Origin: Paludibacteraceae bacterium | Lineage (GTDB): Bacteria > Bacteroidota > Bacteroidia > Bacteroidales > Paludibacteraceae | DNA: 64,000 nucleotides | Direction of reading: 5' to 3' | Assembly: GCA_024401565.1 (NCBI GenBank) | Contig: JAKSKU010000010.1 | Coordinates: 1-64,000, forward strand | Shown: piece by piece, positions 1-64,000 of the stretch | Layout of the letters: every line of letters begins with the position of its first letter | Position numbering within the stretch: position 1 is the stretch's first letter | Notes under the pieces: generated by a model | Told to the model about the DNA's origin: nothing | Database searches by the model: none | Seen by the model: the letters and a program-made list of their open reading frames with translations, nothing else | Made by a program: the position numbers and the translations under genes

Positions 1-45
1 ATTGTATTGTATTGTATTGTATTGTATTGTATTGTATTGTATTGT
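1..45. repeat. Pentanucleotide tandem repeat, (ATTGT)x9
   Basis: Nine uninterrupted copies of ATTGT run from the left edge of the window, so the true array may be longer. A short open frame across it (7-213) is low complexity and is not treated as a gene. The rest of 46-261 is AT-rich with no gene seen. Arrays of this kind can vary in length by slippage; no coding or promoter role can be shown here because the left flank is missing. Confidence 0.9.
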
Positions 46-261
46 ATACAAATAATCTATCAATCATCAAAAATTTTGACGATTCTCCACAGACAATATT
101 CTTACAATAAAATCCTTTCATTCGTTTTTCCTAATATATCCTTCAATACAATAGGTGCAAATTTAATTATTTATCAGAGAATTGCAAATACAAATACACA
201 AAAAGGGCAATAATGCAAAGAGCAAAAGATATAAGTTTTTTTCATTATAAAAACCACTTAT

Positions 262-627
262 TTATCCGTTAATACCCAACATTTCGGCAGGTGCAATACC
301 CAAAACTTGACACAGCTGTCTGGCAATTTTTAAAGTAGGTTCTGCACGGTCATGAATATAATCACTAATTCTGCTAGGGCTAACATTTATTTTATCAGCC
401 AATTGTCGAGCTGACATACCAGAAGTTTCAAGAGCATCATATATAATTTCACCAAGCGTAGGAGTTTTTATATGACAATGTTCTTTCTCGTAAGCCTCCA
501 CTACATCTGTCACTATCATAAGTTCAACCATTAACGGATCATCTGCAGGAGTATTTTCTGTAATTTGTGGCAGCAAAGCATCAATGCGAGCCTGTGCATA
601 ATCATATTTTTCTTTCGTTATTTCCAT
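262..627 (-). CDS. higA: HigA-type antitoxin, XRE-family HTH
   Basis: This 121-residue protein has a charged N-terminal helical half and a C-terminal XRE helix-turn-helix at about residues 58-115 (MSARQLADKINVSPSRISDY is the HTH core). That layout is the one seen in HigA antitoxins, which neutralise their toxin and repress the operon by binding its promoter. It starts 10 bases after the end of the upstream HigB-like gene, so the two form one operon with the toxin first, the order typical of higBA. Family knowledge supports the pairing; autoregulation is inferred. Confidence 0.85.
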   Translation of the reverse strand: MEITKEKYDYAQARIDALLPQITENTPADDPLMVELMIVTDVVEAYEKEHCHIKTPTLGEIIYDALETSGMSARQLADKINVSPSRISDYIHDRAEPTLKIARQLCQVLGIAPAEMLGING

Positions 628-637
628 AACCCAAACA

Positions 638-937
638 TTATAATTTACTACAATCTAATTTGTTGTAATCATTATGAGTACCTACCCATCTTACATATAC
701 TAATTCAGGAGTAAACATAATCACAACAACCAAACGATAATTATTTCCTTTTATATTGAAAACATAGTGTTGATTACCAACGTAATCAGCATTGGGGAAA
801 TCCTTTCTCATATCGGAGAAATTCTTCCAATGTGCATTAGTAACTTTCTGGTGCCATCGTTCCAAAGCCACTCTACTGTTAGCATGTCCTTCTTGCTGGT
901 AAAACTCCTCCAGTTTTCTTTTTGTAATAATTCTCAT
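638..937 (-). CDS. higB: HigB-type mRNA interferase toxin
   Basis: This 99-residue basic protein matches the HigB_toxin family. The C-terminal half carries the family pattern of alternating beta strands ending in YVRWVGTHNDYNKLD, equivalent to the FxGTHxxYDxID tail of HigB proteins. HigB toxins have a RelE-like fold and cleave mRNA, usually at the ribosome. The gene is full length and is followed 10 bases later by the HigA-like antitoxin gene. Nothing seen suggests inactivation. The pair sits in an accessory-looking end of the window beside palindromic repeats and a broken gene. Confidence 0.85.
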   Translation of the reverse strand: MRIITKRKLEEFYQQEGHANSRVALERWHQKVTNAHWKNFSDMRKDFPNADYVGNQHYVFNIKGNNYRLVVVIMFTPELVYVRWVGTHNDYNKLDCSKL

Positions 938-967
938 AATGCAAAATTAAACAAACATTCGATATTT

Positions 968-975
968 CAAAACTA
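968..975 (-). promoter_or_regulatory. Putative -7 box for the higBA operon
   Basis: Read on the minus strand this is TAGTTTTG, an exact fit to the Bacteroidota -7 consensus TAnnTTTG, 31 bases before the toxin start. A TTTG lies upstream, but the spacing (about 23) is longer than usual, so only the -7 box is claimed. Confidence 0.4.
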
Positions 976-1142
976 TACATCAAAAACATTTTGAATTACA
1001 AAACGATTATTTTATATAAAAAGCAAAAACGCACTTTTGACCTAACCATACATTCAATCTTAATATTTGACCTAATAATTTATTTCATAGCGGCAAAAGT
1101 AAAAAATTCCGATTCCAGAGGGATCGAGGTTGCCACTCCGTT

Positions 1143-1234
1143 TCCCTGAAAGGGATAAGTATATCAGCCCAGGGTAAAGTGCAGCGACACCCTGGGTCTG
1201 CGATACCCCGTGCCATTATACGCCCTGAAAGGGC
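1143..1234. repeat. Cluster of three short palindromes (REP-like)
   Basis: The 344-base gap between higB and the rhuM-like gene holds three hairpins: TCCCTGAAAGGGA (1143-1155), CCCAGGGT paired with ACCCTGGG (1168-1175 and 1189-1196, 13-nt loop), and GCCCTGAAAGGGC (1222-1234). The first and third share the CCCTGAAAGGG core. Similar intergenic palindromes recur in Bacteroidales genomes. No gene is seen in the gap. Confidence 0.7.
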
Positions 1235-1281
1235 AATAACAATTGATTCGTAAAATTATAGATTAGGATTTGAACATTCCA

Positions 1282-2186
1282 TTATTCCATTTCCGACAAA
1301 ATCATTTCAGGAGAGAAACCCATCAAAGCTATGGCACTTATCTTATGTCCTCCATTGGCATTTAACGAATGTCCACAATGATATATACGATCATCTACCA
1401 CCAGCCAACGGTCATGGCTTTCTTTCTTCCATTTACGAATATCCACATGTCTATCAGGAAATAGTTTGTCATGCTCATACATTAGGCGTTGCATACCGTT
1501 GCCTACACCAACAGTATATATGACTGCATCAACATCTTCTTTTCTTGAATCTAAAATATCAAGAGTTAAGGCTGACACGTAAGCATCAATTATAATAACG
1601 CGGGTCATTGCACTCTTCACTAACGATTCAAGAGCGACACGAGCTGTATAAAAATCTCCTTCAAAGAAAACCTGTTCAACAGGTGGAACATTTGTTTTAA
1701 CGAAAAACTCTATCTGACGTGTATTGTCAGCTCTTGCATCGCCACAAGTTGACGATTTACGGAATATCCATGAAGAAGATGATTTTTTAGCACACTGGTA
1801 GCCCAACGTCGGAATACGACTCCTTGATGAGAATGCACTCGATAACCAACAGAGATGATAACGTCAAGATTATAGAACGGAATTGGTTTCTTTACTCCAT
1901 TAACGTGTAAAAAATGCACGTTATTTTCTCTTTCTAATTCCCCTTCTGAAAATACATTTCCAATATGACGTCGGATATTAGATTCTTCCTTTATAAACAA
2001 TTGTGCTATTTGTGAAGTAGATAGCCAAACCGTATCATGCTCGGCATCAAGTTTGACTTCAAGAGAGATTGTTTCATCAGGCTGATACAGCACTATTTGA
2101 GATTGACCAACTGTTTCAATTTGTGAATCTGCCTCATTTTTTACATTCATTTTTTCTTTTGTATCCATTACGACTGTTTTTAACAT
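1282..2186 (-). pseudogene. Frameshifted RhuM-family protein
   Basis: Two minus-strand frames together make one RhuM-like protein of about 300 residues. The first (2186 to 1710) carries the N-terminal DNA-binding part, with the family signatures LYQPDETISLEVKLD, TVWLSTSQIAQLF, FYNLDVIISVGYRV and RWATSVLKNHLLHGYSVN. The second, in another frame and ending at 1282, carries the C-terminal part from about QIEFFVKTNVPPVEQVFFEG to the end, including HDRWLVVDDRIYH. The frames join near 1710-1720, where IHVR-stop in one frame abuts RQIEFFV in the other, so a small indel explains the break and almost nothing is lost. RhuM proteins occur in pathogenicity islands and near restriction systems; their function is poorly known. 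A sequencing error or programmed frameshift cannot be excluded. Confidence 0.75.
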
Positions 2187-2275
2187 TCAAATACTTCCGT
2201 CCACAAAATTAATTAATTCTACGAATTATCTTTCTTAATCAGGTAGATAAAACAAATTATTCGAATAACTCATCT

Positions 2276-2431
2276 ACCGTGGAACGGTTGTAAAACCAGG
2301 CCATGGTTGGCAATCGTCGCACGACGATTGGCTACCTTGGCTGCATAATTAACATCCCTTCTACCCCACGGTAGCATCTCGTTTGTCAACGAGCCGCAAC
2401 CATGGGCTATCTTAATAACCGTTGCCACGGT
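2276..2431. repeat. Cloverleaf-like inverted-repeat element
   Basis: The ends are inverted repeats of about 36 bases: ACCGTGGAACGGTT at the left against AACCGTTGCCACGGT at the right, continuing into GCCATGGTTG against CAACCATGGGC. Two smaller hairpins lie inside: CAATCGTCG/CGACGATTG and CTCGTT/AACGAG. It directly abuts the asnB terminator. A 67-codon open frame across it (2270-2473) follows the repeat structure and is rejected as a gene. The layout suggests a non-autonomous palindromic element or a structured RNA. Confidence 0.6.
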
Positions 2432-2462
2432 AAAAAAAGGGCGACGCATCACTGCATCGCCC
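2432..2462 (-). terminator. Rho-independent terminator after asnB
   Basis: On the minus strand GGGCGATGCA, a GTGA loop and TGCGTCGCCC form a 10-bp stem with one G-U pair, followed by seven T. It lies 30 bases past the asnB stop codon. Confidence 0.9.
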
Positions 2463-2491
2463 CCAAGAAACAAATTATTATGCTGCCTATC

Positions 2492-4162
2492 TTACTTATA
2501 AGCCTGATTATGTACGCTCTTTACTGCTCTACCTGATGGATCATTCATGTTCTTGAATGCCTCATCCCACTCAAGGGCGATGGCTGTCGAACAAGCCACA
2601 CTCTTCTCGCTTGGCACTGTCTGTGCTGCTGTCTGGCTTGGGAAATGCTCCTCAAAGATAGATCTGTAGTAGTATTCCTCCTTAGTCATAGGTGGGTTGA
2701 TTGGGAATCTCTCAGCTGCATGAGCCATCTGCTCGTCTGTAACCTTCTGAGATGTAAGCTCCTTCAATGTATCAATCCAGCTGTATCCTACTCCGTCAGA
2801 AAACTGCTCTTTCTGTCTCCAAGCCACCTCTTCTGGCAAGTAATCCTCAAATGCCTTACGAAGGATCCATTTCTCGATCTTGCCGACGGTACCGCTCAAC
2901 TTGTCTTTTGGATTCAAGCGCATTGCGACGTCCATGAACTCTTTGTCAAGGAATGGAACACGTCCTTCAACACCCCAAGCTGAAAGGCTCTTGTTAGCAC
3001 GCAAACAGTCGTACATGTGAAGCTTTGAAAGCTTGCGGACTGTCTCCTTGTGCAACTCTTCTGCGTTTGGAGCCTTGTGGAAATATAGGTAACCACCGAA
3101 GATCTCGTCGGCACCCTCTCCTGAAAGTACCATCTTGATACCCATGCTCTTGATGACGCGGGCAAGAAGATACATCGGAGTACTTGCACGAACTGTTGTT
3201 ACATCGTATGTCTCGATATGATAGATGACGTCGCGAACAGCGTCAAGACCTTCCTGAACTGTAAAGTTGATTTCGTGGTGAACTGTACCGATATGGTCTG
3301 CCACCTTCTTTGCAGCCACCAAGTCTGGAGCACCCTTCAAACCAACTGCGAATGAGTGCAACTGTGGCCACCAAGCTCCCTGCTTGTCGCCGCTCTCCAC
3401 ACGCTGTGAAGCAAACTTCTTAGCCACTGCAGATACAATTGATGAGTCAAGGCCACCTGAAAGAAGCACACCGTAAGGCACATCTGTCATCAACTGACGC
3501 TTAACAGCTGCCTCAAGAGCATCACGAAGCTCATCGATGCTTGATGTGTTATCCTTTACTGCGTCGTACTCCATCCAGTCACGCTTGTACCAAGCCTTCA
3601 ACTCCTTCTCCTTTGAGTAGTAGTAGTGTCCTGGAGGGAACGACTTGATTGTCTCGCAGTAACCCTCAAGAGCCTTCATTTCTGAAGCCACATAGAAAGC
3701 ACCGTCTTTATCCCAACCCATGTATAGAGGAATGATTCCCTGGTGATCACGAGCGATTAGATAACAATCGTTCTCAATATCGTAAAGTGCAAATGCGAAG
3801 ATTCCGTTTAGATCCTCAATGAAGTTGATTCCCTTCTCACGGTAAAGTGAAAGCACAACCTCACAGTCGCTCTTAGTTAGGAACTCGTATGTTCCAGCCT
3901 GACGGTCGCGAATGCTCTGGTGGTTGTAGATTTCTCCATTGACAGCAAGCACAAGCTTACCATCTTTGCTATATAATGGCTGCTGACCACTTGAAGGGTC
4001 AACGATTGCTAGTCTCTCGTGAGCAAGTATTGCTTTGTCACCACAATAGATTCCCGACCAATCTGGTCCACGGTGACGTATTTTCTTTGACATTTCAAGA
4101 AGCTGCGGACGCAACTCCTGTGCTGACTTCTTAAAGTCGAACGCACAAACTATACCACACAT
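2492..4162 (-). CDS. asnB: Asparagine synthase (glutamine-hydrolysing)
   Basis: The 556-residue protein makes asparagine from aspartate, glutamine and ATP. It begins MCGIVC, so Cys2 becomes the N-terminal nucleophile of the class II glutamine amidotransferase domain (about residues 2-190, with RHRGPD and NGEIYNH). The synthetase domain follows with the ATP pyrophosphatase loop SGGLDSS at 235-241 and GEGADEIFGGY further on. Length fits the AsnB family of Bacteroidota. It is the last of three nitrogen-assimilation genes on this strand (gltB, gltD, asnB), although a 332-base gap with a repeat element separates it from gltD. A strong terminator follows. The role is general amino-acid metabolism; it is 25 kb from the peptide-tailoring genes and is unlikely to act as a lasso cyclase. 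Confidence 0.96.
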   Translation of the reverse strand: MCGIVCAFDFKKSAQELRPQLLEMSKKIRHRGPDWSGIYCGDKAILAHERLAIVDPSSGQQPLYSKDGKLVLAVNGEIYNHQSIRDRQAGTYEFLTKSDCEVVLSLYREKGINFIEDLNGIFAFALYDIENDCYLIARDHQGIIPLYMGWDKDGAFYVASEMKALEGYCETIKSFPPGHYYYSKEKELKAWYKRDWMEYDAVKDNTSSIDELRDALEAAVKRQLMTDVPYGVLLSGGLDSSIVSAVAKKFASQRVESGDKQGAWWPQLHSFAVGLKGAPDLVAAKKVADHIGTVHHEINFTVQEGLDAVRDVIYHIETYDVTTVRASTPMYLLARVIKSMGIKMVLSGEGADEIFGGYLYFHKAPNAEELHKETVRKLSKLHMYDCLRANKSLSAWGVEGRVPFLDKEFMDVAMRLNPKDKLSGTVGKIEKWILRKAFEDYLPEEVAWRQKEQFSDGVGYSWIDTLKELTSQKVTDEQMAHAAERFPINPPMTKEEYYYRSIFEEHFPSQTAAQTVPSEKSVACSTAIALEWDEAFKNMNDPSGRAVKSVHNQAYK

Positions 4163-4230
4163 ATTCAGTTCTGATTTAAGGATTAATGATTATATACCCC
4201 TGTTGTTTCAAATTAAGGATTACAAAGGTC

Positions 4231-4447
4231 AACGCCCTTGTCCTCTCTCCTATGCGAGCCCGTAAGGGCGAGCAATATGGGATATAAAACTATAAAAAAT
4301 GGAGATTTTGAAATTAAAGGCTTCACCTGGTGGATGAACCACCAAGTTGTGCCCTATTTAATTCGGTTTATATATAGGTTGCCCACCTTCATCTCTTTTA
4401 ACGCTCACCCTTACGGGCTCGCGTATGAGGAATGGGGTTAGGGCGTT
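4231..4447. mobile_element. MITE-like palindromic element
   Basis: The arms at 4231-4273 and 4403-4447 are imperfect inverted repeats of about 43-45 bases, beginning AACGCCC and ending GGGCGTT and sharing GCGAGCCCGTAAGGG against its complement. The interior has a further hairpin, ACCTGGTGG, loop ATGA, ACCACCAAGT. No open frame of note is inside. The 217-bp size, long terminal inverted repeats and lack of coding capacity fit a miniature inverted-repeat element. It fills most of the gap between gltD and asnB. Target-site duplications were not clear. Confidence 0.6.
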
Positions 4448-4494
4448 CCGCCCTTAACAATCCTCATTTTGAGCAACCGATATATTATCCTTTT

Positions 4495-5844
4495 TTATTT
4501 TTTAGCTCCATTAATATACGCGTCGATCTGCTCAGCCACTTTACGGCCAGAAGCGATTGCACGTACTACAAGGCTTGCTCCTGAAGCAGCGTCACCAACC
4601 AAGAACACGTTATCTCCATACTTTGGATGCTCTGGCTTGATGAATCCCATAGCAAGAAGTACCATATCGCACTCGATAATCTCCTTCTTACCGTTAAGCT
4701 TCATGATTGGGCGACCACCTTCTGGATTTGGCTCCCAGATAACGCCCTCAACCTCTACTCCTGTAAGCTTACCATCCTTACCGATAAACTTGTTAGAGTT
4801 TAGAAGCCATCTTCTCTCGCAACCTTCCTTGTGAGAAGAAGTTGTCTTCTTGATATTAGGCCAGTTTGGCCATGGTGTTGCAGGGTTGTAACCTACAGGT
4901 GGCTCTGGCATGATCTCGATCTGAGTCACACTTACAGCACCCTGACGGTTAGCAGTACCGATACAGTCTGAACCTGTATCACCACCACCGATTACAAGCA
5001 CCTTCTTACCCTTTGCGTTTACAAGCTCTGAATCCTTGAACTTCATACCTGCAAGCACTCTGTTCTGCTGAGAAAGCATCTCAAGAGCAAGGTAGATTCC
5101 CTTCAACTCACGTCCCTCGATCTTAAGGTCACGAGCTGTTGGAGTACCTGTGCAGACTGCGTAAGCGTCGAATCCAGCAGGAAGCTTAGTGCAGTCGATT
5201 GTCTGATTGTAAAGGAATTTGATTCCCTCCTGCTCCATGATCGAAATTCTACGGTCGATCACAGACTTATTTAGTTTGAAGTTAGGAATACCGTAACGAA
5301 GAAGACCACCTGCTGCCTCGTTCTTCTCGAATACTGTAACCTCATAACCCTTCTTGTTAAGCTGTGCTGCTACAGAAAGACCTGCAGGACCAGCACCGAT
5401 AACAGCAACTTTCTTACCGTTGCGAGCGTATGTGTTTACTGGAACATAACCCTCAAGGAATGCACGCTCGATGATAGCGCACTCATTCTCACGACATGTT
5501 GTAGGCTCACCGATAGTTAGGTTAAGCACACAACTCTTCTCACAAAGTGCAGGACAGATACGACCTGTGAACTCAGGGAAGTCGTTAGTTGCTGAAAGAA
5601 GTTTGTAAGCCTCTTCCCACTTACCTTTATATAGTGCGTCTTGCCATTCAGGCTGCTTGTTGCCTAGCGGACAAGCCCAGTGGCAGAAAGGAACACCACA
5701 ATCCATGCAACGTGATGCCTGCTCTTGTCTGTCTTTAGTGTTCAAAGTCTGCTCTACCTCACCGAAATCACGAATACGGTCTTGAACAGGACGATATCCA
5801 GCCTCTTTACGAGGAACTGTTAGGAATGCTTTAGGATTTCCCAT
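4495..5844 (-). CDS. gltD: Glutamate synthase (NADPH) small subunit
   Basis: This 449-residue flavoprotein passes electrons from NADPH to the large glutamate synthase subunit. The N-terminal ferredoxin-like region has the cysteines that bind two 4Fe-4S clusters (C46, C49, C54, C58 and C97, C101, C105). Two Rossmann nucleotide-binding motifs follow: GAGPAG at 150-155 for FAD and GGGDTG at 286-291 for NADPH. The C-terminus has the FAD motif GDAASGASLVVRAI. Length and motifs are normal for GltD. It lies 100 bases downstream of gltB on the same strand, so the two are almost certainly co-transcribed. The gap holds a short palindrome that does not look like a terminator. Confidence 0.96.
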   Translation of the reverse strand: MGNPKAFLTVPRKEAGYRPVQDRIRDFGEVEQTLNTKDRQEQASRCMDCGVPFCHWACPLGNKQPEWQDALYKGKWEEAYKLLSATNDFPEFTGRICPALCEKSCVLNLTIGEPTTCRENECAIIERAFLEGYVPVNTYARNGKKVAVIGAGPAGLSVAAQLNKKGYEVTVFEKNEAAGGLLRYGIPNFKLNKSVIDRRISIMEQEGIKFLYNQTIDCTKLPAGFDAYAVCTGTPTARDLKIEGRELKGIYLALEMLSQQNRVLAGMKFKDSELVNAKGKKVLVIGGGDTGSDCIGTANRQGAVSVTQIEIMPEPPVGYNPATPWPNWPNIKKTTSSHKEGCERRWLLNSNKFIGKDGKLTGVEVEGVIWEPNPEGGRPIMKLNGKKEIIECDMVLLAMGFIKPEHPKYGDNVFLVGDAASGASLVVRAIASGRKVAEQIDAYINGAKK

Positions 5845-5882
5845 AATCTATATCTTTGGAAGTTAGGATTTTTTGGCTCGTG

Positions 5883-5906
5883 AGAGACGTGGAACTCCAC
5901 GTCTCT
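5883..5906. repeat. Perfect 11-bp hairpin, REP-like (AGAGACG family)
   Basis: AGAGACGTGGA, loop AC, then TCCACGTCTCT, followed by ACG, in the gltB-gltD gap. It resembles the palindromes at 12192-12217 and 44969-44988, which share the GAGACG...CGTCT frame. There is no T-run, so it is not a convincing terminator. Confidence 0.7.
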
Positions 5907-5944
5907 ACGATTATCCCAACTTTTAATGATTAACTAAATTAATT

Positions 5945-8900
5945 TTACTCAGCTTTGATGTCAGCAATCTTGTTCTGAAGCTTCTTCAACTGTTCCTCCT
6001 GAAGTACTCTCTTGTACTCGATTGGAACAACCTGGATGAACTCCTCAACGTAGTGGTTCCAGTCGTCAAGCATTGTACGAGCAAGGCTTGATCCTGTGTA
6101 CAACCAGTGCTTGCGGATCAACTCGTGAAGCTCCTTACGGTAGCTTGCCTCTTCGATCAAGCTCAACTCAACCATATCCATGTTACAGAAGTAGTCGAAG
6201 TTGTGGTTCTTATCCCATACGTAAGCAACACCACCTGACATACCAGCTGCGAAGTTACGTCCTGTCTCACCAAGCACTACCACACGTCCACCTGTCATGT
6301 ACTCACAGCAGTGGTCGCCAGCACCCTCGATGACTGCGATAGCTCCTGAGTTACGTACACCGAAACGCTCACCTACGCGACCGTTAACGTAAAGCTCACC
6401 TGTTGTAGCACCATACAAACCAGTGTTACCTGCGATGATGTTCTTGTCTGCCTCGAAACTTGAACGTACTGGAGGAAGGATAGAAATACGTCCTCCTGAA
6501 AGTCCCTTACCGAAGTAGTCGTTAGTTTCACCCTCTAGCTTGAAGTTTACACCCTTAGCAAGGAATGCACCGAATGACTGACCTGCAGAACCCTTGAACT
6601 TAATATTAACTGTTGAATCTGGAAGACCCTCCTCACCATACTTCAATGCGATGGCTCCTGAAAGCATTGTTCCTACCGCACGGTCTGTATTCTTGATTGC
6701 GAAATCAAGGTTAACCTCCTGCTTCTTCTCGATTGCATCCTTAGCCTGAGCAAGAATATCAAAATCCTTAACGCCCTCAACCTTTGTGAATGGTCTGTGA
6801 TCCCAGCATAACGACTCTTTGCTGTCGACTCTTGCAAGTAGACGAGAGAAATCCAAAGTCTTATGCTTGTCACTCTCCATTGGCTTGATCTGGATCAACT
6901 CTGTATGACCGATGATATCCTCAAACTTCTTGAAGCCCATCTCTGCAAGGTACTCACGAACCTCCTGAGCCAAGTAAGTGAAGAAGTTTACAAGATACTC
7001 AGCGCGACCCATGAATCTTTCACGAAGCTTAGGATCCTGAGTTGCAACACCTACTGGACAAGTGTTTGTATTACACTTTCTCATCATTACACATCCAAGG
7101 ACAATCAAAGGAAGTGTACCGAAGCTGAACTCGTCTGCTCCAAGAAGAGCTGTCAAGATAACGTCGCGTCCTGTCTTCAACTGACCGTCTGTCTGCAAAC
7201 GAACACGTCCACGAAGACCGTTAAGAACCAATGTCTGCTGTGTCTCTGCAAGACCAATTTCAGGAGAGATACCAGCAAATCTCATTGAAGACGCTGGAGA
7301 TGCACCTGTACCACCTTCTGCACCTGAGATAACGATCAAATCTGCGTTAGCCTTAGCAACACCGGCAGCGATTGTACCAACACCGCTCTCAGCAACTAGC
7401 TTAACTGATACTGCAGCAGTTGGGTTGATATTCTTCAAGTCGAAGATCAACTGTGCAAGGTCCTCGATTGAGTAGATATCGTGATGAGGTGGAGGCGAAA
7501 TAAGTGAGATTCCAGGGATTGCGTTACGAGTCTTAGCGATGACCTCGTTAACCTTAAATCCTGGCAACTGACCACCCTCACCTGGCTTAGCTCCCTGAGC
7601 TACCTTAATCTGAATTTCCTCAGCGTTTACAAGGTATTCAGCAGTAACACCGAAACGACCAGAAGCGATCTGCTTTGTCTTAGATGATAGGCTCACACCG
7701 TCTACACTTGAATGGTAGCGTGCGTTGTCCTCACCACCCTCACCAGTGTTCGAACGAGCACCAAGCTTATTCATTGCAAGAGCGATTGCCTCGTGAGCCT
7801 CGATTGAAAGAGCTCCGAATGACATCGCACCTGTTACGAAGTGCTTAACGATGCTCTCTACTGGCTCAACCTGATCAACTGGGATTGGTTTTGCAGCCTT
7901 CTTGAAATCGAAGAAGTCGCGGATGAAGATCTGCTTCTCCTTGTTATCAACGTAGTTAGTGTATTCCTTATATTTCTTGTATGAACCCATACGAGTTGCA
8001 ATCTGCAATGTTGAGATTGTCTCTGGATTCCATGCGTGTGCGATACCGTCTTTTCTGTATGCGAACAATCCTGAATCTGGAACGATATCATTCTCAGTGG
8101 CTACCATAGCCTCATCGTGAAGCTTGATTGCGTCGTTAGCAATCTGCTTTAGACCGATACCACCGATTGTAGAAATCTCTGTTCCGAAGTATGTCTTCAA
8201 CAAGCTCTCGCTCAAACCGATACTCTCGAAGATCTTAGCGCCACGGTAAGAACGGATAGTTGAGATACCCATCTTAGACATGATCTTGTATAGACCCTTG
8301 CAAACAGCCTTGATGTAGTTGTGCTCAGCTGTAGCGTAATCCTCCTGAATCTCCTTGTTCTTTACAAGGTCGTCAAGAACTGCGAATGTCATGTATGGGT
8401 TCAATGCAGAAGCACCGTATCCAAGAAGCAATGCAGCGTGCATAACCTCACGGATCTCACCAGACTCAACGATCAAAGCAGTCTGAACACGTTTGCCGAC
8501 GCTGATCAAGTAGTGGTGAACGGCTGAGACTGCAAGCAAACATGGGATAACAGCGTGCTTGTCATCAACGTCTCTATCTGAAAGGATGATGTAGTTGATA
8601 CCCTTATCTACGCTCTCCTCTGCACTCTTGCATAGGTTGTCGATAGCCTCTTTTAGACCTTCCTCGCCCTTGCTTGCCTCAAACAACATTGGAAGCTTAG
8701 TAGTGACGAATCCCTTGTAACGGATGTTGCAAAGAATGTCAAGCTCTGCGTTTGAAAGGATTGGATGAGGAAGACGAACCATCTTACAGTTGCTCTCATC
8801 TGGGTTCAAGATACCAGGGCCAACCTTACCGATGTACTCAGTCAAGCTCATTACAAGCTCCTCACGGATAGGGTCGATAGCTGGGTTAGTTACCTGAGCG

Positions 8901-10426
8901 AACTGCTGACGGAAGTAGTTGAAGAAAATCTGTGGGCGATCTGAGATTACAGCAAGTGGAGTATCATTACCCATCGCTGCTACTGGCTCAGCACCGTTGA
9001 CTGCCATAGGAATGATAGTCTTAACGATATCCTCCTTAGCAAAACCGAAGTTTAGAAGTTTGCTCTTGTAGTTTGGAACTGAGTTAGCAACCTTACGACC
9101 GCTCTTCAACTTCTCAAGCTGGATACGGTTAGTGTGCAACCAGTTTCTATATGGATGCTCAGCTGCAAGCTGTGCCTTCAAATCACCATCGTAGTAGATC
9201 TTGCCTTCCTCAGTATCGATCATCAAGATCTTACCAGGCTGTAGTCTACCCTTCTGCTTGATCTCACTTGGATCGAAGTCAAGAACACCGACCTCAGAAG
9301 CAACAACCATCATGTCGTTGTTAGTGATCAAGTAACGTGAAGGACGAAGACCATTTCTATCAAGCATACCTCCAGCGTAACGTCCATCAGAGAACATCAA
9401 AGCTGCAGGACCGTCCCAAGGCTCCATCAAGATTGAGTGATACTCGTAGAATGCCTTTAGATCGTCGCTGATAGGGTTCTTATCATTAAAGCTCTCTGGC
9501 ACAAGCAAAGCCATTGCGTGTGGAAGAGAAAGACCGCTCATTACGAAAAACTCAAACACGTTATCCAAAGAAGCAGAGTCACTCATGTTAGGCTGCACAA
9601 TTGGACGGATGTCTGAAATATCACCAAGAAGACCAGAGTTAAGCACCGACTCACGAGCCTTCATCCAGTTTCTGTTACCTCTTACTGTGTTGATCTCACC
9701 GTTGTGGCAAAGCAAACGGAATGGCTGAGCAAGAGACCAAGTTGGGAATGTATTTGTAGAGAAACGAGAGTGAACCAATGCAAGACCTGAAGTGAAGTAT
9801 GCGTCACGAAGGTCGTCGAAATAATCGCGAACCTGCATTGAAGAAAGCATACCCTTGTAGATGATGTTCTTGCTTGACAAAGATACAATGTAGAAATCCT
9901 TGTGGCTTACCTGATTCTCAATCTTCTTACGAATGACGTAAAGTTTTCTCTCAAGGTTTGGAGCATCCTCGTTAGATACACCAGTGATGAACACCTGCTT
10001 GATATCTGGCTCGCTCTCAAGAGCAACCTTACCAAGACATGCTGGGTTTGTAGGGACGTCGCGAAGCTTCATTAGGTTCAAGCCCTCAGCCTCGATAACC
10101 TCGATCATCACCTTAAGGATCTTGTCCTGCTCAACCTTATCCTTTGGCAAGAACACAAGACCTGTACCATACTTACCCTTCTCAGGAACTGGAATACCTT
10201 TCAATAGGATAAACTCGTGAGGTATCTGTACCATGATACCTGCACCATCACCACTCTTACCGTCGGCACCTTCAGCACCACGGTGCATCATGTTCTCCAA
10301 GACTTTAAGAGCAGAATCAACAAGCTCGTGGCTCTTGTTGCCGTGTATGTTTACAACCATACCGACACCACAAGCATCATGCTCATTCGCTGGAGTGTAA
10401 AGTCCTTTAGTGAAATTGTTTTGCAT
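5945..10426 (-). CDS. gltB: Glutamate synthase large subunit
   Basis: At 1,493 residues this is a full-length bacterial GltB. It makes two glutamates from glutamine and 2-oxoglutarate using electrons from GltD. Cys19 in DACGVG is the expected nucleophile of the class II amidotransferase domain after an 18-residue propeptide. A central domain and an FMN-binding synthase barrel follow (GARSNTGEGGED, PGEGGQLPG, GAEGGTGASP). The 3Fe-4S cysteines CVMMRKCNTNTCPVG are near residue 1,115. The C-terminus is a GXGXG beta helix with repeated glycines (SGGRISILPP, GNTGLYGATTGELYVNG). It heads the gltBD unit. A possible -7 box, TAATTTTG on the minus strand, is at 10497-10504, without a clear upstream box. 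Confidence 0.97.
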   Translation of the reverse strand: MQNNFTKGLYTPANEHDACGVGMVVNIHGNKSHELVDSALKVLENMMHRGAEGADGKSGDGAGIMVQIPHEFILLKGIPVPEKGKYGTGLVFLPKDKVEQDKILKVMIEVIEAEGLNLMKLRDVPTNPACLGKVALESEPDIKQVFITGVSNEDAPNLERKLYVIRKKIENQVSHKDFYIVSLSSKNIIYKGMLSSMQVRDYFDDLRDAYFTSGLALVHSRFSTNTFPTWSLAQPFRLLCHNGEINTVRGNRNWMKARESVLNSGLLGDISDIRPIVQPNMSDSASLDNVFEFFVMSGLSLPHAMALLVPESFNDKNPISDDLKAFYEYHSILMEPWDGPAALMFSDGRYAGGMLDRNGLRPSRYLITNNDMMVVASEVGVLDFDPSEIKQKGRLQPGKILMIDTEEGKIYYDGDLKAQLAAEHPYRNWLHTNRIQLEKLKSGRKVANSVPNYKSKLLNFGFAKEDIVKTIIPMAVNGAEPVAAMGNDTPLAVISDRPQIFFNYFRQQFAQVTNPAIDPIREELVMSLTEYIGKVGPGILNPDESNCKMVRLPHPILSNAELDILCNIRYKGFVTTKLPMLFEASKGEEGLKEAIDNLCKSAEESVDKGINYIILSDRDVDDKHAVIPCLLAVSAVHHYLISVGKRVQTALIVESGEIREVMHAALLLGYGASALNPYMTFAVLDDLVKNKEIQEDYATAEHNYIKAVCKGLYKIMSKMGISTIRSYRGAKIFESIGLSESLLKTYFGTEISTIGGIGLKQIANDAIKLHDEAMVATENDIVPDSGLFAYRKDGIAHAWNPETISTLQIATRMGSYKKYKEYTNYVDNKEKQIFIRDFFDFKKAAKPIPVDQVEPVESIVKHFVTGAMSFGALSIEAHEAIALAMNKLGARSNTGEGGEDNARYHSSVDGVSLSSKTKQIASGRFGVTAEYLVNAEEIQIKVAQGAKPGEGGQLPGFKVNEVIAKTRNAIPGISLISPPPHHDIYSIEDLAQLIFDLKNINPTAAVSVKLVAESGVGTIAAGVAKANADLIVISGAEGGTGASPASSMRFAGISPEIGLAETQQTLVLNGLRGRVRLQTDGQLKTGRDVILTALLGADEFSFGTLPLIVLGCVMMRKCNTNTCPVGVATQDPKLRERFMGRAEYLVNFFTYLAQEVREYLAEMGFKKFEDIIGHTELIQIKPMESDKHKTLDFSRLLARVDSKESLCWDHRPFTKVEGVKDFDILAQAKDAIEKKQEVNLDFAIKNTDRAVGTMLSGAIALKYGEEGLPDSTVNIKFKGSAGQSFGAFLAKGVNFKLEGETNDYFGKGLSGGRISILPPVRSSFEADKNIIAGNTGLYGATTGELYVNGRVGERFGVRNSGAIAVIEGAGDHCCEYMTGGRVVVLGETGRNFAAGMSGGVAYVWDKNHNFDYFCNMDMVELSLIEEASYRKELHELIRKHWLYTGSSLARTMLDDWNHYVEEFIQVVPIEYKRVLQEEQLKKLQNKIADIKAE

Positions 10427-10868
10427 AACTATTGTTTCTTTTCGTCGTTTTATATCTAATTATCCAAGTTGGCAACCCCGTATGGATTACCAAATGCAAA
10501 ATTACATACAAAGCAAGTCAAAAACGTGTTTCATAACATATTTGCCAAAATAGATTTTTTAAATTTACGAATCGTAAGCAAAACTAGCCAAAAATCTATC
10601 AGATTATAAGCACTAAAACTCCTGATACTTACAATTTAAAAGTTACAAAAATTCTTGGTATATTTTATACATTACAAAATGTGGCGTAATCGAATGGTTT
10701 AGATTGACAAAAGACGGTCATTTCGACGTCACCAATGACAAATTGCTATTTAATTTCTTTTTTGTTGACATTTTGACATTACACAACGATTGTAGGAATG
10801 TGCAAAACGAACAATCCTTATTTTGGGACAACGGCCAAAGAGACTTCTTAATACATCTATGATTTGTA
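10427..10868. other. Intergenic region between divergent gltB and the ATPase gene
   Basis: About 440 bases separate gltB from the repeats before the plus-strand ATPase. Both genes are read away from it, so promoters are expected here. An open plus-strand frame of roughly 80 codons covers about 10620-10861 but has no ATG and no recognisable similarity, so it is not called. Nothing else is supported. Confidence 0.5.
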
Positions 10869-10975
10869 AGTTTGACGGAGTATAACCGATAAAATTGCTA
10901 TTTTTTGAGAGTTTGACGGAGTATAACCGATAAAATTGCTATTTTTGCAAAGTTCAATGGAATATAACCGATAAA
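10869..10975 (+). repeat. Three tandem 41-bp repeats before the DUF4143 ATPase gene
   Basis: Copies start at 10869, 10910 and 10951. The first two share AGTTTGACGGAGTATAACCG followed by ATAAAATTGCTATTTTT; the third is diverged and truncated (AGTTCAATGGAATATAACCG). TATTTTTG at 10940-10947 fits the Bacteroidota -7 consensus, and the last copy ends 10 bases before the start codon. They may be operator or promoter repeats; that is inference. Confidence 0.85.
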
Positions 10976-10985
10976 CATTAAAAAC

Positions 10986-12176
10986 ATGGTCAAAAGAGAA
11001 TTATATTTACAGAAAATCAAACCCTTTATAAATAAGCCAATAATAAAAGTCATAACAGGCATAAGACGAAGTGGAAAATCAGAGTTATTAAAAATGATAT
11101 GTGACGAATTGTTGGAAAAAGAAATTCCAGAAGACAATATCATATATCTAAACTTTGAAAGTTTACGATGGGCTGATTTGCTTAATTCAATGGCTTTATA
11201 TAATCATCTATGTAAAGAGATTAAGCCGAATTCTAAAACCTACATTTTCTTAGACGAGATACAAGAGGTAGATAATTGGGAAAAAGTTGTCAATTCCCTT
11301 ATGACTGATTTTGACGTGGATATCTATATAACAGGATCAAATTCACGTATGTTGTCGTCGGAATTATCTACGTATCTTACTGGCCGATACATTGAAATCC
11401 CAGTGTTTACACTATCGCTATCTGAGTATATGACATTCCATTCAATCGAAGAAAAAGACGTCGCGTTTCCGCGTTATATCAGAGAAGGAGGGTTTCCGTC
11501 AGCACACAATGCAGAACATTCCGAAAATGAGATATACAAGATAGTGTCAGACATTTATGCTTCAGCTCTTCTCAGGGATACTATACAAAGACATAAAATC
11601 AGAAACATTGAAATGCTTGAACGTCTTGTTGGGTATTTGATGATGAATTTGGGTAATATATTCAGTGCCAAAAACATCTCCGCATACTTAAGAAATCAAC
11701 AAAGAAAAATTGACGCAGAAACGTTATACAACTACATCCACGCATTAGAGTCGTCGTTTATCCTCCATAAAGTAAGCAGATACGATTTGAAAGGAAAAGA
11801 AGTTTTGCAAACTAATGAAAAAATATACTTTGCAGATTTATCGTTGCTCTACTCTAGATATGGCTACATGCCAGATATGATAGCAGGATATCTTGAAAAT
11901 CTAGTATATCTACATCTTCTACGTAAAGGATACAAAGTTTACGTAGGAAAATCCGGCTCGCTTGAAATCGATTTTGTAGCATTTAACGGCAATGACACCA
12001 TGTATATCCAGGTGACATACACGATGGAAAATGAGGAGACACGAAATCGTGAAATTCGTCCATTACAACAAATAAAAGACAATTATCCTAAGTATGTCAT
12101 AGTTGCGGACAAACTTCTTCGTGGCAACATAAATGGTATTCAATGTGTCTGGATAGGAGATTTTTTAATGGATTAA
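10986..12176 (+). CDS. AAA ATPase with C-terminal DUF4143 domain
   Basis: This 396-residue protein belongs to the ATP-binding family with an AAA_14 domain and a C-terminal DUF4143 region. Walker A is GIRRSGKS at about residues 25-32, Walker B is YIFLDEIQ, and a sensor-like TGSNSRML follows. The C-terminal part (GYLENLVYLHLLRKGYKVYV, then EIDFVAF) resembles a PD-(D/E)XK nuclease-like fold with conserved Glu/Asp residues. The family is abundant in Bacteroidales and its function is largely unknown. The gene stands alone on the plus strand between minus-strand operons, preceded by tandem repeats and followed by a hairpin. Lone copies with their own repeat leader are consistent with horizontal spread. 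Confidence 0.9.
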   Translation: MVKRELYLQKIKPFINKPIIKVITGIRRSGKSELLKMICDELLEKEIPEDNIIYLNFESLRWADLLNSMALYNHLCKEIKPNSKTYIFLDEIQEVDNWEKVVNSLMTDFDVDIYITGSNSRMLSSELSTYLTGRYIEIPVFTLSLSEYMTFHSIEEKDVAFPRYIREGGFPSAHNAEHSENEIYKIVSDIYASALLRDTIQRHKIRNIEMLERLVGYLMMNLGNIFSAKNISAYLRNQQRKIDAETLYNYIHALESSFILHKVSRYDLKGKEVLQTNEKIYFADLSLLYSRYGYMPDMIAGYLENLVYLHLLRKGYKVYVGKSGSLEIDFVAFNGNDTMYIQVTYTMENEETRNREIRPLQQIKDNYPKYVIVADKLLRGNINGIQCVWIGDFLMD

Positions 12177-12191
12177 GTTCATATATTAAAA

Positions 12192-12217
12192 TGGAGACGC
12201 AACTTCTCGCGTCTCCA
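12192..12217. repeat. Palindrome of the GAGACG family, possible bidirectional terminator
   Basis: TGGAGACGC pairs with GCGTCTCCA around an 8-nt loop between the convergent ATPase and CYTH genes. The stem matches the repeats at 5883-5906 and 44969-44988. There is no T-run on either strand, so termination is only possible. Confidence 0.6.
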
Positions 12218-12222
12218 CTATA

Positions 12223-12687
12223 TCATTTCCAGTTCTTGTACGGATTCTCCGCAAGATGTGAATTATAGTATCTTTTATCTCCGGTCACCTCTTGGCCAAT
12301 CCACTGTGGCACATCAAACGTCTCCGCCTCACTCTCCAATTCTATCTCGGCTACTATCAGTCCTTCGTTGTCGCCAAGAAACTCATCTATCTCCCACGTG
12401 TGCTTGCCGCGCTTGATCTTATAACGGTATTTCTCCACAATGGGTGTCTGACTCAATGGCAGCATGGCCTTTGCATCGTCTACCGGGATCTCATACTCAA
12501 ACTCCATACGGCTGAAACTTACGGTCTTACTTTTAATAGTAAGATATCCCTTGCTTCCGGCAATTCTCACTCTGACCGTATTGCCATTCTTGTTGAGATA
12601 ACCTTGCGCATAATGAACACCTTCTCCAGCTTCAGCACGCCACGAATCATCCGACATCAAAAACTTTCTCTCTATCTCTACGTTCAT
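12223..12687 (-). CDS. CYTH-domain triphosphatase-like protein
   Basis: The protein starts at the ATG giving MNVEIERKFL; a TTG four codons upstream is a less likely start. At 154 residues it is a single CYTH (triphosphate tunnel) domain. EIERKFL at the N-terminus is the defining ExExK motif, followed by the expected alternating charged strands (VRVRIAG, YLTIKSK, FEYEIP, EKYRYKI, WEIDEF, IVAEIELESE). Small bacterial CYTH proteins hydrolyse inorganic triphosphate or related substrates with a divalent metal; the substrate here is unknown. It begins just after the stop codon of the upstream outer-membrane protein gene and is probably translated from the same transcript. Confidence 0.88.
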   Translation of the reverse strand: MNVEIERKFLMSDDSWRAEAGEGVHYAQGYLNKNGNTVRVRIAGSKGYLTIKSKTVSFSRMEFEYEIPVDDAKAMLPLSQTPIVEKYRYKIKRGKHTWEIDEFLGDNEGLIVAEIELESEAETFDVPQWIGQEVTGDKRYYNSHLAENPYKNWK

Positions 12688-12699
12688 AGTCAACCCCAA

Positions 12700-15234
12700 T
12701 TAAAAATCATCAAAATTCATGTCATCATCCATATTCGATTTTCCTCCTCTTTCGCCTTTCTTTCCGTTGTTATTGTTGTTTCCGAACGAATAAGAGGCAT
12801 TCAAATTGAATGTTCTGCCATTACGCGTTGTTTTTGAAATCTGGTGGAAAGACTCTGACCATGTCTCCATATTTCGCTTGTTTGAGTTGGCAATATCACG
12901 GATATTAAACGACAAAGAGAGTTTCTTTTCCATAAACTGACGCTTCAATCCAATATTCATAAAGAATGAATTCATGCTCTTTCCTTGCGCCGCAACTCTT
13001 GGTGAGCGATAGTTGAGTGTGAACTGACCTGTGATTCCCTTTGGCAAACGGAAATCAACACCTTCCTTGAAATCCCAACTGAATCCTTCACGTCTTCTTA
13101 AATCTAAAGGTATTCTTGTCAAGATTCCATTTGCATTAGCAACCTCTATTGTTGTTGTTCCTCCAACAACTTTGTGGTAATATAAGTTGACGTTTGTTGT
13201 CAATGTCAAAGGTTTGAATTTATTCTTTGCAATCAACTCCATACCTGTGGAATGCGAACGGTTCAAATTGGCAAAAGTACTCTTCAAAATGACCTTCTCG
13301 TCGGCCGACAACTCTGTCCAACTGTACTGCTCCACCACATCATCCGTAAACTTATAGTATGCGGAGATTGTGTAGACATGTCCCTTCGGAGTAGTATGCA
13401 AATAGTTCATCTCTCCTGAGAACGCCTCCTCAGGATGCAAATCCGGGTTACCATAACTGATTGTCGTGGAATCCGACATGTTTGGATTAGGGTTCAAACG
13501 GAAACCACGCGGACGTGTGATTCTACGGATTGCGCTAAACTGCAACTCGTCGTTCTCTGTAGCGTTATACGATAAGAAAAGTGACGGGAAAAGATTGCCG
13601 TATGAGTCAAGTTCATCCGACGCTCCTGTGTTGTGCTGAATCCACGAGATATCCGACAACTCTCCACGCAAACCGATCTTGTATGATAATCTCTTCACTT
13701 TGCCGCTCCACATTCCATACCACGCATATACATTCTGTATGTATTCAAAATCGTTTGTAAGGTTGTCCTGACGCACAAAAGGATGTGTTCCGTCTATACG
13801 CTGAAAACTCTCCGCATCATTTCTTTCGTTTGTCAGATCTATATTTATACCTAATTCCAAATTGCTGATCTTACCTACCGGAGATGTATAGTCGATGGCA
13901 AACTGGTTCTTACGTATTTTTCTCTCATTTGACTGCTGCTGCTCAGAATAGCTTACACGATTATGCAGTGTATCGAAACGCGACTGATAGTAAGTGGCGT
14001 CGTTGTCCTGACTATTGGATGCCGTCTGAGCCAAAAATGACAATTCTCTTCCTTCAGAAAAGACATGTTTATAATCAAACTTGACTGTATACATGTTTCG
14101 CGGACTCTTCGCACTTGCGCTACGATTGGAAGTGGCTGTGTCGATACGAGTTCCACCCAATACCTTACCGAACTCATAATCGAAATTCTCCTCTCTTCTG
14201 TTTTTTCCTAAAGAAAAGACGCCAGACAAACCGATTCTGTTTTTATCATTTATCTTATAATCCAGACCAAGTCGGGCAAAATATGAATTGATGATAAAGT
14301 CTCTTCCTCCATCCGTAATGTTGTAGACGGTATCTCTTAACAATGAGTCTCTACGTAGAAACTGCTCACGATCGATATCGGAAGTTCCTCTGAATGTGCG
14401 ACGCTGGTATCCCAACGAAGAAAGAATAGTCCATTTGTTTTTTGTGACGTTGACAGATGCTCCCAGATTACCTCCTAGCTTTCCTTCCGACGGATATGAG
14501 ATTCCAGCAGTCACATTACCAAAGACACCTGCCGGTGCATCCTGTTTCAACACGATATTGATGATTCCGGCAGAACCTTCAGCCGAGTATTTAGACGATG
14601 GATTGGTGATAACCTCAATTTTTTCAATGCTACCAGCAGGGAATTGCTCAAGCATCTCACCCTGAGCTTCTCCTGATAGGCCGACGCTTCTTCCGTTGAT
14701 GAACACTTCCACATTTTCATTGTTACGCAACGACACATTACCATCCATATCCACATCGACAGTTGGTATATCACGCAACACGTCTGTGGCAGACACACCT
14801 ACAGTTGTGGCACCCTCATTGACCAGGAATGTTTTCTTATCCACATCCATCTGGAGCTGCGTACGTGTACCGACAACCTCAACCTGACTCAAAAGAGCAA
14901 CGTCTTCACGCAACTTGATAGTTATCTTGGCTCCACCTTCACGCTTTAGAAATTCAGGAGTGATTTTACCGTTATAGTCAGAATAACCCACAAACGAGAC
15001 AATCAACTGATATTTAGCTTCTTCTACACCTTCCATGATAAAACGACCGTCGTCTCCAGTAAACAAACCCTGAACTGACTTAGAACCGTCTTCCGATTTA
15101 AGCTCCACATTTGCATAAGGAATTGTCTCCCCGGTTTTGGCATCGATTACCCTACCTCTGACCGTATAGGCTTCTGCCACTGCTGTCAACACAGATGACA
15201 GTAAAACCAAAAGTGAAAAAAATCTTATAATCAT
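12700..15234 (-). CDS. TonB-dependent receptor-like outer-membrane beta-barrel protein
   Basis: The likely start is the ATG at 15234, giving a signal peptide (MIIRFFSLLVLLSSVLTAVAEA); the open frame extends 22 codons upstream but loses that signal. The protein of 844 residues has an N-terminal carboxypeptidase-regulatory-like domain (YTVRGRVIDAKTGETIPYANV), a plug-like region (GVSATDVLRDIPTVDVDMDG, VFINGRS, SIEKIEVITNPSSKYSAEG) and a large beta barrel matching the OMP_b-brl_3 group. These proteins sit in the outer membrane and import or bind unknown ligands. No SusD-like partner is next to it. The C-terminus is an unusual Asn/Gly/Asp-rich tail after the last strand. Confidence 0.9.
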   Translation of the reverse strand: MIIRFFSLLVLLSSVLTAVAEAYTVRGRVIDAKTGETIPYANVELKSEDGSKSVQGLFTGDDGRFIMEGVEEAKYQLIVSFVGYSDYNGKITPEFLKREGGAKITIKLREDVALLSQVEVVGTRTQLQMDVDKKTFLVNEGATTVGVSATDVLRDIPTVDVDMDGNVSLRNNENVEVFINGRSVGLSGEAQGEMLEQFPAGSIEKIEVITNPSSKYSAEGSAGIINIVLKQDAPAGVFGNVTAGISYPSEGKLGGNLGASVNVTKNKWTILSSLGYQRRTFRGTSDIDREQFLRRDSLLRDTVYNITDGGRDFIINSYFARLGLDYKINDKNRIGLSGVFSLGKNRREENFDYEFGKVLGGTRIDTATSNRSASAKSPRNMYTVKFDYKHVFSEGRELSFLAQTASNSQDNDATYYQSRFDTLHNRVSYSEQQQSNERKIRKNQFAIDYTSPVGKISNLELGINIDLTNERNDAESFQRIDGTHPFVRQDNLTNDFEYIQNVYAWYGMWSGKVKRLSYKIGLRGELSDISWIQHNTGASDELDSYGNLFPSLFLSYNATENDELQFSAIRRITRPRGFRLNPNPNMSDSTTISYGNPDLHPEEAFSGEMNYLHTTPKGHVYTISAYYKFTDDVVEQYSWTELSADEKVILKSTFANLNRSHSTGMELIAKNKFKPLTLTTNVNLYYHKVVGGTTTIEVANANGILTRIPLDLRRREGFSWDFKEGVDFRLPKGITGQFTLNYRSPRVAAQGKSMNSFFMNIGLKRQFMEKKLSLSFNIRDIANSNKRNMETWSESFHQISKTTRNGRTFNLNASYSFGNNNNNGKKGERGGKSNMDDDMNFDDF

Positions 15235-15286
15235 AATAATAATTGTTCTTTGTTTAACAAACAAGTTAATTACATAATAAGGTATT

Positions 15287-15322
15287 AAAAATGCATACAC
15301 TCATTCGAGTGCATGCATTTTT
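15287..15322 (-). terminator. Rho-independent terminator after ftsH
   Basis: A 16-bp stem with a single wobble pair (15287-15302 with 15307-15322) and an ATTC-type 4-nt loop. On the minus strand its 3' arm ends in a T-run. It begins immediately after the ftsH stop codon. Confidence 0.85.
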
Positions 15323-15323
15323 A

Positions 15324-17372
15324 TCAATTCTCATCTTGTTTCTCTTCAGTAGCATCTGGAACATTCTGTGGTTTTTCCTCATCATTGACAACTTCAGCTG
15401 TCTCAGAAGAATCTTTTTCGTCCTTGCTATCATCCTCACTCTTGCTCTCATTCTCACGCATAAGCTCCTCATTGCGAGATTCCCACTTACGCTTACCAAA
15501 GATTCTTTCCAAATCTTCAGCAAAGATAACTTCACGCTCTACAAGCAACTCCGCAAGCTGACGGTGTCCCTCCGCGTTTTCACGAAGCACCTGTTTAGCT
15601 CGTTCATACTGACTGCTGATCAATGCCTTCACTTCATCATCAATAAGTTTGGCTGTCTCCTCAGAATATGGTTTTGTGAATGAATAGTCCGCTTGAGAAT
15701 CATAGTAGCATAAATTAGTAAGTTTGTCGCTCATACCATAATATGCCACCATTGCGTATGCCTGCTTTGTGCTTCTCTCCAAATCGTTCACAGCACCCGT
15801 ACCGATAGTACCAAGTGTGATTTCCTCTGCGGCACGACCTCCAAGCAAAGAGCACATCTTGTCAAGAAGATTCTCTTTTGTGATTAACTGACGCTCTTCA
15901 GGCAAATACCATGCAGCTCCCAGTGCCATTCCACGCGGAACGATAGTCACCTTCACTAATGGATCCGCATACTGTAACATCCAGCTGATTGTGGCGTGTC
16001 CTGCCTCATGAACAGCGATAGACCACTTCTCAGAACGAGTAGTAATCTTGTTTTTCTTCTCCAATCCACCGATGATTCTATCCACTGCGCTCAAGAAATC
16101 CTCTTTATCAACCTTCGTCTTGTTGCGACGCGCTGCGATCAAGGCAGCCTCATTGCAGACGTTGGCGATATCCGCTCCACTGAATCCCGGAGTCTGACGC
16201 GACAAAAAGTCGACATCTATATCTTCTGAAAGCTTCAACTTAGCCAAATGGACGTTGAAAATAGCCTTTCTGTCGTGTACATCCGGAAGATCAACATGAA
16301 TCTGACGGTCAAAACGTCCTGCGCGCACCAAAGCCTTGTCTAGAATATCCACACGGTTTGTAGCGGCCAAGATGATGACTCCTGAATTCGTGCCAAAACC
16401 ATCCATCTCAGTAAGAAGCTGGTTTAGTGTGCTCTCACGTTCATCGTTACCACCACCCATGCTGGCGTTCTTACCACGGGCACGTCCGATAGCGTCAATC
16501 TCATCGATGAAAATGATACATGGTGCTTTCTCCTTGGCCTGGCGGAACAAGTCTCTTACACGGCTGGCACCGACACCGACAAACATCTCCACAAAGTCTG
16601 AACCAGACAACGAGAAGAATGGAACGTCAGCCTCACCTGCCACAGCCTTGGCAAGAAGCGTCTTTCCTGTTCCTGGAGGGCCGACCAAAATAGCACCTTT
16701 AGGTATCTTTCCTCCAAGCTCTGTATAACGTGATGGGTTCTTCAAGAACTCCACAATCTCTTCAACCTCCTGCTTAGCCTCGCTCAATCCAGCGACATCC
16801 TTGAATGTCACCTTGTTAGGATTATTTCCCTTCTCAAACAACTGAGCCTTGCTTTTGCCTACATTGAACACACCGCCTGGTCCGGCTCCACCGCCACCCA
16901 TTCTCTGCATAAGGAATATCCAGACAAAGATAAGAAGCAAGAATGGTCCAAATGTGTAAAGGAAACCTTGAAAATAGCTTGTGTCTTCAGAGAAAGTAAG
17001 ATCCACTTTCTCCACTCCTTCAGCTTTCTGCCACGTTGTAAGATCTTCAGTGAAACGGTCTGCCGAAGGAATTTTTACATGTACTTTAGGATTTTTGGCA
17101 AACTTTATGGCGTCAGACCCGAACACATTGTTAATCATTTCGTCCTTAATAGTGGCCTCCGCATATTTCTCATTCGTCACGACAGATATCTTGGACACAG
17201 AGTTAGTCTCAATAAGATACTTTATCTCATTATATCCAATCTCCTTTGTCGAAACGTTATCATCGGAAAAATATACGCCCACCAAAAAGACCAGCACCAA
17301 GCCATAAATCCAGTAAAGACTGGACGACTTGAAATTCGGCATCTTCGGCCTGTTATTATTCTCTTTAGCCAT
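15324..17372 (-). CDS. ftsH: ATP-dependent zinc metalloprotease FtsH
   Basis: The 682-residue inner-membrane protease degrades membrane and regulatory proteins. Two membrane segments ([16 protein letters not shown] near residues 19-35 and [19 protein letters not shown] near 130-150) flank a periplasmic domain. The AAA+ domain has Walker A GPPGTGKT near residue 230, Walker [12 protein letters not shown] and the second region of homology [20 protein letters not shown]. The zinc site is HEAGH near residue 454. The last 50 residues are a highly acidic, Lys/Glu-rich tail beyond the usual FtsH end. It is the last gene of an argH-rsfS-ftsH unit; rsfS ends 6 bases before it. A strong terminator follows. 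Confidence 0.97.
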
Positions 17373-17378
17373 AAATTA

Positions 17379-17741
17379 TTAATCCAAATCAGGTATTTCT
17401 GTTATCTTCGCGTCTTCCCAAAGTTCTTCGATACGATAGAACTCACGCATCTCCGGAAGCATAACATGAACGATAATCTCCCCATAATCAATTGCAATCC
17501 ACTGTCCGTTAGCGTAACCGTCAGCCACAATGGAATGAACCTTCAACTCTTCTCTCACATAGTGCTTAACAGAATCTGCTATACTCACCACATGAGTTGA
17601 CGAATTGCCTTCACATATTACAAAGTATGGACAGCTGTAGCTCTCCAACTCTGTCATATCTACAGTAACGATCTTCTTCGCTTTTCGCTCCTGCATGCCT
17701 TCAACGATCTTTTCGATGATCGTCTTTGTATCTACTGTCAT
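17379..17741 (-). CDS. rsfS: Ribosome silencing factor RsfS
   Basis: The chosen ATG at 17741 gives a 120-residue protein beginning MTVDTKTIIEKIVEGM; the frame is open further upstream but that part overlaps argH. The sequence has the RsfS (Iojap/DUF143) pattern: KIVTVDMTELESYSCPYFVI, STHVVSIADSV, GQWIAIDYGEIIVHVM and REFYRIEELW. RsfS binds ribosomal protein uL14 on the 50S subunit and blocks subunit joining when nutrients are scarce. It sits directly before ftsH, an order common in Bacteroidales, and starts 10 bases after the argH stop. Confidence 0.93.
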   Translation of the reverse strand: MTVDTKTIIEKIVEGMQERKAKKIVTVDMTELESYSCPYFVICEGNSSTHVVSIADSVKHYVREELKVHSIVADGYANGQWIAIDYGEIIVHVMLPEMREFYRIEELWEDAKITEIPDLD

Positions 17742-17751
17742 TAAATCTATA

Positions 17752-19092
17752 TTATATTGCCAATAATTTTTCTTTAGCGGCCTCCACCTTACCAAAGTTG
17801 AACTCGGAAATTGTCTTGTTCATTAGGTTGGAAATGCCATCGTTGCACAGGTTGCCGATGCTTCCCTGATGAGTGTGGTTGATATTCTTGTTTGGCTTGA
17901 ACTCTCCTGCCTCACATGCCAAACCAACCTTCTTGTAAGCGTCTCTGAATGGCATACCCTCAAGAGCCAAACGATTAACCTCCTCAACACTGAAGATGAA
18001 ATCGTATTTAGGATCGTCAAGTATGTGCTCGTTGATCTTCACGTCACTCATGATGTGTGTTGTCATCTTGATACAATCCAAAAGTTCACCAAACGAAGGC
18101 ATGAACACCTCTTTGATAATCTGCAAATCACGGAAATAACCGCTTGGCAGATTGTTGATGAGCATCATGATCTGTGACGGTAGGCTCTGAATCTTGTTGC
18201 ATTTAGCACGAGTCAACTCAAACACGTCTGGGTTTTTCTTGTGCGGCATGATACTTGAGCCTGTTGTACACTCGTCTGGAAGCTTGATGAAACCAAAGTT
18301 CTGCGATGTGAACATACATGCGTCAAACGCCAATTTTGAAAGTGTGGCAGCGATACCAGCCAAAGCGAACGATACCGTCTTCTCCATCTTTCCGCGGCAC
18401 ATCTGCGCGTACACAACGTTATAGTCCATAGTGTCGAATCCCAGCAAGTCAGTTGTCATCTGTCGGTTCAATGGGAACGACGAACCGTATCCTGCAGCCG
18501 AACCAAGAGGGTTTCTGTTAGTCACCTTCCATGCCGAAAGCAAAAGCTCCATGTCGTCGGCAAGACTCTCCGCATACGCTCCAAACCAAAGTCCGAATGA
18601 CGACGGCATTGCAATCTGCAAATGAGTGTAGCCTGGAAGAAGCACATTCTTATACTTCTCACTCTGCTGTATCAAAACGTTGAATAGCCCCTCTACAGCC
18701 TCAACCACGCTCTTGATTTGCTCTCTTGTCCACAATTTCATGTCGACAAGGACCTGGTCGTTACGCGAACGACCACTATGGATCTTCTTTCCCAAGTCGC
18801 CAAGATTACGCGTTAGCATAAGCTCCACTTGAGAATGGACATCCTCTATTCCCTCCTCAATTACAAATTCACCACGATGTGCAGCCAAATAAATCTTCTT
18901 CAACTCTGCAAGCAACACTGGAAGCTCGTCCTTGGCGATCAAGCCTATCGACTCCAACATAGTGATATGTGCCATTGAGCCCAACACATCACACTCTGCC
19001 AAAAACAAATCCATCTCACGGTCTTTTCCAACCGTAAACTTCTCAATCTCCGCGTTCGTTGCCTTGCCTTTGTCCCACAACTTTGTAGCCAT
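17752..19092 (-). CDS. argH: Argininosuccinate lyase
   Basis: This 446-residue enzyme splits argininosuccinate into arginine and fumarate, the last step of arginine synthesis. The fumarase-superfamily signature GSSIMPHKKNPD is near residues 276-287. Other conserved regions are present: EDVHSQVELMLTRNLGDLGKKIHSGRSRNDQ (in two stretches near residue 85-115) and LPGYTHLQIAMP around the catalytic His. The length is close to the usual 450-460. It lies between a small membrane protein gene (25 bases upstream) and rsfS. No other arginine gene is in the window, so its place here reflects operon shuffling rather than a pathway cluster. Confidence 0.95.
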   Translation of the reverse strand: MATKLWDKGKATNAEIEKFTVGKDREMDLFLAECDVLGSMAHITMLESIGLIAKDELPVLLAELKKIYLAAHRGEFVIEEGIEDVHSQVELMLTRNLGDLGKKIHSGRSRNDQVLVDMKLWTREQIKSVVEAVEGLFNVLIQQSEKYKNVLLPGYTHLQIAMPSSFGLWFGAYAESLADDMELLLSAWKVTNRNPLGSAAGYGSSFPLNRQMTTDLLGFDTMDYNVVYAQMCRGKMEKTVSFALAGIAATLSKLAFDACMFTSQNFGFIKLPDECTTGSSIMPHKKNPDVFELTRAKCNKIQSLPSQIMMLINNLPSGYFRDLQIIKEVFMPSFGELLDCIKMTTHIMSDVKINEHILDDPKYDFIFSVEEVNRLALEGMPFRDAYKKVGLACEAGEFKPNKNINHTHQGSIGNLCNDGISNLMNKTISEFNFGKVEAAKEKLLAI

Positions 19093-19117
19093 AACCGTAA
19101 TTTAAAGGGAACTGAAA

Positions 19118-19300
19118 TTACTTACCGTTTCCGATGAACATTTTGTTAAGGAAGATGTACAAACCTACACCTGCTAGCATCAATACTGCTGAAACTACCA
19201 AAATAGCGTTGTCAGTCAACTCCGCTACCTTGTAGACAGCCAACAACAATACTCCCAACAAAACCACAATAGCCCCAAGGCTTCTCTTTAATTGTTCCAT
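19118..19300 (-). CDS. Small two-helix membrane protein, unknown function
   Basis: This 60-residue protein has two hydrophobic segments (LGAIVVLLGVLLLAVYKVAEL at about 8-28, without its first residue here counted as key, and ILVVSAVLMLAGVGLYIFL at about 33-51) joined by a short polar loop, and a Gly/Lys tail. I do not recognise a named family, but the hydrophobic pattern, the ATG, and its position 25 bases before argH under a good promoter support a real gene. It is the first gene of the argH-rsfS-ftsH unit. A membrane-associated role is all that can be said. Confidence 0.75.
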   Translation of the reverse strand: MEQLKRSLGAIVVLLGVLLLAVYKVAELTDNAILVVSAVLMLAGVGLYIFLNKMFIGNGK

Positions 19301-19333
19301 ATTATATTCTTTCCTTTATACACAATTATTCCG

Positions 19334-19362
19334 CAAATTACGCATAATTTTTTTTCATACAA
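19334..19362 (-). promoter_or_regulatory. Promoter of the argH-rsfS-ftsH unit
   Basis: On the minus strand TTG (19360-19362), then 19 bases, then TAATTTG (19334-19340, one base shorter than TAnnTTTG) lies 34 bases before the small membrane protein gene. Spacing fits Bacteroidota housekeeping promoters. Confidence 0.5.
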
Positions 19363-19446
19363 AAATATATGCCCAAAAATTTCTCCGTTTTTATTGGCAA
19401 TAGGACAAAAATGCTTTGACTGAACGATAAAAAACAAATATTCTTT

Positions 19447-20685
19447 TCATTTTGTTCCTATCTTAACTCCGCTGATCTTTGCAAACTCGTTCCAATAATC
19501 AGGATATGATTTCGATACAACTTCTGGCTCGTTCACAACAAACGATGCATGACGCAACACAATCGGCGCAAATGCCATCGCCATTCTGTGATCTTTATAT
19601 GTGTCGACGGCAATATCCGCGTTTTCATCGCATTTTTCACCGTTCCATTCTAAAGCTCCTTCAGCTGGTTCCGTAAGTATATAGCCAAATTTCTTCAACT
19701 CTTGTTGCAATGCCAAAATTCTGTTTGTCTCCTTGATCTTCAGGCTCTTCAGACCTGTGAATCTAAACTTACGGTTCAACACACAACAAGTGACAACCAC
19801 TGTCTGGGCCAAGTCAGGGCAATCAATGAAATCCCATTCAAACACATCAGTCTCATCTTTCACCGCGCTCTTTCGTAGCTTGACTCCTCCGTCGACAAAC
19901 TCGGTTGAGACGCCAAGATGCGAGAAGATGTCGCCCAACACACCGTCTCCCTGCATGGTCTTCTCAAATAGAGCAGGAAGGTATATCTCATCCACGTCAG
20001 CCAAGGCCGCAATCTGGAACCAATACGATGCTCCCGTCCAATCCGACTCCACGACATAGTTGATCGGCTTATACTTTGTAGGCTTTACCTCTATAGTATT
20101 TCCCGAAAATGAAGCGTCGGCTCCAAACTGGTTCATGATCCACAATGTCAGGTTGATATATGGCACAGACGCTACTCCGTTCAACAGATGTATGCGCAAA
20201 CCTTTTTTCAACATTGGAGCGATCATCATAAGCGCTGAAATGTATTGGCTGCTTACGCTACCATCAATCTCCACGTCTCCTCCCTCGATCTCTTTTCCTC
20301 GAATCTTCAACGGTGGGAACCCCTCATTTTCCGCATACTCTATGTCAGCTCCAATAGAACGTAGCGCATCCACAAGTATCTGTATCGGACGCTCCTTCAT
20401 ACGCTGTGAACCTGTGATTGTCCACTCGCCTGGCTGGATACTCAAAAAAGCAGTAAGGAAACGCATCGATGTGCCGGCAGCACCTATGTCGACAAGGTGT
20501 GAATCAGAGTTCAGCGCCTTCACCATAACATCCGTATCATCACACTTGGCAAGATTGGCAACACTCTTGTCGCTTCCCGATAGCGCGTTGATGATAAGCA
20601 CACGATTGCTTATGCTCTTTGATGCAGGCAACTCAAATCTTCCTCCAATTTTCCCCTTTTGGGTATACTCAATCTTATAACTCAT
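19447..20685 (-). CDS. aroA: 3-phosphoshikimate 1-carboxyvinyltransferase (EPSP synthase)
   Basis: The 412-residue enzyme transfers enolpyruvyl from PEP to shikimate-3-phosphate in the chorismate pathway. Conserved features include LPASKSISNRVLI near the N-terminus (phosphate-binding Lys and Ser), GAAGTSMRF near residue 70, QRMKERPI, SSQYISALMM, and DCPDLAQT with the catalytic Asp. Near the end KETNRI and KDHRMAMAFA are present, as expected. It is 13 bases downstream of aroB, so two shikimate genes sit together at the end of a long minus-strand run that begins with dut. It is slightly shorter than the usual 425-430 residues but has all active-site motifs. Confidence 0.95.
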   Translation of the reverse strand: MSYKIEYTQKGKIGGRFELPASKSISNRVLIINALSGSDKSVANLAKCDDTDVMVKALNSDSHLVDIGAAGTSMRFLTAFLSIQPGEWTITGSQRMKERPIQILVDALRSIGADIEYAENEGFPPLKIRGKEIEGGDVEIDGSVSSQYISALMMIAPMLKKGLRIHLLNGVASVPYINLTLWIMNQFGADASFSGNTIEVKPTKYKPINYVVESDWTGASYWFQIAALADVDEIYLPALFEKTMQGDGVLGDIFSHLGVSTEFVDGGVKLRKSAVKDETDVFEWDFIDCPDLAQTVVVTCCVLNRKFRFTGLKSLKIKETNRILALQQELKKFGYILTEPAEGALEWNGEKCDENADIAVDTYKDHRMAMAFAPIVLRHASFVVNEPEVVSKSYPDYWNEFAKISGVKIGTK

Positions 20686-20698
20686 CTTTTAGAAATAG

Positions 20699-21763
20699 TT
20701 ATGCAAGACCTACCGTCTCTCTATAGAAATCAAGCGAATCAAGAATATCTTTTTTGGAAACAGCAACATTTATCTCGATTTCACCGATATTTTTTAGCAA
20801 AGAGAACAGAATTCTTCCGTCTCCCTCATTCTTCTTATCATGAGTCATCAACTCATAAAGATGATCGTAGACGTCGCACTTGATAGGCAACGCTCCATAA
20901 TTCTCTTTTATCATTCTGACTGCTGTCGACAATGTCTCTTTTGGGAAACCAAGAAGCTTATACGACAAATAAAGTTCTGATATCATACCCCAAGCCACCG
21001 CGTAACCATGAAGTTTGGCATCACCGATCTCCATTGCATAGCTCTCAAAGGCATGGCCTACAGTATGTCCGAAATTCAACACCTTACGCAATCCCTTTTC
21101 AGTCGGATCGATCGCCACGACCTTTTCCTTAACAGAGATTGACTCAAGAAGCAACTCTGACAATCGGTTGAAATCAATATTGTCCAAATCAAAAGAGATG
21201 GTGTCGTTCCAGATCTCTGTGTTTGAGATCAAACCATGCTTGATCATCTCGGCATAACCTGAGCGTAGGTTCTCAGCGTCAAGCGTACGGAAGAAATCAG
21301 CGTTGATGACAACACTCTTGCTTGAATTGATCACTCCTATCTCATTCTTCAAACCTCCGAAGTTGATACCTGTCTTGCCACCGACCGCAGCATCAACAGC
21401 GCCAAGCAACGTAGTAGGCACATTTACGTATTCCATACCACGCTTGAAAGTGGAAGCGGCAAAACCGCCAAGGTCAGTCACCATTCCACCGCCTAAATTA
21501 ATCATAAGCGACTTTCGTGTAGCTCCACCTTTCTGCAAAGCTGTCCATACACTTGCCAGACTCTCCAATGTCTTGTGGTCGTCGTTCGCCTTGATCTCAA
21601 TCACCGTCACCTTGCCGAAAAACTCATCCTTCAACATCGCAGGCAAACAAAGTCTGCGAGTATTCTCGTCCACCAATATGAACACTCCATTGGCAGCACG
21701 TCCGTCACACTCCTTACGCAAATCCTCGATAAGATTGTGTGTTATATATACTTTTTGATTCAT
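20699..21763 (-). CDS. aroB: 3-dehydroquinate synthase
   Basis: This 354-residue NAD- and zinc-dependent enzyme makes 3-dehydroquinate from DAHP, the second step of the shikimate pathway. The NAD-binding glycine loop GGGMVTDLGG is at 91-100, and GGKTGINF at 128-135. Metal-binding residues lie in SGYAEMIKHG (Glu) and in LNFGHTVGHAFE (His pair). Length is typical. The gene lies between a Wzz-like gene (9 bases upstream) and aroA (13 bases downstream); this tight spacing indicates a shared transcript with envelope genes. Confidence 0.95.
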   Translation of the reverse strand: MNQKVYITHNLIEDLRKECDGRAANGVFILVDENTRRLCLPAMLKDEFFGKVTVIEIKANDDHKTLESLASVWTALQKGGATRKSLMINLGGGMVTDLGGFAASTFKRGMEYVNVPTTLLGAVDAAVGGKTGINFGGLKNEIGVINSSKSVVINADFFRTLDAENLRSGYAEMIKHGLISNTEIWNDTISFDLDNIDFNRLSELLLESISVKEKVVAIDPTEKGLRKVLNFGHTVGHAFESYAMEIGDAKLHGYAVAWGMISELYLSYKLLGFPKETLSTAVRMIKENYGALPIKCDVYDHLYELMTHDKKNEGDGRILFSLLKNIGEIEINVAVSKKDILDSLDFYRETVGLA

Positions 21764-21772
21764 ATATCTTTA

Positions 21773-22777
21773 TTATTTTCCAGAATTAGCTTTGAAAGAG
21801 GCAGCCTCATCATATTCAAGATATGTCTTGATCGACTCTCTCTTATGAATGAATCCTATCACAATAAACACAATAGACATCATAATAAATCCATACAACA
21901 AAGAAAGAGTCAACACCTTTGGCGACTGTGCTGTGATAGCGAAGTCACGGTTGAAATATACACTTGTGACCTTCTTCTTCAACTCAATCTCGCAATCGAA
22001 ACTCTTATTCTTCAACTTGATGATATCATCGTGGAACAACTGGCGGTTGCTCTCCGACACGATCATCGGACCGTCAATCTGCATTGTCTTCTTTCTGTTT
22101 AGGTCAGAGAAATACTCTTGTCTACGCAATGAGTCAAGCACCTCTGCCTCAGCGTCATACTGGACAACCATCTTCTGTAGCATCTCGCGTCTCGACTCAT
22201 AATTTCTCTTTACCTCATCATTGGAAGAAAGATAGTGAACCAAACCATTCTTAAGAATAGGCACTGTTCTCAAATCAGACGTCACGATCTCAATCTGAAG
22301 TCTGTCATAAATTCTCACCACAGAAGTATCCTTCAAATATCTCTCTGTCTTATCTATTTCTGTAGGGGCACCTGAATGACGGTCGTCAATCCAGAAATAT
22401 GGAGTGATTTTCTTTAGCTTAGTAGCGTCCTCCAAAGTGATGTCCATCATCTCTGCCACCTTGTCATAATTCTTCTTCTTGCAGAACAAATTAAGTGACT
22501 CTATCAAGTCGTCACACACATCTGCGCTTGTCGTCTTCAAGAAAACAAGCGATTCCAATGTATATTTTGTAAAATACTGCTCATAATAGCTCTGTGCCAC
22601 ACCGATTGCTATACCTATTGTCATTGCAATAGACAATGGGAACTTTTTCTTCCACGCAAAACGCAAAATACGTCTGTACTTATCTCCACACCATTTTCCC
22701 GCATTTCCCATCTTTTCAAAGACGGCTCTGCATAGCCAAACAAGATCCAATTCTTCGTTGTTGTTCTGCTGCTCCAT
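21773..22777 (-). CDS. Wzz-like chain-length determinant family protein
   Basis: The 334-residue protein has the two-helix layout of polysaccharide co-polymerases. A basic N-terminal cytoplasmic stretch ends in WKKKFPLS, a membrane segment follows at about 46-62 (PLSIAMTIGIAIGVA), then a large extracytoplasmic region with predicted coiled coil, and a second membrane segment near 290-311 (LTLSLLYGFIMMSIVFIVIGF). Family members set the length of O-antigen or capsule chains. No polymerase or glycosyltransferase is adjacent, so the polymer it would serve is unknown. It sits inside the dut-to-aroA run between an EnvC-like gene and aroB. The assignment is by architecture more than by sharp motifs. 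Confidence 0.7.
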   Translation of the reverse strand: MEQQNNNEELDLVWLCRAVFEKMGNAGKWCGDKYRRILRFAWKKKFPLSIAMTIGIAIGVAQSYYEQYFTKYTLESLVFLKTTSADVCDDLIESLNLFCKKKNYDKVAEMMDITLEDATKLKKITPYFWIDDRHSGAPTEIDKTERYLKDTSVVRIYDRLQIEIVTSDLRTVPILKNGLVHYLSSNDEVKRNYESRREMLQKMVVQYDAEAEVLDSLRRQEYFSDLNRKKTMQIDGPMIVSESNRQLFHDDIIKLKNKSFDCEIELKKKVTSVYFNRDFAITAQSPKVLTLSLLYGFIMMSIVFIVIGFIHKRESIKTYLEYDEAASFKANSGK

Positions 22778-22813
22778 ATTTTAAATCTTTTTCGTTATTA
22801 TCTTATTTTAAAA

Positions 22814-24133
22814 TTATCTTCGTTTCCAACCTTTGACCCACTCTTCCGGATTCTGCAACTCTTTCTCTTTCCATATCTGGAAGAACAACGTTGTCTTATT
22901 GTCGTCGTTCTCATCCTCGTATACACTTCCGATTCTGTCTCCAGCCGACACCTTTTGTCCTTTCTTGACGTACACATTTGTCAAGTTGGAGTAGACGGAA
23001 AGATAATTGCCATGACGTACAATGACTGCATTATTGCTTCCTGGCACCGAAAACAGCTGCGTCACCTCGCCTTCATACACCGCTTTTGCCACGGCCCCCG
23101 CTTCACTGGTCACGTAGACTCCTTTATTATTCGTCTTTACGTGACGCAACACAGGATGGAACTGCACTCCGAAGCGTCCTGTTATATGTGAGCTAGGCAG
23201 TGGAGACGGCAATGTCCCTTTGGCGCTCTCAAACGCTGTATTCTCGGTTTTCACCACATTTTGGGCCTTTCCATCACTCTTTTTTGCCATTCGCTTGGCT
23301 GCCTCCTCTGCCTCTTTCTCAATCAGTTCCTTGATGCGCTGATCAAGTTTTTCGGCAGCGGCCTGTTGTTTCGCCAATTCAGCGGCAAACTCTTTTTCCT
23401 TGTTCTTCAAAGATTCGAGCAGACGGTTCTGTTCGTCTTTTTCCTCCAACAGCTTCTGGTTTTCAGCCTCACGCTCCTGAACAAGCAAAGTGGACTCTGC
23501 CTTCTTTTCAGTAAGCAATGATCGTTTCTCTACAAGCTCATCCCTGTTGCTGGCGATTTCATCCGCATGCAGTTTACGCAAATTTGCGAAATTCTGTATG
23601 TATCTGAATCTACGGTATGCCTGGCTGAACGACTCCGCTGAAAGCACAAACATAAGTTTGCTGTAGGATGAGTTCTGCACATACGCATGGTAAATCAGAT
23701 CCACATATTTCTCTTTGTTGCTGGCATACTCCAACTCCAATCTGAGAATGTCCTTTTCAAGAGTTGAGATATTATCCTGAAGTGATAGGATCTCCTCATT
23801 CTTGTTTTGGATCAGTTTGCTTCTCTCCTCTATACCCTGGTCGAGACGTGACACCTCACGCATCGCCTTTTTTGTGGATAGCTGAGTATTCTTAAGACTG
23901 TCTTGAGCTCGTTTCAGTGACTTCTGCACTTTCTCCTGCTCACTTTTCAATGAGTTGATGCTCTTGGAAGTCTTGGTTGACGTCTTGGAAGATGTCTTTT
24001 TAGTCGTTTTACCCGATGTTTTTTGGCTCCATGCAGGTGTAGACGACATCATGCCGACACCGACAACCAGCGTCAACATAATTCCAGCAACCAGTTTTCC
24101 ACACTTGCCCAACATCTCCCGTCTGCCTATCAA
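22814..24133 (-). CDS. EnvC-like murein hydrolase activator
   Basis: The 439-residue protein starts with a signal segment (LVAGIMLTLVVGVGMMSS), then a Lys/Ser/Thr-rich linker, a long coiled coil to about residue 290, and a C-terminal LytM (peptidase M23) fold. The zinc ligands of active LytM are absent: the HxGxD motif is replaced by KTNNKGVY, HxH by VYSNL, and the final HFE by FFQIW. Only FHPVL keeps the first His region. This pattern is that of EnvC-type activators, which bind and switch on amidases at the division site rather than cutting peptidoglycan. The gene starts 4 bases after the DUF4292 gene. The signal segment is preceded by a rather long basic N-terminus, MIGRREMLGKCGK. Confidence 0.85.
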   Translation of the reverse strand: MIGRREMLGKCGKLVAGIMLTLVVGVGMMSSTPAWSQKTSGKTTKKTSSKTSTKTSKSINSLKSEQEKVQKSLKRAQDSLKNTQLSTKKAMREVSRLDQGIEERSKLIQNKNEEILSLQDNISTLEKDILRLELEYASNKEKYVDLIYHAYVQNSSYSKLMFVLSAESFSQAYRRFRYIQNFANLRKLHADEIASNRDELVEKRSLLTEKKAESTLLVQEREAENQKLLEEKDEQNRLLESLKNKEKEFAAELAKQQAAAEKLDQRIKELIEKEAEEAAKRMAKKSDGKAQNVVKTENTAFESAKGTLPSPLPSSHITGRFGVQFHPVLRHVKTNNKGVYVTSEAGAVAKAVYEGEVTQLFSVPGSNNAVIVRHGNYLSVYSNLTNVYVKKGQKVSAGDRIGSVYEDENDDNKTTLFFQIWKEKELQNPEEWVKGWKRR

Positions 24134-24137
24134 TTTT

Positions 24138-24911
24138 TTAATATGACTTCAAAAAATCCTCCATTGAGATTTTCTGGTATGTCGATGGTATCTTGACCTC
24201 AAAGTTTCTGTCTTTGTCAAGAGAAATGTCTTCCACTGTCATTGTGATATCTCGACGCTGCGATCCCTTCTTTATAGAAAGGAATGTTGTGCGTGGATAA
24301 CGGACATTCTTCACATTGAAATAGTCCTGATAACGCCACTCTGTAAAGTAGTCGGAACCTATACTGATTGATCCTGACGCAAGTTCTTTGCTGGAGTTAT
24401 ACTCAAACTCCTGAAGCACGTTTCCTTTTGTACGCATCAGCTTCATTCTTCCGTTCATTTCAGTCACACCAAAGTCGGACGCTTTAGGGAAATAATCCTC
24501 TCCATATAGGAACAGACGGTTTGTAAAGATTGCCTCAAATGCCGAATAGTTAAGCTCCATGCCTTTCTTACGCATCTCTTCATAAGACACCGACACAAAC
24601 TTCTTGTCGACACGGTTGATCATCACAACTCCTGTCTTGTTGATAGCTATTCTAAAGAACTCCATTCCCGGCAATGGCATCACCGAACAGATGATCACAC
24701 TGTCGCGAGCGATACGGATAGATCCCGAAGAGTTCATCTCTGTGCCTGCAAGGGTCAATGAGAAAGACATCTTGTCGATGCTCAAAGTCCGAAACACCTC
24801 ACTCTTTGTAGACACTCTCTGCTCTTCAGTATTCTCTACTTGCTTTGTCTTACACGATGAAATGGCCAAAAACATCATCGCTGCCAAAAGTATTCTTGCA
24901 ATCTTTATCAT
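24138..24911 (-). CDS. DUF4292 lipoprotein
   Basis: This 257-residue protein begins with a lipoprotein signal, MIKIARILLAAMMFLAISSC, with the lipidated Cys at 20. The mature part fits DUF4292, a Bacteroidota family with a LolA/LolB-like half-barrel. Family features visible are the repeated beta strands around residues 45-90, YLFGEDYFP-like LFLYGEDYFP, and a C-terminal section with YPRTTFLSI. It is probably attached to the outer membrane. Its place between a TPR protein and an EnvC-like activator recurs in Bacteroidales and suggests an envelope role, but the exact function is unknown. Confidence 0.85.
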   Translation of the reverse strand: MIKIARILLAAMMFLAISSCKTKQVENTEEQRVSTKSEVFRTLSIDKMSFSLTLAGTEMNSSGSIRIARDSVIICSVMPLPGMEFFRIAINKTGVVMINRVDKKFVSVSYEEMRKKGMELNYSAFEAIFTNRLFLYGEDYFPKASDFGVTEMNGRMKLMRTKGNVLQEFEYNSSKELASGSISIGSDYFTEWRYQDYFNVKNVRYPRTTFLSIKKGSQRRDITMTVEDISLDKDRNFEVKIPSTYQKISMEDFLKSY

Positions 24912-24926
24912 AGTTTATAATCCTTT

Positions 24927-26684
24927 TTATTCTACATATTCGCCCGAAGACGCCTTCTTTTGAAGGATGTCCGACGGCTTGATATTCTTCTTTGCGCATG
25001 TGGCCAAAGCCTTATTCCATTGTTCACGAGCCTTCTCCACATTACCAGACTTATACAATATATCTCCATAATGCTCGAGCAATTCGTGATTATCCTCTTT
25101 CATCTTTGCCAAAGCCTGCTCGATGTAAAGAAGAGCTGTCGGATAATTGCCCTGCTTGAAGCATATCCAGGCGTAAGTGTCGAGAAAGACGGGGCTGTTG
25201 GGATCAACGCTTATCGTCTTGCCACTCATTCTCTCCGCCTTATCCAAGTCTCTGCCCTGCACGGAAAGCATGTAGGCATAGTTGTTGAGCACCGACACCG
25301 CATTAGGATTAAGAGCTAGAGCCTCGTCATACACGCTCATCGACTTGGCCGTATCGCCCATTGCCATATAGATATCGCCGATTTCACCGTAGATTCCAGC
25401 AGCAAGATAGATATCCGTAGGTTTTGCTATCTCCGCAGCCTTACGCAAATATGGTTCAACCTTTGCTGTATCTCCTTTCAAGAAATAAAGTCGTCCCAGA
25501 CGGTAAGCGAAATCACTGTTGTTAGGGAAATAGCTTGATGCCGACTTTAACGCGTTCTCCGCCGCTGTCATATTGTTGTCGACAGCATACTTAAGGATCA
25601 GCGTATTCCACATGTCTTCCTGATATGGATCGGCCTCCAGGCTTTTCTCAATTAAAGAGTAGGCCTCTTCCGTACGGTTGTTGGAAGAAAGATAATCCAC
25701 AAGCAACGCGTACGTCGACGATTCATGCGGATACATAGAAATCATTTTGCGCAGACGTTGTTCGGTCACCAAATGTCTGGCCGTGGAATCTAGCCAGAGT
25801 GTAGCCGGAAGAGACATCTTCTGATCATACTCCAGATCACGGCTTTCCAACACTGGATCGATATACTTGTCGCATTTCTTCAAGTCCTTCTTTCGATAGA
25901 GATAGAATACGCACAACTCATAACGCATCACGCCACTGTCAGGGAACTTTTTCAATCCTTTCTTTAGCGTCTTCTCCATGTTCTTGAAGTCACCAAGATA
26001 TGCATAAGCGTCAGCCTTCGCCTTGATATACTGCGGATCTGCAGGATAAGCGGCAATCAACTTGTCGTATTCGGCCAAAGCCTTTTTCTTGTCATGGAAC
26101 CCTGTAAGCCAGTTGGCATACTTGTATTTCGTAATCTCCAACGACATTCCCATCTGCTTCTCCAACTCTGTCCACGCATCCAAAGCCTCTTTGGCCTGAT
26201 GGTTCTCCCCGTAAAGAGAGGCAAGCATAAGGATGTAATAGTTTTTGTCGGGACGCAACTCATGAATCTTCTTCGCAAACCCAATAGCCTTTGGATAGTC
26301 TTTTGTCTCGTAAGCGAGATTCATGGCCATATCGTAGTAATACGTTTCTGTGGAATCAAGTTTGATCGCCGTCTCAATCTCCTTCAAAGCCTGCGGAAGC
26401 TGATTGAAAGTCACATTGACACGCGCTTTTTCGAAATGAACCTGCGGATTCATCGGATAAATATCCTCACACTTGTTTAGAAAGTAGAGTGTACTGTCGA
26501 ATCTGTTTGCTATCTTGTAACGTAACGCCTCATAAAAATAGTAGTCAAACGCCGCATCGGGGTGTTTCTCGGAATACTCCAGTGTGGACTCTGTCTTCTT
26601 GAGATCCTGCACTGCCTGTTTTGCCGCCGACAAAGAAAGCGCTGACGCAAAAAGTGTAATTATGAAGAATAAGTTCTTTTTCAT
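24927..26684 (-). CDS. Secreted TPR-repeat protein
   Basis: The 585-residue protein has a signal peptide (MKKNLFFIITLFASALSLSA) and is otherwise made of tetratricopeptide repeats. Repeat-type sequences include YPMNPQVHFEKARV, YPADPQYIKAKADAYAYLGD, YPHESSTYALLVDYL, ADPYQEDMWNTLI and LNPNAVSVLNNYAYML. TPR arrays bind partner proteins; no enzymatic motif is present. It is the gene before the DUF4292 lipoprotein (15 bases) and after dut (20 bases). A periplasmic or outer-membrane scaffold is likely. The last residues, KKASSGEYVE, follow the final repeat with no extra domain. Confidence 0.88.
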   Translation of the reverse strand: MKKNLFFIITLFASALSLSAAKQAVQDLKKTESTLEYSEKHPDAAFDYYFYEALRYKIANRFDSTLYFLNKCEDIYPMNPQVHFEKARVNVTFNQLPQALKEIETAIKLDSTETYYYDMAMNLAYETKDYPKAIGFAKKIHELRPDKNYYILMLASLYGENHQAKEALDAWTELEKQMGMSLEITKYKYANWLTGFHDKKKALAEYDKLIAAYPADPQYIKAKADAYAYLGDFKNMEKTLKKGLKKFPDSGVMRYELCVFYLYRKKDLKKCDKYIDPVLESRDLEYDQKMSLPATLWLDSTARHLVTEQRLRKMISMYPHESSTYALLVDYLSSNNRTEEAYSLIEKSLEADPYQEDMWNTLILKYAVDNNMTAAENALKSASSYFPNNSDFAYRLGRLYFLKGDTAKVEPYLRKAAEIAKPTDIYLAAGIYGEIGDIYMAMGDTAKSMSVYDEALALNPNAVSVLNNYAYMLSVQGRDLDKAERMSGKTISVDPNSPVFLDTYAWICFKQGNYPTALLYIEQALAKMKEDNHELLEHYGDILYKSGNVEKAREQWNKALATCAKKNIKPSDILQKKASSGEYVE

Positions 26685-26704
26685 TCCCTAAGCAATAAGT
26701 TTAG

Positions 26705-27145
26705 TTAAACACCAGTGTGGCCAAAACCTCCTTCGCCACGTTCTGTCTCGGATAGGCTCGTCACCTCTTTCCACGACACCGTCTCGTATCTTGCCACAAC
26801 CATCTGCGCGATTCTGTCGCCATCGTTCACGGTGAAGTCCACATTGGAATGGTTGATCAGGACAACTCCTACCTCGCCACGGTAGTCAGAGTCGATTGTG
26901 CCTGGACTGTTGAGCACTGTAATTCCATGCTTCAGCGCCAAACCACTTCTTGGTCGCACTTGAGCCTCAAACCCAACAGGAAGCGCAATTGAAATACCTG
27001 TAGGAATCAAACGACGTTCACCGGGTGCTATCACAACAGGTTCTGAAATAGATGCACACAAATCAAAGCCTGCCGACCCTGCGGTTGCATACTTAGGTAA
27101 TTCTCTTGTGGAATTGCCAACTCTCTTTATCTCTACTTCTACCAT
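26705..27145 (-). CDS. dut: dUTP diphosphatase
   Basis: The 146-residue trimeric dUTPase hydrolyses dUTP to dUMP and pyrophosphate, keeping uracil out of DNA and feeding thymidylate synthesis. All five motifs are visible: [46 protein letters not shown] and the C-terminal arm [10 protein letters not shown]. Motif five has His where Ser is more common. It is the first gene of a close-packed minus-strand run that continues to aroA. The 199 bases upstream hold no convincing gene; a 61-codon minus-strand frame there is rejected. Confidence 0.95.
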
Positions 27146-27344
27146 ATCGCGCTTTTAAACGTTGTTTAGAAAGCGAATATAACAATTTTTCCTGTTATTT
27201 TATATGAATAGAAAATAAAAATTGAACGACCAAATTTCTTAACAACACAAAATACATAGCAAATCGTTCCAAAAATGGCATTTTCACCGCATATTTTCAC
27301 TTTATCAGAAACAAATAAAGAAGGTGTATAGACAGAATCATCAA

Positions 27345-29030
27345 TCAGCACGGATTCTGCTTTTTCATGCTGATCGTTTTATCTTTTATAACTACTACTC
27401 TCTCCATCTTTTTCCTGACAGCGTCGTCGTGCGTGATCCAGATCACAGTTTTGCCCTTCAAATGAGTATCAAGATTGTCGAGTATACGAGACTCCGTCGA
27501 CTCATCAAGGGCTGAGCAGGCTTCATCGAAAATATAGATTTTGCCACGCTGAAGAAGCGAGCGTGCTATAGCTATACGTTGCGCCTGACCTTCACTTAAA
27601 CCGTTGCCTTGCTCAGCGCACGATATATCTAGGTTTTCCTCACGTCCAAACACGAAATCTGCGGCAGCAAGTCGCAAGGCATTCTTCATCTCTTCCTCCG
27701 TTGCGTTTGGATTTCCTAGCAACAAATTCTCTCTTATCGTGCCGCTCATCAGGCTGTTTCCCTGTGGCACGTAACAGAATAGATTTCTATACTGACGGAC
27801 TGGTTTTAATCCTTCGCCACTATCTTGATCGTCGTAAATGCAGACGCTTCCTTTGTCTGGCTCAAGAAGTCCAAGAAGGATTCTTATCAGTGTACTTTTA
27901 CCAGCTCCCGTCTCACCCATAATGGCAACATGTTCGCCAGGCTTAAATGTCTCGCATAGATTATCTATTGTTGGCTTCGGATTGCCAGGATAGGTATACG
28001 AAAGATTCTCGATCCGGATACCATAGTTTTTATCCGGATCACATTGTATCTCACCTTTTTCATCCATTTGTTCAGCTTCGTCTATATCTTTCAGACGGTC
28101 GATTGAAGAAATGGATTGTATGATCTGAGGCAAGAAATGGCTCATGTTCACTATCGGACGCTGCACTTGGTTCACAAGTTGCAAAAATGCCGTCATCATT
28201 CCGTATGTGACAGTGCCAGCCATGATTCCGTACGCTCCCCAGCAAAACGTGACGCTATAGCCAACCATAAAACCAGCCTGTATAAACATGTTGGCTCGTG
28301 TGGTATAGTTGACGCGGGAGATCACCGTCTCCCTGAGCTCATCTTGCCGACAACAGAGCATGGAAATCGAATCGTCTATCCTGTCCATGCAGATTAGCAG
28401 AATGCGTTTCAACAAATGTTCCTGGATATGGCTTTGGATTTCGCCTTCCTGACTGCGCACTCTATCTGTAAGTCGACGCAATCGTCGAAAAAAAAGTTTG
28501 CTGACGATGATTGCCACTGGCATGATGACAAGCAGCACCCAAAGCAGGGATTTTTCAAGAAGAAACAGCACTACAGAGGCACAAATGAGCTGTACACCCG
28601 ACAGCACGATATTAGGGATTTGATCGCAGACGGATATGGAGACAGTGCGTATATCCTCGCTGAGTCTGCTCATCGTATCTCCCGTGTGAAGTCTGTCGCG
28701 TCCGTTCCACTTGCCACGCATCGCCTTTGCAAATATCTTTCTTTGCAGATGATTGGTGATCTCAATACGATTGCGTTCCCTGATACGTCCGTTGACAAGC
28801 GACACCGTCAGCTGTAGCACCACATAGCCTGCAAGAAGCATAGTCCAATGTTGGATGTCGCCCGACACAGCTCCCGTAGCAATATCAACGATATGCTTGC
28901 ATAGATACACAAAAGAGAGCGACAGGGCAATCCTCAGGATTCCTACCGCACAATTCAACGCAATGCGTCGTCGTTCACCGTCGACGCTGCGCCACATCCA
29001 TACAAGAAGATTTATTTCACGACGCCACAT
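27345..29030 (-). CDS. ABC transporter, fused membrane and ATPase domains
   Basis: The 561-residue half-transporter has a six-helix exporter-type membrane domain (about 1-310) and a C-terminal ATPase. Walker A is GETGAGKST, the signature motif is NGLSEGQAQR, Walker B is IYIFDEACSALDE, and the switch His is in WITHDD. No N-terminal C39 peptidase is present, so any leader cleavage would need another enzyme. It is the last gene of a four-gene set with a PqqD-like protein, an S26-peptidase-nucleotidyltransferase fusion and an HprK-like kinase; its start overlaps the pqqD-like gene by 19 bases. This context points to export of a modified peptide or small molecule. Confidence 0.92.
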   Translation of the reverse strand: MWRREINLLVWMWRSVDGERRRIALNCAVGILRIALSLSFVYLCKHIVDIATGAVSGDIQHWTMLLAGYVVLQLTVSLVNGRIRERNRIEITNHLQRKIFAKAMRGKWNGRDRLHTGDTMSRLSEDIRTVSISVCDQIPNIVLSGVQLICASVVLFLLEKSLLWVLLVIMPVAIIVSKLFFRRLRRLTDRVRSQEGEIQSHIQEHLLKRILLICMDRIDDSISMLCCRQDELRETVISRVNYTTRANMFIQAGFMVGYSVTFCWGAYGIMAGTVTYGMMTAFLQLVNQVQRPIVNMSHFLPQIIQSISSIDRLKDIDEAEQMDEKGEIQCDPDKNYGIRIENLSYTYPGNPKPTIDNLCETFKPGEHVAIMGETGAGKSTLIRILLGLLEPDKGSVCIYDDQDSGEGLKPVRQYRNLFCYVPQGNSLMSGTIRENLLLGNPNATEEEMKNALRLAAADFVFGREENLDISCAEQGNGLSEGQAQRIAIARSLLQRGKIYIFDEACSALDESTESRILDNLDTHLKGKTVIWITHDDAVRKKMERVVVIKDKTISMKKQNPC

Positions 29031-29278
29031 CTCTTCATATCGTCAAGAAGACGGTTGACCGACTGCAACGCCTTCTCTTCAGTGATATTGTATACCTCAC
29101 AAGTCTTCTTTGCAATATCTTGGGCTTCAAATTCAGCGTCACCCATTGCATCCCACATAAAAGCCGCAGTTTCATTCAGCACAAGCATCTTGTTGACGTC
29201 GATGCTCTCCACTCCTGTGGCAATAATGACCTTTTCACCGCAGATATCTCTTAGTTCATATCCTTTTTGTTTCTTCAT
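29012..29278 (-). CDS. PqqD-like peptide-binding protein (RRE)
   Basis: The start at 29278 gives an 88-residue protein, MKKQKGYELRDICGEKVII onwards; the frame is open upstream but that part overlaps the previous gene out of its family's range. The pattern VNKMLVLNETAAFMWDAM followed by a helical C-terminus (EALQSVNRLLDDMKRCGVVK type) is that of PqqD-like proteins. These winged-helix RiPP recognition elements bind leader peptides and present them to modifying enzymes. It lies 11 bases after the S26-nucleotidyltransferase gene and overlaps the ABC transporter gene. The family match is good; which peptide it binds is inference. Confidence 0.85.
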   Translation of the reverse strand: MKKQKGYELRDICGEKVIIATGVESIDVNKMLVLNETAAFMWDAMGDAEFEAQDIAKKTCEVYNITEEKALQSVNRLLDDMKRCGVVK

Positions 29279-29289
29279 GACTGTATCTT

Positions 29290-30882
29290 TTATGAATTCT
29301 TTCCAAATAGTTTCCTCTTCGTTCTTTCTGTCCCGTATTCGACCAAAAGAGCGAACGCATAAAGTGATTCCACACCTATTGCAGGATACATTTTGACCGT
29401 ATTCATCACCATATAGCACAATGAAATCATTTTTCTCACCACCCAGTGACGATTTGTCTTTCTTTTGTAATAAGATTTACGGAAATTTCCGCCTTCCAGT
29501 ATCATTTCCCATACCTTCTGTGCAATCTCCCCATATTTCTCAGAATAACATGGCATCTCCTCCTTAGGTAAGCCAAACTTATTGACAGCAAGCCAACCTA
29601 TGATCTGCCATCCACGGAGCATCTTATAGTCACGCAGATCTCGGGATAGTTTTTCAGTGTCGATCTTGCCGTATGCGTCGTGCAGCAACACACACAAGTC
29701 GCAAATATGACGGAATCCAATACCGCTAGTGAGGAAATGGTGCCAAAGATGGAAGAATGTATAAAGTGAATTAAACTGTCGTGGCGGCACATTCACCTCT
29801 TTACCCAGAATCATCACCTTATCGCAAGACTCCGGCTTCAGCCAAGCTTCCGAATCCTTGATATAACGCTCTCTTACAGAAAAATAATGATGACGTTCGG
29901 TAATTCTATGTATCTCTATTGGAATGTTTCCATAATGTGCATGCGCATGCTTAGGACTCTCCAGATTCTGATCCAGGCCATCCTCTCCGACAAGTTCTGC
30001 TATACATTTGGTGGCACGTTCACAATTATCCCTGCCGACATAAACGTCAATATCTCCACACTGTCGCAGTATAGGATTAGGATAACGTGCGGCTGTGCCC
30101 TGCCCTTTCAATAGCACCGCATGTATTCCATGAGATTGGAAAAGTTCCATTATGCGGATGGCGACGGTATTGAGTTTCTCATGTGTCAGTAGAGACTTTC
30201 TTAGTTTTGCTGTCAGGTCGTCGCAAACCTCTTTAGTCGGTTTCATATTATCAGGCAGACGTCTGATAGCATCGATAGCGAGCCCCATCAGTGTCTGACG
30301 TTTAGCCAAGTCGAGCACAGCATTCCAACGTATGCCTCTATTCGCTATTATCTCTTCCGCTTTTTCCGTGGACTCTCCCCAAAGAGAGATGCGCGTAAGA
30401 GCAAGTAGCAGAGCCTCTTCTGCCTCAGTCGGTGTGATGCGTGAAAGATCCTTGAACGACCAAAATAGCATATTGTGCAGAGCCAGACAATAGCGACGCA
30501 CAACAAGTGGCAAATGCATCCATATCCATGAATAGAGTCTGTAGGCCAAACTGTCCGCGCTTTCTATCTTATCCCTACCCTTGCGGATAAAACCAACCGC
30601 TTTGCCATGGATATCGTCGACGTTGCATTTCTCGCAACTCATATTGCCGTCACCCATCAGCGTCACATCATCACCGTCGACCCTCACCACACGATGCGCC
30701 ACATGACGGTCTGCAGCCGGAGTTGCAAACACCACGTCTCCCACATTAATGGAATCCACAGGAGCAAGAACAATCTTGTCGCGTTCATGCACCAAATAAG
30801 GACGCATGCTGTTGCCGCGCCCAACAATGCTGACCGTACGACCTTGTCGCAATAACTCTATGGCAAAATCTGTTTCTTTCAT
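29290..30882 (-). CDS. S26-type peptidase fused to a NTP_transf_5 nucleotidyltransferase
   Basis: The ATG at 30882 (MKETDFAIELL) is preferred to an upstream TTG overlapping the previous stop codon. The 530-residue protein has two parts. Residues 1-105 form an S24/S26 signal-peptidase-like domain with GNSMRP (Ser25) and AHRVV (His63), the Ser-His arrangement of SipW/Sec11-type enzymes, but with no N-terminal membrane anchor. From about residue 150 to the end it matches the NTP_transf_5 family of uncharacterised nucleotidyltransferases, with VLLKGQGTAARYP and CGDIDVYV carrying the paired acidic residues. Both domains occur as separate genes in peptide-tailoring clusters; their fusion here links cleavage with nucleotidyl transfer. 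Function is inferred from domains and context. Confidence 0.8.
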   Translation of the reverse strand: MKETDFAIELLRQGRTVSIVGRGNSMRPYLVHERDKIVLAPVDSINVGDVVFATPAADRHVAHRVVRVDGDDVTLMGDGNMSCEKCNVDDIHGKAVGFIRKGRDKIESADSLAYRLYSWIWMHLPLVVRRYCLALHNMLFWSFKDLSRITPTEAEEALLLALTRISLWGESTEKAEEIIANRGIRWNAVLDLAKRQTLMGLAIDAIRRLPDNMKPTKEVCDDLTAKLRKSLLTHEKLNTVAIRIMELFQSHGIHAVLLKGQGTAARYPNPILRQCGDIDVYVGRDNCERATKCIAELVGEDGLDQNLESPKHAHAHYGNIPIEIHRITERHHYFSVRERYIKDSEAWLKPESCDKVMILGKEVNVPPRQFNSLYTFFHLWHHFLTSGIGFRHICDLCVLLHDAYGKIDTEKLSRDLRDYKMLRGWQIIGWLAVNKFGLPKEEMPCYSEKYGEIAQKVWEMILEGGNFRKSYYKRKTNRHWVVRKMISLCYMVMNTVKMYPAIGVESLYAFALLVEYGTERTKRKLFGKNS

Positions 30883-30899
30883 ATCAGTTGACCTATACG

Positions 30900-31787
30900 T
30901 CAATTACTTATTGCATTATGGCATACCACTGCGCTTTCTGGATCTGCAGTGCAATGCAAAATATAATTGTCGACCTGGGAACAGACCGCAGAGACTGTGT
31001 CGCAGATGCCAAGGTGCTTCTCCTTATCACATCGCAAAACGGAGCAGGATGACAACAGATGGTTGAAGCCGACCAGTTTAGCCACCTTCTCCACATAGTT
31101 TGCAGTATGCCGATCTATCTTGGTGACGGCAGCCAATTTTGCCTTCACCTGTCTATAGCAGGGTGTCTTGCCGCTCCACGGTGTGCCATATATCCAGACA
31201 GCACCGTCTACAACACGCACTGCAGGGTTATCATCGTTCATCAAGTCGCAACCAGGAATTGTCTTCAGCCAGTTTTGCGTCTGCGTGCTTTTGCCTGTGC
31301 CGCTACGAGCCACGAAAGCATAGCCCTTCTCATCATGACGCACCACAGAAGCGTGTATCAAAATTGTATGTCGACGTGCGCCAGCAAAGGCATATGCAAG
31401 CATCATGGCATTGTTCAATCCAAATTGACGCATTTTTTCATTTCCATAGACACGGCATCTATCCACGCTGAAATCGTGGTTGCCATGCATCACCGCACAC
31501 ACGTCACCTTTTATATTCTTTATGACAAATTGATAGCTTCCATCATGGAATCTGTTCACCACTATATCCCCGTTCAGTGTCTGCTCGACAGAATTGTATT
31601 CACACTCTTTCTCAGGCAACGTCGGCAACTGCTGATCCACAGTCATTTCCAATAATGGTTCGCTATTTGTATCCGCAACACAGAAATTTTGGAATGAAGG
31701 CAGCATATCCATACCCGATGTCCCGTCTGATTCGGAGAAACAGACAGTCACCTTCCATTCCGCTATGTCGAATATATATGATTGCAT
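30900..31787 (-). CDS. HprK-like kinase (HPr kinase-related)
   Basis: The start at 31787 (MQSYIFDIAEW) gives 295 residues. The C-terminal half resembles the catalytic domain of HPr kinase/phosphorylase: Walker A ARSGTGKST at 160-168, DLMNDDNPAV at 181-190, and GTPWSGK at 201-207. The N-terminal domain differs from true HprK, and the protein does not look like the Ser46-HPr kinase. Such HprK-related proteins accompany PqqD-like and nucleotidyltransferase genes in HPr-rel-A type and lasso-peptide clusters, where one group phosphorylates the peptide. It is the first gene of the four-gene set and lies directly after the terminator of the 41-residue peptide gene. Confidence 0.82.
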   Translation of the reverse strand: MQSYIFDIAEWKVTVCFSESDGTSGMDMLPSFQNFCVADTNSEPLLEMTVDQQLPTLPEKECEYNSVEQTLNGDIVVNRFHDGSYQFVIKNIKGDVCAVMHGNHDFSVDRCRVYGNEKMRQFGLNNAMMLAYAFAGARRHTILIHASVVRHDEKGYAFVARSGTGKSTQTQNWLKTIPGCDLMNDDNPAVRVVDGAVWIYGTPWSGKTPCYRQVKAKLAAVTKIDRHTANYVEKVAKLVGFNHLLSSCSVLRCDKEKHLGICDTVSAVCSQVDNYILHCTADPESAVVCHNAISN

Positions 31788-31817
31788 TATGATAAATCTT
31801 ACCCTATTTAACGCATA

Positions 31818-31825
31818 CAAAGATA
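31818..31825 (-). promoter_or_regulatory. -7 box before the HprK-like gene
   Basis: TATCTTTG on the minus strand fits TAnnTTTG exactly and lies 31 bases before the chosen start codon, between it and the upstream terminator. The upstream box is weak. It suggests the four tailoring genes have their own transcript. Confidence 0.45.
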
Positions 31826-31856
31826 ATGAATTTTAGATAATACATTTCCTCAGCAT

Positions 31857-31890
31857 AAAAATCCCTTGAAAGCGGATGCTTTCAAGGGAT
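31857..31890 (-). terminator. Rho-independent terminator after peptide gene 1
   Basis: ATCCCTTGAAAGC and GCTTTCAAGGGAT form a perfect 13-bp stem around a 4-nt loop (31861-31890), followed on the minus strand by five T. The identical hairpin occurs at 37311-37340 after the second peptide gene. Confidence 0.9.
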
Positions 31891-31933
31891 ATGTTCGTCA
31901 TCTGCTATATGCAAATGATTGTTTCAAATTTTG

Positions 31934-32059
31934 TCAATCATCAAGGTCTTCATCTACATCTCCAAATCCAGGGCCTTCAAATGAACTTCCGAGAATATCC
32001 TGAGACTCAAGAACTACCTCTTCTAGAGTAGGTTCTATAAATTCCTTTTTGCTTGCCAT
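31934..32059 (-). CDS. 41-residue acidic peptide, copy 1 (possible RiPP precursor)
   Basis: This short gene begins MASKKEFIEPTLEEVVLES and ends GSSFEGPGFGDVDEDLDD. Its ATG follows the stop codon of the upstream secreted-protein gene by one base (TAAtATG), so translation is probably coupled. The N-terminal half has F-x-x-P-x-L, like the YxxPxL motif that PqqD-like domains bind in lasso-peptide leaders; the C-terminal half is Gly-rich and acidic with no Cys. A second copy (37384-37509) differs at only three residues. Short Bacteroidales proteins with this kind of start are common and mostly unexplained. The precursor role is inferred from the motif and from the tailoring genes directly downstream. 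Confidence 0.7.
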   Translation of the reverse strand: MASKKEFIEPTLEEVVLESQDILGSSFEGPGFGDVDEDLDD

Positions 32060-32060
32060 A

Positions 32061-33248
32061 TTACTTATTGGTTTTAATTACTTTCTTGCCATTAACAATA
32101 TAGATTCCAGTAGGAACATTGTCAAGACTATTTAGTCTAACACCATTGATAGTGAAAATACCAACATTGTCGTTAACATCATCAAATGAAGGTGCTTCAT
32201 CAATGTCCTCACCAAGAACCATAATATTGAATTTTAACGCTCTTGTCTCTGCATCGATTGTATGACCTCCATGACCATATCCTATGGATTCCGCATGCAT
32301 ATACCATTTATTTGGTTTAAGCGTTGCAGATGATCCTGAACGATAACTGATATTTCCACTTGATGCTATGTAATAATTGTTATCACCCTTCTTTAGTTCC
32401 ATATTATTATAGATACCGATCAAGGTATATACAGTACGAGAAGTTGAAAACTCCACATAATCAGCTTTGTCTGAACTCTCCAGAGTCGTATTCTCTGCTA
32501 CAATTACATTAGAACCAGATTTCTTAGGACGAATCAAGTATGGCACATTTGAAATGGTTTTGCCTGATTTGATAGGTGATATGATCATAATCAGATCATC
32601 ACTACCATCCAATTGGGCATCTCCATTTGTATCCTTAGTTGGGCAAATCGTAAATATCTCAGCTACATCAAAATCAGTGTATTTTGTAGCGTCAATTGCG
32701 AATGGTACAAATAGAGGCTGCCATGCCTTATTTTCTATAACTGTTGTGCTGAAGTTACGAGTATAAGTAATCTTCTTAGCCTTTACATCATACGGATTTG
32801 AGTAGGCAACAGCATCTGTCAACACGATATCATCGGCATACCAGTTGCCGTTAGCATCCTTGCCAATTACATTTGCTGGAAGTGTAACACCTGCTGTTTC
32901 TGTGTCGTAATCAACATACATCAACTGGTTTGGTTCAAGTGACTTAGCCTTGCCAGTAATATCAGTCCAAGTAGCAGTACCAGATGTTTGAGATGTACCA
33001 CCAACAGTTTCATAAGACAAGCTTTTCACTGAGATTTCAGGCACTTCTGAAAACATGATTGTTTCGAAACCGCCATCGACAGCACCATTCCTTGAATGAA
33101 CTGACAGGCTTGGCTCGTCATCAACCATGATGTCCACTACATCATCAAGGCTGAACACCTTTGTGTCTCCGTCCGCCGTGATTCCCGTTATCTTGTTCGC
33201 CATAGCGTATAACGGAAGAAGAGACATTATAATTAAGAACTTCCTCAT
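32061..33248 (-). CDS. Secreted protein with a C-terminal domain shared with the 1,233-residue protein
   Basis: The 395-residue protein has a signal peptide (MRKFLIIMSLLPLYAMA) and a short N-terminal strand region, KITGITADGDTKVFSLDD. From about residue 77 (SLSYETVGGTSQ) to the end it is a close copy of the last 325 residues of the protein at 37511-41212. The tail, NGVRLNSLD then GIYIVNGKKVIKTNK, is the short form of end seen on many Bacteroidales surface proteins and is reminiscent of type IX secretion sorting tails. No enzymatic motif is visible. It is 33 bases after the BspA-like gene and directly before peptide gene 1, so the three probably form one operon. Confidence 0.8.
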   Translation of the reverse strand: MRKFLIIMSLLPLYAMANKITGITADGDTKVFSLDDVVDIMVDDEPSLSVHSRNGAVDGGFETIMFSEVPEISVKSLSYETVGGTSQTSGTATWTDITGKAKSLEPNQLMYVDYDTETAGVTLPANVIGKDANGNWYADDIVLTDAVAYSNPYDVKAKKITYTRNFSTTVIENKAWQPLFVPFAIDATKYTDFDVAEIFTICPTKDTNGDAQLDGSDDLIMIISPIKSGKTISNVPYLIRPKKSGSNVIVAENTTLESSDKADYVEFSTSRTVYTLIGIYNNMELKKGDNNYYIASSGNISYRSGSSATLKPNKWYMHAESIGYGHGGHTIDAETRALKFNIMVLGEDIDEAPSFDDVNDNVGIFTINGVRLNSLDNVPTGIYIVNGKKVIKTNK

Positions 33249-33281
33249 TGTCTTAAAATTTTAATAAATGAAATCCTTGTT

Positions 33282-36200
33282 TTAGTAGTAGTACTCAATT
33301 GTCCAAGTTCCTGGGAAAGAAGATTCAACCTTACCCTTCAAACTTACTGGCACACGTGCTGTCTTAAAGCTCGAGCAACCATAGCATACATTTGGTCCGA
33401 TATAAGTCACCGATTTAGGGATTTCGAGGCCTCTGAGGCCTGTGCAACCATCGAATGCATAGCTTTCAATTGAAGTTACCGAATTAGGGATTACTATGTT
33501 TATAAGGCTTTCGCATCCACTGAATGCAAACTCTCGGATTGAAGTTACTGAGTTAGGGATTCCGATGCTTTGGAGTTTTGTGCAACCACTGAATACCTCC
33601 TTTTCGATTGTAGTTACCGAGTTAGGAATTTCGATGCTTGTGAGTCTTGTGCAACCTTTGAATGCCCCAGAACCTATTGAAGTTACTGAGTTAGGGATTT
33701 CGATGCTTGTGAGTCTTGTGCATCCACTGAATGCAACCTCTCCGATTGTAGTTACCGAATTCGGGATATTGATACTTGTAAGATTTGTGCAATTTTGGAA
33801 TGCATACTTTCCGATTGAAGTTACCGAGTTACCAATGACTACGCTTGTGAGGCTTGTGCATTTAAAAAATGCAAACTCTCTGATTGAAGTTACCGAATTA
33901 GGAATTTCGATGCTTGTAAGGCTTGTGCAATTTTGGAATGCTTCATATCCGATTGAAGTTACGGTGTTAGGGATTTCGACGCTTGCAAGGTATTCGCAAC
34001 TAAGGAATGCCTTATAGATTGAAGTTACTACATACACCTTTCCGTCATACAACACATGCGAAGGAATTTTTACCTGTCTTGCTCCGTCATTTATAATGCC
34101 ATTAACCTCTGCCGTCATTTTTGTTTTGTCGTACGAGAACTTCAAGCCTGTTTGGTCGGGAGAAACATACCACTTAATTTCACAATTTGATGGGAATGCA
34201 GATTCAACCTTACCATTCAATCTTGATGGCACAAATGCTGTATTTAATTTCAAGCATCCATAGAAAGCATTTTCTCCGATTGAAGTTACTGACTCAGGAA
34301 TTACGATACTTGTAAGTGGGCTAAGGGCGAAAGCTCCATCTCCGATAGTTGTTACCGAGTTAGGAATTTCGATGCTTGTAAGACCTGCGCACATTGAGAA
34401 TGCTATATTGCCTATTGAAGTTACCGTGTTAGGGATTACGATGCTTGTAAGGTTATTACTAGACAAAAATGCACTCTCGCCAATTGAAGTTACAACATAC
34501 TCTTTACCACCATACAATACTACAGAAGGTATTATAACTTCGGTTACCGTCTTATTTTCAAATCCAGTCACACTTGCAGTCATTGTTGCTTCATCGTACT
34601 TGAAAGTCAAGCCTGTCAATGGGTCATACCACACAATTTCGCAAGTTGATGGGAATGCATTATTTCCAAGTTCACAACCCAATGGCACACGTGCTGTCTT
34701 TAGGTTCCGACAATCCGCAAACGCACTACTTCCGATTTTCTTTACCGAACTTGGTATTTCGATGCTTGTCAAGTTTACACAATATAAAAATGACTGTTCG
34801 GCGATAGAAGTTACCGAATTGGGGATCTCAATACTTGAGTAACTGGCATATGTAAATGCATTAAACTTGATTGAAGTTACATCGTATATGACACCATTAT
34901 ACACAACTTGCGATGGTATTTTGATCTCTGATGAATCACCATAATTCTTTATACCACTGACACTTGCAGTATTGAATTCATTATTGTACGAGAACTTCAA
35001 GCCTGTTTGGTCGGCAGAAGCATACCACACAATTTCGCAAGTTGATGGGAATGCAGATTCAACCTTACCCTTCAAACTTACCGGCACACGTGCTGTCTTT
35101 AGGCTTGTGCAGACATAGAATGCTTTCTCTCCGATAAAAGTAACCGAATTAGGAATTTCGATGCTTGTGAGGCTTTCGCAACCTAAGAATGTATAATTTC
35201 CGATTCTAGTTACCGAGTTACCAATGACTACGCTTGTGAGGCTTTTGCAACCTGAGAATGCATCCTCTCCGATTGAAGTTACCGAGTTAGGAATTTCGAT
35301 GCTTGTGAGGTTTGTGCATCCACTGAATGCATCCTCTCCGATTTTAGTTACCGAGTTAGGAATTTCGATGTTTGTGAGGTTTGTGCAACCTGAGAAGGCA
35401 TAATCAGCGATTATAGTAACCGAGTTAGGAATTTCAATGCTTGTAAGGCTTGTGCAAGCATTGAATGCACCCTCTCCGATTTCAGTTACCGAATTAGGGA
35501 TTTTAACGCTTGTAAGACCTTCGCAATAACAGAATGCCTTTGTTCCGATTGTAGTTACCGAGTTACCAATGACTACGCTTGTGAGGCTTTTGCAACCTGA
35601 GAATGCATCCTCTCCGATTGAAGTTACCGAGTTAGGAATTTCGATGCTTGTGAGACTTACACAATTCTCGAATGCATCCTTTCCGATTGAAGTTACATCA
35701 TACTCCTTACCGCCATAAAATACTTTTGAAGGTATTTCTACTGAAGTCACATCCTTATTATAAACTCCAGTCACACTTGCTGTCTTATTTGTGTTATCAT
35801 ACATAAACTTCAAGCCTGTTTCTTCGACAGGAATGGCATACCACTCAATCACGCAAGTTGATGGGAAAGTATTTGAAGGTATCTTACCCTTCAAACTTAC
35901 CGGCACACGTGCTGTCTTTAGGTTGTCGCAATCCTCGAATGCAGAAGCTCCGATTGAAGTTACCGAATTAGGGATATTGATGCTTGTTAGGCTTATGCAG
36001 TTAACGAATGCAGACTCTCCGATTGAAGTTACCGATTCAGGTATTTCGATACTTGTGAGGCTAGTGCACCACGTGAATGCAGACTCTCCGATTGAAGTTA
36101 CCGATTCAGGTATTTCGATACTTGTGAGGCTAGTGCACCAAGCAAATGCAGTCCTTCCAATTTCTGTTACCGAGTTAGGTATTACGACACTTGTGAGGCT

Positions 36201-36533
36201 TTTACAAGGAGAGATTGCATAGTCTCCGAATGAAGTTACATCATACTCCTTACCGTCATACGATACTTTAGAAGGTATTTCTACTGAAGTTACATACCAA
36301 TCTTCAACCCCAGTCACACTTGCAGTCATTGCTGTTTCATCGTACGAGAAACTCAATCCTGTTTTTTCGGCAGGTACAGCAGCATACTTTACACTTATTC
36401 TTTCAATGTCATCAGCTAAATACTTAACTTGCGTACCGTCCTTTAGCAACACATATACCATTTTGGGCGGCTGCTGCGCAAAGGCTATGCACGAAAGCAG
36501 AGCCACACACAACGATAGTAAAAACTTTTTCAT
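33282..36533 (-). CDS. BspA-like leucine-rich repeat surface protein
   Basis: The 1,083-residue protein has a signal peptide (MKKFLLSLCVALLSCIAFA) and an array of LRR_5 (BspA-type) repeats of about 23 residues, typified by LTSIEIPNSVTSIGEDAFSGC. The repeats are arranged in five larger modules (about 57-232, 237-504, 508-636, 638-788, 794-1083). Each opens with TGLxFxYD...TASVTG and closes with a variant of FPSTCEIVWY; the last closes FPGTWTIEYYY at the C-terminus. There is no sorting tail. BspA proteins bind host proteins or other cells; a surface adhesin role is likely but the ligand is unknown. A long structured leader precedes it. Confidence 0.9.
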   Translation of the reverse strand: MKKFLLSLCVALLSCIAFAQQPPKMVYVLLKDGTQVKYLADDIERISVKYAAVPAEKTGLSFSYDETAMTASVTGVEDWYVTSVEIPSKVSYDGKEYDVTSFGDYAISPCKSLTSVVIPNSVTEIGRTAFAWCTSLTSIEIPESVTSIGESAFTWCTSLTSIEIPESVTSIGESAFVNCISLTSINIPNSVTSIGASAFEDCDNLKTARVPVSLKGKIPSNTFPSTCVIEWYAIPVEETGLKFMYDNTNKTASVTGVYNKDVTSVEIPSKVFYGGKEYDVTSIGKDAFENCVSLTSIEIPNSVTSIGEDAFSGCKSLTSVVIGNSVTTIGTKAFCYCEGLTSVKIPNSVTEIGEGAFNACTSLTSIEIPNSVTIIADYAFSGCTNLTNIEIPNSVTKIGEDAFSGCTNLTSIEIPNSVTSIGEDAFSGCKSLTSVVIGNSVTRIGNYTFLGCESLTSIEIPNSVTFIGEKAFYVCTSLKTARVPVSLKGKVESAFPSTCEIVWYASADQTGLKFSYNNEFNTASVSGIKNYGDSSEIKIPSQVVYNGVIYDVTSIKFNAFTYASYSSIEIPNSVTSIAEQSFLYCVNLTSIEIPSSVKKIGSSAFADCRNLKTARVPLGCELGNNAFPSTCEIVWYDPLTGLTFKYDEATMTASVTGFENKTVTEVIIPSVVLYGGKEYVVTSIGESAFLSSNNLTSIVIPNTVTSIGNIAFSMCAGLTSIEIPNSVTTIGDGAFALSPLTSIVIPESVTSIGENAFYGCLKLNTAFVPSRLNGKVESAFPSNCEIKWYVSPDQTGLKFSYDKTKMTAEVNGIINDGARQVKIPSHVLYDGKVYVVTSIYKAFLSCEYLASVEIPNTVTSIGYEAFQNCTSLTSIEIPNSVTSIREFAFFKCTSLTSVVIGNSVTSIGKYAFQNCTNLTSINIPNSVTTIGEVAFSGCTRLTSIEIPNSVTSIGSGAFKGCTRLTSIEIPNSVTTIEKEVFSGCTKLQSIGIPNSVTSIREFAFSGCESLINIVIPNSVTSIESYAFDGCTGLRGLEIPKSVTYIGPNVCYGCSSFKTARVPVSLKGKVESSFPGTWTIEYYY

Positions 36534-36610
36534 ACTTTACTCGTTATTATAATTTTTGTTTAGTCCTGTTCCCTACGGATGAAAAAAGATAAATCCTTCT
36601 CACATAGACA

Positions 36611-36940
36611 CAAAAAGCGTGGGAACTTTTACCTTGTTGCTCTATCTAACATGTTAGGCTCTGGAAAAACCTTTAAGAGTAAATAAAGCAACGGAAAGAG
36701 ACCCACGCATTCAGTATATCGAAATCCAACGCTAGACCATACTAATATATAGTAAGGTCACACGAAGGAAAGACATACACCCCCGCAGTCATCTACCGTA
36801 ACTTTGCCCCTTTTCCTTAAAATTTTCCAGATTTTAGCTGTAGGTAAGCAAAGCGAGTAAACGCTTGTCATGTATATGTAACACCACCCTATTGCCTAAC
36901 AACACCCACAAGTGAGTCTCTTTCAGCAAAATAAAGTAAT
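36611..36940 (-). ncRNA. Candidate structured leader or small RNA before the BspA-like gene
   Basis: The 850-base gap upstream of the BspA-like gene contains no gene but has many pairings on the minus strand. A promoter sits at its 5' end (36948-36976). Stems are GACCTTACTA/TAGTATGGTC (36735-36759), GCGTGGG/CCCACGC (36702-36708 with 36617-36623), nested GTTGCT/AGCAAC (36636-36641 with 36687-36692) and the CTAACATGTTAG palindrome (36646-36657). CCCACGC is followed by five T, so the outer stem could terminate a transcript of about 330 nt some 80 bases before the gene. It may be an attenuator, a riboswitch-like leader or an independent RNA. I could not match it to tmRNA, RNase P or 6S RNA. Confidence 0.5.
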
Positions 36941-36947
36941 GCCGGCG

Positions 36948-36976
36948 CAAAAGTACTACATTTTTGAAACATACAA
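36948..36976 (-). promoter_or_regulatory. Promoter upstream of the structured leader
   Basis: TACTTTTG (36948-36955, minus strand) fits TAnnTTTG, with TTG 18 bases upstream (36974-36976). Transcription would begin near 36940 and read towards the BspA-like gene. Confidence 0.5.
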
Positions 36977-37045
36977 TGCAAATTGATTAACAATTATTTC
37001 CAAAATTTCTTGCAATTCGAACAATAGAACAATCATTAACCTCTC

Positions 37046-37170
37046 TGAAATTTAAAATTTGGCAAACAGAACTCTACCAAGTATTTTGAAATTTAAAATT
37101 TGGCAAAACAGAACTCTGCCAAGCGTTTTGAAACATTCAATTTGACAAACAGAACTCTGGCGTTCGATTT
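37046..37170. repeat. Three AT-rich tandem repeats of about 41-42 bp
   Basis: Copies begin near 37046, 37087 and 37129. The first two share TGAAATTTAAAATTTGGCAAA and then ACAGAACTCT with CCAAG; the third is diverged but keeps GACAAACAGAACTCT. They lie between the leader promoter and a terminator. No open frame fits them. Confidence 0.75.
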
Positions 37171-37234
37171 GCAAAATATTAAAAGGCTTGTTCAGTCTTT
37201 CATTTCGCAAAATTCTAGTTTAAATTACCAACCA

Positions 37235-37268
37235 ACAAAAAAGAGACTGAATCTCACGGTTCAGTCTC
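37235..37268 (-). terminator. Rho-independent terminator
   Basis: GAGACTGAA and TTCAGTCTC pair around an 8-nt loop (37243-37268). On the minus strand six T follow the stem. It backs up the hairpin at 37311-37340 behind the second peptide gene. Confidence 0.8.
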
Positions 37269-37304
37269 CTTTAAGTTGTTTAATGTATTCGGCGAAGTCA
37301 AAAT

Positions 37305-37340
37305 AAAAACATCCCTTGAAAGCGGATGCTTTCAAGGGAT
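37305..37340 (-). terminator. Rho-independent terminator after peptide gene 2
   Basis: This is the same 30-base perfect hairpin as at 31861-31890, here followed on the minus strand by G and five T. The flanking bases down to the peptide stop codon are also the same in both copies. Confidence 0.88.
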
Positions 37341-37383
37341 ATGTTCGTCATCTGCTATATGCAAATGATTGTTTCAAATTTTG

Positions 37384-37509
37384 TCAATCATCAAGGTCTT
37401 CATCTACATCTCCAAATCCAGGGCCTTCAAATGAACTTCCGAGAATATCCCGAGACTCAAGAACCACCTCTTCTAGAGTAGGTTCTATAAATTCTTTTTT
37501 GTTTTCCAT
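37384..37509 (-). CDS. 41-residue acidic peptide, copy 2 (possible RiPP precursor)
   Basis: The product begins MENKKEFIEPTLEEVVLES, then RDIL, and ends GSSFEGPGFGDVDEDLDD. Compared with copy 1 it differs only at positions 2, 3 and 20 (Glu, Asn and Arg here). The start codon lies one base after the stop of the 1,233-residue protein (TAGtATG). The identical C-terminal 21 residues and conserved FxxPxL motif suggest either recent duplication or strong constraint. If these are precursors, the tailoring genes 5.6-10 kb downstream would act on both. No signal peptide is present, which fits a cytoplasmic precursor exported by a dedicated transporter. Confidence 0.68.
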   Translation of the reverse strand: MENKKEFIEPTLEEVVLESRDILGSSFEGPGFGDVDEDLDD

Positions 37510-37510
37510 A

Positions 37511-40500
37511 CTACTTATTTGTTTTAATTACTTTCTTTCCATTAACAATATAGATTCCGGCAGGAGCATTGTCAAGACTATTTAGTCTCACACCATTGAC
37601 AGTGAAAATCATATTTTCTGTGCCAACATTGCCGTTAACATCATCAAATGATGGTGCTTCATCAATGTCTTCTCCAATAACCATGATATTGAATTTTAAC
37701 GCTCTTGTCTCTGCATCTACCGCATGTTCTCCATGACCATATCCTATGGATTCCGCATGCATATACCATTTATTTGGTTTAAGCGTTGCAGGTGATCCTG
37801 AACGATAACTGATATTACCACTTGTTGCCATGTAATAATTGTTATCACCTGGCTTTAGTTCCATATTATCATAGACACCAGTCACAGTATATTCTGTATT
37901 AGAAGTTGAAAACTTCACATAATCAGCTTTGTCTGAACTCTCCAGAGTTGTATTCTCTGCAATTATGACATTAGAACCAGATTTCTTAGGGCGAATCAGG
38001 TATGGCACATTTGGAATAGTCTTGCTAGATTTAACAGGAGATATGACCATAACCATATCATCATTATCATCTAATTGTCCATTGCCATCTGTATCCTTAG
38101 TTGGACAAATCGTAAATATCTTTGCGACATCAAAATCAGTGTATTTTGTGACATCAATTGCGAATGGCACAAACAAAGCCTGCCATGCCTTGTTTCCTAC
38201 AACTGTTGTGCTGAAGTTACGAGTATAAGTAATCTTCTTAGCCTTTACATCATACGGATTTGAGTAGGCAACAGCATCTGTCAACACGATATCATCAGCA
38301 TACCAGTTGTCGTTAGCATCCTTGCCAATTACATTTGTTGGAAGTGTAACGCCAAGTGTTTCAGTGTCGTAATCAACACACATCAACTGGTTTGGTTCAA
38401 GAGACTTTGACTTGCTAAAAATAACAGACCAAGTGGTAACACCAGAAATTTGAGATGTACCACCAACAGTCTCATAAGACAAACCTTCTAGATTTACTTT
38501 AAGCACCAATGCACATTTTGCAGAAACCTGTCGTCCTATACCATCTGTCACAGTAAACGTCACATTTTTCAAAACATTTTTTGTTATAAATGGGATACCA
38601 GAAAGCACTCCAGTAGCAGCATCTAACGAAAGGTTTAATTCAGTTGGCAAACCTGTCACGCTATAAGTATAAGGTTTAATTCCGCCCTCCACATAGTCAG
38701 CAACAGAGAATGACATTGGTATTCCATTGTAAAGAGTTAGTGCCTCTAATTCTTCAGTAAATCGTACTCCTCCGTCAGCAGCAAGAAGTTCCTTGTCATT
38801 CTTGATATGAATATACTTAGAAGCATCCTCTGTCGTCTGAGGAAGCAAAATCCAATCATCCACACTTAATTTGCTGGTGTTGGAATAATACAAGACATGA
38901 TCATTTGGAACTGTGATCTTTCCGTTTTCGCAGACACCAATTTGTCCACCAAACTCTATTGTAGCATTGTCAACAATTTCAATATCACCCTTTACCACAT
39001 GACCTTTATCAGGAGAAGCTACTATCATATGCAAGTCACCATCACCAGTAATCTTTATGCTATTAGGGAATCCGCAGGTAATATAATTGGTTGTAATAAC
39101 GATTTCGCTTGTTCCAGTTACATTAACTGTTTCTACCTTACCTTCAGTATCAACAAAAGAAGTGAACGATGAAGATGTATATCTAATGTGAGTATTGTTA
39201 ATCATCAAAGTTTTACTCTCAGGTTGATAACTAATTAATCCTCTACCATCGTAGATTTTGTCTTTATTGATTTCAGTTACATTAACTCCAGCCACCTTAA
39301 ACTCATAGTTCTCGAACACTCGACCAACATATATCTCGATAGATTCACTCTGACCAGCAGCATCTGTAAGAGTGATTGTTGCTGTTGAGGTTGTATCTTT
39401 AGTAGAAGTAGGAGCACCCGAAATCACACCGGTAGTAGCATCAATAGTCACTCCTGCAGGAAGACCTGTTGCGGTATATTTACAAGGAGACACCGCATTG
39501 GATACAGCACTTGCACAATTTATAGGTGTAATCTCTACTGCACGAACCATTCTATTGTCTGGAAGGTCAAAAAAGTCGTCATCAGCAAATATCATCTTTT
39601 CACTTACCAAAGGCGTTGTATATGTACCAGTTGCTGAATTACCAAGGAAATCAGTCACCTTTATCGTTACAGTTTTACCTCCAGCATCCGCAGTTGTATA
39701 TGTACCGCTGATCACTCCTGTCTCACTATCAATAGAAAGTCCTGCAGGAAGACCAGTTGCACTATAATAGTATGGTGTCTTTCCACCAGCCACTGCCTTC
39801 AAATCCACGTTCACACTCTTACCTATGTAGCCTAGAGCCTGCAATGCTTGTTTAGATCCAGAATTAAACACAAAAGTTGGTTTAGCATAAGTGGATGCAT
39901 CATAATATCCAAAATTTGCATACCTCTTGTTCAGACCACCTACAGTTGCAGAAGACAGTGTGACATTGGAAACTGGCAATGTATTTCCTGTAGCAACAAA
40001 ATAATTTGTGGTGTTTTCTAGATTAAGAGTCTTTGTTCCTACCATCACATTATTTGTAGCACCGTCTTTACCTGTTGATGTCTTCACAGATAGATAACAT
40101 TGTTCAGACACTTCAATATCATCATCAAAAGCATAAGAATCACCGATAGTATTATGCACTGACAGTTTCAAAGAACCTGTACCAGAGAATGATGCACTAT
40201 ATCCCGAAAAAGCAGAATACGAGTCTCCAAAAGCAGAAACTTCTATTGAATTTGAACCATATAAATTTATATCCGAAATACTACGCGTTGATCCAGAGTA
40301 TGTCACATTATTTCTGACATCTTCAGCAATACCATCATTAACATCGTAATACACAAATGGTTTACCTACGCTGCTATATTTAATATTTGCATTTGTAAAA
40401 GATAGAGTTTTTCCTGAAAGTTGTACAGTTCCATCTCCAAAAATATCTCTATAGTTAGTGTAATCTACCTGCTTACCCGCAACATACAAATTGGTTTTTT

Positions 40501-41212
40501 TTAGAGAATTAACTCGTAAATACTTATAGCCATCTGTAGTGGAAAAAGTATGTGAGTGTCCTTGAAGAGTAGCTGACATTATTGATGAATTTGTCAGTGT
40601 AGAATATCTGACATTGGGGTTGCCACTTGCAATCATCATGTGATTATCAGACACAATAGCATTTCCGCTGCCAACCATTCTTGCATTGGTAGCATTATCA
40701 GTACGGACAAATTCTGCATAGCCTGTGAAAGCAGAAGAAACATTTATTCCATGCAATGGGGTGACTCCTTGAGCATCCGGATACTCTGAATTAAAAGTAG
40801 CACTCAAGCTACCGCTTCCCGACAAAGCGACATCATCAGCAAATCCCATAAGACCAGAGCCCAAAGGTAATGTAACATCTATGACATTTGAACCCTCTAA
40901 CTCTAATATAAGAATATTTGATTGAAGAAGTGTTGTAGTTGTTTCACCTTTAATAAAGTACTGCCAGCCATAAGGTACTTTACTTTTTAATGTAACATTC
41001 TTAAGTGTTAAATAGCCATTATTGTAATAGATTTCTCCAAAAACAGAGCCTGCTCCTAACTTTTCATTCAATTTCGGAACAAGGTTCCTTTCGGGACCAA
41101 CTTCGCTGGTCACGAAATCAACACCGCAAATGCTGATTCTTAGTGAACTCGCTCCCCACGCATGCGAAATGCAGAGCAGCAACGTCAAAATAAATAAGTA
41201 AAATCTTTTCAT
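37511..41212 (-). CDS. Large secreted protein with Ig-like (He_PIG) domains
   Basis: The 1,233-residue protein has a signal peptide (MKRFYLFILTLLLCISHAWG). Residues from about 30 to 470 are rich in beta strands and in Ser, Thr, Asn and Gly, suggesting a beta helix or similar surface fold. Three putative Ig (He_PIG) domains follow near 477-545, 564-627 and 840-907, each with the pattern SATGLPAGLSIDSETGVISG. The final 325 residues duplicate the domain in the 395-residue protein and end GIYIVNGKKVIKTNK. It is probably surface-exposed. The gene is directly followed by peptide gene 2, repeating the arrangement at 31934-33248. Confidence 0.82.
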   Translation of the reverse strand: MKRFYLFILTLLLCISHAWGASSLRISICGVDFVTSEVGPERNLVPKLNEKLGAGSVFGEIYYNNGYLTLKNVTLKSKVPYGWQYFIKGETTTTLLQSNILILELEGSNVIDVTLPLGSGLMGFADDVALSGSGSLSATFNSEYPDAQGVTPLHGINVSSAFTGYAEFVRTDNATNARMVGSGNAIVSDNHMMIASGNPNVRYSTLTNSSIMSATLQGHSHTFSTTDGYKYLRVNSLKKTNLYVAGKQVDYTNYRDIFGDGTVQLSGKTLSFTNANIKYSSVGKPFVYYDVNDGIAEDVRNNVTYSGSTRSISDINLYGSNSIEVSAFGDSYSAFSGYSASFSGTGSLKLSVHNTIGDSYAFDDDIEVSEQCYLSVKTSTGKDGATNNVMVGTKTLNLENTTNYFVATGNTLPVSNVTLSSATVGGLNKRYANFGYYDASTYAKPTFVFNSGSKQALQALGYIGKSVNVDLKAVAGGKTPYYYSATGLPAGLSIDSETGVISGTYTTADAGGKTVTIKVTDFLGNSATGTYTTPLVSEKMIFADDDFFDLPDNRMVRAVEITPINCASAVSNAVSPCKYTATGLPAGVTIDATTGVISGAPTSTKDTTSTATITLTDAAGQSESIEIYVGRVFENYEFKVAGVNVTEINKDKIYDGRGLISYQPESKTLMINNTHIRYTSSSFTSFVDTEGKVETVNVTGTSEIVITTNYITCGFPNSIKITGDGDLHMIVASPDKGHVVKGDIEIVDNATIEFGGQIGVCENGKITVPNDHVLYYSNTSKLSVDDWILLPQTTEDASKYIHIKNDKELLAADGGVRFTEELEALTLYNGIPMSFSVADYVEGGIKPYTYSVTGLPTELNLSLDAATGVLSGIPFITKNVLKNVTFTVTDGIGRQVSAKCALVLKVNLEGLSYETVGGTSQISGVTTWSVIFSKSKSLEPNQLMCVDYDTETLGVTLPTNVIGKDANDNWYADDIVLTDAVAYSNPYDVKAKKITYTRNFSTTVVGNKAWQALFVPFAIDVTKYTDFDVAKIFTICPTKDTDGNGQLDDNDDMVMVISPVKSSKTIPNVPYLIRPKKSGSNVIIAENTTLESSDKADYVKFSTSNTEYTVTGVYDNMELKPGDNNYYMATSGNISYRSGSPATLKPNKWYMHAESIGYGHGEHAVDAETRALKFNIMVIGEDIDEAPSFDDVNGNVGTENMIFTVNGVRLNSLDNAPAGIYIVNGKKVIKTNK

Positions 41213-41551
41213 ATGTTTTTATATTTTTTTAGAAAGACACAACAAGCTTAGGACATTGCTGTCATCCAACTTGGAATGTATATTTATACCTTTTAAAAAC
41301 TGTTTATTTACACAAAAACCAATCTCTAATGAGAATTCAAACAATTAATTATCAATATTATCTGCATTATCTAGTCCTTTGTGCCAGTCCCAATATCGAC
41401 AAAAATACAAAAAAAAGGGAGTTTTAAGGGGTTTTAACATGAGTTTTTAGCATTATTTTACAAATAAATCCGCAAAAATATTTTTTTCAAAGGACTATGT
41501 AAAACTCAAATTACTAAAAAGTTTGCTGGTTATTGATTATCTCAAAAATAT
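41213..41551. other. Intergenic, promoter side of the large secreted protein gene
   Basis: No gene is seen in these 339 AT-rich bases. A minus-strand TATTTTTG at about 41404-41411 fits the -7 consensus, but no matching upstream box was found, so a promoter is only suggested. Confidence 0.4.
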
Positions 41552-41581
41552 AGCCGTTTCAGAGTCTTAACTGAAACGGCT
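41552..41581 (-). terminator. Rho-independent terminator after the M3 peptidase gene
   Basis: AGCCGTTTCAG and CTGAAACGGCT form a perfect 11-bp stem with an 8-nt loop. On the minus strand it is followed by a T-rich stretch (TATATTTTTG). It lies about 95 bases past the peptidase stop codon. Confidence 0.8.
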
Positions 41582-41675
41582 TTGTTCAAAAAAATGACAA
41601 AATGTAAGTTCGAAATTTGTCTTTTACATTTTGATTCACCTATAATTCTGCATTCAGCATTTATAATTCTGCATT

Positions 41676-43784
41676 CTATTTCACTCCGTTTCTCTTCAAT
41701 AGAGCATCGATTGTTGGCTCCTGGCCACGGAATCTCTTGTAAAGCGTCATTGGATGCTCGCTTCCTCCCTTCTCCAACACTTCACGACGGAATCTCTCTG
41801 CAGTCTGCTGATTGAAGATGCCTTCCGCCTGGAATGCCGCAAACGCATCCGCGTCAAGCACTTCTGCCCACTTGTAACCGTAATAGCCGGCTGAATAACC
41901 TCCTGAGAAGATATGTGTGAAGTTAGCGCTCATCAAAGCCGACGGTACTGAGTTCAACAATTGTGTCTTTGCCCAAGCCTGCTCCTCAAACTGCTTGACA
42001 TCTCCTGCGTATGGTGTTTCAAGCGTATGCCATGCCATATCAAGATAGCCGAATGATAGCTGACGCAATGTGAAGTAGCCAGTGTTGAAGTTTGCTGCCT
42101 TACGTATCTTCTCAATCAAATCAGCAGGGATCTTCTCTCCCGTCTTATAATGTTTGGCAAACGAATCAAGATACTCCTTCTCAAGAGCCCAGTTTTCCAT
42201 CAACTGTGATGGCAACTCCACGAAATCTCTATACACATTTGTTCCAGACAATGATGCGAAACGCGAGTTGGCTACCATTCCATGGATTGAGTGTCCAAAC
42301 TCGTGAAGGAATGTTGTAAGTTCGTCGAATGTCAGTAGAGACGGTTCATTCTCTGTCGGACGGGAGAAATTCATCACGATTGAGATATGTGGACGGGAAT
42401 TAGTACCGTCTTTCTCTATCCACTGAGGCTTAAACTCAGTCATCCAAGCTCCTCCGCTCTTTCCTTCACGTGGGTGGAAATCAGTGTAAAGCACAGCAAG
42501 GTATTTGCCATCCTTGTCGATAACGTCGAATGCCTCAACCTCTGGGTGGTAAACCTCAATCTTGTCGTTCTTCACAAACTGCAATCCATACAATCGCGTC
42601 GCAAGGCCAAACACTCCCTTCTTCACATTTTCAAGCTCAAGATATGGCTTGATCTGCTCATCATTGATTGAGTATTCTTTCTCACGCAGTTTCTCCGAGT
42701 AGTAGCTCCAATCCCATGGCTGGAAATCAGTCTTCGACACCGGAGTGGAATATGAAGCGGCAAAATCCTTCACAGCCTCAACCTCTTTCAAAGCTGTCGG
42801 CTTATAAGCGTCAAGAAGCTGGTCCAACAGATTATATACATTCTCTTTCTTCTCCGCCATACGATGACGCAAGATCTTGTCGGCATGATTCTTATAGCCT
42901 AGCAAGTTAGCTATTTTAAGACGAGTCTCTGTGATCTTTCTAAGCACCTCCACATTACTGCTCTCGCCAGACGTAGAACGTGAGTTGTATGCCAAATAAA
43001 TAGTCTTTCTCAACTCACGGTTGTCAGCATATTTCATGAATGGAATATACGACGGTGCTTTCAAAGTAAAGACGTATCCATCGAAGTTTTCCTTCTTTGC
43101 CTCCTCCTTTGCAGCGTCAAGGATTGCCTGTGGAAGGCCACTCAACTGTGATGCGTCAGCAACTTTTAGTTTATATTCATTTGTCGACTTCAACACATTC
43201 TGCTGAAACTGCAATGTGAGCGATGAAAGCTGTTTGCTAAGTTCAGAAAATTCCTTCTGCTTATCAGCAGGAAGAGTAGCTCCCATATTCTCGAACGACT
43301 CGTATGTATCTTCAAGAAGTTTCTTCTCCTCAATAGAAAGATTAAGCGTTTCCTTCTTATCGTAGATTGCCTTCACGCGAGCGAAAAGAGTAGCGTCCTG
43401 ATAGATGACGTTGGTATGCTCCGTCTCCTCTGGGGAAATTTCTCCTGCAATATTGTCCAATTCATCGTTGGTTTCTGCGCTCAACAAGTTATAAAAACAG
43501 TATTGGATATTTGATAGCATGTCGCCCGACGCCTCCAAAGCCACAATTGTATTTTCAAAAGTGGGAGCCTCGGGATTATTCTTGATCTTCTCAATCTCCT
43601 TGTTGTGCTCCTTCATAGCAAGACGCATAGCCTGGAGATATTCTGATGCTGGATACTGAGAAAATCTTAAAGTATTATGTGGAGTGTCGAACACCGTCCA
43701 CTTCTTGATCAATTCATTTTCATTAACTTGTGCAGTCATAACAAACCAATTAAATAATAATAAAATGCTTAATAGATTCTTCAT
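41676..43784 (-). CDS. M3 family metallopeptidase (peptidyl-dipeptidase Dcp type)
   Basis: The ATG at 43784 gives a signal peptide (MKNLLSILLLFNWFVMTAQ); the open frame extends 12 codons upstream. The 702-residue protein is a thimet-oligopeptidase-like M3 enzyme. Zinc and catalytic residues are in FLHEFGHSIHG near residue 495, with the downstream Glu in FVELPSQLMENW. The C-terminal GGYSAGYYGYKWAE is the substrate-binding Tyr/Gly loop. These enzymes cut short peptides; the signal peptide places this one in the periplasm, as for bacterial Dcp relatives. It follows the biotin carrier gene by about 70 bases on the same strand, and a strong terminator follows it. Confidence 0.93.
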   Translation of the reverse strand: MKNLLSILLLFNWFVMTAQVNENELIKKWTVFDTPHNTLRFSQYPASEYLQAMRLAMKEHNKEIEKIKNNPEAPTFENTIVALEASGDMLSNIQYCFYNLLSAETNDELDNIAGEISPEETEHTNVIYQDATLFARVKAIYDKKETLNLSIEEKKLLEDTYESFENMGATLPADKQKEFSELSKQLSSLTLQFQQNVLKSTNEYKLKVADASQLSGLPQAILDAAKEEAKKENFDGYVFTLKAPSYIPFMKYADNRELRKTIYLAYNSRSTSGESSNVEVLRKITETRLKIANLLGYKNHADKILRHRMAEKKENVYNLLDQLLDAYKPTALKEVEAVKDFAASYSTPVSKTDFQPWDWSYYSEKLREKEYSINDEQIKPYLELENVKKGVFGLATRLYGLQFVKNDKIEVYHPEVEAFDVIDKDGKYLAVLYTDFHPREGKSGGAWMTEFKPQWIEKDGTNSRPHISIVMNFSRPTENEPSLLTFDELTTFLHEFGHSIHGMVANSRFASLSGTNVYRDFVELPSQLMENWALEKEYLDSFAKHYKTGEKIPADLIEKIRKAANFNTGYFTLRQLSFGYLDMAWHTLETPYAGDVKQFEEQAWAKTQLLNSVPSALMSANFTHIFSGGYSAGYYGYKWAEVLDADAFAAFQAEGIFNQQTAERFRREVLEKGGSEHPMTLYKRFRGQEPTIDALLKRNGVK

Positions 43785-43800
43785 AGAATATTTATTTATC

Positions 43801-43822
43801 GGGCGGGTTTGAAACCGCACCC
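43801..43822. repeat. Degenerate palindrome between peptidase and biotin carrier genes
   Basis: GGGCGGGTTTGAAACCGCAC followed by CC is an imperfect inverted repeat with a GGTTT/AAACC core. It sits in a short gap one gene away from two palindromes that lie inside coding sequence. It may be a worn REP-like copy. Confidence 0.4.
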
Positions 43823-43853
43823 TACGATGCTTAAACGATTGTATGAATAATAC

Positions 43854-44177
43854 TCATTCAACCACCACAAGGGCTGTCGACCGTATCGCGTTATCGCCAA
43901 CAGAATAATTCACCTCTTTCACAATCCCGTCGACGGGAGAAAAGATTCGATTATACATTTTCATCGCCTCTATCGTAGCAACGACGTCGCCCTTCTTGAT
44001 CTTTGTGCCAACGGAGATGATATCAATCACCTTTCCTGCGATGGGAGGGAAAACCTCTGTTGCGTGGGTTGCGTGCTTCGAGTTATAACTCGAAGCACGC
44101 AACCCACGCAACAGAGAATTCTCCCTTACGAAAGTCTTATATTTTATTCCGTCAATCTCTATCTCAACCTGCTTCAT
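43854..44177 (-). CDS. Biotin carboxyl carrier protein with an in-frame palindromic insert
   Basis: The 107-residue protein carries biotin between the carboxylase and carboxyltransferase. The C-terminal biotinyl domain (about 43-107) is normal, with the biotinylated Lys in EAMKM and flanking FPPIAGKVIDI and FSPVDGIVKEV. The N-terminal linker is unusual: residues 21-41 (NSLLRGLRASSYNSKHATHA and one more) are encoded by a perfect 62-bp palindrome, not by the usual Pro/Ala-rich linker. The reading frame is intact, so a functional protein is likely. It lies 15 bases after the carboxyltransferase gene; a biotin carboxylase subunit and a membrane decarboxylase subunit are not in the window. Confidence 0.9.
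   Translation of the reverse strand: MKQVEIEIDGIKYKTFVRENSLLRGLRASSYNSKHATHATEVFPPIAGKVIDIISVGTKIKKGDVVATIEAMKMYNRIFSPVDGIVKEVNYSVGDNAIRSTALVVVE
44055..44116. repeat. Perfect 62-bp palindrome inside the biotin carrier gene
   Basis: The left half starts CTCTGTTGCGTGGGTTGCGT and the right half is its exact reverse complement, ending AACAGAG; the centre is between 44085 and 44086 (GAGTTA/TAACTC). It keeps the reading frame and adds about 21 residues to the linker. Perfect palindromes this long are unstable in replication, so an intact copy suggests recent arrival or gene conversion. Confidence 0.95.
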
Positions 44178-44192
44178 AAGCCATGATTCAAA

Positions 44193-45734
44193 TTACGCCG
44201 GCGTCAATCCATGTTTTTTATTCGGACGCTCCACCTTCTTGCCTTTTAACGACGCGAACGCATCAATCACACGGCTGCGAACATCCTTAGGATCAACAAC
44301 GTCGTCAATATAACCTTTTGCACCTGCCTCATAAGGATTAGCATACTCGCGACGGTACTCTTCAGCCTTCTCTTTCTTGAATGCCTCGACGTCGCCTCCA
44401 GCCTCAACAATGGCTTTAATCTCCTTATGATAAAGCACCGACACAGCACTCTCAGGTCCCATCACCGCAATCTCAGCAGTAGGAAGGCAGAACACGTAAT
44501 CAGCACCGATATGTCGGCTTCCCAACGCCACATATCCACCACCGTAGGCTTTTCTTAGCACCACAGTAATCATAGGAATTGTAGCCTCTGCGTAGGCATA
44601 GAACAGTTTGGCTCCATGACGCACGGCACCCGAGTGCTCGCCATCAACGCCTGGAAGACAACCTGGCACATCCATCAATGTCAACAATGGAATATTGAAG
44701 GAGTCGCAAAAACGGATGAATCGTGACGCTTTGTCGGCGGCGTCGGCATCAAGCGCTCCGGCAAGATAATTAGGCTGGTTTGCCACAACACCCACCGTCT
44801 CACCATTCATTCTGATAAATCCGCATACAATATTAGGAGCAAACATCTCGTGTACCTCAAGGAACGAATCCTTGTCGGCCACACATTTCACCACCTCACG
44901 CACATCGTACGGTTCTTTTCCATCAGAAGGAAGAATTGACGCTATATTATTAGGGAAATCATCCGTAGAGACGCGAGATCTCGCGTCTTTATCAAATTCA
45001 ATATCATCAGCACTCTGTGGCAGATATTCAAGCAAGCGTCTCACCTGAGCAAGACAATCTTTCTCGTTTTCAGCGAAGAAATGGGCTGTTCCGGCTTTTT
45101 CTGCGTGGACTCTAGCCCCACCCAAATCCTCCTGTGATATGGTTTCGCCCATCACCGTCTCCACAACGGTAGGGCCAGTAAGGAACATCTTGGAAACTCC
45201 GTCGACCATGAAGACGAAGTCAGTCAACGCCGGAGAGTAAGCGGCTCCACCAGCGCATGGACCCATCACCACAGAGATCTGCGGCACCAATCCCGATAAC
45301 AGTGTGTTGCGGTAGAAAATCTCGCCGTAGCCACACAATGAGTCGACGCCGTCCTGAATACGCGCGCCACCAGAATCGTTGATGCCGATAATAGGGCAAC
45401 GCATCTTAGCCGCCAAATCCTGTATCTTAGTGATTTTTCTCGCGTGACGCAAACCAAGGCTTCCTCCAAGCACCGTGAAATCCTGAGCAAACACACAGAC
45501 GTTCTTGCCTCCGATCTTTGCAGTTCCGCAAACGACACCGTCGCCTGGAGCATTGTCGCCATCCTTATGGACAAACATGTCCGTCTCACGGAACGAATCC
45601 GCGTCGACCAATAGTTCTATTCTTTCACGAGCCGTAAGCAAGCCTTTGGCATGACGCTTCTCTATAGCAGCCTCACCACCACACAATAACGCTTTCTCGC
45701 GTCGACTTTCAAGCTCAATAATCTTCTCTTTCAT
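44193..45734 (-). CDS. Acyl-CoA carboxylase / decarboxylase carboxyltransferase subunit
   Basis: The 513-residue protein belongs to the MmdA/PccB carboxyltransferase family. It has two crotonase-like halves: GINDSGGARIQDGVDSL and GPCAGGAAYSPALTDF in the first, and MDVPGCLPG with RKAYGGGYVALGSRHIGAD in the second. The substrate could be methylmalonyl-CoA or propionyl-CoA; the absence of a nearby membrane subunit leaves decarboxylase or carboxylase roles open. A 20-bp palindrome codes for part of the variable linker between the halves (residues about 248-256, DARSRVST). It precedes the biotin carrier gene by 15 bases; together they form two subunits of one complex. Confidence 0.93.
   Translation of the reverse strand: MKEKIIELESRREKALLCGGEAAIEKRHAKGLLTARERIELLVDADSFRETDMFVHKDGDNAPGDGVVCGTAKIGGKNVCVFAQDFTVLGGSLGLRHARKITKIQDLAAKMRCPIIGINDSGGARIQDGVDSLCGYGEIFYRNTLLSGLVPQISVVMGPCAGGAAYSPALTDFVFMVDGVSKMFLTGPTVVETVMGETISQEDLGGARVHAEKAGTAHFFAENEKDCLAQVRRLLEYLPQSADDIEFDKDARSRVSTDDFPNNIASILPSDGKEPYDVREVVKCVADKDSFLEVHEMFAPNIVCGFIRMNGETVGVVANQPNYLAGALDADAADKASRFIRFCDSFNIPLLTLMDVPGCLPGVDGEHSGAVRHGAKLFYAYAEATIPMITVVLRKAYGGGYVALGSRHIGADYVFCLPTAEIAVMGPESAVSVLYHKEIKAIVEAGGDVEAFKKEKAEEYRREYANPYEAGAKGYIDDVVDPKDVRSRVIDAFASLKGKKVERPNKKHGLTPA
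44969..44988. repeat. 20-bp palindrome of the GAGACG family inside the carboxyltransferase gene
   Basis: AGACGCGAGATCTCGCGTCT is perfect, and the flanks (GTAG before, TTTAT after) extend the match to the hairpins at 5883-5906 and 12192-12217 with mismatches. It lies in frame in the linker region between the two halves of the protein. Confidence 0.85.
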
Positions 45735-45769
45735 ACGGAATTTTATATGGCAGGCACAAGGCGGTTTCG

Positions 45770-46873
45770 TTATTTCGGAGCACGCCTATATAAGAATATT
45801 GCAATAAATAGGAACACAATATTAGGTATCCACACCGCTACTCGTGGACTTAAGCCTCCACTAATGGCAAATGTGGCTGAAATGGTATCAAACAAGATGT
45901 ATGAGAAACTGAGTGCCAAACCTATTCCGAGGTTCATACCCATTCCTCCCTTCACTTTCTTGCAACTGACAGCAAAGCCTATGGTAGTCAGGATAAACGC
46001 CGCAAAAGGGAAAGAGTGTCGTTTTTCATACTCGATCTCAAACTCCTGAATACTTCCGACGCCTCTCGCTCGCTGCTTGTCGATATAATGCACCAGCTGA
46101 GCATTGGTCATCTGCTGCTGCATCTCCTTATAGACGAAGAAATCCTCCGTATCCACATTGATAGTGGTATCAATCTTTTCGCCAGTCACCATCGTCTCAT
46201 GCATGCCGTCAAAATCACGGGTCACATACTTACGGAGTTCAAAATGACCAAGAGTGTCGTAGTCTGCGAACTGAGCAGTAGTACGGGAAACCAGCGTCTT
46301 TCCGTCAAACTTTTCAAGAGTCATTCTATAAGCACGCTTCAAACGCTTCTCGTATGTGCCAATATACAGAATCACACCCTTCTCCACTTCCAACTGAACG
46401 TTTGAAGCATTCGTCTCGCGTTTATAAGCATTCTTATACTTTGCCAAGAAATCAAGTCGCACCTCATTTGCTGGCGGAATAACATAGCTCGAAAGCAAAA
46501 ACGTCATAGTGGCAATCACAGCCGCAGACATCCAGTATGGCACCATTATACGATGGAAACTGACTCCCGAAGCATACATCGATATAATCTCCGAATCATC
46601 CGCCAACTTCGACGTCACAAAGATGACGGCAATAAAAGTAAGCAGCGGAGAGAAAAGATTTGCGAAATAAGGAGCGAAGTTCATATAATAGTCGAACACA
46701 ATCTCTTTTAAGGTTGCGTCGGCAAGCGTATCGATCTTTTCTGAAATATCAAACACAATTGCGATACTGATCAGCAAAACGATCATAAGGAAGTATGCGC
46801 CAAGCACCTTCTTGATAATATAAAGGTCGAGTCGCTTCAGCAAAGGTGTAGATATAAAAGGCAAATTACTCAT
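45770..46873 (-). CDS. LptF/LptG family LPS-transport permease
   Basis: The 367-residue protein has the LptF/LptG layout: three membrane helices in the N-terminal third (around 20-40, 65-90 and 110-130, with LIVLLISIAIVFDI-like and SPLLTFIAVIFVTSKLADDSEI), a periplasmic beta-jellyroll (about 135-265), and three C-terminal helices (FPFAAFILTTIGFAVSC, IGLALSFSYILFDTISATFA, VAVWIPNIVFLFIAIFLY). LptF and LptG with the LptB ATPase pull lipopolysaccharide out of the inner membrane. Only one such gene is here, as usual in Bacteroidota where the two are unlinked. It follows tgt by 15 bases, an order common in Bacteroidales. Confidence 0.9.
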   Translation of the reverse strand: MSNLPFISTPLLKRLDLYIIKKVLGAYFLMIVLLISIAIVFDISEKIDTLADATLKEIVFDYYMNFAPYFANLFSPLLTFIAVIFVTSKLADDSEIISMYASGVSFHRIMVPYWMSAAVIATMTFLLSSYVIPPANEVRLDFLAKYKNAYKRETNASNVQLEVEKGVILYIGTYEKRLKRAYRMTLEKFDGKTLVSRTTAQFADYDTLGHFELRKYVTRDFDGMHETMVTGEKIDTTINVDTEDFFVYKEMQQQMTNAQLVHYIDKQRARGVGSIQEFEIEYEKRHSFPFAAFILTTIGFAVSCKKVKGGMGMNLGIGLALSFSYILFDTISATFAISGGLSPRVAVWIPNIVFLFIAIFLYRRAPK

Positions 46874-46888
46874 AGTCCGTTTCTGTTT

Positions 46889-48019
46889 TTACAGTCTGAC
46901 GCTTAATTTCTTGACCATCTCCGCCTTCCATGTGGAGAAGTCGCCCGCTATAATGTGCTGTCGGGCCATCTTCACAAGACGAAGATAGAACGCAAGATTA
47001 TGGATAGACGCAATTTGCATAGCCAACAATTCGTCGCTCACAAACAAGTGACGAAGATATGCTTTCGTGTAAACCTGATCGACGTAGCAGTCGCTTTCCG
47101 GATCAAGTGGTGTGAAATCGTCTTTCCACTTCTGATTCTTCATATTCATAGTGCCGTTGGCAGTAAACAGCCATCCATTGCGTCCGTTTCTTGTTGGCAT
47201 AACGCAGTCGAACATATCCACACCACGCTCGATAGCCTCAAGAAGATTGGTAGGAGTACCGACACCCATCAAATAACGAGGTTTGTCAGTAGGAAGGATC
47301 TTGTTGACCACCTCAATCATCTCATACATCACCTCCGCTGGCTCACCCACCGCAAGTCCACCGATAGCATAACCCTCACGATTCTTTGACGCAACAGCTT
47401 CAGCAGCCTTCTCACGCAAATCCTTGTAGGTGCATCCCTGAACGATTGGGAAGAATGTCTGATTGTAGCCATACAAAGGCTCCGTCTCATCAAAATGTTT
47501 TAATCCACGGTCAAGCCAACGCAGAGTCATATCAAGACTCTTCTTTGCATAGTTGTAATCGGCAGTGCCTGGAGTACACTCGTCTAGAGCCATAATGATG
47601 TCAGCTCCAATCACACGCTGTGTGTCAACAACGTTTTCCGGAGTGAAAATATGTTTTGAGCCGTCAATATGCGAACGGAAAATACAGCCCTCCTCAGTAA
47701 GCTTTCTTTGTCCTGAGAGAGAGAACACCTGGAATCCACCACTGTCTGTAAGGATTGGTCGGTCCCATCCGTTAAACTTATGAAGTCCACCCGCCTTACG
47801 AAGTACGTCAAGCCCCGGACGAAGGTAGAGATGATAAGTGTTGCCAAGAATAATCTGGGCTTTGATATCGTCACGCAGTTCTCGCGTATGGACTCCTTTG
47901 ACAGAGCCAAGCGTACCTACAGGCATAAAAATTGGAGTCTCGATTGTGCCGTGATCAGTGGTGATTACACCAGCACGCGCTTTACTATTCGGATCAGTAT
48001 ATTGAAGGTCGAACTTCAT
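46889..48019 (-). CDS. tgt: tRNA-guanine transglycosylase
   Basis: The 376-residue enzyme swaps guanine-34 for preQ1 in tRNAs for Asp, Asn, His and Tyr, in queuosine synthesis. Catalytic regions are present: ILTDSGGFQVFSL with the general acid/base Asp, GGLAVGE, and DMFDCVMPTR with the nucleophile Asp. The zinc site is degenerate. E. coli has CDCYTC plus a downstream His; here the matching stretch is SDCYVD, so two of three cysteines are Ser and Asp, while the His in SIHN remains. This may be usual for the phylum, with zinc replaced by other packing. It is the first gene of a pair with the LptF/G permease. Confidence 0.95.
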   Translation of the reverse strand: MKFDLQYTDPNSKARAGVITTDHGTIETPIFMPVGTLGSVKGVHTRELRDDIKAQIILGNTYHLYLRPGLDVLRKAGGLHKFNGWDRPILTDSGGFQVFSLSGQRKLTEEGCIFRSHIDGSKHIFTPENVVDTQRVIGADIIMALDECTPGTADYNYAKKSLDMTLRWLDRGLKHFDETEPLYGYNQTFFPIVQGCTYKDLREKAAEAVASKNREGYAIGGLAVGEPAEVMYEMIEVVNKILPTDKPRYLMGVGTPTNLLEAIERGVDMFDCVMPTRNGRNGWLFTANGTMNMKNQKWKDDFTPLDPESDCYVDQVYTKAYLRHLFVSDELLAMQIASIHNLAFYLRLVKMARQHIIAGDFSTWKAEMVKKLSVRL

Positions 48020-48121
48020 GTTTTTATATTTTCATTCTAATTTATGCAAAGTAACGATTTTTTTGCGAGTTGTGCAACTTAATGAATTTGGTAAATGAAG
48101 AATGAAGACTCTCTTAAACAG

Positions 48122-48149
48122 AAAAAGGCAAATGTACCAACATCTGCCT
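48122..48149 (-). terminator. Rho-independent terminator after the GLUG lipoprotein gene
   Basis: AGGCAAATGT and ACATCTGCCT pair with one wobble around ACCA (48126-48149); on the minus strand TTTTT follows. It ends the run from rpoN to the lipoprotein gene. Confidence 0.75.
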
Positions 48150-48175
48150 TTACAAATATATATATTTATGACTAA

Positions 48176-48985
48176 TTACATCTGGAATAAAAGACGAGTC
48201 AGTTTATCTGATACCATTCTTCTTTTTATACTGTCTTCTTTACTAGTAATGATGCAATTCACATTTTCTTTACACTCAGATATCATCACGCCATCCTGAT
48301 AACTTGATGTCATTGAACTGACTCCTCTTTTCGCAGATACATTTCCTTCTGCATAGCTTCTTTGGATACCACCAAATTCCAGTAATCCAGCAATTCCACC
48401 TGCCAGGCACCCAGAAGATGTAACGTCACCTTCAAAATAGCAATCAGAAATACCTCCATAGCTTGCGATTCCAACTATTCCACCACAACAACCAACTCCT
48501 GAAACATTTCCTCTTGTTTTGCAGTCGTTTAAACATGTGCGATATGCATATCCACAAATGATGCCAACATTACGATATCCAACTACCATATCTGTCACTA
48601 CATTAACACCTGTGATCTTTGAATTAACTGCATATCCAATCAATCCGACATTATTGGCAGCCTCTGACTTTCCAATTCCACAACATGTTATGGTATGTCC
48701 GTTACCATTAAATATACCAATAAATGGGAATTCTTCAGAACCAATAGGAGATAAGTGCTCGTCTACAATCGTAATATCATTCTCTAGCGAAACAGACAAG
48801 GGAGACATCAAAGAGTCATTGATATGGAATTTTCCTGTATTGTAGTCACTCACGAAAGACAAATATTCCTCCGTGTTTGTAATAATCAATACGTTTTCTT
48901 CGGACGCCTCCTTTTTAGGAGCACATCCTTGTAAAAGCATAACGACCGTTGATACCAATAATAAAAAACAAGCCCTATTAATCAT
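48176..48985 (-). CDS. Lipoprotein with GLUG-type repeats
   Basis: The 269-residue protein has a lipoprotein signal (MINRACFLLLVSTVVMLLQGC). The mature part contains short beta repeats of the GLUG kind: VGLIGYAVNSKITGVNV, VGIICGYAYRTCLNDC, GGIVGIASYGGISDCYFEGD and GGIAGLLEFGGIQRSYAEGN. Such repeats build a right-handed beta helix and are found in surface adhesins and carbohydrate-binding proteins. No catalytic motif was seen. It follows a membrane-protein gene by 8 bases and ends with a terminator. Lipid anchoring on the outer membrane is likely; ligand unknown. Confidence 0.8.
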   Translation of the reverse strand: MINRACFLLLVSTVVMLLQGCAPKKEASEENVLIITNTEEYLSFVSDYNTGKFHINDSLMSPLSVSLENDITIVDEHLSPIGSEEFPFIGIFNGNGHTITCCGIGKSEAANNVGLIGYAVNSKITGVNVVTDMVVGYRNVGIICGYAYRTCLNDCKTRGNVSGVGCCGGIVGIASYGGISDCYFEGDVTSSGCLAGGIAGLLEFGGIQRSYAEGNVSAKRGVSSMTSSYQDGVMISECKENVNCIITSKEDSIKRRMVSDKLTRLLFQM

Positions 48986-48993
48986 ACCCTAAC

Positions 48994-49704
48994 TTAACTT
49001 AAAGCCTTTTGCAACACTGAAACCATGCTGTATCCATAATATCCCATCACAAATCCCAATCCGTACGCCGAAATGAAACTGACGAACGAGACATTCCTAC
49101 GATACACTAGGAAAAAACCCAAAATACCCAACAAAAATAAGAAAAAAGATATAACATACAAAATATTTCTGTAAAAAAATACCAAGGCGGTCCATTCTGT
49201 CATCAAATGAATAGTGTTTCCCACCAAAAAAGCAGCAGCAACAGTGAATCCACTTATGTAAAATCTGTTCTGAAAAGCTATCCTATTGATTATGGACACG
49301 AAAGCAAGAATAAGGTAAGAGAACGACGTCATCAATATACCCAACTGATAGAATTTAGGCACACTGTTACACGACAACACTGGCAGATCCTGTACTTTAT
49401 TGAGACAATGAGACAGAAAACACAACGACAAACACAAAAACATATAAAGAATCACTTTATTGTCTTTTGCAAACACCTTTTTTAGAATCCAATACAGGAA
49501 TATCACAATCAACGACCAGACAACTAGTATCAAATGCACCGTCAACGGCATATTTTGCGGATAGTAGTTATGGCTTATTATAATGCATAGCTCACTCCAT
49601 ACACTGGCTAAAACAATATGACGAGCCACTTCATTACGCCACGAAAAATAGATCAATGTCAAACAAAAAAAGACTGTAAGCGTATTGGATATTATCTGTC
49701 CCAT
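48994..49704 (-). CDS. Multi-pass membrane protein, unknown function
   Basis: The 236-residue protein has about seven hydrophobic segments, for instance ISNTLTVFFCLTLIYFSW, LILVVWSLIVIFLYWIL, ILYMFLCLSLCFLSHCL, ILMTSFSYLILAFVSII and ISFFLFLLGILGFFLVY. I do not recognise a family and no enzymatic residues stand out. It lies between rpoN (20 bases upstream) and the GLUG lipoprotein gene (8 bases downstream) and is probably co-transcribed with both. A role with the lipoprotein is possible but rests on position only. Confidence 0.7.
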   Translation of the reverse strand: MGQIISNTLTVFFCLTLIYFSWRNEVARHIVLASVWSELCIIISHNYYPQNMPLTVHLILVVWSLIVIFLYWILKKVFAKDNKVILYMFLCLSLCFLSHCLNKVQDLPVLSCNSVPKFYQLGILMTSFSYLILAFVSIINRIAFQNRFYISGFTVAAAFLVGNTIHLMTEWTALVFFYRNILYVISFFLFLLGILGFFLVYRRNVSFVSFISAYGLGFVMGYYGYSMVSVLQKALS

Positions 49705-49724
49705 TTAATATTTAAGTTCTTATC

Positions 49725-51221
49725 TTAGAATTCTTTTCTGAATTGAGCCTTCGGTATGCCCAGCTGGTCGCGATACTTTGTGATAGTACGGCGAGCAAGC
49801 GGAATTCCTTCTTTCTTCATATACTCCAAAATCTGCTGGTCAGACAATGGTTTTCTCTTGTCTTCCTCCTCCACACATTTTGAGATCATGTTCTTTATCT
49901 TGGCCACACTGTGCACCTCTCCCTCATCAGTCTCCACCGACTCTGTGAAGAAATACTTCAATGGGAAGATGCCAAAGTCTGTCAACACGTATTTGCTGTT
50001 GCATACACGAGAGACGGTGCTGGTATCGTAATTGGTGTCATCAGCTATCGTCTTCATGATCATCGGCTTTAGCTGCTCGTTGTCTCCTGTCTCAAAAAAG
50101 GCTCTCTGACGGTCGATGATGGCACGCATAACCGCCGTCATTGTCGCGGTACGCTGCTCAACAGCTGAAATAAACCATTTGGCAGCGTCTACCTTCTGCT
50201 TGATAAACATTGCCGCCTCTTTTTGAGATCGAGACTGATTCTTTCGGTTTTTGGCATACTCCTCAAGGACTGTCGCGTAATGATTGTTGACCTGCAGTGT
50301 TGGCGTATTGCCCTGATTAAGTGTCATGACAAGTTCACCGTCATCAAAATGTACGGTGAAATCGGGGATAATTGTCACTGCATTATCCGTAAACTCTCTT
50401 GAGACGAATGGGTATGGAGCCAGTTTCTGCAACACTGCAAAGGCTTTCTGAAACTCCTCGTCCGTCACTCCAAGAGATTTGGTCACCTTATCAAATCGTT
50501 TGTCAGCAAGATCCGATCCGCACTCCTCCAGTATGCGAGTGGCAAGTTTGACGGAATCTGTCTGAGGCTTTCTTCTCAACTGCAAAAGAAGGCATTCCAC
50601 AGAATCTCTTGCCCCGACGCCCGCAGGGTCCAATGTCTGCACAATGGAAAGAGCCTGCTCCACTTCTTCGGGAGAGATCATTTTTCCAGCGATGAAAGCG
50701 AAGTCGTCAATGATTGACTCAATATCACGGTCGAGACGTCCGATCGGGCTAAGGCATCCAATGACATAAGTGGCCACCTCCCTTAGGTTGTCAGGGATAT
50801 TTGGAAGCATCGCCAACTGCTTGTTCAGATCTTCCATAATAGTGTCGTCCACCTGATAACTCATTTCAGGTCGACGTTCCTGCTCCGTCATATCACTATA
50901 CTGGTAAGACGGTATATCATCGTCACTCACATAGTCGCCCAACGAGAAATCCTCATTGCTGCCGTGGTCGAAATCCATTTCATCGTCACCAGTATTGTCA
51001 TCTCCTTCTTTTTCGTCGTCATCATCACGCGATTCGGATGATTTGGGCATATCCAGCTCACGGTCGTCTTCAAGCTCAAGCGCAGGGTTCTCCTCAATCT
51101 CCTGCTCCACTCTCTCGTTGAATTCCTGAGTAGTTTGCGTGAGAAGCTTCATCACCTGTATTTGAAGAGGTGACAATTTGAGCAACTGCTGCTGTTGTTG
51201 GGTTAAAGACTGACCTATCAT
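49725..51221 (-). CDS. rpoN: RNA polymerase sigma-54 factor
   Basis: The 498-residue sigma factor directs transcription from -24/-12 promoters with help from enhancer-binding ATPases. Region I at the N-terminus is Gln/Leu-rich (QSLTQQQQQLLKLSPLQIQV) and binds activators. A long acidic region II follows (residues about 45-115, many Asp and Glu). The core-binding region comes next, and the RpoN box near the C-terminus reads ARRTITKYRDQLGIP, close to the usual ARRTVAKYRE. No enhancer-binding protein is in the window. It follows the SDR gene by 7 bases. Confidence 0.95.
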   Translation of the reverse strand: MIGQSLTQQQQQLLKLSPLQIQVMKLLTQTTQEFNERVEQEIEENPALELEDDRELDMPKSSESRDDDDEKEGDDNTGDDEMDFDHGSNEDFSLGDYVSDDDIPSYQYSDMTEQERRPEMSYQVDDTIMEDLNKQLAMLPNIPDNLREVATYVIGCLSPIGRLDRDIESIIDDFAFIAGKMISPEEVEQALSIVQTLDPAGVGARDSVECLLLQLRRKPQTDSVKLATRILEECGSDLADKRFDKVTKSLGVTDEEFQKAFAVLQKLAPYPFVSREFTDNAVTIIPDFTVHFDDGELVMTLNQGNTPTLQVNNHYATVLEEYAKNRKNQSRSQKEAAMFIKQKVDAAKWFISAVEQRTATMTAVMRAIIDRQRAFFETGDNEQLKPMIMKTIADDTNYDTSTVSRVCNSKYVLTDFGIFPLKYFFTESVETDEGEVHSVAKIKNMISKCVEEEDKRKPLSDQQILEYMKKEGIPLARRTITKYRDQLGIPKAQFRKEF

Positions 51222-51228
51222 GTAAGCG

Positions 51229-52059
51229 TCAAACGTTTTCTGTCAAATATTTTTGTGTGCTCTCCCAAAGTTGCGACCACTCCTCTCGTGTGAACATATC
51301 CGATGGAAACTGCTTGATCTGGCAGTCGAAATATGTCACTCCAGTGGTCTGCGGACGATTGGAGAGAAGATACAATACCGTCTCTGCTCCTTTTTCCGGC
51401 GTACGAACGAACGGACTTAACAAAGAATCGGCAATGCCTTCAAACCATCTTCCTCGTGTGATCATCACCGTGTTGACGATGCCTGGATCAACAGCGTAGA
51501 CAGAGATGTTTGTATTATCGTATTTACGTGCCAAATGTTGTGTATAGGCATACAGCGCAAGCTTTGAACTTGCGTATCTGCGGAATCTGTTGAACCTTTC
51601 GTCCGGCAAAAACGGATTTCCTGAAATAGTGCCCCAACGCATAGCAAGTGATACCATATTGATGATTTTGGCATCATGTGCCAATGAATATTGCAAACTC
51701 TCAATCAGGCGGACATTGCCTAAATAGTTGACCGTCATCGACATGTCTATATCATCTTTGCTCTGGCTTTCATACTGGCACAACAAACCCGCCGCGCACA
51801 CCAATTCACTGACGATATAGCATTTCTGCTCGATTGTCTCGGCAAACCTCTTGATTGAACGTCTGTCAGATAAGTCTAGCATGATGGATTCGATAGATGC
51901 GTGAGGAAAGGCCGACTGCAAATCATCCAGCAAAACCTTGGATTTAGCCAAACTTCTGCAAGCAATGACTAAATGTTTGCCCTGTCGCACAACCTCTTCG
52001 GCAATTACCCTTCCGATTTTTCCGGTCGCTCCAGTTACTATACTTATTCTACTACTCAT
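51229..52059 (-). CDS. Short-chain dehydrogenase/reductase
   Basis: The 276-residue protein has a Rossmann NAD(P)-binding motif TGATGKIG at residues 9-16 and the catalytic YASSK (Tyr and Lys of YxxxK). The conserved Ser region is at MVSLAMRW. The sequence resembles retinol-dehydrogenase/WWOX-like SDRs, with DPGIVNT after the active site. The substrate cannot be deduced. It is the first gene before rpoN (7-base gap), and a 248-base gap upstream holds the terminator of the YeiH-like gene. Confidence 0.85.
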   Translation of the reverse strand: MSSRISIVTGATGKIGRVIAEEVVRQGKHLVIACRSLAKSKVLLDDLQSAFPHASIESIMLDLSDRRSIKRFAETIEQKCYIVSELVCAAGLLCQYESQSKDDIDMSMTVNYLGNVRLIESLQYSLAHDAKIINMVSLAMRWGTISGNPFLPDERFNRFRRYASSKLALYAYTQHLARKYDNTNISVYAVDPGIVNTVMITRGRWFEGIADSLLSPFVRTPEKGAETVLYLLSNRPQTTGVTYFDCQIKQFPSDMFTREEWSQLWESTQKYLTENV

Positions 52060-52256
52060 CTATCACATTGATTTTTAACCTCTTTTTCTCATCAATTGGT
52101 TGGTTAATCAACTTGATTCCATTTTCATGAAACTCAACATGCGAAATTACTTAACTTTTCAACAATATAAACATCAGCAATAAATGTTATTGAGCATGTT
52201 TTTTAAATTAGGCACTAATATGCACTGTGTAATGCCTCCTATGTTATACTATTGAC

Positions 52257-52283
52257 AAAAAAGCCGTTCTTTTTATACGGCCT
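52257..52283 (-). terminator. Rho-independent terminator after the YeiH-like gene
   Basis: On the minus strand GCCGT and ACGGC pair around an A-rich loop and are followed by six T, 25 bases past the YeiH-like stop codon. The stem is short. Confidence 0.65.
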
Positions 52284-52307
52284 ATAAGATTCTGAAATAT
52301 TGGAATA

Positions 52308-53393
52308 CTATGCCACACAAAAAAGTATATAGCTTAAAGAGGCTATGCTGATTATAATCCATAACAGCACTCCCTGTATCAAAGGCCGGAATCCTACCGA
52401 CTTTAATGTGGCTTTTGTCAATCCGGCTCCAATAAAGAAAAGTGACAATGTAATCAATTGCTTTGCCAACAGGTTAACGGCCCCACTGAACGCTGTGCCT
52501 ACTTCAGCGGCATTTTCTCCGATCAAATCGCCATTTGAAAGGACATACGTGTTGAAAAGAATTGCAACAACAAACCAGATAATAAACGTAGGAATGGACT
52601 TATACCATGGTTTTTTAGCCTCACCTTCGTTATCCTGACGGAAGAATAGTGGTGTGACCAACACCAATCCTACAATCCATAACGCACGAGTAAGTTTGAT
52701 AGTTGTCGCAACTTCCAATGCGGAAACTCCCTGTGTAGCTATCAAATCCGCATGGGCATGATCGTAAGCAGCTCCAGCCCCCACCACTGAACTTGTGTCG
52801 TGGATAGCGATGGCAGCCCACATGCCAAACTGTTTCATGCTCAATCCGATGAAGTCGCCAATGACAGGGAAAATGAATAATGCTACAGCGTTTAGAATAA
52901 ATACGACACCAAGAGCAACTGTCATTGATTCCGATTTGGCTTTGATCGTCGGACCGACTGCAGCAATTGCCGAACCTCCACAAATGGCTGTTCCTGATGA
53001 GATCAAATAACTTGTCTGTGAATCTACTTTTAGAATCTTGCGTCCGATAAAATAACCTATGGCAAGTGTGCCGAATACACTCACGATAGTGAAGAGCATT
53101 CCTTCACGTCCGGATGCGATGGCCTGGTTGACATTCATTCCGAATCCAAGTCCAATCACCGAGTACTGAAGCATCTTCTTAGACATCAGTTTGGTAAAGT
53201 CTGCGTACGTCGCTCCAAAAGTTAAGGCAAAAACAATACCTAAGAAAAGAGCAATTGGCGACGTCACCCATGTAGCAATCCATGATAATGATCCTAAATC
53301 CACTCCAAATTGCTTTACTACAAAACCCATTAATAGCGAAAATGCAAGGATAGACACTATCGCTAAGTAAACTATCTTACTCATCTTGTTCAT
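52308..53393 (-). CDS. YeiH/UPF0324 family putative sulfate exporter
   Basis: The 361-residue membrane protein has about ten hydrophobic helices and the family signatures SSGTAICGGSAIAAVGPTIKA, AIHDTSSVVGAGAAYDH and VTPLF. The UPF0324 family (YeiH type) is described as a putative sulfate exporter; direct evidence is thin. Its start overlaps the end of the Cys-rich gene upstream by 17 bases, so the two are translationally coupled. It is followed by a terminator. Substrate is uncertain. Confidence 0.88.
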   Translation of the reverse strand: MNKMSKIVYLAIVSILAFSLLMGFVVKQFGVDLGSLSWIATWVTSPIALFLGIVFALTFGATYADFTKLMSKKMLQYSVIGLGFGMNVNQAIASGREGMLFTIVSVFGTLAIGYFIGRKILKVDSQTSYLISSGTAICGGSAIAAVGPTIKAKSESMTVALGVVFILNAVALFIFPVIGDFIGLSMKQFGMWAAIAIHDTSSVVGAGAAYDHAHADLIATQGVSALEVATTIKLTRALWIVGLVLVTPLFFRQDNEGEAKKPWYKSIPTFIIWFVVAILFNTYVLSNGDLIGENAAEVGTAFSGAVNLLAKQLITLSLFFIGAGLTKATLKSVGFRPLIQGVLLWIIISIASLSYILFCVA

Positions 53394-53775
53394 TATCTTC
53401 TTTCTTTATTTTATCATCTTCGTCTTTTATTCTAAAAGGGAATTCTCCCATTACTTGCAAATCTTCATCTTCTGTAGGGCAGACAGGAGTTTCAGGAACT
53501 TTTCCTTTTATCTCTGGTCCATAATTATCAGGATTACACGAAGTCATAAAGGTCATAGTTGCCACCATTCCCATTATTTTGATGGTTTTACCAGCTGCCT
53601 TTCGAATTGCAAGTTGATTTTCTATATAGCGTAATTCCCCTTCACACTTCGGACACGTACCACTGCAATCTCCATGGTAGTTACATTCAGAAGGAAGGTA
53701 TTCGATACCGTTTTCATCGGCTATTTGCTTACGAATACTCTTTAATGTGTCACAAATATCTTTACCTTTCCCCAT
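53377..53775 (-). CDS. Small protein with a four-Cys motif and an internal lipobox-like segment
   Basis: The 132-residue protein begins with a helical region (GKDICDTLKSIRKQIADENG) and a Cys cluster, SECNYHGDCSGTCPKCEGE, spaced like a zinc-binding knuckle (C-x5-C-x3-C-x2-C). A hydrophobic stretch, IKIMGMVATMTFMTSC, follows at about residues 65-80 and resembles a lipoprotein signal, though it is not at the N-terminus. The last 50 residues are acidic and disordered. Related small proteins seem widespread in Bacteroidales but I know no function. It overlaps the YeiH-like gene start and lies 6 bases after the MATE gene. Confidence 0.7.
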   Translation of the reverse strand: MGKGKDICDTLKSIRKQIADENGIEYLPSECNYHGDCSGTCPKCEGELRYIENQLAIRKAAGKTIKIMGMVATMTFMTSCNPDNYGPEIKGKVPETPVCPTEDEDLQVMGEFPFRIKDEDDKIKKEDNEQDE

Positions 53776-53781
53776 ATAGTA

Positions 53782-55074
53782 TCAATTATTGTTATTTCTC
53801 AAATAAATCACAGTCTGATACAAACTTCTTGTCGCAGCATATGAAAGAAATGCTATCCATAGGACATTCGGCCCAAGCGTCGCACCCATCATGTTATAGA
53901 TTGTGAAGAAGACGCCAGCCGCCAATAAGAGCGAGATGCTCATATGTTTCGACCATAGTTTGCCTACGTAGATTCCGTCCCACAAGAACGCTGCAAACGA
54001 CATTATCGGAATCAGCATGGCAAAGAGTCTCAACTCTTTCGATGCTTCCCTCACTGATCCGTCATCTGTAAGCAAGGATACTATCGGCGTCAAACCTACT
54101 CCATAGATGATAGCGAATGATATCGCCATAACAACTCCAATATTGAATAATCGCTGCACTGTGCGACGTTGCTCATCCATCTGACCGGCACCTTCCGTCT
54201 TTCCCACTATCGCCTCGCCCGCAAAAGCAAATCCGTCCATGAAATAGGAGAAGAAGGTGAAGAATTGCATGATGCACGCGTTGACAGCCAAAACTAATTC
54301 GCCATATCCGCTTCCAAAAAGTGTAAAGCATACCGTCACCGCAATCATGCAGAGATTACGGACAAAAATAAGCGAATTGACTTTGAAAAAATTCAGTATT
54401 CCGTCGAAAGGACGGCTAAAATCGGCGTATTGACCGATCTTTTTGTATGCAGTGAGATAAATATAGACACAAAAAGCAGCGCCTAAATACTGTGCGACGA
54501 CGGTGCCAAGAGCAATACCTTCTATTCCAAATCCACAGGCAAACACGAAGATTGCGCTCAACAAAACATTCAACATATTCTCCCCGACTGCAATATACAT
54601 CGTCGACTTTGTGTTCTGCATGCCGACAAGCCAGCCCTTGAACGTGTAAGTGGCAAGCGACGCTGGCGCTCCAAGCAGACAGATATTGATATAGCGTGAT
54701 GTGAGTTCCTCCGTCTCCACTGACGCCTGCGAATATCTCAACACCAAATCTATAATCAGATTCTTTATTCCAAGAATCACCAAAGCTCCTATCATCGCTA
54801 TCACAAGAGCACGGACCAGCACTTGGCAGCAAACACCAAGTTTTCTCGCACCCAACGCCTGTGCTGTAAGAGCCGTTGTGCTCATACGGAGGAATCCGAA
54901 ATTCCAATAAAGCAAACTGATCATCGCAGCTCCAAGACTGACTGCAGCTATATAGGGAGCGGCTCCGATATGGCCTGCTATCGCCATGTCGGCAAAGCCA
55001 AGCAACGGCACACTGATATTGGTGGCGATACTCGGCAACGCTATTCTGAAGATTTTCCTATAGTTGTCAGACAT
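53782..55074 (-). CDS. MATE family efflux transporter
   Basis: The 430-residue protein has twelve predicted membrane helices in two similar halves, as in MATE (DinF-like) exporters. Typical residues are at IFRIALPSIATNISVPLLGFAD (in two parts around residue 8-30), IAGHIGA, and TTALTAQALGARK. MATE proteins use Na+ or H+ gradients to export drugs and metabolites; the substrate is unknown. Its start overlaps the end of the sodium:solute symporter gene by 34 bases, so the two are co-transcribed. Confidence 0.9.
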   Translation of the reverse strand: MSDNYRKIFRIALPSIATNISVPLLGFADMAIAGHIGAAPYIAAVSLGAAMISLLYWNFGFLRMSTTALTAQALGARKLGVCCQVLVRALVIAMIGALVILGIKNLIIDLVLRYSQASVETEELTSRYINICLLGAPASLATYTFKGWLVGMQNTKSTMYIAVGENMLNVLLSAIFVFACGFGIEGIALGTVVAQYLGAAFCVYIYLTAYKKIGQYADFSRPFDGILNFFKVNSLIFVRNLCMIAVTVCFTLFGSGYGELVLAVNACIMQFFTFFSYFMDGFAFAGEAIVGKTEGAGQMDEQRRTVQRLFNIGVVMAISFAIIYGVGLTPIVSLLTDDGSVREASKELRLFAMLIPIMSFAAFLWDGIYVGKLWSKHMSISLLLAAGVFFTIYNMMGATLGPNVLWIAFLSYAATRSLYQTVIYLRNNNN

Positions 55075-56462
55075 AATCCTAAAATTGTAACTAAAGCTCC
55101 CAACACCAATAATTCATAGCCAAACTTATAGCCATACTGGGTAGACAAAGTATCAACATAATACATCACAAATGGCGTGAGCAAACAGATGACCGGACTG
55201 GCTTTATCCGTAATCTCCCGTTTCGTGAATATTCCAAACATGAACATTCCCAAGATCGGTGCCATAACATAAGAGACTATCGTATAGATTATATTTAACG
55301 CGGATGTCTGGGCATTGGCGTTGAATACCAAAATCACACCCACAAGCAAAAGTGCCAATACTCCGTGGATTATATAGTGCTGTGTTCTCGACACCTCAGA
55401 AAGGTCTTTATGCATAACATCTGTCAGCAGACACGTTGTCATGCCGACAAGCGCCGAATCAGCCGACGAAAACGACGCGGCTATCATGCCAAGAGAAAGA
55501 CAGCATACAGCAACGTCACCAAACTGATTACAAAACAAAGGGACGATTTCATCGGTTTTTTCAGGCAAACTTATGCCTTTGGCATGAGCCAAGTAGACTA
55601 GTGTCGCTCCCAACACAAGAAACATCAAATTGACCGGAGTAAACATCAATCCCGACACTACCATATTCTTCTGCGCCTCTTTAAGATTACGGCATGTAAG
55701 GTTTTTCTGCATCACGTCCTGATCCAAACCAGTCATCACAACCACTATAAAAGCTCCAGAAACAAACTGCTTTATAAAATGTGATTTATTTGATATTGAC
55801 TCGAAATCAAAAGTTTTGGACAACCCTTCACTCGACGCATAGTTAAAAACATCGGTGAAATTGCCATCTACAGCAAAAAAAGCCTCAACAAGTAGCACAA
55901 CAGTAGCAATTAGCAGACAGGCAGTCTGCACGCAATCCGTCATCACAACACTCTTAACTCCGTTGCGGAATGTATAGGCATAAATGACAGCGACTACGAT
56001 CAGAGTCGCCAGTTCAAAACTGACACCATGATTTGCAAACACAAAACGATGCAACACCAGCATCACCACATACAATTTCACAGCCGAAGATAGCATCTTG
56101 TTGACTAGAAATAACACCGACACTACAAGTCGGCTATTCTTTCCAAACCTTTTATCCAGATAGCTATAGATGGACACTGATCCCAATCTATAATAGATTG
56201 GCAAAAGGAAGTAAGCCGCCACCATATAGCCCAGGATGAAGCCAAGAACCATCTGCATATAGAAGAACGATCCTTTCACCACCATTCCTGGCACACTGAT
56301 CAGCGATATTCCTGATATCGTGGCGCCTACCATACCAAAAGCCACAGCCGGCCAAGAGGAATTCTTGCCGGCTGTGAAAAAATCTACGTCGCTTGTCGTC
56401 TTTTTCCTATTGGAAACAATAAACAACAACGTCACATATAAGATAATGCAAATCTCTTGCAT
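55041..56462 (-). CDS. Sodium:solute symporter
   Basis: This 473-residue protein belongs to the SSS family with about 13 membrane helices. Family patterns include SDVDFFTAGKNSSW near the N-terminus, GMVGATISGISLISVPGMV, YYRLGSVSIYSYLDKRFGK and ASFSSADSALVGMTTC, which carries the Na+-binding Ser residues. Substrates in the family range from sugars to amino acids; none can be chosen here. It overlaps the MATE gene and follows yidC after about 50 bases that contain a small hairpin. Confidence 0.9.
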   Translation of the reverse strand: MQEICIILYVTLLFIVSNRKKTTSDVDFFTAGKNSSWPAVAFGMVGATISGISLISVPGMVVKGSFFYMQMVLGFILGYMVAAYFLLPIYYRLGSVSIYSYLDKRFGKNSRLVVSVLFLVNKMLSSAVKLYVVMLVLHRFVFANHGVSFELATLIVVAVIYAYTFRNGVKSVVMTDCVQTACLLIATVVLLVEAFFAVDGNFTDVFNYASSEGLSKTFDFESISNKSHFIKQFVSGAFIVVVMTGLDQDVMQKNLTCRNLKEAQKNMVVSGLMFTPVNLMFLVLGATLVYLAHAKGISLPEKTDEIVPLFCNQFGDVAVCCLSLGMIAASFSSADSALVGMTTCLLTDVMHKDLSEVSRTQHYIIHGVLALLLVGVILVFNANAQTSALNIIYTIVSYVMAPILGMFMFGIFTKREITDKASPVICLLTPFVMYYVDTLSTQYGYKFGYELLVLGALVTILGLCLTTIGKSSE

Positions 56463-56483
56463 TTTGTGTATCTATTATCAAAT

Positions 56484-56504
56484 GGTCAACCACAAGAGTT
56501 GACC
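56484..56504. repeat. Short hairpin between yidC and the symporter gene
   Basis: GGTCAAC and GTTGACC pair around a 7-nt loop. There is no T-run, so it is more likely a small palindrome than a terminator. Confidence 0.5.
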
Positions 56505-56511
56505 CTATGTA

Positions 56512-58431
56512 TTAGTTTTGATTCTGATTCTTGTTTTGCTGCATTTTCTTCTGAGCCTCCATCATCTCTTTCTGCTTCTGCTGCATCTCCTGCATGCGTG
56601 CCATCCAAGAACTCTGGCTCTGAGGCTTTTGCTGGTTCTCCTTGATCTTTCTCAAAAGTTCCTCCTCATTCACTGTCGATTTAATTACAAAGTTCATTCC
56701 GATAGTGATCAACAATGAAACGAAGTAATAGTAAGTAAGACCCGAACCATAATCATTGAACATGAAGAAGAACATGAATGGCATAAAATACATCATATAC
56801 TTCATCATTGGCATCTGCTGGTTAGCTCCTGTATCCTGCATCTTTGAGTTGAAATACATATAGACAATATTTGTTATTGTCATCAAAACACAGAACAAAC
56901 TCAAATGGTCGCCGATTAATGGATAATCACTACCGAACTTGATCACATCATCGTATGACGATAAATCTTCAGCCCAAAGGAAACTTTGTCCACGAAGGTC
57001 GATCACTGATGGGAAAAAGTAGAACATAGCCACCAAGAACGGCATCTGGAGCAACATCGGCAAACATCCTCCCATCGGATTAACTCCCGCGCGAGAGTAA
57101 AGCTGCATTACCTCCTGCTGACGCTCCATCGCTTTTTCCTCAGGAATACGTGCGTTGATCTCATCAATCTGTGGCTTCAAGACACGCATCTTGGCCATAG
57201 AAAGATATGATCCTCTTGTGAACGGGAACACCAACGTCTTGATAACCAATGTCACAAGGAAGATGATCAAACCGTAGTTGCTTAAGAAAGATGAGAAGAA
57301 GTTGAACAACGGAATTGTGATCAACTGATTAACCCAACGCAAAGGACCACCACCGATTGGAACAATACGATTTAGCAACACGTCATCGTCGAGCTTCTTA
57401 TCATAATCATAAAGAATATCATAGTCGTTTGGTCCGAAATACAAATGGAAATCCGCAGTCGCTCCATTATTCACATCAAACGGCAACTTCATCTTTGCCT
57501 TGAACTCCTTCAAAGCATTTGTCTTGTCCTTTGATCTTGATACTGTGGAAACCAAATCTGCCGACTTAAACTTATTGTTCTTGTCCGCAATAAATACAGA
57601 TGAGAAGAACTGATCCTTAAAGGCAATCCACTTTATATCATCAGAGACCTTTTTCTCTACATCTTCACTTTCTGAAAGATAGTCTACACCACCATCCAAC
57701 TCCTTATAGTAGAGCTGCACATAACGATTCTCAAACACACGTCCTTTCTCTTTCTGCTCAATTGCCTGCTCCCAATTGATAGTCACCTCTGAAGATGGCT
57801 TAAGCTGATTTCCAATACCTTTGGCAACCACCTGGAACGACATCATATAATCATCCGATGGCAATGTATAGATGAAATCGATCGATCCTGATTCCGGACG
57901 AAGGGAAAGCACTACAGATCTGTCGCTCTTTGATACCACCTCAAAACACATATCCTCTGTGTTGAGATTTTGTAATGACGCTGACTCAAATTCAATATTG
58001 AAACGTGATATATCACTTTTGTTTAGAGCTACAGGTTCTGAACTTCCATACATGTTGTACTTCTTCAACGTAGCTTTTTCAACAAAACCACCTATTGTAG
58101 AGATATCTATCTTCACCAATTCGTTCTCCAAAGTTACTGTATGGTCCGATCCTAATGCTTTTGAAGACGCTGCTGAAGACGCAAATGCACCATAACGTCT
58201 CTGCAACTCAAAATTTTTGATTTCTTCAGACATAGCATCGTTCTCTGTATAGACAGGCAACTTTGTCTTCGCAATCGAATCAGCGACTCTGGCCAACGAA
58301 TCCTCATGCATCTTCTTTGCCTGAACCTGCTGCTGATAGTAAGCCTCATCCTGGCTAGACTGATACATCATCCAACAAAGAGAAAGACCTAATAATAAAA
58401 TGAATATCAACGAACGGTTATTATTCTCCAT
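56512..58431 (-). CDS. yidC: Membrane protein insertase YidC
   Basis: The 639-residue insertase places proteins into the inner membrane, alone or with SecYEG. An N-terminal membrane helix (SLIFILLLGLSLCWMMYQ) is followed by a long periplasmic beta-sandwich (about 60-370) as in Gram-negative YidC. The C-terminal insertase core has the conserved helices, with LRWVNQLITIPLFNFFSSFL, YGLIIFLVTLVIKTLVFPFT containing the hydrophilic-groove basic residue nearby, GCLPMLLQMPFLVAMFYFF, and MMKYMMYFMPFMFFFMF. The tail is rich in Gln, Met and Lys (QQKQKEMMEAQKKMQQNKNQ), typical of the phylum. Confidence 0.96.
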   Translation of the reverse strand: MENNNRSLIFILLLGLSLCWMMYQSSQDEAYYQQQVQAKKMHEDSLARVADSIAKTKLPVYTENDAMSEEIKNFELQRRYGAFASSAASSKALGSDHTVTLENELVKIDISTIGGFVEKATLKKYNMYGSSEPVALNKSDISRFNIEFESASLQNLNTEDMCFEVVSKSDRSVVLSLRPESGSIDFIYTLPSDDYMMSFQVVAKGIGNQLKPSSEVTINWEQAIEQKEKGRVFENRYVQLYYKELDGGVDYLSESEDVEKKVSDDIKWIAFKDQFFSSVFIADKNNKFKSADLVSTVSRSKDKTNALKEFKAKMKLPFDVNNGATADFHLYFGPNDYDILYDYDKKLDDDVLLNRIVPIGGGPLRWVNQLITIPLFNFFSSFLSNYGLIIFLVTLVIKTLVFPFTRGSYLSMAKMRVLKPQIDEINARIPEEKAMERQQEVMQLYSRAGVNPMGGCLPMLLQMPFLVAMFYFFPSVIDLRGQSFLWAEDLSSYDDVIKFGSDYPLIGDHLSLFCVLMTITNIVYMYFNSKMQDTGANQQMPMMKYMMYFMPFMFFFMFNDYGSGLTYYYFVSLLITIGMNFVIKSTVNEEELLRKIKENQQKPQSQSSWMARMQEMQQKQKEMMEAQKKMQQNKNQNQN

Positions 58432-58568
58432 GATTATAATTAGTTATTTATTTTCTTGTTTTTAAAGCTTATATAAGTTCTGTAAATATCACGTTTGCCC
58501 AAAATATGGATTTTCACGCAAAAATAAGAAAATAAATGCGAATTGCGAAGGAAAAGAAAATCAAATGC

Positions 58569-58598
58569 AAAAAAGGGCGTGCCAAAGACGACACGCCC
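58569..58598 (-). terminator. Rho-independent terminator after the His-rich lipoprotein gene
   Basis: GGGCGTG and CACGCCC pair around a 10-nt loop (58575-58598); on the minus strand six T follow. The plus strand also has a T-run a few bases on. Confidence 0.85.
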
Positions 58599-58635
58599 TC
58601 CCTTTTTACGGTAATTTTACATTATCTCTAAGATC

Positions 58636-59139
58636 TTAATGTCTTTCACCTCTTGGACCACCTGGATGTCCGTGACGCATTCCTCTCTTGTGAAATGGCA
58701 TGTGGTTCTTATGATCAAGAAGCTGCTTCTGCTCCTCGATAGATAGCTTATCGAAGTTAGCCCACTTCTCGTCCATCTCTGCTTTCTTTGCCTTTCTTAC
58801 TGCCTCCATTGAATCGATAGCAGCTTTTCTCTCTGCGATTAGAGCTTTCTGCTCCTCTACCGACAAACTATCGAAATTCATCCACTTTCCAATCTTCTCA
58901 GCCATCTCTGGATTCATATGATGACGTGGACCACCCTGGTGTCCCTCGTGGTGACGCGGACCCTCTTGTCCATCATGGTGATGTCCTGGACGACCTTCGT
59001 GATGACGCGGACCTTCTCCCTTGTCACACTTCTGCTCACACTGAGCGTTCTCCTTATTGCAGTTGCAATTACACTTACAACAAGAAGTCGCTACAAGCAT
59101 CCCCATAGCTATAGCCACAATACCAAATACTTTTTTCAT
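58636..59139 (-). CDS. His- and Cys-rich lipoprotein, probable metal binding
   Basis: The 167-residue protein has a lipoprotein-like signal (MKKVFGIVAIAMGMLVATSC). Directly after it come CKCNCNCNKENAQCEQKC, then a His/Gly/Arg-rich stretch (repeats of EGPRHHEG) at about 40-75. A helical part follows with two copies of the same motif, NFDSLSVEEQKALIAERKA and NFDKLSIEEQKQLLDHKNH, and the end is again rich in His, Gly and Arg. The Cys and His clusters suggest binding of Zn, Cu or Ni at the cell envelope, with some likeness to Spy/CpxP-type helical proteins. Metal and function are not shown by the sequence. Confidence 0.75.
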   Translation of the reverse strand: MKKVFGIVAIAMGMLVATSCCKCNCNCNKENAQCEQKCDKGEGPRHHEGRPGHHHDGQEGPRHHEGHQGGPRHHMNPEMAEKIGKWMNFDSLSVEEQKALIAERKAAIDSMEAVRKAKKAEMDEKWANFDKLSIEEQKQLLDHKNHMPFHKRGMRHGHPGGPRGERH

Positions 59140-59277
59140 ATTCGTAATATTTCTGGTTAAAAATCATCACAATATAAGCATTAAACTTTATTCTGCATTA
59201 TATTAAGACAATGTTTTAACAATTTTTAAGAATTGTTTTCTATCTTTGCCAATATTCCGTAACCAAACAAGAAGCCT

Positions 59278-60159
59278 ATGGAACAGCTATATTCATCTTT
59301 TTCGGAAAAATTGACGGAGCTTATGCTTGGACAAGAACTGATGGACGATCTTCCTCGTATCTATCTTCCTCTTGCCAAAATGATCAGTGTGGGGTTCAAC
59401 TCGCGTCCGATGCAAATCATCGGAGTTAACGGAGCTCAAGGAGCAGGCAAATCAACATTTTGTGAACTGTTCAAACTGGTGCTTGAGACACAGTTTGGCA
59501 AAAAGGTTGCGGCATGGAGCATCGACGACCTTTATTTAAGCAGAAGCGAGCGTCAGCGTCTTGCAAAGGAGGTTCATCCGCTTCTTATCACACGCGGTGT
59601 GCCTGGCACCCACGACGTCAAGATGGGTATTGATCTGATCAACGCTTTTCGCAACGCAAACGATAAGACGGTGACATACATTCCACGTTTCAACAAGGCT
59701 ATCGACGACGTCTGCCCAAAATCTGAATGGACAAAGTTCGTAGGCAAACCAGACGTGATTCTGTTCGACGGATGGTGTATGGATGCCAAACCTCAAGACG
59801 AGTCGGAACTTTCAACTCCCGTCAACGAGCTGGAGGCTAATGAAGACCCAACAGGGGAGTGGAGAAAATTCGTCAACGACCAACTCAAGAATGACTACAA
59901 GGCTCTTTTCGACAATCTCGACTTCCTTGTGATGCTTAAAGTCCCTTCTTACGACAAAGTGTTCGAATGGAGAAATCTTCAGGAGGAGAAACTGCGTCTT
60001 GCAAGTGTGGGCAAACCAGCGACACATATCATGGACAGCGAGGGAGTGAGACGTTTCACAGCTCATTATGAACGCATAACACGCCACATCCTCGCAGAAA
60101 TGCCAGAAAGGGCAGACATGCTTTTGAAGGTTAACGATAATCATAGAATATATATTTAA
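59278..60159 (+). CDS. D-glycerate 3-kinase-like P-loop kinase
   Basis: The 293-residue protein is a small-molecule kinase of the phosphoribulokinase/uridine kinase fold. Walker A is GAQGAGKST at 52-60. SIDDLYLSRSERQRLA, HPLLITRGVPGTHDV, RFNKAIDD and FDGWCMDAKP match the plant-type D-glycerate 3-kinase family (YggC/GLYK-like). That enzyme makes 3-phosphoglycerate from glycerate. No other glycerate pathway gene is near. A minus-7-type box TATCTTTG at 59241-59248 lies 29 bases before the ATG. It starts a plus-strand group with a glycosyltransferase 28 bases downstream. Confidence 0.83.
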   Translation: MEQLYSSFSEKLTELMLGQELMDDLPRIYLPLAKMISVGFNSRPMQIIGVNGAQGAGKSTFCELFKLVLETQFGKKVAAWSIDDLYLSRSERQRLAKEVHPLLITRGVPGTHDVKMGIDLINAFRNANDKTVTYIPRFNKAIDDVCPKSEWTKFVGKPDVILFDGWCMDAKPQDESELSTPVNELEANEDPTGEWRKFVNDQLKNDYKALFDNLDFLVMLKVPSYDKVFEWRNLQEEKLRLASVGKPATHIMDSEGVRRFTAHYERITRHILAEMPERADMLLKVNDNHRIYI

Positions 60160-60187
60160 AAGCTTTATAACCAGTAGTTTCCCATAA

Positions 60188-61126
60188 ATGTTGAAGCAAA
60201 GTGTGTCGGTGGTGATACCGATGATTAAGGAAAACAAAAACATTACTCAGGTGATTGATTCTGTCGTCACCTCATTGGAAAACTCATCTTTGGTGCAAGA
60301 TAAAGAGATAATCATTGTGTCGCGCGACGCATTGAGCAAACAGACGGAATTTGTACGCGAGAATTATCCCAACATCAAGATATATATATCCAATTCCAGG
60401 GCTTCCTACGGTGAAGTATCCAACAAAGGATTGTTCAAGGCGACAGGTAACATCATAGTTCTCATAACTGAAACCACACTTCTTCCTACGGACTATTTTG
60501 ACGTAGTGATCCCTCAATTTGAAAAGACAAATATATTTGCGGCAAGCGTGGTGGCACGTTTTCCGGAAGACGGAAGATCGACAAACTGTTATGCCCCGAT
60601 ATTCACATCACGACATGTGAACTATAAGACTTGCGAAGTGCCGTCAACGTCATACACTCTGACTTTCGACCGCAGCAACGTGGCTATTCTTAGAGAGAAA
60701 CTCATACAGCTCGGAGGTTTCAACCTTCTGTTTGCTCCAGACGCAAGCGGCGATACGGACCTGTTCCTTCGCGGATGGATGCACTGCTGGAAATCCTGCT
60801 TTCTCACAACAACACACTGCGACCTGCTTGAACCAGTTGACAGTCATCTCGTAAGGGGAGCAACCGACAAAATCAGAATAGAGAGAGAATACAACGATAT
60901 GTTGCTGCGTAAGCTTTATCTTCCACAAAGACAGCAACCTCTACTTATGATACATAATATATTGCTTTTTATTCTATCAATAGTCATACCACTTGATATA
61001 TTCAAACCTACCAGAATGGCAAGTCTCAAATATATCAAGAACTACAATAAAATTCTTTCATCCAAAAGATGGCGTTATTCAACTTTTGAAATTGATTTAC
61101 CATTGTTAAATCAACGCTTTTTCTAA
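60188..61126 (+). CDS. Family 2 glycosyltransferase-like protein
   Basis: The 312-residue protein opens with QSVSVVIPMIKENKNITQVI, the start of a GT-A nucleotide-sugar domain, and has NKGLFKATGNIIVLI followed by a degenerate DXD region. APDASGDTDLFLRG resembles the catalytic ED-containing segment. Near the C-terminus a hydrophobic stretch, MIHNILLFILSIVIPLDIF, may sit in the membrane. Family 2 enzymes add sugars to lipids or polysaccharides; the acceptor is unknown. The DXD motif is weak, so it may be inactive or bind its donor unusually. It follows the kinase gene by 28 bases. Confidence 0.75.
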   Translation: MLKQSVSVVIPMIKENKNITQVIDSVVTSLENSSLVQDKEIIIVSRDALSKQTEFVRENYPNIKIYISNSRASYGEVSNKGLFKATGNIIVLITETTLLPTDYFDVVIPQFEKTNIFAASVVARFPEDGRSTNCYAPIFTSRHVNYKTCEVPSTSYTLTFDRSNVAILREKLIQLGGFNLLFAPDASGDTDLFLRGWMHCWKSCFLTTTHCDLLEPVDSHLVRGATDKIRIEREYNDMLLRKLYLPQRQQPLLMIHNILLFILSIVIPLDIFKPTRMASLKYIKNYNKILSSKRWRYSTFEIDLPLLNQRFF

Positions 61127-61133
61127 CCAAATG

Positions 61134-61163
61134 TTGATAATTTAAAAAGAATTTCTACCTTTA
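61134..61163 (+). promoter_or_regulatory. Promoter of the IPT-domain lipoprotein gene
   Basis: TTG (61134-61136), 19 bases, then TACCTTTA (61156-61163, one mismatch to TAnnTTTG), 25 bases before the start codon. The spacing is that of Bacteroidota promoters. Confidence 0.5.
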
Positions 61164-61188
61164 GAGAAAATTTGATAAAATTTAGGCC

Positions 61189-62247
61189 ATGAAGAGAAAT
61201 TTTAAGTTTTTAGGAATTTGCGGACTATCCGCGCTTTTGACAGGATGTTCAGACAGACCACAGCGTGTAAATGCGGTTGATATGGACATTCCGCAGATTT
61301 TCAGCATGAAATCTGAGTTCGTTCCTGCTGGTGGTGAGGCCATAATATATGGATCAAACCTTGCCAACACAAAGGTTTATTTTGAGACACAATTCATCAA
61401 CGACTCCATACAAGCAGATGTAAAAAAATCGACAGACAATATGATAGTCGTGACAGTGCCAGACAAAGCATGGACTGGTAAGATCAAAGTTAAGAATCCT
61501 GCCGGTGTTGCCACATCCAACTTCTATTTCAGAGACAACCGTAACATCATCTTGGACTTCGACTTGTGTCATCAGACATGGGGAGGTATAGATCCGTTTG
61601 ATGAAAAAGGGAATCTGATTCAAGGACACATAGATAACGGCACACTTATTCCATACAAGGGCACTATCGATAAAGGTTGCTCAGGCAAGTTTGGATTGCT
61701 TTACGATGAGTATCTTGCAAGTCAGCCATACAGATATATGAGCGACCTTTGGTTCCAATACATGCATAGTTATGAAGAAGGAGGACGTGGTGCTGTCTCT
61801 ATCGCCGGACTTCCTTTCTGCGACTACAAAGTGGAGGATTTGGTGTTGAAATTTGAGTGTAACATCCCTAAGGAGACTCCTCTAAAGAATATTCCTGTAG
61901 AGTTTATCGCAGGATACGCGTCAGCAGACTCAACAGATAAGATCGGCCGAAAGATTTCACCAATCTGCCGTTGGGAGCCAAGCACAAATGAATCCAACTA
62001 CTTCGTTGCCGGAAATAACGAAGGCAAAGACCTTTCAAATGGTTTCTACACTGATGGATGGGAGACGGTGACTATTCCGTTGACAGCCTTCAACTACGTC
62101 TACAACGAAGATAAACCTAAAGAGGATTTGAAGCTTGACTTGAAAAAAGCCATCAATTTCTCAGTTATGGTATTCGGTGCTCCAAAAGAAAACACTGACG
62201 TGATGATCGGCTTCGACAACGTACGTATTGTGCCAAAGGCAGAATAA
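61189..62247 (+). CDS. Glycan-binding surface lipoprotein with IPT/TIG domain
   Basis: The 352-residue protein has a lipoprotein signal (MKRNFKFLGICGLSALLTGC). An IPT/TIG Ig-like domain spans about residues 35-115 (FVPAGGEAIIYGSNL, TVPDKAWTGKIKVKNPAGVA). The rest is beta-rich and matches the architecture of glycan-binding surface proteins (SGBP-type), with several exposed Trp and Tyr (DLCHQTWGG, DLWFQYMHSYEE, DGWETVTIPL). SGBPs usually sit in polysaccharide-utilisation loci beside SusC/SusD, but none is here. It has its own promoter. An outer-membrane glycan-binding role is likely; the glycan is unknown. Confidence 0.8.
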   Translation: MKRNFKFLGICGLSALLTGCSDRPQRVNAVDMDIPQIFSMKSEFVPAGGEAIIYGSNLANTKVYFETQFINDSIQADVKKSTDNMIVVTVPDKAWTGKIKVKNPAGVATSNFYFRDNRNIILDFDLCHQTWGGIDPFDEKGNLIQGHIDNGTLIPYKGTIDKGCSGKFGLLYDEYLASQPYRYMSDLWFQYMHSYEEGGRGAVSIAGLPFCDYKVEDLVLKFECNIPKETPLKNIPVEFIAGYASADSTDKIGRKISPICRWEPSTNESNYFVAGNNEGKDLSNGFYTDGWETVTIPLTAFNYVYNEDKPKEDLKLDLKKAINFSVMVFGAPKENTDVMIGFDNVRIVPKAE

Positions 62248-62312
62248 AAATTTAAATCTCATCCCCAATGATTAAAAAATGTTATAATACGTGTTTTTTA
62301 TGAGTTGAACTC

Positions 62313-62343
62313 TTGCGTCAAGATAAAAAGAACATTATATTTG
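62313..62343 (+). promoter_or_regulatory. Promoter of the DUF1573 gene
   Basis: TTG (62313-62315), 20 bases, then TATATTTG (62336-62343), an exact -7 match. It precedes the start codon by 42 bases and is the best promoter in the window. Confidence 0.7.
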
Positions 62344-62385
62344 CACAAAAGAAAGCAAAGAATAACAAGTTTAAATATTAGGGGT

Positions 62386-62784
62386 ATGAAAAGAGTAATA
62401 ATCGCAATCTGTGCAGCGTTCGTAGCTATCGCAGCTTCTGCAGCAGGTGCTGGCATAAAGTTTAATGAGGTAGTTCACAATTTTGGTTCATTCGACGAGT
62501 CGAAAGGTAAAGTGACTTGCGAGTTCACATTCACAAATACTGGTTCTTCTCCATTGGTTCTTCAGGAAGTGAAGGCAAGTTGTGGTTGCACAACTCCAGA
62601 GTGGACAAAGACACCTATCGCTCCAGGCAAAACAGGTGTTGTTAAGGCAACATACAATGCTACTGGCAGACCAGGTGCTTTCAACAAGACTATCACAGTT
62701 AAGTCTAATGCCGGAGAAAGCAAGCTAACTATCAAGGGAGAAGTTACTAACGGAAAGAAAGCTCCTGAGGGAGAAGACTTATAA
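62386..62784 (+). CDS. DUF1573 domain protein
   Basis: The ATG at 62386 is preferred to an upstream one because it gives a signal peptide (MKRVIIAICAAFVAIAASAAG), a GGGG ribosome-site-like run lies just before it and a good promoter lies upstream. The 132-residue protein is a single DUF1573 domain, an Ig-like fold. FNEVVHNFGSFDESKGKVTC leads to SCGCTTPEW with the conserved cysteines, then GVVKATYNATGRPGAFNKTI. These small periplasmic proteins are abundant in Bacteroidota; function is unknown. A strong terminator follows 23 bases after the stop codon. Confidence 0.9.
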   Translation: MKRVIIAICAAFVAIAASAAGAGIKFNEVVHNFGSFDESKGKVTCEFTFTNTGSSPLVLQEVKASCGCTTPEWTKTPIAPGKTGVVKATYNATGRPGAFNKTITVKSNAGESKLTIKGEVTNGKKAPEGEDL

Positions 62785-62806
62785 AGTGTATAATAGAATT
62801 AAACAG

Positions 62807-62841
62807 AGGGTGTTCATGATGGTTCATGAACACCCTTTCTT
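62807..62841 (+). terminator. Rho-independent terminator after the DUF1573 gene
   Basis: AGGGTGTTCATGA and TCATGAACACCCT form a perfect 13-bp stem around TGGT, followed by a T-rich run. It lies between convergent genes. Confidence 0.9.
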
Positions 62842-62860
62842 TATATCAATTAGACACTGC

Positions 62861-63589
62861 TCATAAATAATACGTGTGGCTTGACAATTTCTGGACTCTG
62901 TCTATAAGCTCTTCATACGCGTCGTCAGACAAATTCAGATTACGCAACAAAGGTATCAAGCCTCTTCCCTCTTCACCTTCATAGAAAAACAGTGTGTTGC
63001 TTATCCTTGCTCTCTGACTAGCCCGCGGTTCACGGCTAAACCCGTCTCTGTGGCACCTTTTCCCTGTTTGGCTGACCTCCGTATCCAGGCATTCAAACAC
63101 AGGATCAATAGCGACGTCTACACAATCAAAAAAAGCCACAACTTCTTCTTCCGACATCGCAAACATCTCCGGGTAACGAAAACTTGTCTTTGCACCACGA
63201 CGCCCTTTCTCCTTTGCAAACATTCTTGGATGCAGAGAACCTTTGGGGTTGGAAAGGACAGCAAAAAATAGGTTCTGGAGCACAGCATTGTAATAGGAAG
63301 ACGACATCATATCGAACGGCTTAAAATTTCGCAGCATCTTATCCAGAAACTCAATGGAAAAAATCTCCGTCGGCACTTGTCCATGCTGCATGAGCCGCCT
63401 TACCTTTATCATCCTGACAAACAGCAGACGGGCAAGAAAAGTCTGCTCTTTCCTCTCCACATAATCTTTCTCCGCAACTGTCGGCACTGTATATCGGCTG
63501 TCGACTAAACTTGGAAACTGGAAGACTACTCTTCCACATTCAATTGCTGCAAGGATCTTTTCCAATCCTGCAATGGTCTCATTTATCAT
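62861..63589 (-). CDS. Orphan protein resembling the middle of Eco57I-type restriction enzymes
   Basis: The start at 63589 (MINETIAGLEKIL) gives 242 residues; an in-frame ATG at 63652 would add 21. Several segments read like the region ahead of the methylase domain in Eco57I/type IIG proteins: FLARLLFVRMIKV, SSSYYNAVLQNLFFAVL, VFECLDTE, RDGFSREPRASQRARI, NTLFFYEGEEGRGLIPLLRN. The N-terminal nuclease and the methylase motifs (such as NPPY) are absent, and the protein ends soon after. It may be a decayed fragment or a domesticated domain. It lies 67 bases after the partial gene at the right edge, on the same strand. Recognition is by motif memory only. Confidence 0.55.
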   Translation of the reverse strand: MINETIAGLEKILAAIECGRVVFQFPSLVDSRYTVPTVAEKDYVERKEQTFLARLLFVRMIKVRRLMQHGQVPTEIFSIEFLDKMLRNFKPFDMMSSSYYNAVLQNLFFAVLSNPKGSLHPRMFAKEKGRRGAKTSFRYPEMFAMSEEEVVAFFDCVDVAIDPVFECLDTEVSQTGKRCHRDGFSREPRASQRARISNTLFFYEGEEGRGLIPLLRNLNLSDDAYEELIDRVQKLSSHTYYL

Positions 63590-63655
63590 ATTTTTGTACT
63601 TTAAATCCTTGATCAGAAAAGAAAACAAGTAAGGGAAGGCGAACCCTCCCATACC

Positions 63656-64000
63656 TTAATTTGTCTTCTTTGAGCGACCTGTGATTCTATCGATCAACTC
63701 CTGTTGCTCTCGTCTCTTTCTTTCCTCCTCGGTCTCCTCCTTTGGAGTTTCAGAAACAGGAGTCTCTTCTGGAGCCACCTCCTCTTGCTTCTTCTTCTTC
63801 GAGCGTTTGCTCTCCTTTGGTTCTGAAGCTTCCTCACTCACAGCAGGAGTCTCTTCCGGAGCCACCTCCTCCTTCTTTTTCTTTGAGCGTTTGCTCTCCT
63901 TTGGCTCCGAAGCTTCCTCACTCACAGCAGGAGTCTCTTCCGGAGCCACCTCCTCCTTCTTTTTCTTTGAGCGTTTGCTCTCCTTTGGCTCCGAAGCTTC
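63656..64000 (-). CDS. 3' end of a gene with 28-residue Lys/Glu-rich repeats (partial)
   Basis: The frame is open to the right edge, so only the last 115 residues are visible and the start is outside the window. They consist of repeats of 28 residues built from EASEPKESKRSKKKK and EEVAPEETPAVSE, then a degenerate copy and the end ERKRREQQELIDRITGRSKK. The tail is highly charged, probably unstructured, and rich in Pro. Such tails are found on several membrane or nucleic-acid-binding proteins; the main domain is unseen, so no function is proposed. Confidence 0.75.
   Translation of the reverse strand, partial: EASEPKESKRSKKKKEEVAPEETPAVSEEASEPKESKRSKKKKEEVAPEETPAVSEEASEPKESKRSKKKKQEEVAPEETPVSETPKEETEEERKRREQQELIDRITGRSKKTN
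63801..64000. repeat. 84-bp coding tandem repeat
   Basis: Units start at 63801, 63885 and 63969, each beginning GAGCGTTTGCTCTCCTTTGG on the plus strand; the last runs off the edge. Copies differ by few bases, so the number of units is likely to vary between strains. A worn partial unit is at about 63743-63800. Confidence 0.88.

Follow-up and report, generated by a model that had tools for sequence, protein, structure and literature searches.

A candidate trans-acting module for the maturation and export of linear phosphopeptides in Bacteroidales

Four adjacent minus-strand genes in the window (the whole stretch of DNA analysed, 64,000 nucleotides) probably form a module that matures and exports linear phosphopeptides in trans, a Bacteroidales variant of the linear polyphosphorylated peptide (LPP) type. 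A sequence-only reading had taken these genes as one operon and as a possible new kind of cluster; the operon is borne out by the ORFs, the short gaps and the gene order of a same-genus genome (L039), whereas the novelty is unsupported, because a 2026 paper already describes this enzyme set from Bacillota, under the name LPP (PMC13381572).

By homology, the PqqD-like leader-binding protein (RRE) would bind the leader of small precursors via a [F/Y]xxP motif, the HprK-like kinase would phosphorylate a Ser three residues into the core, and a SEC11/SipW-type Ser-His-Asp domain would cut off the leader, the product in the window probably being GSSFEGPGFGDVDEDLDD. The fused nucleotidyltransferase would probably extend the phosphate by a further group, and secretion of the product would fall to the ABC exporter; what that group is, and what the product does, are guesses. 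The candidate substrates in the window genome are two 41-mers, each coupled to a secreted surface-type gene and not to the module.

Gene content and layout of the module

The four ORFs were confirmed and span 27345..31787 as one operon (Table 1). The listed ORF of the fusion gene begins with a TTG at 30903, while the ATG at 30882 agrees with the start in L039; the listed ORF of the PqqD-like gene likewise begins farther upstream, while the start that gives MKKQKG... agrees with L039. The kinase and fusion genes are 17 nt apart (from ATG 30882) and the fusion and PqqD-like genes 11 nt apart, and the PqqD-like and ABC exporter genes overlap by 19 nt. The four-gene order recurs in L039, so that the arrangement in the window is not due to chance. 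A pattern scan of the genome contigs matched 22 stretches, representing 2 loci. Among 52 kinase loci (those retrieved plus the window, a subset of all kinase matches, with several ending at contig ends), a peptidase, an RRE, a nucleotidyltransferase and an exporter were found within 7 kb of the kinase at 49, 42, 27 and 29 loci, respectively, and all of them at 16.

Table 1. Features annotated in the window.
Feature	Position	Strand	Basis
Putative ABC exporter, MsbA-like, no C39 peptidase domain matched	27345..29030	-	family matches
PqqD-like discrete RRE, 88 aa	29012..29278	-	PqqD match, alignment to LppB
Fusion of a predicted SEC11/SipW-type (S24/S26) leader-peptidase domain, then an NTP_transf_5 nucleotidyltransferase	29290..30882	-	family matches, residues
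Putative HprK-like peptide kinase of 295 aa, at the head of the operon	30900..31787	-	69% identity to L039 counterpart; conserved catalytic residues
Terminator-like hairpin, 13-bp stem, between peptide 1 and the kinase operon	31861..31890	-	shuffle test
Candidate precursor peptide 1, 41 aa, leader motif FIEP	31934..32059	-	real ORF, family member
Secreted-type protein, coupled to peptide 1 (stop and start 1 nt apart)	32061..33248	-	found in genus at E<=1e-5
Candidate precursor peptide 2, 41 aa, with 93% identity to the first	37384..37509	-	second copy in the window, absent from the sequence-only reading
Large secreted-type protein, He_PIG Ig-like repeats, coupled to peptide 2	37511..41212	-	domain match

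The kinase had been called a relative of HPr kinase. Its conserved residues are HprK-like (His145; the SGTGKS P-loop with G163, G165, K166 and S167; Asp185/186), yet its match to HprK_rel_A (TIGR04352) is weak, at 23.6 bits against a curated cut-off of 200, and the NCBIfam label HPr-rel-A was rejected on that score. Compared with PDB, the kinase profile found nothing at E<0.1 (Hpr kinase 1ko7 at 0.48).

The fusion protein matches NTP_transf_5 at 2.6e-40. Its S24/S26 domain alone is weakly matched (Peptidase_S24 at 2.3e-4, its 21.3 bits falling short of the 23.3 required), and a 17-row peptidase profile matches the structures of SEC11C (8.4e-4) and SEC11A. All 51 aligned sequences (52 rows, with the window present twice) have the peptidase Ser, His and Asp, and alignment found the catalytic residues of the kinase and the nucleotidyltransferase conserved as well. 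By residues and profile the domain matches an Archaeal/SipW-type leader peptidase with Ser-His-Asp, as predicted for an LPP system; a structure model of it (pLDDT 47) was too poor for use.

Peptidase and nucleotidyltransferase occupy one gene only in the window and L039, among 24 kinase loci with both domains. Their fusion in the window genus is one point in favour of a different end product, in which module and substrates are the same and the phosphate is an activating group from which the nucleotidyltransferase makes a nucleotidylated, glycosylated or cyclised product. Pseudomycoidin, whose nucleotidyltransferase is linked to hexose addition on the phosphate, speaks for it too, as does the LPP system, whose end product is not known and whose LppN showed no activity in a heterologous host (PMC13381572). 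We consider it rather unlikely, as the presence of the nucleotidyltransferase near only 27 of the 52 kinases, some of them at loci cut by contig ends, makes its reaction look like a late or optional step.

The RRE matches PqqD at 1.1e-11. The single window RRE gave no useful match in PDB, and a 17-row profile alone succeeded, matching LppB (9x8z, 2.2e-4) and the lasso RREs TfuB1 (3e-7), TbiB1 (1.2e-4) and PbaB1 (4.2e-4); PqqD_rel_X was matched by only 2 of the 17 RREs. Its Asn35 is invariant and aligned to LppB Asn33, and Ser73 occupies the position of LppB Asp70. By profile it matches a discrete LPP-type RRE for [Y]xxP leaders, which it is predicted to bind. The exporter matches ABC_membrane (1.5e-27) and ABC_tran (4.3e-26), with no C39 domain among the family matches of 27345..29030, in agreement with the claim that it has no peptidase of its own.

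Equally, the cluster had been said to lack a cyclase and a transglutaminase-like protease; neither a macrolactam cyclase (Asn_synthase-like) nor a B2 protease (Transglut_core3) is linked to the module, and the set is predicted to make a phosphorylated linear peptide, possibly further modified. A lasso pathway was rejected for want of these two linked genes, and that such a pathway operates with cyclase and B2 protease elsewhere or missed appears very improbable. Paeninodin-type lasso clusters, as far as the available text describes them, do use kinase, RRE and nucleotidyltransferase as tailoring parts, and many of the genomes are fragmented, that of the window being 78% complete. Yet Transglut_core3 has no match in the window genome, and among 80 kinase genomes (out of 90) it matched in 13, never linked to the kinase (12 on other contigs, one 369 kb off). 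The window genome has a single Asn_synthase match, AsnB, which scores 950 bits and is next to genes for glutamate synthase, and among the Asn_synthase matches listed for the 80 genomes none lies within 10 kb of the kinase. Where B2 and cyclase occur together (G274, G287, G379, G169, G442 and G165), they are always away from the module, which carries a predicted leader peptidase of its own.

Precursor peptides and their surroundings

The 41-residue peptide is very probably a substrate, as had been proposed, and a member of a scattered multi-copy family, not of the kinase operon. That it is a chance ORF was rejected, given a second copy in the window, family profile matches and homologues in the genome of L039. 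Its core is predicted as G24-D41, beginning GSS, and by register the phosphorylated residue would be Ser25 or Ser26. The number of peptide matches in a single genome reaches 17 or more.

The sequence-only reading had counted the peptide with the cluster. It lies outside, because a terminator intervenes, a secreted-type gene is 1 nt away and the L039 peptides are on other contigs; a precursor encoded inside the operon was rejected for the window on account of the terminator. This hairpin, at z -4.08, was equalled in stability by 0 of 200 shuffles, and it has the longest stem of the 7 terminator-like sites in the region, for which shuffles gave an expectation of 4.4. No precursor peptide was detected at the L039 locus, the two in that genome being elsewhere. 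A conserved small ORF beside the genes in other genomes had been proposed as a check, with many genomes lacking one as grounds for giving up the idea; taken literally, this is what most loci present, with a detected peptide within 1.5 kb of the kinase at 13 of the 52 and none at 39. The evidence points to precursors encoded elsewhere.

Forty-eight of 63 peptides (61 scattered plus the two of the window) have a same-strand gene within 80 nt, the other 15 having none of at least 120 aa there, and 39 of those 48 have at least one exported-like neighbour, as compared with 25 of 104 other genes tested like for like (p=3e-11; ‘exported-like' being a simple hydrophobicity rule, not a trained predictor). 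An earlier control that counted genes singly gave 51 of 234. The protein family of 32061..33248 was found (E<=1e-5), among nine genus genomes, only in the two that bear the module, and the C-terminal part of the 37511..41212 protein is 83% identical to the partner protein of peptide 1.

Ties between peptides and module

Three observations tie the peptides to the module: co-occurrence, the position of a Ser, and covariation between RRE and leader. The kinase is present in 60 of 393 Bacteroidales genomes, half of these matches being weak (E 5e-10 to 4e-26) and on a separate branch where sampled. At peptide E<=1e-3, this order set contained 36 genomes with both, 24 with the kinase only, 3 with the peptide only (G356, G407 and G409) and 330 with neither (p=2e-31), and 26, 24, 3 and 330, respectively, minus the 10 genomes that supplied training peptides (p=2e-23). 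For a family set of 199 relatives, searched with a second profile and with training genomes included, the corresponding numbers were 23, 23, 6 and 147 (p=2e-12), where, as in the order set that it overlaps, there is one genome per species and the genomes are not independent by descent. Of the six peptide-only genomes (G039, G043, G062, G082, G090 and G109), G043, G062 and G109 carry other module parts despite no detected kinase; at peptide E<=0.01 this set has 12 peptide-only genomes, but five of these (G001-G004 and G008) owe their place to matches inside ORFs 266-375 aa long, which look spurious. Kinase genomes without a peptide amounted to 24 of 60 at E<=1e-3 and 10 of 60 at E<=0.1 in the order set, and to 23 of 46 in the family set. 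Within the genus, the kinase is in 2 of 9 genomes, and peptides (E<=1e-3) are in those 2 only.

Of 77 distinct peptides, 74 have a Ser at P+15 to P+17 and none has one at P+13, P+14 or P+18, under a profile that was trained mostly on near-module peptides and includes the Ser column; the Ser is exactly at P+16 in 37. Two of the three peptides without this Ser are intact ORFs. The 77 are matches with extendable reading frames, from the part of the profile matches that was retrieved, and L185 (twice), L192, L216, L219 and L220 were dropped for empty or two-residue products.

In LPP, LppB Asp70 hydrogen-bonds the Tyr of YxxP (PMC13381572). Here, the RRE residue at that position covaries with the first residue of the leader motif: an Asp RRE goes with Tyr peptides in 30 genomes and a non-Asp RRE with Phe peptides only in 5 (Ser in the window, G006 and G086, Glu in G099 and Ala in G069), with zero exceptions in 35 pairable genomes (p=3e-6, without descent correction, and with few Phe lineages, genera g1 and g5, behind it). 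On the kinase tree the Phe kind is found in two or more separate places, with the window pair and the g5 rows on clearly separate branches; the count of 3 RRE/leader changes on this tree is rough, because G012 was given the Phe label on its RRE alone and G022 was denied it. The comparison started from 20 Asp/Tyr genomes (the Tyr of G247 entered by hand) and 4 non-Asp/Phe genomes, to which G455, G472, G328, G336, G483, G502, G442, G295, G062 and G091 (Asp/Tyr) and G086 (non-Asp/Phe) were added by hand. Left out were genomes in which no peptide was seen, namely G012 (Ser), G022 (Glu), G431 (Lys, alignment unsure) and some with Asp, and genomes in which the RRE was not seen, namely G015, G028, G075, G195 and G409 with Tyr peptides and, for the same reason, G109 with Phe and Tyr peptides.

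This covariation bears on the possibility that the peptides go unmodified and serve the neighbouring surface proteins as accessory helpers in secretion or anchoring, with the module acting on something else and the joint occurrence reflecting lifestyle or shared mobile DNA. Their frequent coupling to exported-type genes, the lack of a detected peptide within 1.5 kb at 39 of 52 kinase loci and the finding of the carrier protein family, within the genus, only in the two module-bearing genomes would all suit such helpers. Helpers would not be expected to covary with the RRE without exception in 35 genomes, to carry the RRE-binding motif of lasso and LPP leaders with a Ser fixed in register, or to lie in or beside the module at 13 of 52 loci, and we regard this possibility as improbable.

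Beyond the phosphopeptide module itself, a broader picture is proposed tentatively, at somewhat less than even confidence: one module may serve many scattered, fast-varying precursors across each genome, each paired with a surface protein or lipoprotein with or on which its product would act, while the RRE/leader pair has switched between Tyr/Asp and Phe/non-Asp codes. If true, the LPP class would be common in Bacteroidales, though described as Bacillota-restricted, and easily missed by mining limited to enzyme neighbourhoods, because many precursors are unlinked. The tie to surface proteins would then be a testable lead to function, and the natural switch from Tyr/Asp to Phe/non-Asp offers a ready test of leader choice by the RRE.

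Comparison with known systems

Among the papers examined in open-licence PubMed Central, the gene set was found described only in PMC13381572; it is not mentioned in the available part of a 2023 BAGEL4 survey of Bacteroidales (PMC10352776). HprK-rel-A/HPr-rel-A systems (TIGR04352, TIGR04353) likewise pair an HprK-like P-loop kinase with a PqqD-like chaperone, but differ by the kinase score and the rarity of PqqD_rel_X matches given above. Paeninodin and pseudomycoidin clusters, in the available portion of their description (PMC8498205), share the HprK-like kinase, the PqqD-like B1, the nucleotidyltransferase and the ABC exporter, and a fusion of the leader peptidase (B2 there) to the nucleotidyltransferase is reported as well, whereas a Ser-His-Asp peptidase domain here takes the place of a linked cyclase or B2. 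In the Bsf lasso system of Bradymonas, according to the part of the source available (PMC10368454), the kinase phosphorylates core Ser3 with assistance from the RRE and the leader reads Y(-17)xxP(-14)xL, Ser3 being P+16 by that numbering; unlike here, that system has a cyclase and B2, and its precursor lies within the cluster.

The closest likeness is to LPP, described in May 2026 from the lpp cluster of Paenibacillus alginolyticus DSM5050 as a class restricted to Bacillota, from which most, not all, of its peptidase hits come; there the leader is cut by the peptidase with RRE help and core Ser3, at P+15, bears one to four phosphates (PMC13381572). The two have in common a SipW-type Ser-His-Asp peptidase, a discrete RRE, a YxxP leader, a core Ser near the phosphorylated position and the lack of a cyclase, and the HprK-like kinase, nucleotidyltransferase and MsbA-like exporter stand in one cluster in the window and L039, as in LPP. 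They differ in phylum and in the precursors, of which LPP clusters hold 1-3 whereas those here are mostly scattered and often coupled to surface genes. What the peptides here plainly share with the LPP leader consensus YxxPxVLxHQxIxFETxxS is limited to [Y/F]xxP and the Ser at P+15 to P+17, the HQxIxFET part not being conserved. The window differs further by a leader Phe in place of Tyr, with the matching change in the RRE, and by the fusion of peptidase and nucleotidyltransferase.

Operon structure and distribution of the module

The module genes of the window genome (G000; 2.18 Mb, 78% complete, order Bacteroidales) form a tightly spaced operon, with gaps of 17 nt between kinase and fusion and 11 nt between fusion and RRE, and a 19-nt overlap between RRE and exporter. 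Asparagine synthase B of housekeeping type, adjoining the small and large subunits of glutamate synthase (2492-10426), lies outside the module.

Module genes and candidate precursor peptides of the window
Feature	Position	Strand	Context
HprK-like kinase	30900-31787	minus	first gene of operon
Peptidase-nucleotidyltransferase fusion	29290-30882	minus	second gene of operon
PqqD-like RRE	29012-29278	minus	third gene of operon
ABC exporter	27345-29030	minus	last gene of operon
Candidate precursor 1, 41-mer	31934-32059	minus	starts 1 nt downstream of a secreted-type protein gene
Candidate precursor 2, 41-mer	37384-37509	minus	93% identical copy, behind another secreted-type protein

The search for the four-gene order elsewhere, suggested by the sequence-only reading, recovered the same four genes in unchanged order in the closest module-bearing relative, G006 (Paludibacteraceae, horse faeces; locus L039, record JAKSKX010000014.1), with identities of 69% (kinase), 56% (fusion), 78% (RRE) and 77% (exporter). 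Using an 11-row kinase profile (E<=1e-8), the kinase family was found in 60 of the 393 genomes of the order, 30 of them matching at E below 1e-37 and the other 30 more weakly (5e-10 to 4e-26), and the same profile detected it in 46 of 199 relatives (the family set). Among the 52 fetched loci carrying the kinase (window included), profile searches within 7 kb located the peptidase in 49, the RRE in 42, the nucleotidyltransferase in 27 and the exporter in 29, with the complete set in 16. Of 24 kinase loci that have both peptidase and nucleotidyltransferase, just two, the window and L039, encode them as a single gene. At L126 the peptidase is joined to the exporter instead: one ORF (L126:4095-6377) matches both profiles, a serine-peptidase counterpart of the peptidase-containing ABC transporters. 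With the window entered twice in each alignment, the peptidase Ser, His and Asp and the kinase His145 and Lys166 are kept in 52/52 rows, and the nucleotidyltransferase DxD in 36/36.

Candidate precursors and their gene neighbours

A 13-bp terminator-like hairpin separates candidate precursor 1 from the kinase operon. Peptides of like build in relatives, in which a variable tail comes after a [Y/F]xxP leader, lie inside or adjoining the module in 13 of the 52 kinase loci, and many others are scattered through the genome; for example, G173 and G229 each have at least 17 matches (E<=0.1). Neither G006 peptide shares a contig with the module, and a gene for a secreted-type protein ends 1-2 nt before each of them. 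These two (L204:3692-3826 and L205:3732-3875) are diverged, with leaders FIEP and FFEP and a different secreted-type protein before each; the second carries three Cys around and past the Ser register.

For 63 peptides (61 scattered plus the two of the window), a same-strand gene was present within 80 nt of 48, and at least one such neighbour was exported-like in 39 of these 48, versus 25 of 104 other genes handled identically. The partners searched were varied, including Ig-like repeats, BspA-type leucine-rich repeats, a T9SS sorting tail and one MAC/perforin protein (L218:1540-3462; Pfam 3.7e-12; precursor-like peptide directly behind), plus one FISUMP-like lipoprotein matching below the cut-off. 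In the window, two secreted-protein/peptide units form an array at 31934-41212, flanking a BspA-type leucine-rich-repeat protein (33282-36533; Pfam LRR_5 9.8e-225); the last 327 residues of a 395-aa secreted-type protein are 83% identical to the end of a 1233-aa protein. Similar-looking genes lie ~250-370 nt upstream of nine scattered peptides in G173, G441 and G229 (L169, L177, L179, L182, L183, L184). All four of those searched match PDDEXK_2, a PD-(D/E)XK nuclease family transposase, and such genes may help in spreading peptide/lipoprotein pairs.

Association of the peptides with the module

Co-occurrence of peptide and kinase is strong in both the order and family sets, and in the former it holds after removal of the 10 training genomes. 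Within the genus (nine genomes), two genomes carry the kinase together with peptides (E<=1e-3) and the carrier secreted protein (E<=1e-5); the remaining seven, two of them <80% complete, yielded none of the three. On the other side, the search at E<=1e-3 found no peptide in 24 of the 60 order-set kinase genomes or in 23 of the 46 in the family set. Such short, variable peptides are easily missed by search, and some modules may have other substrates. Conversely, peptides occur without a detected kinase in three order-set genomes (G356, G407, G409) and six of the family set. Three of these six (G043, G062, G109) have other genes of the module, and in the other three (G039, G082, G090) the peptide profile matches with E between 1e-5 and 1e-4.

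Residue patterns, read against the linear polyphosphorylated peptides (LPP) of Bacillota, also tie the peptides to the module. Counting from the leader Pro (P), 74 of the 77 distinct peptides have a Ser at P+15, +16 or +17, and none has one at P+13, +14 or +18. By published consensus and numbering, the phosphorylated Ser3 is P+15 in LPP (PMC13381572) and P+16 in the Bsf lasso peptide (PMC10368454), and the LPP core start AQS occurs in the LPP register in three peptides here (L199, L209, L213). In the reported structure of the LPP RRE with its precursor (LppB-LppA), Asn33 holds the kink of the leader at its Pro, and the Tyr of YxxP forms a bond with Asp70, whose counterpart in the lasso protein PbaB1 is Gln79, bonding Trp (PMC13381572). 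The matching Asn is kept in 46/46 aligned RRE rows; the residue matching Asp70 is itself Asp in each of the 30 pairable genomes with Tyr leaders, and Ser (three genomes), Glu or Ala in the five with Phe leaders only. The kinase tree places the Phe rows in two branches well apart from each other, with three changes under the labels used. The window itself combines Phe leaders with Ser in the RRE, and thus its RRE and both of its own 41-mers fit each other.

Proposed working and comparison with LPP

By homology with LPP, the RRE would present the precursor leader, the kinase would phosphorylate the core Ser, the SEC11-like domain would cut the leader (probable site in the window: Leu23/Gly24), the nucleotidyltransferase may attach something to the phosphate, and the peptide would leave through the exporter. 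What the analysis shows directly is the gene content, the residues, the co-occurrence and the covariation; the chemistry is inferred from LPP.

The four genes had been read as a possible new cluster, yet Popov et al. (Nat Commun, 20 May 2026) describe LPP with the same enzyme set (PMC13381572). There, multiple phosphorylation of Ser3 depends on the kinase and cleavage by the SipW-like peptidase is assisted by the RRE, and the final product and role are left open (PMC13381572). LPPs are termed restricted to Bacillota, yet most, not all, of the peptidase hits are from Bacillota (PMC13381572). As described there, the set was gathered in 2019 via BLASTP from one Paenibacillus peptidase, precursors were looked for within 5 kb, and each cluster has one to three candidates (PMC13381572). 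Bacteroidales members and unlinked precursors may have been overlooked because of how the set was gathered and of the 5-kb range. The window system has the LPP enzyme features, whereas its candidate precursors, tested for the in-cluster position of LPP, lie outside the cluster. We file it as a system that works like LPP, a likeness of working parts that makes no claim of descent from the LPP clade.
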